The notes beneath the pieces were generated by a model. It was not told the origin of the DNA. It ran no database searches and saw nothing but the letters and a program-made list of their open reading frames with translations. Positions 1 through 35,745 of a stretch of 35,745 nt of DNA are shown piece after piece (positions within the stretch are counted from its first letter, which is position 1; each line of letters starts with the position of its first letter). Source of the DNA: Actinomycetota bacterium (GTDB taxonomy: Bacteria > Actinomycetota > Thermoleophilia > Gaiellales > F1-60-MAGs149); NCBI GenBank assembly GCA_005798855.1, contig SYIF01000034.1, positions 1-35,745 on the forward strand. The letters are read 5' to 3'. A program made the position numbers and the translations under genes.

Positions 1-24
1 CTCTCCCAGCTGAGCTATGGCCCC
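1..24 (-). tRNA. Partial tRNA (5' end only, probably tRNA-Ala), truncated by the window edge
   Basis: Reverse complement reads GGGGCCATAGCTCAGCTGGGAGAG, a typical tRNA acceptor 5' strand plus D-arm. Confidence 0.75.
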
Positions 25-148
25 AGGGTGGCGACTCGGTGCAACGTGCACCCGAACCGCGTCGGAGATACTACCCGACCCCTGCCGGAGGGTATGTCGC
101 CTGATCTTGGCAATGCTGTTGTTCCCCTGCACCGGCTACCGTACGCGG

Positions 149-931
149 ATGCCCCATGCCTTTGACCTGAGTGGCCGGACTGCACTCGTGACGGGTGCCG
201 GGTCGGCCGATGGAATTGGCTTTGCCACCGCCCGCCTCCTTGCACAACAAGGTGCGCAGGTCGTCTTGGCCGCGACCACGGAGCGCATTCACGAGCGCGC
301 GACCGAATTGCGCGCGCTCGGATTCGACGCCACGGGCATCGTCGGTGATCTCACGCAGACCGAGGTCGCCAAAGCCCTCGTTGAGACCGCAACCGCGACC
401 CTCGGCGGGCTCGATATCCTCGTTAACAACGCTGGCATGACCCAGACCGGCGTGCAGGTTGACGAAGCATCGCTAGCGGATCAGCCGCTCGACCACTGGG
501 AGCGACAGTTGCAGATCACGCTGATGACAGCGGTGTACGTAACGCGCGCGGCAATCCCCCACATGCGGCGCAATCAGTACGGGCGGATCGTGATGGTCTC
601 GAGCGTCACTGGCTCGATGGTCGCAATTGACGGCAGTAGCGCCTACGGCACCGCTAAAAGCGGGGTCGATGGTCTGATGCGGAGCACGGCACTCGAAGAG
701 GGACGCAACGGCATCACCTGTAACTCTGTGGCTCCCGGCTGGATCCATACAGGCTCGGCACTACCCGACGAGATCGTCGCAGGAAACCACACGCCGATTG
801 GTCGTCCGGGACGCCCCGATGAGGTCGCCGCGGTCGTCGCATTCCTCGCCAGTGACGAGGCGTCATACGTGACGGGCCAGCCGTTTGTTGTCGACGGTGG
901 CAACACGATCCAAGAGGCGAAGTGCGGATAA
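149..931 (+). CDS. SDR family NAD(P)-dependent oxidoreductase
   Basis: [32 protein letters not shown] (YxxxK) and VVDGG. The ATG at 149 ([16 protein letters not shown]) is preferred over the ORF start at 17. Confidence 0.9.
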
Positions 932-1998
932 TGCTCGACGCGCACGACGTGATCGTCGTTGGTGCTGGTATCACCGGACTCGCCGCCGCTACCCGCTTCG
1001 CCGCCGCTGGACTGGACGTGCTGGTCCTGGAGGCACGCGATCGTGTTGGTGGGCGACTACTGAGCGTCTCCTCCAAGGACGGGCACCACGGTGTTGATCT
1101 CGGTGCATCTTGGTTTTGGGGCGACGAGGCACGCGTGTACGAATTCGCCCACAACCTCGGTCTCGCCACACATGCGCAGCACATCGCAGGAGACGCTCTT
1201 TTTCAGACGGGTGAGGGCGTGCAGCGGCTCGAGGGCAATCCAATCGATGCGCCCGCACTGCGCTTCCGAGATGGTGCGCAGTCCCTTCCGCTCGCGCTCG
1301 CAACCAGCCTCTCCTCCTCGATTCGATTCGCGGAGCCTGTCCATGGGTTGCGCATCGTCGGCGATGGTGACGCTGCGCAGGTCGCGGTCGCGCATCGGGG
1401 CGGCACGACGCACGCACGGTGCGTCGTGGTTGCCGTACCACCCGCGCTCGCGGTAACGGACATCGTCTTCGAGCCAGCACTGCCCATCGAACTCGAGCGG
1501 CTGGCCAAGCGCACACCCATCTGGATGGGAACAACGACGAAAGTTGTTGCAGAGTACGAGGCGCCGTTCTGGCGGCGCGACGGTCTGGCGGGCTCTGCGA
1601 TCAGCTACAGCGGTCCGCTGCGAGAACTGCACGACCTTGGCGGCCCCGGCGACCAAGCAGCCGCGATTTTCGGCTTCGCGATACCCACGTCTGAGCCCCT
1701 CGAGCGTAACGCGATCATCGCGCAACTGGTGGCACTGTTCGGGCCACAGGCACGTGCTCCTCTCGCCTTGCACGTGAAGGACTGGCGAACCGAGCGGTGG
1801 ACCTCACCCGCCCATGTAGAACAGCTCAGCGCGTACGACACCTATTCCGACCCCCGCTATCGAGACGCGATTCACGAGCGTATCTGGTTGGCCTCCACCG
1901 AAACCGGCCCCGACCACGCTGGACACATCGAGGGCGCATTGGCAGCAGCCGAGGTGGTAGGCAGAACTGTCTGCGGCCTTCTCGGCGCTCAACAGTGA
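931..1998 (+). CDS. FAD-dependent amine oxidase / flavin monoamine oxidase family protein
   Basis: DVIVVGAGITGLAAATRFAAAGLDVLVLEARDRVGGR dinucleotide-binding motif; C-terminal GHIEGALAAAEVVG. TAATG overlap with the SDR gene. Confidence 0.88.
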   Translation: MLDAHDVIVVGAGITGLAAATRFAAAGLDVLVLEARDRVGGRLLSVSSKDGHHGVDLGASWFWGDEARVYEFAHNLGLATHAQHIAGDALFQTGEGVQRLEGNPIDAPALRFRDGAQSLPLALATSLSSSIRFAEPVHGLRIVGDGDAAQVAVAHRGGTTHARCVVVAVPPALAVTDIVFEPALPIELERLAKRTPIWMGTTTKVVAEYEAPFWRRDGLAGSAISYSGPLRELHDLGGPGDQAAAIFGFAIPTSEPLERNAIIAQLVALFGPQARAPLALHVKDWRTERWTSPAHVEQLSAYDTYSDPRYRDAIHERIWLASTETGPDHAGHIEGALAAAEVVGRTVCGLLGAQQ

Positions 1999-2029
1999 TC
2001 GGCGACGACGCGCTAGCACCGCGGCGAGC

Positions 2030-2320
2030 CTACGTCTCCCAGTCGAACTCACCCGAGGCCTGCGTGTCGGACCAACCGGTCTCTTCCGTCGCATCAGCCG
2101 TGGCGTTCGTCTCCCAATCGAGGCGCACTGCTGGGTGCTCGCCCGTCTCTTCCTCTTCGATACGCGCGCTGTCTTCGGTCTTGAAGAGCGCGTGATTATC
2201 GAACGGATCTGCGGGGATGAACTCTTCGAGCGGCATATCCTGCTCAAGAGTCGAATTCTTCCGCTTGAGTACAAGATGTTCTTCGATGATTGAGGCGAAC
2301 AACGTCTGATCGTCCGACAT
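2030..2320 (-). CDS. Small acidic hypothetical protein
   Basis: MSDDQTLFASIIEEHLVLKRKNSTLEQDMPLEEF... with a GGAGG-like SD (ggaggtctccatg on the minus strand). Confidence 0.6.
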   Translation of the reverse strand: MSDDQTLFASIIEEHLVLKRKNSTLEQDMPLEEFIPADPFDNHALFKTEDSARIEEEETGEHPAVRLDWETNATADATEETGWSDTQASGEFDWET

Positions 2321-2432
2321 GGAGACCTCCCTGGTCGGGTTTTCGTTCAAACAACGCTACGCAGTGTATCCCGGGCACGTTTTGCGTGCGGGGATTGTCG
2401 ACGAATCGTGACAGGAGGAGTACTCTGCCTAG

Positions 2433-3515
2433 ATGCCTAAAAGCGCTCCGTTGAGCGAAAACGCGCTAGTCCGGATCGTCGACGAGGCGACGGCGATCTG
2501 TGCCGTTCCCGCGCCTACTTTTGCAGAGTCGCTGCGTGCTGCGCTCGTGCAGGACCTACTGGCCGAGGCCGGCCTCGCGGCACAGATTGACGCGGCGGGC
2601 AATGTCGTCGCATGTGTCGGCGCCGACGGGCCGGCACTCGCCTTGGTCGCTCACCTTGACACCGTCTTTCCGAACCTTACGACGATCCCGATCGTGCGCA
2701 ATGGGGTTCGCTTGACGGGTCCGGGCATTGGCGATAATGCGCTCGGCATCGCCGCCATGGTGCACGTCGCGCGCGAGTTGGCACATACGCCGCCGTCCCG
2801 TCCCGTGCTGTTTGCGGCGACCGTTGGTGAGGAAGGACTCGGCGATCTCAGTGGCGTCACAGCGTTGCTCGACACGGAGCCCATTCGTGCGCTGATCGCC
2901 ATCGAAGGACATGGCATCGATTGCCTCGCGATCGGTGGCGTAGCCTCGATTCGCCTGCGTGCAGAGTTCTCCGGTCCCGGTGGCCATTCGTGGAGCGACC
3001 GCGGGCGCGGCAGTGCCATTCATGCCCTGATTGGGGCGGGCGAGCGAGCACTGGCCGCCGCTGCACCCGCGGCGTTCAACATCGGTGTGATCGAGGGCGG
3101 CACGACCGTCAATGCGATCGCCCAGTCCGCGACGATGGTGATCGATATTCGGCACGGCGATCCACGCATTGTCGATGCTGCACGCATTCGTGTAGAGCGC
3201 GCGCTCACAACTGCTTTACCCGGTGACGTGAGCGTCAAGGTGACGCTCGTCGGCAACCGTCCCGGTGGCGCAAACCGCCCGAACGATCCGCTGCTCGAAG
3301 CAGCTCGAGCGGCACGCTCTGCCGTCGGGTTGGGGCCTGCCGATGAGATCTTCGCCTCGACTGACGCCAATGCGGCATTTGCACGCCAGATCCCAGCAGT
3401 TGGCATCGGTATCACGCGCGGCGACTTCGCACATCGAGAGGACGAGTGGATCGCCGTGCCTCCAATCGCAATGGGTGTCGCCAGCCTGCTCGAATTGGTG
3501 CGCCGTCTCGACTAG
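2433..3515 (+). CDS. M20 family metallopeptidase
   Basis: ALVAHLDTVFP, GIGDNALGIAAMVHVA, TVGEEGLGDL, GGHSWSD. Confidence 0.87.
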   Translation: MPKSAPLSENALVRIVDEATAICAVPAPTFAESLRAALVQDLLAEAGLAAQIDAAGNVVACVGADGPALALVAHLDTVFPNLTTIPIVRNGVRLTGPGIGDNALGIAAMVHVARELAHTPPSRPVLFAATVGEEGLGDLSGVTALLDTEPIRALIAIEGHGIDCLAIGGVASIRLRAEFSGPGGHSWSDRGRGSAIHALIGAGERALAAAAPAAFNIGVIEGGTTVNAIAQSATMVIDIRHGDPRIVDAARIRVERALTTALPGDVSVKVTLVGNRPGGANRPNDPLLEAARAARSAVGLGPADEIFASTDANAAFARQIPAVGIGITRGDFAHREDEWIAVPPIAMGVASLLELVRRLD

Positions 3516-3553
3516 CGACGGCACGAACCGGGTACGCGCCATCCAGGCCCACT

Positions 3554-3574
3554 CGCCATCCTCGGAGGATGGCG
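3554..3574. terminator. Candidate terminator or regulatory hairpin
   Basis: CGCCATCCTCGGAGGATGGCG: perfect inverted repeat with a 1-nt centre, just downstream of the M20 peptidase. No strong U-tract. Confidence 0.4.
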
Positions 3575-3694
3575 TTACAGAGTTGCAGGCGCCGATGATT
3601 TCTTTCCCACGTGTCCGAAAACCCAGCAAATGGATGAGAAGCACAGTAGAATAAAGATCACTTGCACGTCTGCTGTCTTTAAGGGAGATTCTTC

Positions 3695-4255
3695 GTGATC
3701 GCTGTCATCGTTATCGTCGTCATCGTCATCGTTCTCGCAGTGATCGTTGCGGGCACGTACAACGGTCTCGTCCAGGCACGTAACCGCTGCGACGAGGCGT
3801 GGAGCAGCATCGATGTTCAGCTCAAGCGCCGACACGACCTGATCCCGAACCTTGTCGAGACCGTCAAGGGCTACGCGAGCCACGAGAGCGAGGCCTTCGA
3901 GAAGGTCAGCAACGCGCGTGCCGCTGCGATGAGTGCAAAGAATCCAGGTGAGAGCGGCGTCGCAGAAGGCTTTCTGAGCCAGGCACTTGGTGGCCTGTTC
4001 GCAATCGCCGAGGCGTACCCGCAGCTTCGTGCCGTCGAGTCCTTTACGCAACTCCAAGCTGAGTTGTCGAACACCGAAGATCAGATTGCCGGAGCACGAC
4101 GCCTCTATAACGGCAATGTGCAGACGTACCTGACAAAGATGCAGCAGTTCCCCGGTGTCCTAGTAGCCGGTCCGTTTAACTTCGAGACGCGCGACCTCTT
4201 CGAACTCGACGTGCCGAGCGATCGTGAGCCCGTCAAGGTTGACTTCTCCGGGTAG
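3695..4255 (+). CDS. LemA family protein
   Basis: N-terminal TM segment, then YNGLVQARNRCDEAWSSIDVQLKRRHDLIPNLVETVKGYASHE. Confidence 0.93.
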   Translation: MIAVIVIVVIVIVLAVIVAGTYNGLVQARNRCDEAWSSIDVQLKRRHDLIPNLVETVKGYASHESEAFEKVSNARAAAMSAKNPGESGVAEGFLSQALGGLFAIAEAYPQLRAVESFTQLQAELSNTEDQIAGARRLYNGNVQTYLTKMQQFPGVLVAGPFNFETRDLFELDVPSDREPVKVDFSG

Positions 4256-4304
4256 GACAGCCCGCGCCGCCGATCGTCGTAATTCGGGTATTCTGCTTCC
4301 TCAT

Positions 4305-4377
4305 GGGCCCGTAGCGCAGTTGGGAGCGCGCCTGGATCGCACCCAGGAGGTCGGCGGTTCGATCCCGCCCGGGTCCA
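4305..4377 (+). tRNA. tRNA-Ala(CGC)
   Basis: Acceptor GGGCCCG/CGGGTCC with a G3-U70 pair, anticodon loop ATCGCAC flanked by CCTGG/CCAGG, T-arm GGCGGTTCGATCCCGCC. Confidence 0.93.
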
Positions 4378-4380
4378 CTC

Positions 4381-4408
4381 CTCAGCCGGCCATCTCGCGC
4401 CGGCTGAG
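4381..4408 (+). terminator. Hairpin directly after tRNA-Ala, close to the SD of the next gene
   Basis: CTCAGCCGGC-catctcgc-GCCGGCTGAG, perfect 10-bp stem. Confidence 0.55.
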
Positions 4409-4422
4409 CCTGAGGAGGCGTC

Positions 4423-4854
4423 ATGGACGGACTCATCGCAGGACACGACATTGGTACCGATCTCGCCTTGCAGATCGTTGCTGCAGCCCGACGTGAGGCC
4501 GAACGTCAGGGCCATCTCGTCTCGATAGTCGTCGCCGATCGCGCCGGCAATCCGATCGCCACTGCGCGCATGGACGGCTCACCGATCGGGGCGTACTTCA
4601 TCGCTATCGACAAGGCCTACTCCTCCGCGCTATGGAACTGCCGCACGGGTGAGATGGCAGAGCCGAGCATGCCGGGCAAGGGCGACTGGGGCTTCGCGAA
4701 GACTATCGGTGGCCGCATGATCGTTTTCGCCGGCGGCGTCTCCGTGCGCAAAGACGGCGTTCAGATCGGCGCGATGGGCATCTCCGGTGCCCTCAGCGAG
4801 GAGGACCAGGCGATGTGCCTGGCCGCTCTCGCGTCGCTCGGTCTCGAGGGGTAA
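4423..4854 (+). CDS. Heme-binding protein, GlcG/HbpS (DUF336) family
   Basis: VSIVVADRAGNPIATARMDGSPIGAYFIAIDKAYSSALW and GGVSVRKDGVQIGAMGISG. Confidence 0.82.
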   Translation: MDGLIAGHDIGTDLALQIVAAARREAERQGHLVSIVVADRAGNPIATARMDGSPIGAYFIAIDKAYSSALWNCRTGEMAEPSMPGKGDWGFAKTIGGRMIVFAGGVSVRKDGVQIGAMGISGALSEEDQAMCLAALASLGLEG

Positions 4855-4863
4855 CAGCCGACG

Positions 4864-5367
4864 ATGGACGTCATCCTCATCCGTCATGCGATTGCCGAAA
4901 AGCGCGACCTAGACCGCTGGCCCGAGGACGCTCTTCGACCCCTGACCGACTACGGACGCGAGCGCTTCGCCCCCGCCGCATGCGGCATCACCGAACGCGT
5001 CGACCGAGTCGACATCGTCCTTGCCAGCCCGTACGTGCGAGCCTCGCAAACTGCGGACATCCTCGCCGAAGAGGCAGGCTGGCCCGAACCCGATGTCTGC
5101 ACCGAACTCGCAGCCCACGCCCCCGTCACTGACGCGCTGGTCGTGCTGACTCGCATGCCAAGCGACATCACTGTCGCCTGTATTGGTCACGAGCCAAACA
5201 TGACCATCCTCGCCCAAGCGCTCTTACGCCCGAAGGATGCCCACGATCTCGGCTGGTTCAAAAAGGGTGGCGCCGCCCACGTGCGCTTCAGGAAAGGCAC
5301 CGTCGTCGGTGGCGGACGCTTGCTCTGGGCCTGCACGCCTAAAGAACTCCGGCAGCTCGACGCGTAA
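4864..5367 (+). CDS. sixA: Phosphohistidine phosphatase SixA-like (histidine phosphatase superfamily)
   Basis: MDVILIRHAIAEKRDL, LTDYGRERF, SPYVRASQTADIL, CIGHEPNMT. Confidence 0.85.
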   Translation: MDVILIRHAIAEKRDLDRWPEDALRPLTDYGRERFAPAACGITERVDRVDIVLASPYVRASQTADILAEEAGWPEPDVCTELAAHAPVTDALVVLTRMPSDITVACIGHEPNMTILAQALLRPKDAHDLGWFKKGGAAHVRFRKGTVVGGGRLLWACTPKELRQLDA

Positions 5368-5407
5368 TCAACTTTGCTTTGGGGTCGGACCCCTAAGCAA
5401 AGTTGAT
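5367..5407. repeat. Long palindrome with a GGGGTCGGACCCC core (terminator-like or REP-like)
   Basis: Arms ATCAACTTTGCTT / AAGCAAAGTTGAT (13 bp, perfect) around TGGGGTCGGACCCCT, between convergent genes. Confidence 0.75.
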
Positions 5408-5417
5408 GGCGAAAGTC

Positions 5418-6848
5418 CTAAAACACATCCCACGTAATCTGTTTCGTCTCACTCATCGCGTCCAAAATGTGCGTTGACAATTCGCGACCAGCACCCGACT
5501 TTTTGGCACCACCAAATGGCGCCATTTGATCCCAATAGTTCGTTGTTTCGTTGATGTGGACGGTGCCGTGGCAGAGCTCTTCGGCGTAGCGCCAGGCCGT
5601 GCGGAGGTCTTCGGTGAAGACCGCGGCGGTGAGGCCGAACTCTGTCTCGTTAGCGATGCGGATTGCCTCGTCATCGGTGTCGAACATGATGATCGGGGAG
5701 ACAGGGCCAAACGTCTCTTCTTGAGCGATGCGCATGTCACTCGTGACGCCAATCAGGACCGTGGGCTCGTGCAAACGACCCTCTGAGCCGCCACCATAGA
5801 CAACCGTGGCACCCTTGGCGACCGCGTCGGCGATGTGCTCCTGCGTACGCACGAGATTCGTATCGGTCGCCAGTGGACCCATATCCGTTGCCATGTCGAG
5901 TGGGTCACCGAGCTTGAGTGCTTTCGTGCGCTCCACGAGCAACTCAACGAAGCGATCCTGCACGTCGCGATGGACGAGGATGCGCTCGGCGGCCGTGCAG
6001 CACTGGCCCGCCAGGTAGAAGCAGCCCGTGATCGCAGCGTCGGCTGCGTGCTCTAGATCGGCATCGGCACGCACGATTTGCGGACCATTGCCACCCAACT
6101 CGAGCACACGGTTCTTGAGGCCCGCGTCACGCGCAACCTTCTCGCCCGTCGTGACCGACCCGGTAAAGACCACCGTGCCGACCGAGTCGTGGCGCACGAG
6201 CTCGCCACCAATGTCGCCACGCCCGTGCACGAGGTTGATCGTGCCGGCCGGGAAGCCCGCCTCGTGCAACACCTCGACGAACATGTTGGCGCAGATCGGT
6301 GCGATCTCCGACGGCTTCCAGACCAGCGTGCAACCGAGAGCCAGGCCGTAGACGATCGGAATGCCCGCGATATCGACGGGGAAGTTCCAGGGGCTGACTG
6401 CTGCAACGACACCGATCGGCTCTTGCACGATCATGATCCGCTTGGAGCCATTGCGCTCCTGCGTGGAAGGCAAGACCTGCCCTCGGTAGCGAATCACGTC
6501 CTCGGGGGCACGCCGGAAGTGATCGACGGTGAACTCCTCCATCTCCTCGATCGCCTCGCGAATCGTCTTGCCGGTCTCGCGCGTGATCATCTCGGCGATC
6601 TCTGGATTGCGGCGCTCGCAGACCTCAAAGGCGTTTCGACAGATGTCGACGCGCTTCATCAGCGGCATGCGACGCCATGCTGGGAAGGCATCGGCCGCAG
6701 CCTTAACGGCGGCATCCAGCTGCGCACTTGAGGCCGCATTGACCGAGCCAACGAGACTGTTGTCCCACGGGCTGTGAACCTCGATCAGCTCGCCCTCGCC
6801 TGCGTGCCACTCGCCCGCGATAAATGCGCCCGGATGCACTGTTGTCAT
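5418..6848 (-). CDS. Aldehyde dehydrogenase family protein
   Basis: VSPWNFPVDI, FTGSVTTGEKVA, LELGGNGPQIV, GQCCTAAERI, QEETFGPVSPI. Start placed at MTTVHPGAFIAGEW. Confidence 0.92.
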   Translation of the reverse strand: MTTVHPGAFIAGEWHAGEGELIEVHSPWDNSLVGSVNAASSAQLDAAVKAAADAFPAWRRMPLMKRVDICRNAFEVCERRNPEIAEMITRETGKTIREAIEEMEEFTVDHFRRAPEDVIRYRGQVLPSTQERNGSKRIMIVQEPIGVVAAVSPWNFPVDIAGIPIVYGLALGCTLVWKPSEIAPICANMFVEVLHEAGFPAGTINLVHGRGDIGGELVRHDSVGTVVFTGSVTTGEKVARDAGLKNRVLELGGNGPQIVRADADLEHAADAAITGCFYLAGQCCTAAERILVHRDVQDRFVELLVERTKALKLGDPLDMATDMGPLATDTNLVRTQEHIADAVAKGATVVYGGGSEGRLHEPTVLIGVTSDMRIAQEETFGPVSPIIMFDTDDEAIRIANETEFGLTAAVFTEDLRTAWRYAEELCHGTVHINETTNYWDQMAPFGGAKKSGAGRELSTHILDAMSETKQITWDVF

Positions 6849-6937
6849 GACTCCCCCTCGATCCTCAACAATCATATGTAGGTAGCGTAGCCAATCGGCG
6901 GGGTTCGAATCCAGCCGCGACAAAACTGCTTGTCCAC

Positions 6938-6981
6938 AAAAAAGGGCCCCCGAGGCCGGCCGAAGCCGACCCCAAGGGCCC
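6938..6981 (-). terminator. Rho-independent terminator downstream of the APC permease
   Basis: On the minus strand: GGGCCC..GGGGTCGGC TTCG GCCGGCC..GGGGGCCC followed by TTTTTT. Confidence 0.85.
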
Positions 6982-6996
6982 GAGTACTACGAGGAA

Positions 6997-8574
6997 CTAG
7001 TCGCCCGAAGGAGCAGACGGTCCCATCAGTTCATAGGCATGCGCAGAAGGCTGCTCGTCCGAGGGATCCTTGAACGAGAACTTCTTTCCAGCCTGATACT
7101 GGCCAACAACAAAGCCCACAACGGCAAGAACCATCGTGCCAACAAAGATGCCGATTGCGAGCCAGAAATAGCCCGTGACGTAGCCCGTTGGATCCGACTC
7201 CGCCTTCGTCCAATCGACGAGATAGCCGGTGTACTTCATGTAGATCACACCGAAGATCGTGCCGATCACGTTGACGACGGCGCAGACCCATGCAGCCGCG
7301 ATCCAGAACCCACCCAGCTTGAGCGGGCGGGGCCAGTTAGGCCGGTCACGTCGCAGGAGGAGGAAGCCTGTGAGGGCCAGGATATGTGCGAGCACGTAGC
7401 CAATGTTGCCGGCGAGCAGTGTGAACAGCAGCGACGGCATCATGAACAAGAGAACCAGGTTGAGCAGCATGTCGAAGGCCATCGCGCGCCCAGGAACGTT
7501 CTGCTTATTGAGCTTGCCGAGCCACCTGATCGTGAGGCCTTCTTTCCCCATGGAATACAAGGCGCGAGATCCGTCCATCGTTGCCGTGTTCATCGAGAGC
7601 AGGAGACCAGCGCAGAGGAACACGGTAAAGACAGCGCCAAGGAACGTGCCAACGGTTACGTCGAGCGCTGTCGTGAGAAATGCGATGTACGTCGGATCGG
7701 CGGCGATCGCGTCCATGCCGATCGCGGCAACGACCGTGAGTGGCAAGAGCAGCGAGAGCAGTCCGCCCATGACGGCGGTCGATGCGACTGCCTTCTTGGT
7801 GTCGTTCTTGGTGTCGTGGTACTCAGGAGAGAACGTTGCGGGAGCCTCGGGGAAGTACGAGGACCATGCGATCACCCAGAACCAAACAATGCCAAGGATG
7901 ATGGCCTGGCCCATACCTGGCGTGCCACCGTAGAACTCGACGTTCGCATCGATCGTGGCGGTGTTCCAGACGAAATCAATGTTGCTGAGCTGTCCCTTGA
8001 TGATCGGGATGAACGCCAAGGCGGCAACGGGGAGCACCATCATGACGCCGGTTGCGTACGAGAACCAGACGGCGGGGCGCATGCCGAAGTAGTTGAACAA
8101 AAAGCACGCCAGGATGCAGGCAGCACCGATCAGGCGTGGATAGGTGACGTCCATGAACAGGAGCGGCGTCGACCAAAGGAGCGCGTCGGGGTTGAACCGC
8201 GAAAGCAGCAGCGTGCCGATAATACCGCCGTAGATGGCGAGCACCGACGACCATGCGAACCAGTAGCCGAAGGTCGCAATTGGGCCGGCGAGCGAGAAGT
8301 GCTGGCGCCAACCTTCCTTAGCGAACATCGACAGGCCACCCGACTTGTCGGGGAACATTGCCGCGGGCTCAGCGTAGATGTACGCCGAAAGTCCACCAAT
8401 GAGTGCGGACAAGAACCAGATGGTCGCCGCCCAGACTGGTCCGAGTGTGAGTGTGGACCCAGCGATACCCGCCAGAATGAATCCTGGCCCTGCGAGTCCA
8501 ATAACGAATCCGTCATACCACTGCATAGTCTTGACCAGACCAATCTGATCGAGCGATACCTCAGCTCCTGGCAT
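6997..8574 (-). CDS. APC family amino acid permease
   Basis: Many TM segments, GFGLAGPGFILAGIAG-like start, FWVIAWSSYFPEAPATFSPEYHDTKNDTKKA. SD aaggaggagac before MPGAEVSLDQ. Confidence 0.85.
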   Translation of the reverse strand: MPGAEVSLDQIGLVKTMQWYDGFVIGLAGPGFILAGIAGSTLTLGPVWAATIWFLSALIGGLSAYIYAEPAAMFPDKSGGLSMFAKEGWRQHFSLAGPIATFGYWFAWSSVLAIYGGIIGTLLLSRFNPDALLWSTPLLFMDVTYPRLIGAACILACFLFNYFGMRPAVWFSYATGVMMVLPVAALAFIPIIKGQLSNIDFVWNTATIDANVEFYGGTPGMGQAIILGIVWFWVIAWSSYFPEAPATFSPEYHDTKNDTKKAVASTAVMGGLLSLLLPLTVVAAIGMDAIAADPTYIAFLTTALDVTVGTFLGAVFTVFLCAGLLLSMNTATMDGSRALYSMGKEGLTIRWLGKLNKQNVPGRAMAFDMLLNLVLLFMMPSLLFTLLAGNIGYVLAHILALTGFLLLRRDRPNWPRPLKLGGFWIAAAWVCAVVNVIGTIFGVIYMKYTGYLVDWTKAESDPTGYVTGYFWLAIGIFVGTMVLAVVGFVVGQYQAGKKFSFKDPSDEQPSAHAYELMGPSAPSGD

Positions 8575-8670
8575 GTCTCCTCCTTCGATTACGTCCGGCT
8601 CTCCATCCGGTTCTCCTTTAGCGTAGCGCGTCCACTTGCCGTTGCCTAGAGTTGCGTTCACACTGTCTTA

Positions 8671-9033
8671 ATGGTTCCCCCTCCGATCGTCATCAAATGT
8701 GAGTGCGGCGTAGAAACGCGTGGCACTGCAGGGTCCTTGATCCATTGTCAGGGCTGCGGGCTGAAGTACGACACAGCCTCGGAGGCGCAGATGTTGGAGA
8801 CGGTGGCGGCAAAGACGCAACGCCAGTTTCGCTACCTCTCGCGCGCTGGCATCGGGCTTGTGGGGTTGTGCGGTCTCGGTGGCCTCTATCTCTATACGAC
8901 ACCCGGCCTGCTTGTGGGCGCTGCGATTGGGGCGGTGTTCTGGTACGTGCTGTTGATGCCGTTTATGAAGAAGCGCATGATTGCGAAGGCAACGTCGCTT
9001 TACACTCCGACGATTTCACCGCACCGCAAATGA
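8671..9033 (+). CDS. Small zinc-ribbon-like membrane protein, hypothetical
   Basis: CECGVETRG...CQGCGLKYD with two hydrophobic segments; divergent from the permease. Confidence 0.6.
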   Translation: MVPPPIVIKCECGVETRGTAGSLIHCQGCGLKYDTASEAQMLETVAAKTQRQFRYLSRAGIGLVGLCGLGGLYLYTTPGLLVGAAIGAVFWYVLLMPFMKKRMIAKATSLYTPTISPHRK

Positions 9034-9497
9034 CCACAGCGGTGCGCGGCCGCGCGCCGGATGAGGTGGTGGTGACGGAGCCCAGCAAGCGCAAGCCGGT
9101 GATGCTGGTCTCGCTCGACATTGGTTTCGATGCAGCGGCGATCACGATGGCGATTTCGTCGGCGGGTGATGCTGGCGCAGATCTGTTGATCTGTCTTGGG
9201 GTGACGCTGCCGGTCGCGAATGCGAATGCTGCGGCGCGGCGAACGATGGGCAATCCGGTGGTGCGTGAACAGATCGCCGAGATCATCCAGGAGGCCGAGA
9301 TGGCAGGCGTAAAGTCCTATCATCTCGTCTACAACACGCCACGCCCATTAGCGGCGACGATCGGCGTCGCCAAGTCGCGCGAGGTTGGTCTGCTCGTCTT
9401 CGGCCCCGATCGCAAGCGCTACGGCCGTCTGCGCTTTCGCCTGCACGCACGCACGTTGCGTCGCAAAGCCGGCTGTCTCGTCTGGCCGCTCGAGTAG
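9030..9497 (+). CDS. Hypothetical protein, possibly universal-stress-protein-like
   Basis: ATGA overlap with the upstream gene; MLVSLDIGFDAAAITMAISSAGDAGADLLICLG...VGLLVFGPDRKRYGRLRFRLHARTLRRKAGCLVWPLE. Confidence 0.6.
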   Translation: MTTAVRGRAPDEVVVTEPSKRKPVMLVSLDIGFDAAAITMAISSAGDAGADLLICLGVTLPVANANAAARRTMGNPVVREQIAEIIQEAEMAGVKSYHLVYNTPRPLAATIGVAKSREVGLLVFGPDRKRYGRLRFRLHARTLRRKAGCLVWPLE

Positions 9498-9503
9498 ACC
9501 GGA

Positions 9504-10955
9504 CTAGTAGCGCTGCGGCACACCTTGCAGGGCACGCCGAACGGCGTTATCGAACGACATGCGCTCCTTCGGCACGAGGCGGAGGATATCGTCGTTAAGG
9601 CAGATCGTCTCGTTGCGCAGCCCCTCGACGAGAGGTCGCGCAATATTCGTGTCGACAGCGGTTACGAGTCCGCACCAGCGCGACGAAAGCGTCGGTGACA
9701 GCACGGGTACCGGCACGATGAACGGTTTGCGACGCCCCGCGAGCACTGCGACCCGCTCCATCATCTCCCGGAACGTGAGGATGTCGGGGCCGCCAACGTC
9801 GAGAGAACGACCATACGCCCCCGGCAGTGCGCAGACGCCGACGAGGTAGTCGCGCAGATCGGCGTAGGCAATCGGTTGCGAACGCGTCGTCACCCAACTT
9901 GGTGTGACCATCGCTGGAAGCCGGTGGACGAGGTCACGCATCATTTGAAACGAAGCGCTCTCCTGACCTACGACCATGGCGGCGCGCAGGGTGGTGACAG
10001 GTACGTCTCCCTCTGCAAGGATCTGACCGGTTTCGTGTCGACTCTGCAGGTGATGAGAAAGCTCGGGGTCGTCATCTCCGAGTCCACTCAGGTAGATGAT
10101 CTGTTTCACACCCGCCTGCGCGGCGGCAGCTGCGGCGTTGCGCGCTGCCACGCGATCGAGTTCGGCAAAATCGCCTCCGGCACTCATCGAATGCACCAGC
10201 CAGTAGACGACGTCGAGACCGACGAAGGCGCGATCGAGCGATTCGCGATCGAGGGCATCCCCGTGCGTCACCTCGATGTCGGCGACCTGTTCAAGATCCG
10301 GATTGGCGCGACGAACGATGGCGCGTACCTGTGCTCCTTGGTCGCGCAACTCCGGTACGAGGCGACGTCCAACGTAGCCCGAGGCTCCGACCACGCCGAC
10401 CTGCAGGCCGTTCAGGCGGCCCTTCGTGTCGAGGGGCGGAGGGGCAACGGGAATCGGATCGATCACGCTGGCGATGTCTTGGAGGCTGCGTTTTGTCACC
10501 CAGCCGTGCACGAGGTGCTGTGTCAGCGTGTAGGGAGCCGCAATCAGGAACGTTTTCGCGTGGAGGTGCTCGAAGCGTGGACGGTAGCCGTCGACGATCA
10601 CACCGAGGTGGACGCCGACGCCTTCGATACGAGCGATTATGCGGAGGTGTCCCGCCGCTGCCGAGCAGGCAAAGCCCCCAATGATTGGGAAGGCAACCTC
10701 GATACCCCCCTCTACTTCTACGACCTCGGCGGCGGCGAACGTGAGGATCGTGATGCCAGTCTTGGCGACTATGAGGCGGATCGGCCCAAGTGCCTCACCT
10801 TTGGCTTGGACGATGCCACCCAGTGACCGCTGCAGGCTCGTCCAGTACGCGTCGGCGATGCTCTCTGCGGACGTCGCCGTAGGTGGAATCACAGGGTTCG
10901 CTGGCGAGAGCCAGTATTCACTGTGCTGGTTGGCGACGCTGGTCCAATATTCCAT
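9504..10955 (-). CDS. NAD(P)-binding (NmrA / atypical SDR-like) protein with an extra ~170-aa N-terminal region
   Basis: C-terminal QVGVVGASGYVGRRLVPELRDQGAQVRAIVRR, YWLVHSM, AAQAGVKQIIYLSGLG. N-terminal region not recognised. Confidence 0.75.
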   Translation of the reverse strand: MEYWTSVANQHSEYWLSPANPVIPPTATSAESIADAYWTSLQRSLGGIVQAKGEALGPIRLIVAKTGITILTFAAAEVVEVEGGIEVAFPIIGGFACSAAAGHLRIIARIEGVGVHLGVIVDGYRPRFEHLHAKTFLIAAPYTLTQHLVHGWVTKRSLQDIASVIDPIPVAPPPLDTKGRLNGLQVGVVGASGYVGRRLVPELRDQGAQVRAIVRRANPDLEQVADIEVTHGDALDRESLDRAFVGLDVVYWLVHSMSAGGDFAELDRVAARNAAAAAAQAGVKQIIYLSGLGDDDPELSHHLQSRHETGQILAEGDVPVTTLRAAMVVGQESASFQMMRDLVHRLPAMVTPSWVTTRSQPIAYADLRDYLVGVCALPGAYGRSLDVGGPDILTFREMMERVAVLAGRRKPFIVPVPVLSPTLSSRWCGLVTAVDTNIARPLVEGLRNETICLNDDILRLVPKERMSFDNAVRRALQGVPQRY

Positions 10956-10997
10956 TTCTAAATCTTCGCAGCGCCTCGGCTACTAGACCGGTGCTGT

Positions 10998-11852
10998 TCA
11001 GCCACCCGCTTCGGCGACGCGCTCGAGGTGGTGCTCGCGTGCCACACGCGCCAGATCGACCATGCGCTTGGCCCGCTCCGGATCGACGCGATTTTGTGTC
11101 CTACCGTCGATCTTCAAGGCCGTACCGACGATGATGCCATCGGCGGTTTCGAGGATGCGCTCGGCGGTATCGTGACGCACCCCCGTGTTCGCGAGTACAG
11201 GCATATCGGGGCAGGCCGCCTTGGCCTCTTCGAGGTCGGCGAAGCGAAACGCCGAACCTGCGCGCGGGCCCGAGATCAGGGCCGCTTCGCAGCCAAAAAA
11301 CTGGGCGCCTTGTGCACGGTCGGCAACGGTGCGCGAGCCGAGCGGCGATGCAAATTCCGGCGTCAGGTTCGTAAAGACCGCAATGTCGTCGGCGCCGATC
11401 GAGTGACGGTAGGAGAAGGCGGCGCCCGGGTCGGGTCGCAACTGCCCCATGTCGCTCTCGTAGACACCGATAAAGACCTCACGGACAAAGCGCGCTCCGA
11501 CTGATCGACCGACGGCGAGCGTGGCGAACGGATCCCAGAGCATGTCGACGCCGATCGGGAGCGACAGTTCGGGCGTGATCTCGCCGATCACGGCAGACAT
11601 TGCAGTCGACTGCTCCATCGTCACCTCAACGCGATACGGCAGGTCGCCTTCGTTACAGAAGATGATTGCGTCGACCCCAGCCTCTTGGCAAACCTGCGCG
11701 TCGTGCTTGGCCGCCTCGGCGATCGGACGCATGCCCGCGGTGCGGTCGAAAGCAGGCGAACCGGGCAGCGCGAGGAGGTGAACAACACCAATCAGCGGCT
11801 TCGAAATGCCGAAGACGCGCTGCATAACTTGGTCTGCGAGGGTGCCTTCCAT
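10998..11852 (-). CDS. BtpA/SgcQ family protein
   Basis: FGISKPLIGVVHLLALPGSPAF, AGVDAIIFCNEGDLPYR, GVDMLWDPFATLAVG, TGVRHDTAERILETADGIIVGTALKIDG. Confidence 0.85.
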   Translation of the reverse strand: MEGTLADQVMQRVFGISKPLIGVVHLLALPGSPAFDRTAGMRPIAEAAKHDAQVCQEAGVDAIIFCNEGDLPYRVEVTMEQSTAMSAVIGEITPELSLPIGVDMLWDPFATLAVGRSVGARFVREVFIGVYESDMGQLRPDPGAAFSYRHSIGADDIAVFTNLTPEFASPLGSRTVADRAQGAQFFGCEAALISGPRAGSAFRFADLEEAKAACPDMPVLANTGVRHDTAERILETADGIIVGTALKIDGRTQNRVDPERAKRMVDLARVAREHHLERVAEAGG

Positions 11853-11909
11853 ACGTGTAACCGTATTGGGGGTGCACGAACACTGCAACCCGTGCCACAC
11901 TCCACGGCA

Positions 11910-12404
11910 ATGAGTGAGACCGTCATTCTGCCTGCTGGAGCCGGATCCATCGACCTTGGCGAGTTTGCGTTTGAGGCCGGTCTCGTCCGGCTGGCAACAG
12001 TTGGTGCGGACGGATCGCCGCTCGATTTCTCTTCACCTGTCGTCTTGGCGGCAGTCGCCACTGCACTTACCGATGACCCATTTGCGCCGTTTTCGACGGA
12101 TGCGTTGCGTGTGCTTGCCCCCGCCGCACTCGACGCGTTCGATGCCGCCGTGCCGACGCACGACGAGTTGCAGCGGCTCGCTCCGCTGTGGCGGCCACGA
12201 CTCTTGTCGCTCGCTGGGCGCCAGGCCGAACTGACGGGCGAGCAGACGGTCGTTCTGCGTTTCGAGGAGCGCCTGCGCGAGATCAAGCTTGGCATGGCGC
12301 GTGCCGAGGCGGAAGGCGATGAGGGTCGGCGGGAGGCGCTGCACGCCAAGTACATCGAGGTCGGCACGTCGTATGCCGGTCGGCTGGCGGCGCGTGGGCG
12401 CTGA
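11910..12404 (+). CDS. Hypothetical protein upstream of tilS
   Basis: 164-aa ORF MSETVILPAGAGSIDLGEF..., overlapping the tilS start. Confidence 0.6.
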   Translation: MSETVILPAGAGSIDLGEFAFEAGLVRLATVGADGSPLDFSSPVVLAAVATALTDDPFAPFSTDALRVLAPAALDAFDAAVPTHDELQRLAPLWRPRLLSLAGRQAELTGEQTVVLRFEERLREIKLGMARAEAEGDEGRREALHAKYIEVGTSYAGRLAARGR

Positions 12405-13320
12405 GCTCGTCAGCCGCATCGCCGAACGGGCGGATGCACTCGGGCTAAGGTCCGCAACACCAGTGGTCGCGATGCTCTCGGGCGGTGCCGACTCGACGCT
12501 GCTTGTCGTGGCACTTGCCGAACTCGGCTGTGCGGTGCGCGTTGTGCACGTTGAGCATGGGCTACGTGGCGAGGAGTCGGATGCAGATGCGGCGGCCTGC
12601 CGCGCTCTGACAGACGCCTTAGAACTGCCGCTGACCATCGTCGCTGGGCAGGTGGAAACGGGTGGCAACCTCGAGTCGCGACTCCGCGACGTGCGTCGTG
12701 CGGCAGCGCTCAAGGCCGCGGACGGCCACCTCATCGCGACGGGCCACACGCTCAGCGATCGCGCCGAGACAGTGCTCTATCGGCTCGCCTCCTCGGGCAC
12801 TGCCCGCGGACTAACCGCGCTACCACCACGTGATGGACAGTGGGTGCGTCCACTGATCGATTGCTCTCGTGACGACGTGCGAGATGAGTTGCGACGACGC
12901 GGAGTTGCGTGGCGGGACGATCCGACGAACCTCGAGGCCGGTCCGGCCCGCAACCGCATTCGCCTCGACGTATTGCCTGCGCTCGCCCGGGCCCACCCGG
13001 GCGCCGAACGCAATCTCGCCCGCGCCGCCGGGCTGGCCGACGATGAGCGAATCGTCCTCGACAGTCTTGCCGACGACCTGATCGGCAATGATGGCTCTGT
13101 GTCCCTCCAGGCCCTAACCATCGCCCCGCCAGCGCTGCAGCGCATTGCCTTGCGCCGTGCAGCCGCGCGTGTCGGCGTGACGCTCGGGCACGACGATGTT
13201 GAGGCTTTGCGCACCGACCCGCGGCGCCGCACGCTCCATGGTGCTGCGATGGCCGAGGTCTCGCGCGGCCAGATCACGTTCCTCTCGCCCAGCTCGGGCC
13301 GACCCGAAGGCGCCACATGA
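12394..13320 (+). CDS. tilS: tRNA(Ile)-lysidine synthase
   Basis: AMLSGGADSTLLVVAL (SGGxDS), VVHVEHGLRGEESDADA, ATGHTLSDRAETVLYRL, RRGVAWRDDPTNLE. Confidence 0.92.
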   Translation: MGAELVSRIAERADALGLRSATPVVAMLSGGADSTLLVVALAELGCAVRVVHVEHGLRGEESDADAAACRALTDALELPLTIVAGQVETGGNLESRLRDVRRAAALKAADGHLIATGHTLSDRAETVLYRLASSGTARGLTALPPRDGQWVRPLIDCSRDDVRDELRRRGVAWRDDPTNLEAGPARNRIRLDVLPALARAHPGAERNLARAAGLADDERIVLDSLADDLIGNDGSVSLQALTIAPPALQRIALRRAAARVGVTLGHDDVEALRTDPRRRTLHGAAMAEVSRGQITFLSPSSGRPEGAT

Positions 13321-13859
13321 CCCCCCGCCACCCCGCCCTCGTCGACCACATCGTCTCGCGCGAGCAGATTGCGACGCGCGTCGCCGAGCTTGGTGCCGAG
13401 ATCTCTGAGGTCTACGCCGGCCGCGAATTGAAATTGACCTGTGTCCTGAAGGGTGGCTTCATCTTTCTGGCCGATCTCGTCCGCGCCATCACGATTCCTT
13501 GCGCGATCGATTTCATGGTCATCTCGTCGTATGGATCGGGTACGCAATCGTCGGGCATCGTGCGGATTCTCAAGGACCTTGACGCGCCAATCGAGGGGAT
13601 GGATGTTCTCGTCATCGAAGATATCGTCGACTCGGGTCTCACGCTCTCGTATCTCTTACGCAATCTCGAGACGCGGCATCCCGCGACGCTCGAGGTCTGC
13701 ACGCTGCTCGCCAAGCCGGCCCGCCATGAGCACGACGTGCCGTGCCGTTTTGTCGGCTTCGAGATCCCCAACACCTTCGTCGTCGGCTACGGCCTAGACG
13801 CCAACGAGCGTTTCCGCGAGTTGCCCGATATCTGGTCGGTCGACAACTCGAAGCTCTAG
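13317..13859 (+). CDS. hpt: Hypoxanthine phosphoribosyltransferase
   Basis: VLKGGFIFLADLVRAI, DFMVISSYGSGTQSSGIVRILKDLD, VLVIEDIVDSGLTLSYL; ATGA overlap with tilS. Confidence 0.94.
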   Translation: MTPRHPALVDHIVSREQIATRVAELGAEISEVYAGRELKLTCVLKGGFIFLADLVRAITIPCAIDFMVISSYGSGTQSSGIVRILKDLDAPIEGMDVLVIEDIVDSGLTLSYLLRNLETRHPATLEVCTLLAKPARHEHDVPCRFVGFEIPNTFVVGYGLDANERFRELPDIWSVDNSKL

Positions 13860-13862
13860 GCG

Positions 13863-13897
13863 GATGTCCAGAAGGGGTCAGGCCCTATCTGGACATC
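13863..13897. repeat. Palindrome with a GGGGTCAGGCCC core, second member of the same kind as 5367-5407
   Basis: Arms GATGTCCAGA / TCTGGACATC (10 bp, perfect) around AGGGGTCAGGCCCTA, immediately 3' of hpt. Confidence 0.7.
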
Positions 13898-14003
13898 GGC
13901 CTACACGAGTGCAATGCGCGCGTCTTCTCAGGCGGACATGACAAGTGCGCACTTGTGGTGTCCACCTCTGAGTTGATCGACCGCGATCGGCCCGACGAGT
14001 TGC

Positions 14004-15029
14004 CTACACGAGCGCGAGGTGCGCGTCTTCCCAGTCGACAGCGGCCTGGTCGAAGTAGACGAGGCGCGTCTTCTTGAACTCTTGGATCGAGTACAGCACG
14101 GCGTATTCGCCGAGGCCCGTCTCCTTGGAGAGGGCGGCGAGCACGGCTTCGCACTCTTCTTTATCGCGCCCGTGCGTCATCGAGAAGAGGCGGTATGGCC
14201 AGTCGTTGTAGATTGGTCGCTCGTAGCAATGCGAGACGCCGCGGTACGAGGCCATGATGCGGCCCGCCTCGTCGACGCGATCTTCGTCGACGATCCAGAC
14301 GCCCATGCCGTTCTGTCCAAAGCCCGCCTTGCGGTGGTTGACGACAGCGGCGAAACGGCGCATGCGTCCATCGGACAACAACTCGCGGCCCATCTCCATC
14401 AGTTCGGCGACGGTAAAGCCGTACTGCTCGGCGAGGTCCTTGAACGGCTCGGGCACCGCGGGGAGGTCCGTCTGCAATGCACGGACCGCGGCGATCTCGC
14501 GGTCGGTTGGTGCGCGGTGCGGAGCCTCGAGCGACGGGCGTGGTCGATCCTTCTTGGCGGCCGGGTCGCGACCGCCAACCATGTCGAGGTCGACGCCGAT
14601 TTTGAAGAAGCGGATGGCGGGGAGCGGACGAATCGACTCGATGTCAGCCAGCCGGCCGAGGAGTTCGATCGTCTCGTCGAGCCCAATCTTCGAGTCACCC
14701 GGCACGGCGATCGTAAACCACAGGTCGAACGCGTGCTCGCGCTCGTAGTTGTGTGTCACGCCTGGGTGGGCGCTGACGATGTCGGCGGCAAGCTGCTGCG
14801 TGCCCGGCTTGGTGCGGGCCGCGACGAGGCTCGACTTGTAGCCGAGACGACGCGTGTCGAAGATCCCCGAGATTTGTCGCACGACACCCTCACCGCGTAG
14901 CCGAGAGATGCGCTCGAGCATCTCGTCCTCTGGCATCTCGATCTCTGCCGCGAGAGCGCCCCACGGACGTTCTACGAAGGGCAACTCATTCTGTAGTCGG
15001 TCGAGTAAGCGTCGGTCTGCGTCATCCAT
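14004..15029 (-). CDS. Siroheme decarboxylase-like AhbA/AhbB fusion (Lrp/AsnC superfamily)
   Basis: Two repeated Lrp-like units: LLDRLQNELPFVERPWGALAAEI...VVRQISGIFDTRRLGY and VRALQTDLPAVPEPFKDLAEQYGFT...MRRFAAVVNHRKAGFGQNGMGVW; also SHCYERP, YRLFSMTHG. Confidence 0.85.
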   Translation of the reverse strand: MDDADRRLLDRLQNELPFVERPWGALAAEIEMPEDEMLERISRLRGEGVVRQISGIFDTRRLGYKSSLVAARTKPGTQQLAADIVSAHPGVTHNYEREHAFDLWFTIAVPGDSKIGLDETIELLGRLADIESIRPLPAIRFFKIGVDLDMVGGRDPAAKKDRPRPSLEAPHRAPTDREIAAVRALQTDLPAVPEPFKDLAEQYGFTVAELMEMGRELLSDGRMRRFAAVVNHRKAGFGQNGMGVWIVDEDRVDEAGRIMASYRGVSHCYERPIYNDWPYRLFSMTHGRDKEECEAVLAALSKETGLGEYAVLYSIQEFKKTRLVYFDQAAVDWEDAHLALV

Positions 15030-15149
15030 ATCCTGTAGAGTCGGCGCCCTTGCTCGGTCTGTCAAACGGCGCCGTGCGTGCGGCGACCCGTGGTAGCCTG
15101 AGGTGGTCATCCGGGGACGCCTGTCCCCCGAAAAAAGGTTATTGCTGAC

Positions 15150-15620
15150 ATGGAGACTCGCCGCCTCATCGCCATCGTGGTCGCTCTCGGAGCGCTCACC
15201 CTCGGAATTCTGACGGGCTGCGGCGGAAGTACCGATGCTTCCGGCACTCTCGGTGGCGAAGTTACGATCGGCACGGGTACGAATCCAACTGAGACTCCCG
15301 TCACGGAAGCCGGCGCAGCGACTGATGCAGCCACGACTGAGGCTGCCGGCGAGACGACGGCTGCTGCTGCTGTTGAGGGCGATGCGGCTGCTGGAGCCGC
15401 TGTCTTTACGAGCGCAGGCTGTGGCGGTTGCCATACCCTTGCTGCCGCTGGTTCGGCCGGCGCCGTTGGTCCGAACCTCGACGAGACGATGCCCGATTAC
15501 GCGCTCGTCATGGATCGCGTCACGAATGGCTTGGGTGGCATGCCCGCGTACGCCGGCCAGCTGTCCGAGACCGACATTCAGAACGTTGCGGCCTACGTGT
15601 CGCAGAACGCCGGCAAGTAG
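15150..15620 (+). CDS. Class I c-type cytochrome, probable lipoprotein
   Basis: Signal sequence with LGILTGC lipobox, T/A-rich linker, CGGCH heme motif, GGMPAYAGQLSETDIQNVAAYV. Confidence 0.9.
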   Translation: METRRLIAIVVALGALTLGILTGCGGSTDASGTLGGEVTIGTGTNPTETPVTEAGAATDAATTEAAGETTAAAAVEGDAAAGAAVFTSAGCGGCHTLAAAGSAGAVGPNLDETMPDYALVMDRVTNGLGGMPAYAGQLSETDIQNVAAYVSQNAGK

Positions 15621-15623
15621 TTC

Positions 15624-16460
15624 GTGCCGCTTCCTGACGGGCTCGATGCGGACGCCGTTGAAGGCGTCTTCGTCGATCTCGACGGGACGGTCGTTCATCA
15701 CGCCGAGCTCTTGCCGACGGCAATTGAGGCTGTAGCAGCGCTGCAGGCAACCGGCGTGCCGGTCGTGGTCGCGACGGGTCGCATGTTTCTGTCCGCGTGC
15801 CGCTTCGCGAATCTCTTGCACGCTGCCGACCAGGTGATTTGCTTTCAGGGCGCTCTCGTTGGCAGCCGCTCGACGGGTGAGGTGCTGCTGCATGAGCAGC
15901 TCGAGATGGAGGTGGCGCGCGAGATCATCGCGACGATCGTCGAGACGGGCGAGCACATCAATGTGATGACGTCCGACGCGTTCTACGTTTCCGAGGACAA
16001 CGCGGAGGCGCAGCGGTATGCGCAGAGCGCCCGCGTGCCTGTCAATGCTGTCGGCGATCTTGTTGCGTGGCTTGACCAGTCGATCACGAAGCTCGTCGTC
16101 TCGGGCGAGCCCGAGCGCATGGACGCCTTGCGCGATTTGCTGGTCCCCCAGTTTGGTGACCGCGCCTTTATCGCGAAGTCGTTGCCCTTTTATCTTGAGG
16201 TCGCAGCGCCCGGGGTGCATAAGGGTGTTGGCTGTGCCTTCGTGGCCGACCTTCTAGGCCTGCGCCAAGAGAACTGTGTCTCGATTGGCGATGGCGAGAA
16301 CGATCTCGAGCTGATCGACTGGGCTGGTTTTGGGATCGCCGTTGGTGGTGGGCACCCCGAACTAATCGAGCGTGCCGATTGGATTGCTCCCTCGATCGAC
16401 GACGACGGCGTGCCCCGTGTGTTGCAGGCCATCGCCGCTGCCCGTAGTCAGCGTCTCTAG
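15624..16460 (+). CDS. HAD superfamily (Cof-like) hydrolase
   Basis: GVFVDLDGTVVHH, VVVATGRMFLSA, HKGVGCAFVADLLGL, CVSIGDGENDLELIDWAGFGIAVG. Confidence 0.9.
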   Translation: MPLPDGLDADAVEGVFVDLDGTVVHHAELLPTAIEAVAALQATGVPVVVATGRMFLSACRFANLLHAADQVICFQGALVGSRSTGEVLLHEQLEMEVAREIIATIVETGEHINVMTSDAFYVSEDNAEAQRYAQSARVPVNAVGDLVAWLDQSITKLVVSGEPERMDALRDLLVPQFGDRAFIAKSLPFYLEVAAPGVHKGVGCAFVADLLGLRQENCVSIGDGENDLELIDWAGFGIAVGGGHPELIERADWIAPSIDDDGVPRVLQAIAAARSQRL

Positions 16461-16486
16461 CGCGCCACCCCGGTTAGTCTTCCACT

Positions 16487-17773
16487 GTGATTGATCTCCG
16501 TCTCGTCCGCAGCGATCCCGACATGGTTCGCGAGGCTCTGGCGCGTCGTGGCGATGAGGCGCTGCTTGATCCCGTGCTGACGCTCGATACGGAGCGCCGC
16601 GCGTTGCAGGTGCAGGTCGACGAGCTCCGCGCCGAGCGCAACCGGGCATCCGAGACGATCGGGCAACTCAAGCGCGCGGCCAAGGACGATCCGGCTGCCG
16701 CCGAGCAGGCCGATGCCGTGTCCGCCGAGATGCGCACGTTGAAGGACACGCTCGATGGTCTCGAGGAGTCGCTCAAGGCTGTTGATGAGCAGCTCGACAC
16801 TGCGCTGCTTGTTGTGCCAAACCTCCCCCATCCCGATTCGCCGCTTGGCAATACGGATGAGGACGCGCGCGAATTGCGCATCGTCGGCGAGATTCCGACC
16901 TTCGATTTCGAGCCGCGCGACCACCTCGAGCTGGCGGGCAGCGGCATCGATATGGAGCGCGGCGCCCGCACCTCTGGCTCACGCTTCGGCTACCTGAGCG
17001 GCGACATTGCCCGCCTCTGGTGGGCGATTTCGCGAATGGCTCTCGACCAGTTGGGCGATGGCGGCTTTACTCCGGTTGTGCCGCCTGTCTTGGTGCGCGA
17101 GGAGGCGATGTTTGCGACGGGCTTTTTCCCGACCGATCGCCAGAGCGTCTACAGCCTCGAAGACGACGATCTCTTTCTCGTTGGTACGAGCGAGGTGCCG
17201 CTGGCTGCACTTCACGCCGACGAAATCCTCGTTGCCGACGAATTGCCGCTCCGCTATGCCGGGCTCTCATCCTGTTTTCGTCGTGAGGCTGGCGCTGCCG
17301 GCCGCGACACGCGCGGCATCTTCCGCCTGCACCAGTTTGAGAAGGTAGAGATGTTCTCGTTTTGTCATCCCGACACGTCGTGGGACGAGCACCTGCATCT
17401 GCTCGCGCTCGAGGAGTCGATCGCACAGAAACTGGGACTCACCTACCGCGTCGTCGACATCGCTGTTGGCGATCTCGGCGCGTCGGCGGCCCGCAAGTAC
17501 GACATCGAGACGTGGCTGCCCAGCCAGCAGAAGTTTCGCGAGATGACGAGTTGTTCGAACTGCACCGATTATCAGGCGCGCCGACTCGATGCCCGCTTCC
17601 GTGAGGAGAAGGGCAGCCCGCAGACGCTGCATACGCTCAACGGCACTGCCGTGACGAGCTCGCGCACCGTTATCTCTGTGCTCGAACAGCACCAGCAGAA
17701 GGACGGCACGGTTGCGGTGCCAAAGGCTTTGCTGCACTTCGGCGCGCCTGCCGTCATCGATCCCCGTACCTAG
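16487..17773 (+). CDS. serS: Seryl-tRNA synthetase
   Basis: MIDLRLVRSDPDMVREALARRG, LVGTSEVPLAALHADEIL, FRREAGAAGRDTRGIFRLHQFEKVEMF, TSCSNCTDYQARRL, LNGTAVTSSRTVISVLE. Confidence 0.97.
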   Translation: MIDLRLVRSDPDMVREALARRGDEALLDPVLTLDTERRALQVQVDELRAERNRASETIGQLKRAAKDDPAAAEQADAVSAEMRTLKDTLDGLEESLKAVDEQLDTALLVVPNLPHPDSPLGNTDEDARELRIVGEIPTFDFEPRDHLELAGSGIDMERGARTSGSRFGYLSGDIARLWWAISRMALDQLGDGGFTPVVPPVLVREEAMFATGFFPTDRQSVYSLEDDDLFLVGTSEVPLAALHADEILVADELPLRYAGLSSCFRREAGAAGRDTRGIFRLHQFEKVEMFSFCHPDTSWDEHLHLLALEESIAQKLGLTYRVVDIAVGDLGASAARKYDIETWLPSQQKFREMTSCSNCTDYQARRLDARFREEKGSPQTLHTLNGTAVTSSRTVISVLEQHQQKDGTVAVPKALLHFGAPAVIDPRT

Positions 17774-17797
17774 AACGCGACCGCCAATCGCTCGTTT

Positions 17798-18370
17798 CTA
17801 GCGTCGGAAGAGTTTTCGAATGCGTGGGTGTGGCTTGCCTTCTGCGCCGATCAGGCCAAACAAGAGGGCGAGTGCGAGTAGCGCGCCACCGACCCAACCG
17901 AGCTTGACGCTGACGACGACGACGGCGATGGATCCTGGCACGAGGAGTAGCCAGGTACCGATTAATTGGTGTGTGCCTTTGCGGCGAAAGAAGCGGTCAA
18001 TTTTGACCAGCTTGAGGAGTTTTTGAACGAGGATCAGAACTGGAATCAGCCCCTCGAGGCTCGATCCTGCGAAGACAGTGATCCAGCCCGGCCATGCTGC
18101 AAAGAGAATGAAGAGTGTCAATCGGTGGTGGCGGATCCAGTCGACGCGGTCGGGCGAGAGCGGCAACAGCACGAGCACTTCGAGCACGAACACGCCCCAA
18201 ATGACCCAGTCGAGCCATAGCCCAGCGGTTCTGACGGAGGGGTCTGTCCAAATCAGAGGCACGACCACCGCGGGAATTGCCAGGAGGGCGGCAACGGTGG
18301 TGGGCATCACGAACCACTGCTCGGCGCGCTCGGCGCGTGTGGCGCGACTCTGATACTCGACGGCGTCCAT
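17798..18370 (-). CDS. Membrane protein, ion-channel-like
   Basis: Several TM segments with LIPVLILVQKLLKLVKIDRFFRRKG and a basic C-terminus. Confidence 0.6.
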   Translation of the reverse strand: MDAVEYQSRATRAERAEQWFVMPTTVAALLAIPAVVVPLIWTDPSVRTAGLWLDWVIWGVFVLEVLVLLPLSPDRVDWIRHHRLTLFILFAAWPGWITVFAGSSLEGLIPVLILVQKLLKLVKIDRFFRRKGTHQLIGTWLLLVPGSIAVVVVSVKLGWVGGALLALALLFGLIGAEGKPHPRIRKLFRR

Positions 18371-18422
18371 CGCGGTAAGTCTGCGTGACCCGCCCAGGGT
18401 CTGTCGCGGTAGCGTGCTGCGT

Positions 18423-19364
18423 ATGACGGGGCTGTTGAGGACTGCTGGAACGCGCCGCGCCATGCTGATTCTCGGGTTTGGCACGCTGGTGATCACGCTG
18501 CAAGACCCGATTATCAAGGCGACGATGGGTACGTACCCTGTTGCCGAGGCAGTCACGATCCGCTCGGTCGTCGCACTGCCGATCTTCTTTTTCCTGCTCC
18601 ATCGCCTCGGTGGTTGGCGTGTCGCCTTCGAGGGCAACACGCGTCAGTCGATCATTCGCGCGCTGCTGTTTATGGTCGCGTACACGACGTACTTTCTTGC
18701 CTTCCCGGCGATGCCGCTGGCGAGTGTGGTCGCGTTGTACTTCACTGCTCCGCTGTTTGTGGTGTTGCTGTCTCGCCCGTATCTGGGCGAGCGGCAGAGT
18801 CTGAGCCGCTGGATCGCGGTGCTTGTTGGCTTTGCCGGCGCCGTCGTCGTCGCCCAGCCGGGTACGGGTGGAATTGGCTGGGCTGCGCTCCTGCCTGTCT
18901 CGGCTGCTGCGCTCTATGCTTTTGGTCAGCTGATGGCGCGCCGCTATGGCGAGGGTACGTCGGCGACGGTGATGTCGTTTCATCAGAACAGCGTGTACCT
19001 CGTCGGCGCGATGCTCTTCTCGTTTATTGCGATGCCGTTTGCGACTGCGCCGGGAGCGACGGGCAGCATGGCGTTTTTGTTGCGGTCGTGGGTGATGCCC
19101 GACATCAAGGATCTGATCCTGCTTGGCCTGTGTGGGCCGATTGCTGTCGGCGGGACGATCCTGCTGACGAAGGCCTATCGCGAGGCGCCGCCGGGTGCGG
19201 TGACGCCGATCGAGTACATGGCGTTGATTTGGGCCACCCTCTGGGGCTTTGCAATCTTTGCTGAGATCCCGAGCGGTGCCACGATCGTCGGAGCCGCTCT
19301 GATTATTGCCAGCGGCATCTTCGCGGTCACGCGTGGCGCGAGCGTGGCGAGGGTGGCGCAGTGA
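18423..19364 (+). CDS. EamA/DMT family transporter
   Basis: Repeated TM architecture, QDPIIKATMGTYPVAEAVTIRS, IEYMALIWATLWGFAIFAEIPS. Confidence 0.87.
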   Translation: MTGLLRTAGTRRAMLILGFGTLVITLQDPIIKATMGTYPVAEAVTIRSVVALPIFFFLLHRLGGWRVAFEGNTRQSIIRALLFMVAYTTYFLAFPAMPLASVVALYFTAPLFVVLLSRPYLGERQSLSRWIAVLVGFAGAVVVAQPGTGGIGWAALLPVSAAALYAFGQLMARRYGEGTSATVMSFHQNSVYLVGAMLFSFIAMPFATAPGATGSMAFLLRSWVMPDIKDLILLGLCGPIAVGGTILLTKAYREAPPGAVTPIEYMALIWATLWGFAIFAEIPSGATIVGAALIIASGIFAVTRGASVARVAQ

Positions 19365-19620
19365 TTGCGGCGCCCCGCGTCTTGCGTTCGACGCATGGGG
19401 CAGCGATCGCGATCGTGGTTGGTATGTCCGTCTTTTCGTTGCAAGATCCGATCATCAAGGCGCTGTCGGGTACCTATCCGGTGACAGAAGCGACTGCTTT
19501 TCGTGGTGCTTTCGCGTTGCCACTCTTTACGTGGATCGTTTGGCAGGCCGGTGGTCTACGTCTGTTGTGGACAGTACGACCTTTTGCACTGGTTGGGCGT
19601 GGCGTGCTCCAGATGTTGAC
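19361..19620 (+). pseudogene. 5' remnant of a second EamA/DMT transporter (tandem paralog)
   Basis: SVFSLQDPIIKALSGTYPVTEATAFRGAFALPLFTWIVWQAGGLRLLW parallels the upstream gene; similarity stops near 19620 and the frame continues into unrelated residues. Confidence 0.7.
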
Positions 19621-19688
19621 CCGGCCGCAATTGTCAAGACAGAGCCGCAAATCCCCCTTGTATCCGGGTGTCTCGGTACGGTGGGACT

Positions 19689-20372
19689 ATGTCGTTGCGC
19701 CTCTTCCCGAAGCCGCCTGCTGATGCGAGTCGCGAGTCCACGCTCCCTGCCGCTGCGCTCGTTCTGATCTCATTTTTTCTTTACTGGCTGTTGCCCAACC
19801 ACTTTCGCCCCGTACCTGCACTGCTGATGATTGTGCTTGTCGTGATTCTCGTGACGCTGCTTATCGTCTTTGTTCCCAGCCGCCACTCCGACGTGGCGCA
19901 TTGGCAGCGAAGCCTCGTGATGATCGTGATTGCTGCGATCACGCTCTCGAATGCCTACAACTTGGTGCGTCTGATTGACACGCTGCTGTCGAAGAACCAG
20001 CCGTTGACGGGTCGCGAGCTGATCCTCTCGGTCGCCGTTATCTGGCTGACGAACGTCGTGGTCTTTGGCCTCTGGTACTGGGAACTCGATCGGGGTGGGC
20101 CAGGCAGTCGCGCAGCCGCACGCGACGATGCCGCGCGTATACGCTTTCCCGATTTTCAGTTCCCACAGATGGAGAACCCCCAGCTCGCTCCACCCGAGTG
20201 GCATCCACGCCTGCTCGACTACATCTACTTCTCGTTCTCGAACGGCACGGCCTTCTCGGCGACCGATGTGATGCCACTGTCGCACTGGGCGAAGGCGCTG
20301 ATGATGGTGCAGGCCGGTTCGTCACTCTTGCTCGTCGTGTTGGTGACGGCGCGGGCCGTTAACGTGCTCTGA
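19689..20372 (+). CDS. DUF1345-like membrane protein
   Basis: Multiple TM segments and DYIYFSFSNGTAFSATDVMPLSHWAKALMMVQAGSSLLLVVLVTARAVNVL. Confidence 0.75.
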   Translation: MSLRLFPKPPADASRESTLPAAALVLISFFLYWLLPNHFRPVPALLMIVLVVILVTLLIVFVPSRHSDVAHWQRSLVMIVIAAITLSNAYNLVRLIDTLLSKNQPLTGRELILSVAVIWLTNVVVFGLWYWELDRGGPGSRAAARDDAARIRFPDFQFPQMENPQLAPPEWHPRLLDYIYFSFSNGTAFSATDVMPLSHWAKALMMVQAGSSLLLVVLVTARAVNVL

Positions 20373-20389
20373 CAGGCAGCGCGCGTGCC

Positions 20390-21481
20390 TCAGCCACCGC
20401 CGTTGCGACGCACGATCTCGGAGGCCAGCCACTTCGTGTAGATCCGGGCACCGTCGCCCATCAGGTGCATCTTGTCTTGAAAGAGTGCCGGGTCGTCAAT
20501 CTGATCGAGCACCTCGGGCGGCGGATAGAGCATTGGCACACCGAAACGGTGTTCGAACGCCGTGACCATCTCCGGGGATGCACCAGCCAGCGGGTAGCCG
20601 GGCATGACGACGACGTAGACCGGTACACCACGCTTCTTGCCGAGCCGGATCACCATTTTGAGGAAGTGGTTCTGGCGGTCCTGATCGATCTCGTCGAACG
20701 AGTAGACGACCGGTGGCACGTCACGCCAGGTGCGGTTCGGGCCGAATTCGCGGTCGTAGCGGCGCACCATAGCCGCCATCTGCCATTTCTGATCACGGCG
20801 TTGCCGCTGCCCAGCGATGCATGTCTGCATGTGCGGCGCCGCACGCTCGGCGACGGGCACCGTGCGATTGTCGTCCGCGGTGCCGTCGAGCGCGGCCTCG
20901 ATGCCCATGTCAAGGCGGTTCTGCATCTGCCAGAGCAGGTCGCGGAGACGACTGTAAACCGGTTCTCGCGGTTTCGACCGCCAGTCGTCGCCGAGGAGTG
21001 CGAGCGGCATGTTGTCGAGGATCGGGTTGTACTGGTAGTAGCGCGGCTCGATCACCCAGCCCCCAGGGACACGCCGGCCGATCTCTGTCACCAGTGTGTA
21101 CTCGACGATGATCGGTCCGGCAACACCGCGCTCCGCGTCAAGCGTTGTCAGTAGCTGGTAGAGCTCACCCGGTCCGCGTCCCCCGCGCGCGATATTGACG
21201 ACAGCATCGTGCTCGGGATCGAGGCCGAGGCCGACTGTCAGCGCCTCGCCGAGGATGCCACGTTGCACGCGCGAGGTGCCGAGCACAACAGCGTCGACCG
21301 GGCCGCTCGTCTTGTAGATCACGTCGTAGTGACAGTTGAGCCGAGCAAAGCGCACGCTCGGCTGGTCGGCCCAGACGTAGAGTGCGCAGATGCTGAGGAT
21401 GGAGGCCACTGCGAGCACCGCGAAGACGATCCGCAGGACGCGGGTGCCGCGGTTGGACCGTCTTTCAGCGCGGCTGGTCAC
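20390..21481 (-). CDS. Membrane-anchored SGNH-like protein linked to MBOAT
   Basis: N-terminal TM, VVLGTSRVQRGI (GxSR block) and C-terminal QDKMHLMGDGARIYTKWLA (DxxH block). Confidence 0.65.
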   Translation of the reverse strand: MTSRAERRSNRGTRVLRIVFAVLAVASILSICALYVWADQPSVRFARLNCHYDVIYKTSGPVDAVVLGTSRVQRGILGEALTVGLGLDPEHDAVVNIARGGRGPGELYQLLTTLDAERGVAGPIIVEYTLVTEIGRRVPGGWVIEPRYYQYNPILDNMPLALLGDDWRSKPREPVYSRLRDLLWQMQNRLDMGIEAALDGTADDNRTVPVAERAAPHMQTCIAGQRQRRDQKWQMAAMVRRYDREFGPNRTWRDVPPVVYSFDEIDQDRQNHFLKMVIRLGKKRGVPVYVVVMPGYPLAGASPEMVTAFEHRFGVPMLYPPPEVLDQIDDPALFQDKMHLMGDGARIYTKWLASEIVRRNGGG

Positions 21482-21557
21482 GTCTGCTCCTCACGCGCTC
21501 ACTTTATGCCGCATTGGATCTGGTCGATGTGGAGCGCGAGCCGAGTTACACAACGGT

Positions 21558-21743
21558 TTAAAACCCTGCGTAGATCGGTGTTGTTGACTGGAGTGGATAT
21601 GCGAGCATCAGCGCAATCCACGCGATCACGCCGATCGCAATCTCGATCCAGAGAGCGTTTCGCTCAACGATCGCGCGGGCGTGGGCGTATGTGCTGAGCT
21701 CAGCGGGCGCGTCCGTGTGCGCCCGGTCGGGATCAGTGTCCAA
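21558..21743 (-). CDS. 61-aa single-TM protein between the MBOAT and SGNH-like genes
   Basis: MDTDPDRAHTDAPAELSTYAHARAIVERNALWIEIAIGVIAWIALMLAYPLQSTTPIYAGF; overlaps the MBOAT 3' end by 11 bp. Confidence 0.65.
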   Translation of the reverse strand: MDTDPDRAHTDAPAELSTYAHARAIVERNALWIEIAIGVIAWIALMLAYPLQSTTPIYAGF

Positions 21744-22932
21744 TGAAGGCCTCCAGGTAGTCGATGGTTCGTCCGAGCGACGACATATTTGCGATCGCGG
21801 ACAAGAAACTTACGAAAGCGAGCGTTATGAGGACACCGCCGGCGTATTGGATCGGCTTCGGCAGGAGGGCCGGTTTGCCCGCTTGCCGTGTGCGCCACCA
21901 GAGTGTGGCTCCGAGTGCCGAACCGTGTGCGAAGCCCCAGAACAGGTAACCGAGGCTGACCTCGTGCCACATACCGATCAGGGTGAAGGTGGCGATCAGC
22001 GAGACCACGGGCCGGCCGGTTCGCCGCAGCATCGGCTTGAACATGTAGCGCGTGATGAACGCCGCCAACGAGAGGTGCCAGCGCTGCCAGAAGTTCTGGA
22101 TCGAGCGACTCACCAGCGGGTAGTGGAAGTTCTCGCTGAGGCGCAGGTTGAAGAGCATCCCAGCGCCGATCGCGATGTCGGTGAAGCCGGAGAAGTTGAG
22201 GTAGAGGTTCAGAAACGTGAGCGCGGTGTAAAGGGTCGCGCCCTGCGGACTGTTGAAGGCGTGTGTCTCGAGATATTCGAGTGTTGGGATGCCGAAATGT
22301 CCTGGGATCGTTGTAGTGACCCATGTTGTGATGAGAAATACCTTTGCGCCACCGATGCCGATGCGGGTGAGGCCGAGAAACCATCGGCGCAGGTCTGGGT
22401 CACGCGAGAGGGCTTCGCGGTTGTAGCGCTGTGACGAGTCGATCGGTCCGATCGGGAACGCTGGGAAGAACAGCGTCGTTGTAAGAAGGTCGCGGAAGGG
22501 GAGGGCGCCGACGCGCATCCCTTCTTTGATCGACGCGTAGAGTTTGAACGAGTAGAACGAGAGTCCGAGCGTGGCGAGGTTGGTCATCATCGGACTCGTC
22601 AGCGACCCGTTCGGGAATGGGAGTATGTCTCCCCAGTTCCTACCCAAGGCGACTTCGGTGATCGCGTTGATGACGACCGGAGTCATCACGAGCCAGGGGA
22701 TCCAGCCGCGCCGCGGATGGCGTCGGGCGATTGCGTACAGGCCCCATGCGAGTAGCGAGACGAGGATCACGATCGCAAGCGTCCGTGGATTGAATGTGTA
22801 GATGATGACCGCTGAGGCGAGAAGGATCAGTGCGCGTCGCACCTCGATCCAACGTCCCCGCCCAGGTAGCGCTCCGTACGCGAAGCTGAGGACAATGGCG
22901 GAGACAAAAAGGATCTGAAAATTCGCGAGCAT
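21733..22932 (-). CDS. MBOAT family O-acyltransferase (AlgI/DltB-like)
   Basis: YNFSGFTDIAIG-like LNLYLNFSGFTDIAIGAGMLF, SIQNFWQRWHLSLAAFITRYMF, LIGMWHEVSLGYLFWGFAHG. Confidence 0.9.
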   Translation of the reverse strand: MLANFQILFVSAIVLSFAYGALPGRGRWIEVRRALILLASAVIIYTFNPRTLAIVILVSLLAWGLYAIARRHPRRGWIPWLVMTPVVINAITEVALGRNWGDILPFPNGSLTSPMMTNLATLGLSFYSFKLYASIKEGMRVGALPFRDLLTTTLFFPAFPIGPIDSSQRYNREALSRDPDLRRWFLGLTRIGIGGAKVFLITTWVTTTIPGHFGIPTLEYLETHAFNSPQGATLYTALTFLNLYLNFSGFTDIAIGAGMLFNLRLSENFHYPLVSRSIQNFWQRWHLSLAAFITRYMFKPMLRRTGRPVVSLIATFTLIGMWHEVSLGYLFWGFAHGSALGATLWWRTRQAGKPALLPKPIQYAGGVLITLAFVSFLSAIANMSSLGRTIDYLEAFIGH

Positions 22933-23169
22933 CGTTAGGTGCCTGCGGTCTGGCTCGAACCGACCTTCATGGCCTCCACTCTAGCGACCGAGCCACGGGC
23001 GGCCTCGAGGGGTGGTGAGCACTTCAAATGCACGAAATGATCGTGCGGTGCAATTCGCGCCCCCCGGGTCAGGTCGGCACGGAGAAGCGCCGCCGGCTAG
23101 AGCGGCCGCGTGTCGCGAACGCCACCGGGAACCCTGTGGCCCCGACGGGGCCCGGACGCCCGATCGGCG

Positions 23170-25332
23170 TCAGTACTCCTGCCGCGCCGCGAGCCGCGCG
23201 AAGTGCCCACCGCTCGCCAGCAGGTCAGCCGGCGCGCCTTCCTCCACGATCTGGCCGCCCGACACGACGAGGATGCGGTCTGCGCGCTCCACCGTGGTGA
23301 GCCGGTGCGCGATCGCGACACGGGTGACCGACTGACCCAGGATCGAGCGCATGACGATGGCCTGGGTCATGTTGTCGAGGGCACTGGTGGCTTCGTCGAG
23401 CAGGATCACACGGGGGTCGCTGGCGAGGGCCCGCGCGATCATGAGCCGCTGGCGCTGCCCGCCGGAGATCGCACCACCCCGGTCGCCGATCGGTACATCG
23501 AGACCGCGTGCGCGCACCTCGGGCTCGAGCCCGGACTCGGCGATGACCTGCCACAGGCGCTCGTCGTCGATCTGGAGCGGACCGCAGATGCACTCTCGGT
23601 ATGTCGTCCCAAACGGCATGGAGGTCTGCAGCACCGTTCCCATCTGCCGGCGAACGGCCGCGACATCGAGGTCGGCGAGGTCCTGTCCGTCGAAGGAGAC
23701 GACCCCGCTCCATGGTGTCTCGAAGCCGAGGATGAGGCGCATCACCGTCGACTTCCCTGATCCCGACGGACCCACAACGGCGACGAATTCCCCCGGCTCG
23801 ATCGTGATGTCGACGCCGTCGAGCAGCGGAGGCTGGTCAGGGTCGTAGCCGAAGACGATGTCGGTGAGCTGGATGCGACCCTGCAGCGGACCTGGCGCAC
23901 GCGTGGGACCCGGCCGCTCGACCGCGGTGGACGTAATGGGCACCACACGCTCCAGCACGGGTCCCAACTCGGCGACCGTATTCAGATTCTGGGCGAACAG
24001 GCCCATGGCGATGGTGAGTTGCGCAACCGCGACGTACGCTCCCATGAAAGCCGACGCGGTGAACGAGCCCTGCCCGGCAACCACCGTAAGAACGAGAATC
24101 ACGTTCATGAAGATCGGCCCGGCAATGAGAACCGGCTCCGACCTTTTGACCCCGACGAGGCGGCGCTCCAATGTGGTCAGCTGGTTCGCAAAGTGCCGGG
24201 CCCATCGAGCCATCGCCCGGGACTCCGCGCCGCTCACGCGAATGGGGACGATCGCGCCGATCATGGCGACGAAACTGCTCTCACTCGCGCTTCGATCCTC
24301 GAGGTACTGCACAAGGTGACCACGTGCACGCGTCTGCAAGAACGAGACAAGCGCCACAGCGATCAAGATGATGAGGCACATCGCAATGCCGAGTACCACG
24401 TCGATCGCGAGCAGGTACCCCAGATTGACGAAGCCGAAGACCGACGTGAGCACCAATGCGAGCACCCCGTCATCGACGGTTTCCCTGGCAGTCTCGACCG
24501 CCAGAGAACGGTTGAGGATCTCGCCGGACTGCATGCGCCTGAGAAACGGAACGGGTAGACGCAGGAGATGCGCCATGATGCCCGGGGCCAGACGTTCATC
24601 GCTCGATTGGCGCAGCCTGATCAGCATCAGATTGCGGGCGACGATGAGCATGGCGCCCCCCCCCGCGCTGCCGAGAGCGAAGGCAACCAGGATGCCGGCC
24701 GCCAGGCCGGAGTTTCCCGAGGGAACGGCGACCCCGAACAGCCCCGACGTGGCAACCGGCAGGAGCAGGCCGATGGTGCCTCCGAGCAGCGAAAGCAGGA
24801 GCACCGTTCTCACCTGGGTCAGCCGCCCGCGCACTGACCACCAGATGAGTGCTCGCCACGATGCCCCGGGCGGCAGCGAACCGGTCACGACGACGGTTTC
24901 CGCAGCATCGTCGGCACCGGGGAAACGCGTGCGTGTGCGGTTGCCACCGGCTACGGCGTCGGCACCCGATCCACTCGGCAAGATCGCCGCTGCCGTCTCA
25001 CCCGCTGTGGTCACCGCCGGTCTTGGCAACGAGTCCCACCAGCGTGCTCCTCGCGGTGGAGGCGCGACCAGCAGACCCGAGGCCGCAGCGATGGCATCCA
25101 TGGGCGGGAGTTGGCGCTCGACGCGAGGATCAGGTGCGCGCACCTCGCCGTCGATGGTGGACAGGGCCACGGAGTAGGCATCGAGCAGAGGTGAAGAGAA
25201 GCGCGGTGCACGCGCCAGATACCCGTCAGGAGTCGCTGCGGCAACCACCGTGTCGACGGCCTCGTCCCACGACGTATCGGGTGTTCGACGGTCTGGAGTT
25301 TTGCGTTCCTCAGCCATGGACCAACTCCGCAA
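23170..25332 (-). CDS. NHLP/NHLM-type leader-peptide export ABC transporter (TM + ATPase)
   Basis: Six-TM ABC core; GPSGSGKSTVMRLILGF Walker A, GGQRQRLMIARALASDPRVILLDEATSALDN; ~300-aa N-terminal extension typical of the NHLM ATP-binding subunit. Confidence 0.8.
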   Translation of the reverse strand: MRSWSMAEERKTPDRRTPDTSWDEAVDTVVAAATPDGYLARAPRFSSPLLDAYSVALSTIDGEVRAPDPRVERQLPPMDAIAAASGLLVAPPPRGARWWDSLPRPAVTTAGETAAAILPSGSGADAVAGGNRTRTRFPGADDAAETVVVTGSLPPGASWRALIWWSVRGRLTQVRTVLLLSLLGGTIGLLLPVATSGLFGVAVPSGNSGLAAGILVAFALGSAGGGAMLIVARNLMLIRLRQSSDERLAPGIMAHLLRLPVPFLRRMQSGEILNRSLAVETARETVDDGVLALVLTSVFGFVNLGYLLAIDVVLGIAMCLIILIAVALVSFLQTRARGHLVQYLEDRSASESSFVAMIGAIVPIRVSGAESRAMARWARHFANQLTTLERRLVGVKRSEPVLIAGPIFMNVILVLTVVAGQGSFTASAFMGAYVAVAQLTIAMGLFAQNLNTVAELGPVLERVVPITSTAVERPGPTRAPGPLQGRIQLTDIVFGYDPDQPPLLDGVDITIEPGEFVAVVGPSGSGKSTVMRLILGFETPWSGVVSFDGQDLADLDVAAVRRQMGTVLQTSMPFGTTYRECICGPLQIDDERLWQVIAESGLEPEVRARGLDVPIGDRGGAISGGQRQRLMIARALASDPRVILLDEATSALDNMTQAIVMRSILGQSVTRVAIAHRLTTVERADRILVVSGGQIVEEGAPADLLASGGHFARLAARQEY

Positions 25333-25755
25333 AGAGGCCCTCGGTCACGAGTTGCGTGAAGGTGCCGCGCTGGACGATGCGTCCTGCATCGACCACGACA
25401 ATCTCGTCGGCGTCGCGAATGGTGCTCAGGCGGTGCGCTACGAGGATGGTGGTCACGCCGCGAGTGCGAAGCCGTGCCTCCACCTCAGCCTCGACGACGG
25501 GATCGAGTGCACTCGTCGCCTCGTCTAGCACGATGATCCGCGGATCACCCGCCAGGGCGCGTGCGATCGACAGACGCTGCAGCTCGCCCCCGCTGAAGCC
25601 GCCATCGGCCGAAGTGACGTGATGAAAGAACGCTCCTGGTCGGCTGAGGATCGTGCCTTCGATACAGGCATCGCGCGCAGCTCGCTCCACTGCATCATCG
25701 GTGATGCCCTCATCCCACAACGTGAGATTCTCACGGATCGTGGAGTTGCCCCGTC
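25310..25755 (-). pseudogene. Truncated ABC transporter ATPase domain (C-terminal remnant, probably the partner NHLP transporter)
   Basis: NSTIRENLTLWDEG...GGELQRLSIARALAGDPRIIVLDEATSALDPVVEAEVEARL...VAHRLSTIRDADEIVVVDAGRIVQ. No Walker A or TM region; similarity ends near 25755. Confidence 0.8.
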
Positions 25756-25912
25756 TTTGTGGACACGGGTTGTTGGTGGTTTGATCATGCTGGCCCGGCC
25801 TCGGCGCCGAGCCGCTAGCGCCGCCGCCTGTGGAGCAATCCGTGGAGCAATCCGGGCAACGAGAGGCGACCTATGACGACCAGCGCCGCGCGGGACGCTA
25901 GGATTCAAGCGA

Positions 25913-25956
25913 GGCGGGGTGCCGGAGTGGCCTATCGGATCGGTCTTGAAAACCGC
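25913..25956 (+). pseudogene. Orphan 5' half of tRNA-Ser(UGA), left island junction (attL)
   Basis: GGCGGGGTGCCGGAGTGGCCTATCGGATCGGTCTTGAAAACCGC, then non-tRNA sequence; TAGGAT -10-like box at 25899. Confidence 0.88.
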
Positions 25957-25990
25957 TGACGCACCGCATATATAAGCCATTTAGAGGGGA

Positions 25991-26017
25991 TGCGGTCCGA
26001 TTCGCGGTCCGTTTCGC
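25991..26017 (+). repeat. Left arm-type repeat
   Basis: TGCGGTCCGATTCGCGGTCCGTTTCGC: two 12-bp units, 25/27 identical to 35616-35642. Confidence 0.85.
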
Positions 26018-26090
26018 TACGATTCGGAGGCAAAAAGAAGCCGGAGCGCGGCTGACACCGCCTCCGGCGCGACCGAGAAATAGAGACTCG

Positions 26091-27326
26091 ATGGCACCGA
26101 ATCTTACCGGCATCACGATCCGCCACTCGCGGGACTGCGCGACGGCGAAGGGGCGGAAGCGCTGCGACTGCTCGCCGACGTACCGCGTCCGCATCGAGCA
26201 CAACGGACGCCGCACGTCGGAGACGTTCCCGAGCGTCGCCGCGGCGATTGCCTACCGTGACGAGTCCAAGCGGCGCGCCCGGCGCGGCCTCGACCCGGCG
26301 CCGTCTCGGACGGTTGGCGATGCCCTCGACGACCTCGTGGCCAACCTGGAGTCGGGACGCGCGGTGAATCGCAGCGGCGACCCGTTCAAGCCGAGCGTCG
26401 TCCACGGGTACGTGCAGGCCATCGAGACGAACCTCCGCCCCGCCCTCAGTGGTCGTCTCGTCAAGACGCCCGTCGCCTCGCTGACCCGCAAGGAGATCCA
26501 AGCGCTCGTGGACGAGTTCAAGACGGCTACCCCGCGGCGGCGCGGCGGCCGCGCATTGTCGCCGTCTTCGATTCGGAACCGGCTCATGCCGCTACGGGTC
26601 GCCATTCGCGAGGAGCTGGCGAATCTCTCGATCGACCACGATCCGTTCGCTGGCGTCCGGTTGCCGACCGTCCGTGGTACTCGGGACCGCGTGGCGGCCG
26701 ATCACGAGGCAGCCCGCCTCCTCGCCGTCCTCGACGACCCGGAGCGCGCCTACTTCGCCGTCGCGATGTATGCCGGTCTCCGCCGCAGCGAGGTCAGCGC
26801 GCTGCGATGGGAAGACGTGGACCTTGATGCGCGCCGCGTCCACGTCCGCTCCGCCTACTGCCATCGGACGCACCAGATCACGTTCCCCAAGTCCGCCGCT
26901 GCCGTGCGCTCGGTGCCGACCACCGAAACGCTAGTGGCGATCCTCGACGTGTACCGCGCCCGGCTCGCCGCTGACGAGGGCGCCGAGCGGATCGCGCCGA
27001 CCGAGTACGTCTTCGCCGCCGCGCCCGGCTTGCCACTCGGCGGGGACGCCGTTTCCAAGCGCGCCCGCAAGGTGTGGGCGGCGCGCGACCTGACCCCGAT
27101 CACCCTGCAAGAGTGCCGCCACACATTCGCGAGCCTCACCGCCGCGTCCGGCACCGGGCTGGAAGACCTGTCCGAGTGGATGGGGCACACGAGCCTGAAC
27201 CTCACGTGGAAGACCTACCGGCACCTGTACCCCGAGGCCGCGGAGGCGACCCGCCTCCGGCTGGACGCCTACCTTGCGCCGTCGACAATCGAACTGCGCG
27301 GACTGACTCGCACGATCGAGGACTAG
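26091..27326 (+). CDS. Tyrosine recombinase / phage integrase
   Basis: MYAGLRRSEVSALRWEDVDL, LQECRHTFASLTAASG, LSEWMGHTSLNLTWKTYRHLYP. Confidence 0.93.
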   Translation: MAPNLTGITIRHSRDCATAKGRKRCDCSPTYRVRIEHNGRRTSETFPSVAAAIAYRDESKRRARRGLDPAPSRTVGDALDDLVANLESGRAVNRSGDPFKPSVVHGYVQAIETNLRPALSGRLVKTPVASLTRKEIQALVDEFKTATPRRRGGRALSPSSIRNRLMPLRVAIREELANLSIDHDPFAGVRLPTVRGTRDRVAADHEAARLLAVLDDPERAYFAVAMYAGLRRSEVSALRWEDVDLDARRVHVRSAYCHRTHQITFPKSAAAVRSVPTTETLVAILDVYRARLAADEGAERIAPTEYVFAAAPGLPLGGDAVSKRARKVWAARDLTPITLQECRHTFASLTAASGTGLEDLSEWMGHTSLNLTWKTYRHLYPEAAEATRLRLDAYLAPSTIELRGLTRTIED

Positions 27327-27360
27327 CCTCACCGGACCGCAATCGCACCGCTGTCGCCGG

Positions 27361-27783
27361 GCGCTGCTCGGCAACCTCGTCGGTATCAACACCGCGATGT
27401 ATAGCGATAGTTCGGGTCAGCGCATGGAAGGCGTCAACTACGCCGTTAGTGCCCAGCGGATCAACGAACTCATTGATGGACTGACTTCAGGAAAGGCTGT
27501 AGGCGAGTTCGGCATGGACTTGTCCCCGGCCTGGGAGAAGGGTACGGATCCGACTGTCGATCCACCTGCGGCTCTCGAGATCCTCGGAGTAGCTTCCGGG
27601 AGCGCCGCCGCTACTGCCGGCATCGAGACAGGCGACTACGTCGTGGGTGTTGACAACGTTGACGTCACCGACCTCGTCGCATACTGCGCTCTCGTCGGCG
27701 ACCGGCAACAACACACGATCAGTACGTACGACGCTGACGTGGAAACGTCACGTGATGACTCGTTGTCGCCCGCTGTTTGGTGA
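27361..27783 (+). pseudogene. C-terminal remnant of an HtrA/DegP-like serine protease (post-active-site segment + PDZ)
   Basis: ALLGNLVGINTAMYSDSSGQRMEGVNYAVSAQRINELIDGL then PDZ-like LGVASGSAAATAGIETGDYVVGVDNVDVTDLVAYCALV. No protease domain upstream. Confidence 0.75.
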
Positions 27784-27890
27784 GCGTACTGCTCATCTAG
27801 GCCCACACGGCATTCAGATGAGGACTGACTCAGCGTAGGCAGAGGGCAACTGCTACCCGAGAAATTCCGCAACGAGTTTTGGGATCCCGG

Positions 27891-29333
27891 TTACGAAGAC
27901 TGCGGTATCAGGAAACCCGGGGTCTTGGCCAAGCCTTGTAGCGTTTTCCCGGATTCCTTGGCGCCCGACGCGTCGTCATAGTTAACACAATGCTCCGCTC
28001 GGAACAATTCGTCCCATGCTTGTTGCCACCCCAATGGACTTCCAGATCCCTCTAACTTGCATTTGCCTAGCGCTTTCTTGGTCCTCAAGATGGAGGCCTC
28101 CGTCGTCCTAAAGACAGGTGACGTGTAGTGTAACCCCGCTCGGATCCGAAGAAGATTGCGAGCGGTATCCAGCAACTGGAATTTAGCTTCCACACAGGCA
28201 GCGGATACCTCCGACTCTTGTGATTCTGTCCCTGTTGCCGTTGCTTGCGCGACAGCACTAGCATCGGTCGAAGATCCTGAACCACCCCCAAACACCAGAT
28301 ACCCACCTACACCTCCGACCGCGAGGACGGCAACGACAAGGCCGAGCACCACAAATTTTGTCTTGCCTGGTTTGGTCGCCACTTCACGCACCGGCGGCGG
28401 CGATATGGGTTCGGCAGCGCGCCCGTCGCCAACGACTGTCCCCGTCGGGCCGACCGGTGATGGTGCAATCACGGTGCCCGTCCGGCTACTCACTTGAGCA
28501 ACGCCCTCGGCTGCGACGATGCCCGCCGCAACAGCCACGAGATCAGCACAAGACGCGAATCGCACGGCTGGATCCTTGGCAAGCGCACGCGTCACAACCT
28601 CGTTCAGTCGCGCATCAGCAACCGCATCACCGGTCACGATCAACGGCGGCGCATCATTGGCATGCGCAAACAACGATTGGATCGTGTCCTCACGCCGAAA
28701 CGGCGGCTCACCAACAACCATCTCATAGAGCACACAGCCAAGCGCGTACTGATCGGCGCGACCATCAACATCACCACCACGGATCTGCTCAGGCGACACA
28801 TAATCGACGGTGCCGACCCACGAACCCGTCTGCGTGGCACGCGTGCCCTGCATCACACGACCAATGCCAAAGTCGACGAGCACCGGGTCAGAGCCGTCAT
28901 CAGGAACGAGAATGTTCGCTGGCTTCACATCTCGATGCACGATGTTCGCCGCATGCGCTGCGTCGAGACCAGCCGCGATCGGCCGCAGCAGAGCGATCGC
29001 CGCGTCGATGCCATACGAACCACGCTCCGCCAGGATTTCTGACAACTCGCGCCCGCGGACGAGCCGCATCGCGAGGAACGGGATGTCGTTCTTCTCGCCG
29101 GCCTGGTAGATCGCGACAACGCTGGGATGCTCAACGCGAGCGGCGGCCTTCGCCTCCTGCGCGAACCGCGCGCGAAACGCCGGATCCTGCGCCAGATGCT
29201 CAGCGACAACCTTGAGCGCAACCTCGCGATCAAGCTTCGGGTCGTACGCGAGGTACACGATGCCCATCGCACCACGCCCGATCTCGCCACGGATCTCGTA
29301 CCCGGCAAACGAACTCCCCGGCGATAGATCCAC
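27891..29333 (-). CDS. Hanks-type Ser/Thr protein kinase with C-terminal TM and extracellular region
   Basis: GEIGRGAMGIVYLAYD, VALKVV, IVHRDVKPANILV, VDFGIGRV, GTVDYVSPEQIRGG, then KFVVLGLVVAVLAVGGVGGYLVF. ORF extends to 29405; VDLSPGSSFAGYEI is the likelier start. Confidence 0.9.
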   Translation of the reverse strand: MDLSPGSSFAGYEIRGEIGRGAMGIVYLAYDPKLDREVALKVVAEHLAQDPAFRARFAQEAKAAARVEHPSVVAIYQAGEKNDIPFLAMRLVRGRELSEILAERGSYGIDAAIALLRPIAAGLDAAHAANIVHRDVKPANILVPDDGSDPVLVDFGIGRVMQGTRATQTGSWVGTVDYVSPEQIRGGDVDGRADQYALGCVLYEMVVGEPPFRREDTIQSLFAHANDAPPLIVTGDAVADARLNEVVTRALAKDPAVRFASCADLVAVAAGIVAAEGVAQVSSRTGTVIAPSPVGPTGTVVGDGRAAEPISPPPVREVATKPGKTKFVVLGLVVAVLAVGGVGGYLVFGGGSGSSTDASAVAQATATGTESQESEVSAACVEAKFQLLDTARNLLRIRAGLHYTSPVFRTTEASILRTKKALGKCKLEGSGSPLGWQQAWDELFRAEHCVNYDDASGAKESGKTLQGLAKTPGFLIPQSS

Positions 29334-29510
29334 GAGACGACTCCCCCTACGCAACGACTCAGTGAGCGCAGCGTACCTAACATGACGGCATACGCCGAAT
29401 GTCATGTTGGATGGAGTTGTCCCGGTTTGGTGGACACCTCACTTGGGCGCGATGATGCGCTTGGAGAGGAGTGGGGTGTTGGTGATCTTCTCCGACCTTC
29501 CCGAAGCGAT

Positions 29511-29561
29511 CCGCGGACTGATCCGGTGATCCTTCCTTAGAGCGCGGGATCAACGGATCAC
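29511..29561 (-). repeat. 51-bp inverted-repeat sequence A, matching 35182-35232 in opposite orientation
   Basis: TGATCCGGTGATCC / GGATCAACGGATCA arms (13/14 pairing). Reverse complement aligns ungapped to 35182-35232 at about 39/51 positions (hand count). Confidence 0.65.
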
Positions 29562-29747
29562 GAGGCAATACGACCCTCCCGGCACTCTCCGAAGGGTGGG
29601 TCTGAACTGAAGCAAGTTTCGGCTTGCGACCCCGGCCCCGCGTGTCTCTGATGAAAACAGCGCGCCGACCCGTATTCCCCCACGACGGGGTGGGTTGCCC
29701 ACGCAGCGAACCCGCGAACCGGCCTGAGCGCGTGCGATCCTGTACCC

Positions 29748-30107
29748 GTGGAACCCGATCCGACCCTATCGCCTGCAGCTGCGACGGCGTGGCGGCTCGC
29801 CGTCGAGCAGCTGGGCGACGACGCGCCTGTGTTCGCCGACGCGATCCGGCGCTACGCGTGCGCGGTCGACGTTGCCGATCGGATGCGTACCGATTGGCTC
29901 GACCGGGGCGCGCCGACGTTCGCCGAACATACGAACGGGGCCCTGTACGAACACCCGCTTGTGAAGTCGATCCGGGGTGCGGAGCGCGAATCGGCGACGT
30001 TCGCGAGGGCCCTGCAGATCACGCCCGCGTCGGAGAGCTGGCAGGACCGGCACACGCGACACGCTCGACGCGCTGACCCGCCTACCCCGCGGAGTGGTGC
30101 GGCCTAG
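29748..30107 (+). CDS. P27-like phage terminase small subunit
   Basis: 119 aa: LSPAAATAWRLAVEQL...ALYEHPLVKSIRGAERESATFARALQITPASESW, matching the HP(L/A)VKxxRxAE...LxLTPxS block of P27-type TerS. Confidence 0.7.
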   Translation: MEPDPTLSPAAATAWRLAVEQLGDDAPVFADAIRRYACAVDVADRMRTDWLDRGAPTFAEHTNGALYEHPLVKSIRGAERESATFARALQITPASESWQDRHTRHARRADPPTPRSGAA

Positions 30108-30137
30108 CTCGCTTCGGAATCGGTGTGATTAGACGAT

Positions 30138-31496
30138 TCAGGCATCGTCCAGTTCTTCGAGTACAACCTTCGCCTCCTCATCACCAGCATCTGCAGCCTT
30201 CTCGTACCAGACTCGCGCTGTCTCTACGTCACCGGCTTCGTCGGCGAGTCGGCCGACGTTGAACATAGCGTCGGCGCGGCCGGCGCCCGCGGCCTCCTCG
30301 TACTTGGCTCGGGCCGCCTCAACGTCGCCCGCGCCTTCAGATTCCAACCCGAGCAGGATCATCCCAGTGAGGTCCCCAGCATCGACGGCCTTCTCCCACC
30401 AAATGAGTGCCGCCTCAATGTCACCCTCTTCCTTAATCATGAGACCGAGATTGATCATTGCGTCCGTGTCGCCCGCTTCGGCGGCTTTCTCGTACCAGTC
30501 GTGAGCCACCGCAGTCTCCCCTGAATCTTGAGCATGTAGCCCGACGTAGAACATCGCGTCTGAGTCACCAGCCTCTGCGGCCTTCTCGTACCACGCGTGT
30601 GCCGCCGCGTCGTTGCCAGCATCGCGTTCAAGGGTTCCTAGGCGCTCCATCGAGTAGGCGCTACCCAGTTGAGCGGCCTTCTCGTGCCAAGCGCGAGCGG
30701 CGATTAAGTCGCCCTCGTCGCCACTGATATCCCCGAGCAATTGGAGCGCACCAACATCTGCTTGTACCGAAGCACGCGTAGCCCATCGCTTCGCTTCAAT
30801 CAGATCACCGCTTGCATATACGAGCTCGGCGATCTGAACCATGACCCACGAGTTTCCCGCATCGGCCAGGGGCTCCCACCACTGACGAGCAGCGTCAACG
30901 TCGCCGCGTTCCGCAGCCAGAACGCCAAGTTGATTTGCAGCCATGCCGTTGCCCCTCGCTGCTGCTTTCTCGAACAATTGGCGCGCCTCCGCAGCGTTAC
31001 CCTCATCCGCTTCGATCGCTCCAAGTCGGTACATCGCATCCGAGGTACCGAAGTCAGACGCCAGTGCGTAGAACCGACGCGCCATCTCACGGTCCCCCTC
31101 ACCCTCAACCCGCTCGCCCAGGCGAAACAATGCCCACCCGGCCGACTCTGGATCAAGCGCGCCCAATCGCATGAACCACGAACGCGCCTCGTCGATGTTG
31201 TCGCGACTTTCGGCCTCTTGTCCGAGGCGACTAAGCGCGTCGGTGTTGCCGAGATCAGCGGCCTTCCTCCACCAGGAATGAGCGTTCTCTACATCACCTT
31301 CGTCACTGGCCGCCCCCAAGAGCGCCTCCGCGAGTTCAACCATCGCATCTGAGTCGCCAAGTTCGGCAGCCTTCTCAAACCACTCAATCTCTGTGTCGAA
31401 ATCCCCCTCTTCTTCAGCTGAACGACCGAGGTCCAGCATCGCGTCCGCGTCACCGCCAACTGCCCGAGCCTCTAAGTCGCTCCGATCGTCACTCAC
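30138..31496 (-). CDS. Sel1-like / TPR-like repeat protein, about 13 repeats
   Basis: Tandem 32-aa units such as AEAGDSDAMFYVGLHAQDSGETAVAHDWYEKA and AEAGDTDAMINLGLMIKEEGDIEAALIWWEKA. Confidence 0.88.
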   Translation of the reverse strand: MSDDRSDLEARAVGGDADAMLDLGRSAEEEGDFDTEIEWFEKAAELGDSDAMVELAEALLGAASDEGDVENAHSWWRKAADLGNTDALSRLGQEAESRDNIDEARSWFMRLGALDPESAGWALFRLGERVEGEGDREMARRFYALASDFGTSDAMYRLGAIEADEGNAAEARQLFEKAAARGNGMAANQLGVLAAERGDVDAARQWWEPLADAGNSWVMVQIAELVYASGDLIEAKRWATRASVQADVGALQLLGDISGDEGDLIAARAWHEKAAQLGSAYSMERLGTLERDAGNDAAAHAWYEKAAEAGDSDAMFYVGLHAQDSGETAVAHDWYEKAAEAGDTDAMINLGLMIKEEGDIEAALIWWEKAVDAGDLTGMILLGLESEGAGDVEAARAKYEEAAGAGRADAMFNVGRLADEAGDVETARVWYEKAADAGDEEAKVVLEELDDA

Positions 31497-31522
31497 GCCG
31501 ATTCAGCCTCCGCCGACAAGGG

Positions 31523-31939
31523 TTAGCCGGCCATCATTACGAGCGCGCACCCACCGAGTGCGACTACGCCGATCACGACTAGAACAATGATGACGAGTAC
31601 CCACGTCGACGCGGAACTCTTTTTCTCGATAATGATCGTTACGGGCTGTTGTGCAGTCGTAACGGCCGGGCTTCCAACCGCTTGTGGCGTGTCCGTTCCC
31701 GAGGGGCTTCCAAATGAACTCGTGGGCTTCCCGTATACGTGTCGCCAGAGAATCCAAAAAGCGTATATAGCGACGATCAACGGAAGAATCGGGTTCACGC
31801 TGTAGCTTACAATCCCGCCCACGATAAAGAAAATAACGACAGATAACCCAATCCCGCCCCATCTCCTACCCCTAGACACCCGCATACCATTTCGGAAAGT
31901 GATGGCGAGCAAAATACTTTTCATTTTCGCGCGATCCAT
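31523..31939 (-). CDS. Small multi-TM membrane protein upstream of the Sel1-like protein
   Basis: GIGLSVVIFFIVGGIVSYSVNPILPLIVAIYAFWILW and C-terminal STWVLVIIVLVVIGVVALGGCALVMMAG. Confidence 0.7.
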   Translation of the reverse strand: MDRAKMKSILLAITFRNGMRVSRGRRWGGIGLSVVIFFIVGGIVSYSVNPILPLIVAIYAFWILWRHVYGKPTSSFGSPSGTDTPQAVGSPAVTTAQQPVTIIIEKKSSASTWVLVIIVLVVIGVVALGGCALVMMAG

Positions 31940-32070
31940 GTGCCGACCATAACAGAACGGCTAAACCCTATACCCGTAACCGAGTCCGTTCTACGTCTTA
32001 GATAAATACGCAGAAATAAGGGGGGTTGCCTCGCGCGAGACCGATACCCTCACGCGTCAAGCGATCATTC

Positions 32071-32450
32071 CTAATAGCTTGGAGCGGGGTCGAATTGGTC
32101 GGCGAGCGTGTACGCGGCATGCTCGTCGAGCCGGTTAGCGTTGAGGTCGTAGCGGCGAGTCGTGCGCGGGTCGGCGTGGCGTGCGAAGTCCTGCACGATA
32201 TGCAGCGGCACGCCAGCGTCGAGCGCCGCCGTGATCGCCGAATGGCGAAGGCTGTGCGGGCTGATCCGCTTCGTGATGCCTGCGCGCTGGGCGATCCGGG
32301 CGACGAGCTTCGCGACGTTGTGCCGGTCGAGGGCGTGCCCCGTCGACGTCTGCAGGACGAATCCGGTCGTGCGGTCGCCGATCACGACGTCGAGGGCCTG
32401 ACGCGTCGGCGTGTTGAGCGGCACGACGCGGCGGCGGCTGCCCGGTCAGT
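32071..32450 (-). pseudogene. C-terminal catalytic remnant of a second tyrosine recombinase
   Basis: RRRVVPLNTPTRQALDVVIGDRTTGFVLQTSTGHALDRHNVAKLVARIAQRAGITKRISPHSLRHSAITAALDAGVPLHIVQDFARHADPRTTRRYD. In-frame TGA just upstream; N-terminus absent. Confidence 0.85.
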
Positions 32451-32838
32451 CTTCCTCGACCCGTCGACGGCGGAGAAGCGGAAGCCGGGCGGACAGGTCG
32501 GATCGGCGCGAGCGAAGGATCGCATCGGCGCCGCGCGCCGCGATCACCGCGCGGCGACCGGGTTGGATCCGCGCGTCTACGGCTCGATGCCGATCTTCGA
32601 TGACGAGGGGAATCCCATCCCGCTCGTGCAAAAAGCGGGCGAGACGCGCTTCCCGCGCCGCGCAGCCTGAGCCACCGCGCCCAGTAGAATGTAGGCACGC
32701 GCCCGCCCTTCGCGGCGAGCGCGCTCCGAGGTCTTCGATCCCTCGGCGCCTGACCGCAGCGGCCGCCTCCGGGCGGCCGTTGTCGTTGTCGGGAGGGCAA
32801 TCCGAGAACCGTCTGAATGCGGGCGTAACATGTCAGCA

Positions 32839-32891
32839 CCGGCAATCCTGCCGGCCGCCTGTCAGGCGGATGATCGAAAGGAGGCGCCTCC
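32839..32891 (+). promoter_or_regulatory. Three back-to-back palindromes leading into the SD of the replication operon
   Basis: CCGGCAatccTGCCGG (32839-32854), CCGCCTGtCAGGCGG (32855-32869), GGAGGCGCCTCC (32880-32891, overlaps the SD); ATG at 32893. Confidence 0.65.
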
Positions 32892-32892
32892 A

Positions 32893-33351
32893 ATGAGAGG
32901 ATCGCCCGAAATGCGGAGACGGCGCGTCGCCGAGATCCGTAGAAAAATGACGAGAAGGCCGAGCGGCATCGCCGCGGTCCGGGAGATCGATCACGATTCT
33001 GGGTCGTGCATCGAAACGTTCCTCCCCGATGGGTCGACGCGTCCGGCCACTCCGGCGGAGCGCGCCTGGTGGGCCGCTGGAGAGCCCCCCGCGTACTTCG
33101 CGATCACGACCGACGGCCGCGTGATCGACACCGGCGACTCGGGACACCGCGTCGCTCGCACGACCCGCGAGCAGCGCTCGCCGAGCACGACCCGCACGAC
33201 CAGCCGCCGCGCTCGCACGAGCGCCACGTCGTCGGCTGACCCCTCCTCATCACGAGTCCGCCTGAGCGCTGACGCGCTCGGCGCCCTCCGAATCGAGACG
33301 ACGCGCCTCGGCCTCCGCCTCGCGCTGCTCGGGATCGGCGGTGCGCGATGA
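32893..33351 (+). CDS. Small basic hypothetical protein, first gene of the replication operon
   Basis: MRGSPEMRRRRVAEIRRKMTRRPSGIAAVREIDHDSGSCIETFLPDGSTRPATPAERAWWAAGEPPAYF; SD GGAGG; ATGA overlap with the next gene. Confidence 0.6.
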   Translation: MRGSPEMRRRRVAEIRRKMTRRPSGIAAVREIDHDSGSCIETFLPDGSTRPATPAERAWWAAGEPPAYFAITTDGRVIDTGDSGHRVARTTREQRSPSTTRTTSRRARTSATSSADPSSSRVRLSADALGALRIETTRLGLRLALLGIGGAR

Positions 33352-35276
33352 GCGGCGGGATCGACATCGTGACGGCCGCCGCCAAGTGGGCGAGCATCGG
33401 CCAGTACGTCTTCCCGTACGTCGCCAAAGCGAAGGTGCCGTTCGGGGGCAGCCACGGGCACCATGACGCATCGGATGACCCGGAGACCGTCGTCCGACTG
33501 TTCCGGCACTACATCGAGACGACGGGACAGACCGCCGGGATCGGGGTCTGGACGGGAGCGAGCGGGATCTCGACGATCGACTGCGATAACACGACCGCCG
33601 GGAGCGAGTTCCGCCGGATCGCCGGAGACGCCGCGCTGAAGACGCTCGTCATGCAGACGCGCCGCGGGTGGCAGTTCTTCTACCGAGTCCCGAAGGGCAT
33701 CGAGTTGCCGAACGGCAGCAGTCGCCTTCGCGGCATCGAAGGACTCGACCATCGGTCGGGGAGCAGTTGGGCGGCGCTCCCGCCGTCCAAGGTGAAGACT
33801 CTCGATGGGGAGTATCGCTTCCCCGGCCATGACCTGGAGTTCGCCATCGCGAACTTTTGGGACCTCGCGATTGAGATGCCGGAGAGCGTCCTCGACCTCA
33901 TCCTGAATCCCGGAGGTGGCGATCCCGCCACCGGGCGGGGCGGTGAGCGCCGGAAACTCCGGAGCCTCATCGACGATGGCAGGCTGAAGATCCCGACCGG
34001 CGCCCGAAATGAGGGCCTCCACGCCGTTAGCGGCTACTTCCGACACATCGGGATGAGCGAGGAGTCCATCCTCGGCGCCCTCGCGGCGGTCAATGCTCAC
34101 GACTGCGAGGAGCCTCTTCCGGAGAAAGAACTCGACGGCATCGCGAAGTCGATCGCGACGAAAGAGCCCGGCACGCTGCCCGGCGCCGCGCCGCCGAAAC
34201 TCCACCGTCTCGACGTTGCTTACATGGTCGAGCACGACCCGCCGCCCGTCGATTGGGTACTTGATGGGATTGCGGCGCGCTCGGCGGTGACGATGATTCA
34301 CGGCGACGCCGGGCTAGGTAAGTCCATGTTCGCCCTCGCGGGCGCCGTCGCAGTCACGCGCGGCGCGCCGTTCATGAATCACTCCACCCCGCGCGGCCGT
34401 GTTCTCTACATCGACGCTGAGAACGGCAAGGGTGAGGCTCACCGGCGCATCCGCGCCCTCGGTCTCACCGCCGCCGAGGCGGGGAGTCTCGTCTATTGCG
34501 AGGCTCTCGGGGTTGATCTCCGCGGTGATGCGGACGAGCTCCTCAGCGCCGCCGTTGACGCCGAGCCGGATCTCGTCATTGCGGACAGCCTCGCGACTCT
34601 CTCGCGGAGTGATGAGGACTCGTCGGGCGAGACGACCCTGGCAATCCAAGTCCTTCAGCGCATCGCGCGGGAGACGGGGGCCGCGGTCATCCTCCTGCAC
34701 CACGACAAGAAGGACAAGACCAACTTCCGCGGTTCGAGCGCGATCGCGGCCGTCGTCGAGATCCGCTGGCACCTCACGAAAGACGCAGACCGCGAGAACG
34801 CGCGACGGCTCGTCAATGAGAAGTGCCGATTGGCCGCCGAGGCGCCCGAGCGGTGGATCGAGATCCGACAATCCGAGCGCGGCATCGAAGTCGCGCAGAT
34901 CAGCAAGCCGCCCACGAGCAAGGAGGCCGAGGATTGGGATTCGGTCGTGGAACTTCTCAGCGATGGGCGGCCTCGGACCAATCGCGAGATCGCCGTAGAG
35001 ACAGGACTCGCGAGCCCTGGCGGCGGTTGTCCCGGCAGCCTGGCGCGGCTACTGAAGGAGAAGCGTAATGCGGGCTATCTCGTCGGCGGCAGCGCCGGAG
35101 GCGTCACGCTGGCGCCTCACCTCATGCCGACCAAGAACGTGGAGGAGCCCGCGAAGGCGCCACCGCCCGCGGCGCCGCGCCCTGATCCGCTGATCCCCCC
35201 ACCTAGGGATGGATCGCGGGATCAGCCCGCGTCGGGCGCGTTCATGCCCGACCCGGATATCGGAGAGGCGGCATGA
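33348..35276 (+). CDS. Bifunctional DNA primase/polymerase plus RepA-like (AAA_25) helicase
   Basis: AEP-like FPYVAKAKVPFGGSHGHHDASDDPETV...GIGVWTGASGISTIDCD; Walker A MIHGDAGLGKSMFALAGA; LVIADSLATLSRSDEDSSGE; VILLHHDKKDKTNFRGSSAI. Confidence 0.87.
   Translation: MSGGIDIVTAAAKWASIGQYVFPYVAKAKVPFGGSHGHHDASDDPETVVRLFRHYIETTGQTAGIGVWTGASGISTIDCDNTTAGSEFRRIAGDAALKTLVMQTRRGWQFFYRVPKGIELPNGSSRLRGIEGLDHRSGSSWAALPPSKVKTLDGEYRFPGHDLEFAIANFWDLAIEMPESVLDLILNPGGGDPATGRGGERRKLRSLIDDGRLKIPTGARNEGLHAVSGYFRHIGMSEESILGALAAVNAHDCEEPLPEKELDGIAKSIATKEPGTLPGAAPPKLHRLDVAYMVEHDPPPVDWVLDGIAARSAVTMIHGDAGLGKSMFALAGAVAVTRGAPFMNHSTPRGRVLYIDAENGKGEAHRRIRALGLTAAEAGSLVYCEALGVDLRGDADELLSAAVDAEPDLVIADSLATLSRSDEDSSGETTLAIQVLQRIARETGAAVILLHHDKKDKTNFRGSSAIAAVVEIRWHLTKDADRENARRLVNEKCRLAAEAPERWIEIRQSERGIEVAQISKPPTSKEAEDWDSVVELLSDGRPRTNREIAVETGLASPGGGCPGSLARLLKEKRNAGYLVGGSAGGVTLAPHLMPTKNVEEPAKAPPPAAPRPDPLIPPPRDGSRDQPASGAFMPDPDIGEAA
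35182..35232 (+). repeat. 51-bp sequence B, inverted partner of 29511-29561, inside the prim-pol 3' end
   Basis: CTGATCCGCTGATCCCCCCACCTAGGGATGGATCGCGGGATCAGCCCGCGT. Confidence 0.6.
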
Positions 35277-35557
35277 TCGAGACCGCCCTCACCGATGCCG
35301 ACCTGGAGTCGGCGACCGAGAAGAAACCGAAGAAGAAGCGCCTCCAGCCCGGCGGGACACTTCACCGCGTCCGCCCCGTCCCGGCGCTTGCCCTCAGCAT
35401 CGAGGAGGCGGCCCGCGCGTGTGGGGTGTCGCCGGAGACGTTCGATCGGCACGTCCGGCCATACGTCGCCCAAGTGCCTGTCAGCCCCGGCGTCGTGATC
35501 TTCCGCCCCGAGACGATCGCGGAGTGGCTGAAGAACACGGAGACAGCGGGCACCTAG
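35273..35557 (+). CDS. Small HTH protein, excisionase-like (Xis/AlpA-type candidate)
   Basis: ALSIEEAARACGVSPETFDRHVRPYVAQVPVSPGVVIFRPETIAEWLKN; ATGA overlap with prim-pol and next to attR. Confidence 0.7.
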   Translation: MIETALTDADLESATEKKPKKKRLQPGGTLHRVRPVPALALSIEEAARACGVSPETFDRHVRPYVAQVPVSPGVVIFRPETIAEWLKNTETAGT

Positions 35558-35564
35558 ACCACGA

Positions 35565-35600
35565 GGGCGCCGGGGTCCGCTTCGCGCGGCTCCGGCGCCC
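35565..35600 (+). terminator. Hairpin at the end of the replication operon
   Basis: GGGCGCCGG...CCGC TTCGC GCGG...CCGGCGCCC; 9-bp outer stem, GC-rich, no U-tract. Confidence 0.5.
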
Positions 35601-35615
35601 GAGTGGGGTCCGGGC

Positions 35616-35642
35616 TGCGGTCCGTTTTGCGGTCCGTTTCGC
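35616..35642 (+). repeat. Right arm-type repeat
   Basis: TGCGGTCCGTTTTGCGGTCCGTTTCGC: two 12-bp units, same orientation as 25991-26017. Confidence 0.85.
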
Positions 35643-35698
35643 CCGACGAGTGACGACGCATGGCGACAGATGGCGACCGAGCGCCTAGGATTCATCCC

Positions 35699-35745
35699 GG
35701 CGGGGTGCCAGAGCGGCCTATTGGGGTGGTCTTGAAAACCGCAGC
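35699..35745 (+). tRNA. tRNA-Ser(UGA), 5' half, truncated by the window end (attR)
   Basis: GGCGGGGTGCCAGAGCGGCCTATTGGGGTGGTCTTGAAAACCGCAGC; anticodon loop CTTGAAA; TAGGAT -10-like box at 35686. Confidence 0.88.

Follow-up and report, generated by a model that had tools for sequence, protein, structure and literature searches.

What kind of mobile element occupies a tRNA-Ser(UGA) gene in a draft genome of Gaiellales, and does it move as a satellite of phages? To our knowledge, few phage satellites have been described outside Pseudomonadota and Bacillota. The window that we analyzed is the whole stretch of 35,745 nucleotides forming one contig (C18) of this genome, which amounts to 1.93 Mb in 142 contigs and is 72% complete. 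An initial annotation had likened the genes at the right end of the window to those of a satellite of the type of phage-inducible chromosomal islands (PICIs). From the sequences, an integrative phage satellite that uses a small terminase subunit (TerS) and works like a PICI seems the best reading, with a probability of about 0.55. With its ends defined, a diverged second copy in the same genome, a copy in a sister species, and a candidate phage family carrying the same 42-bp site, the element makes TerS-mediated hijacking testable in a little-studied lineage.

The element is a discrete island with an integrase and attachment sites, and its ends can be fixed (Table 1). It spans positions 25957-35742 (~9.8 kb, with a predicted excised circle of 9786 bp) and is flanked on either side by a copy of the tRNA-Ser(UGA) 5' half. 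These copies form a 44-nt direct repeat with 86% identity (25913-25956 and 35699-35742), and the cores of attL and attR are identical over 15 nt. The second copy ends three bases before the end of the window. The final 18 bases of the window recur at the start of another contig of the genome (C74, read on its reverse strand), where they run into the 3' half of tRNA-Ser(UGA), which has a single copy in the genome. Hence, the right junction is attR. The native promoter box at the empty sites of the related genomes G007 and G012 is TACAAT, and the element brings TAGGAT instead. PICIs use an attachment site that prophages of the species never occupy; within the genus, where few genomes and no prophages were available for comparison, we saw only islands of this type at tRNA-Ser(UGA). 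To the left, the window follows the upstream region of the native tRNA up to about 23063. Between this position and the island lies a probable remnant, of which the last 127 nt (25830-25956) match the right end of the element of the sister species G005 with 90.6% identity and carry arm repeats of the G005 type. Since this foreign right end and its arm repeats remain, an earlier element was probably once inserted in the same tRNA gene.

Table 1. Features of the island and its left flank in window coordinates
Feature	Position	Strand	Evidence or remark
Probable remnant outside the island	23064-25956		ABC exporter (truncated) and a right end whose arm repeats differ (25830-25852)
attL	25913-25956	+	tRNA-Ser(UGA) 5' half; core GGTCTTGAAAACCGC at 25942-25956
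Left integrase arm-type repeats	25987-26017	+	31 nt, 90% identical to right set
Tyrosine integrase, 411 aa	26091-27326	+	PF00589 1.8e-19, 71 bits; phrog_1 6e-51
PDZ-domain protein, putative cargo	27397-27783	+	PF17820 5e-7
PknB-like Ser/Thr protein kinase, putative cargo	27891-29405	-	PF00069 4e-44
42-bp palindrome, copy 2	29519-29560		Kinase-TerS intergenic region, 188 bp upstream of TerS
P27-type TerS, 119 aa	29748-30107	+	PF05119 27.6 bits, cutoff 24.7
Sel1/TPR repeat protein, putative cargo	30138-31496	-	PF08238
Small probable membrane protein (hydrophobic stretches)	31523-31939	-	No family match
Second tyrosine recombinase, C-terminal remnant	32071-32424	-	PF00589 positions 70-166 only
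ORF173, start codon uncertain	32830-33351	+	G005 homologue, 52% over 156 aa
Double hairpin ahead of replication operon	32839-32869	+	Within ~45 nt identical in G005
Prim-Pol + PriCT_1 + AAA_25 (RepA-type helicase) replication protein, 642 aa	33348-35276	+	PF09250, PF08708, PF13481
42-bp palindrome, copy 1	35183-35224		Inside 3' end of the replication gene (primpol)
AlpA/Xis-like HTH protein	35273-35557	+	phrog_66 excisionase 8e-5, weak Pfam HTH; homologues in C55, G005
Right integrase arm-type repeats	35612-35642	+	31 nt, 90% identical to left set
attR	35699-35742	+	Element-borne tRNA-Ser(UGA) 5' half, closely preceded by its own TAGGAT box; C74 has the 3' half

Pfam and PHROG searches recovered the integrase, the P27-like TerS, the prim-pol/RepA-type protein and the small HTH/Xis-like gene that the initial annotation had named. 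Its inventory was incomplete, as it omitted the PDZ, kinase, Sel1/TPR and membrane protein genes, the broken second integrase, and ORF173. It had also reported that capsid, portal, large terminase (TerL) and tail genes were lacking, which agrees with our scans: none of these genes, no lysis gene, and no remnant of any of them was found among the main ORFs of the island with Pfam and PHROG. Intergenic gaps measure at most ~400 bp across the island, too little to accommodate a gene for TerL, portal, capsid or TraB. There is no FtsK/TraB or relaxase among the island proteins, and an Rfam scan of the island gave nothing above the gathering cutoff. Neither TerL (PF03354) nor portal (PF04860) was found in the 72%-complete genome. 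Hence, any helper would be external, use a TerL of another family, or lie in the missing part of the genome.

The cargo genes have a GC3 below that of the core genes. The PD-T4-6 models of PADLOC match the kinase, probably through its generic kinase domain, and a role in defence is possible. At the replication end, the substitutions between ORF173 and its G005 homologue favor the third codon position in the first half only. Two adjacent hairpins, CCGGCAATCCTGCCGG and CCGCCTGTCAGGCGG, are found at 32839-32869 of the window and at 64-94 of the G005 locus (L020), in a stretch of ~45 nt that is identical between the two species while the neighboring DNA is only ~70% identical.

The TerS exceeds the Pfam cutoff by a margin of 2.9 bits, has a PHROG E-value of 0.02, and gave no match in NCBIfam. 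When its AlphaFold model (pLDDT 82) was compared with BFVD using Foldseek, the matches were mostly terminase small subunits, with probabilities near 1.00 and E-values only down to 2e-3. A fold search of the PDB with the same model returned no significant solved structure. The assignment of this gene to the small terminases in the initial annotation is thus borne out by profile and by fold, and the candidate satellite encodes its own TerS. Searches of phages, plasmids and IMG/VR with the TerS or the primpol revealed no close relative.

The same genome has a second island, in tRNA-Ser(CGA), where the integrase, TerS, primpol and HTH genes are present in diverged form. Contig C85 (L024) shows the 5' half of tRNA-Ser(CGA), followed by an integrase and, after a fragment of Sel1, a TerS; these two proteins have 42% and 36% identity, respectively, to those of the window. 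The Sel1 fragment adjoins TerS, as the Sel1/TPR gene does in the window island. Contig C55 (L019) shows a primpol (59% identity in the helicase part), then the HTH gene and finally a complete tRNA-Ser(CGA). Since the tRNA 5' halves of the two contigs have 46 nt in common without a mismatch and the arm repeat GCGCTGCAAAAyGCGCTGCAATCT is found at each end, we infer that C85 and C55 most likely carry opposite ends of a single element. Beyond about position 12830 of L024 there is an abrupt change in GC3 (0.93-0.95) and the cut-off end of a gene, which suggests that C85 is chimeric past this point. In the sister species G005 (L020), a homologous ORF precedes a PrimPol whose helicase domain differs, the HTH gene and then tRNA-Ser(UGA). 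As the second and the sister-species islands match that of the window, the target, the arm sites and the rep-HTH end are conserved despite the divergence of the sequences. TerS is kept in both islands of the genome where that region is visible.

These islands bear on whether the locus could be what decay has left of a single complete prophage, in which the integrase, replication and TerS genes were kept by chance. A prophage from the same order (G113, L057) does unite int, primpol, HTH, TerS and TerL, and the island has both a broken integrase and a suspect residue in the other one (see below). Yet the island retains no trace of capsid, portal, TerL, tail or lysis genes while its core ORFs are intact, the TerL-free set is found again in the second island, whose ends are shared and whose arm sites match, and the sister species has the same rep-HTH end. 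We consider this origin improbable. The initial annotation had opposed a decayed prophage to its own reading, and the ends kept by the second and the sister-species islands argue against a single decaying prophage.

The histidine of box II (HxxR) is catalytic in the tyrosine recombinase family. It is present in 38 of the 39 proteins that we scored, the exception being the window integrase, which has a glutamine at this position. The catalytic fitness of this integrase is therefore in doubt. In the PICI-like reading of the initial annotation, the gene set is supported, while helper dependence, packaging, a defined pac or cos site and an intact integrase are putative. A scan of genome contigs with this integrase produced only distant matches (in Clostridia, Enterococcus and Myxococcales). 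One could suppose that the element was once an active satellite and is now dead, with an integrase inactivated by this change and islands persisting as carriers of cargo. The unique glutamine and the remnant accreted next door would fit such a fate, which is very improbable given that all core ORFs are open, that the att cores have remained identical and the arm repeats 90% so, and that the assembly may have broken at the att core because the population is mixed.

We screened 399 genomes of the class for TerS, found PF05119 above the cutoff in 22, and searched the fetched neighborhoods (up to 20 kb) with iterated profiles. Some of these loci are ordinary terminase pairs of prophages; several others have TerS and an integrase and no detected TerL. 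A capsid-like gene was found in eight of the latter (L124, L126, L127, L128, L131, L135, L139 and L143), two calls being confirmed by PF05065 and that of L143 being made by eye. L139 also has a long tape-measure-like ORF and may be a prophage. The loci L131 (3460-13133), L128 (1922-10199), L126, L124, L127, L135 and L143, from several families, combine an integrase, an HK97-type or other capsid-like gene, and TerS; TerL and portal were undetected in them. The TerS loci without capsid are L142, from the same order (int-AAA-TerS), and L129. The latter (2680-13906) contains, in this order, a serine recombinase, HNH, TerS and PrimPol, is flanked by chromosomal genes, and has no capsid or TerL; its layout resembles that of the window island, and its proteins are unrelated or distant. 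In L130 (80-5492), AAA and TerS are followed by a large restriction/modification-like gene near a tRNA-Gly at the start of the contig, possibly a TerS element with defence cargo. TerS without TerL is found repeatedly in the class and is not an isolated case. Of the 40 elements whose integrases are nearest to that of the window, a single one has TerS (L201, where it adjoins TerL), so that the gene combination of the window is uncommon.

The main rival to the satellite reading is a conjugative or mobilizable Prim-Pol element, i.e. a non-phage integrative element related to the integrative conjugative/mobilizable elements of actinomycetes (AICEs). Integrase, Xis and Prim-Pol replication would then maintain the element, conjugation would be provided in trans, and TerS would be a captured gene that plays no part in packaging, or a DNA-binding regulator. 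Indeed, Int, Prim-Pol and Xis form a known module set of AICEs (PMC3218068), the closest integrases of the class mostly lie beside an HTH gene in elements devoid of TerS, and elements with int and AAA but no TerS exist in the order. We nevertheless find this explanation unlikely, because the island has neither FtsK/TraB nor relaxase and because TerS was retained in two islands that have diverged to 36-59% identity.

A 42-bp palindrome with the pattern TGATCCnnTGATCY-14-RGATCnnnGGATCA is present twice in the island, and a third copy occupies the same place in the primpol of the second island (C55). When the island was shuffled 500 times (first order), the pattern never appeared. In IMG/VR, it was found in four contigs, all from one phage family and only at the terS-terL junction (small terminase phrog_4102 4e-12, large terminase phrog_2 4e-41), while a scrambled pattern had zero matches. 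We fetched around 50 relatives of this phage family. Some have the site at the junction; it is empty in a second group, despite TerL identities of up to 98%, and occupied by a tRNA-Leu in a third. Since close relatives are devoid of it, the palindrome was gained and lost in phages and is not an essential cos. The hypothesis that it is the cos or pac site of the helper was rejected because phages with 98% identical TerL lack it, and the copy upstream of TerS is a candidate pac site only. In the ~39-kb phage family (L229-L265), the terS-terL junction, ~80 nt upstream of terL, is an insertion spot that is either empty or filled by a 46-bp palindrome, by a tRNA-Leu or by direct repeats of short length.

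As both islands have the palindrome at the 3' end of their primpol, it may be a replication origin; its presence in phages without a detected homologue of the island Rep, in the part of their genomes that was fetched, weighs against this. The two repeat pairs at this end lie inside the gene, around a GC-rich 14-nt spacer, and also occur in the phages. At the same place, the primpol of G005, which differs in its helicase domain, has a different palindrome (GGACAAAGCGGACAAA...TTTGTCCGCTTTGTCC, L020 2920-2971), which had no match in IMG/VR. The plainest reading of these sequences is that the palindrome may be a recognition site common to phages and islands. Some of these phages and the genome of G005, from the host genus, have a repeat gene in common (70-77% DNA identity), a weak hint that they may infect the genus. 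One can go further and propose a new lineage of satellites of serine tRNA genes, with a PrimPol-AAA_25 replicon and a P27-type TerS, mobilized by the ~39-kb phages (L225-L251) and sharing with them the palindrome as a control or DNA-processing site. This extension is rather doubtful at present.

We return to the reading of the island as a TerS-using satellite. It is supported by the association of int, TerS, Pri/Rep and a Xis/AlpA-like HTH gene with no structural gene in a bounded 9.8 kb. It is weakened by the lack of TerL and portal in the genome, the modest TerS scores, the glutamine of the integrase and the broken second one, the absence of the palindrome from near-identical phages, and the lack of a related element in the virus collection queried with primpol and TerS. 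As the junctions show, the integrase recombines the element with tRNA-Ser(UGA), whose gene is restored by the incoming 5' half and promoter. If this reading is correct, the Xis-like HTH protein may aid excision, giving a circle with the predicted order ORF173-primpol-HTH-attP-int, which, from its domains, the element's own PrimPol-helicase could replicate. The P27-type TerS would then take over the large terminase and the empty heads of an infecting helper phage, resulting in the packaging of the island DNA, with the kinase, PDZ and Sel1/TPR genes presumably as cargo. Packaging through TerS is suggested by the gene content, by the retention of TerS in two islands, and by analogy with the role published for the TerS of some SaPIs (PMC10690885).

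The island can be compared with several known systems. AICEs with Prim-Pol also have a tyrosine integrase, a Xis-like gene and Prim-Pol replication, whereas the island lacks their FtsK/TraB transfer gene and has TerS (PMC3218068). The phage satellites MulchRoom and MiniFlayer of Streptomyces are, like the proposed one, satellites of Actinomycetota, but unlike the island they have genes for capsid and packaging and lack a primase (PMC10690885). Ordinary prophages (e.g. L057, same order) have a Terminase_4/P27-type TerS of the same family as that of the island; it adjoins TerL in these prophages, whereas TerL is absent from the island. The candidate PICIs of Mycobacterium (PMC10654092) resemble the island in being actinobacterial, with an integrase, in some cases tRNA attachment sites, helicase or terminase genes, and no full virion set. 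They are defined by int and a major capsid gene (PMC10654092), and capsid is absent from the island: capsid profiles matched none of its ORFs while they find capsids in L124-L139. It is the eight capsid-bearing loci of our survey that resemble these candidates.

Finally, we did not file the island as a member of the PICIs, since these are defined by their interaction with a helper phage, which induces them, is disturbed by them and packages them, and no PICI-specific family or orthologue was matched among the island proteins. Where PICIs have a transcription regulator of the stl or alpA type, the island offers a single HTH protein, with phrog_66 at 8e-5 and weak Pfam HTH matches. It differs from them in its size (9.8 kb instead of 12-15 kb) and in having rep and xis at the end opposite to int. 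A primase and Rep replication module of the PICI type is present, with a PrimPol+AAA_25 architecture unlike that of the known Pri-Rep. The origin of PICIs lies immediately 3' of rep, with two sets of iterons flanking an AT-rich stretch (PMC6092414), whereas the repeats of the island are inside rep and have a GC-rich spacer. Yet the island shares with the PICIs of E. coli and the SaPIs an integrase, a putative regulator of the Xis/AlpA type, a Pri-Rep fusion, the terS that some of them carry, a specific attachment site, a rep gene whose 3' end has iteron-like repeats, and the lack of structural and lytic genes (PMC6092414).
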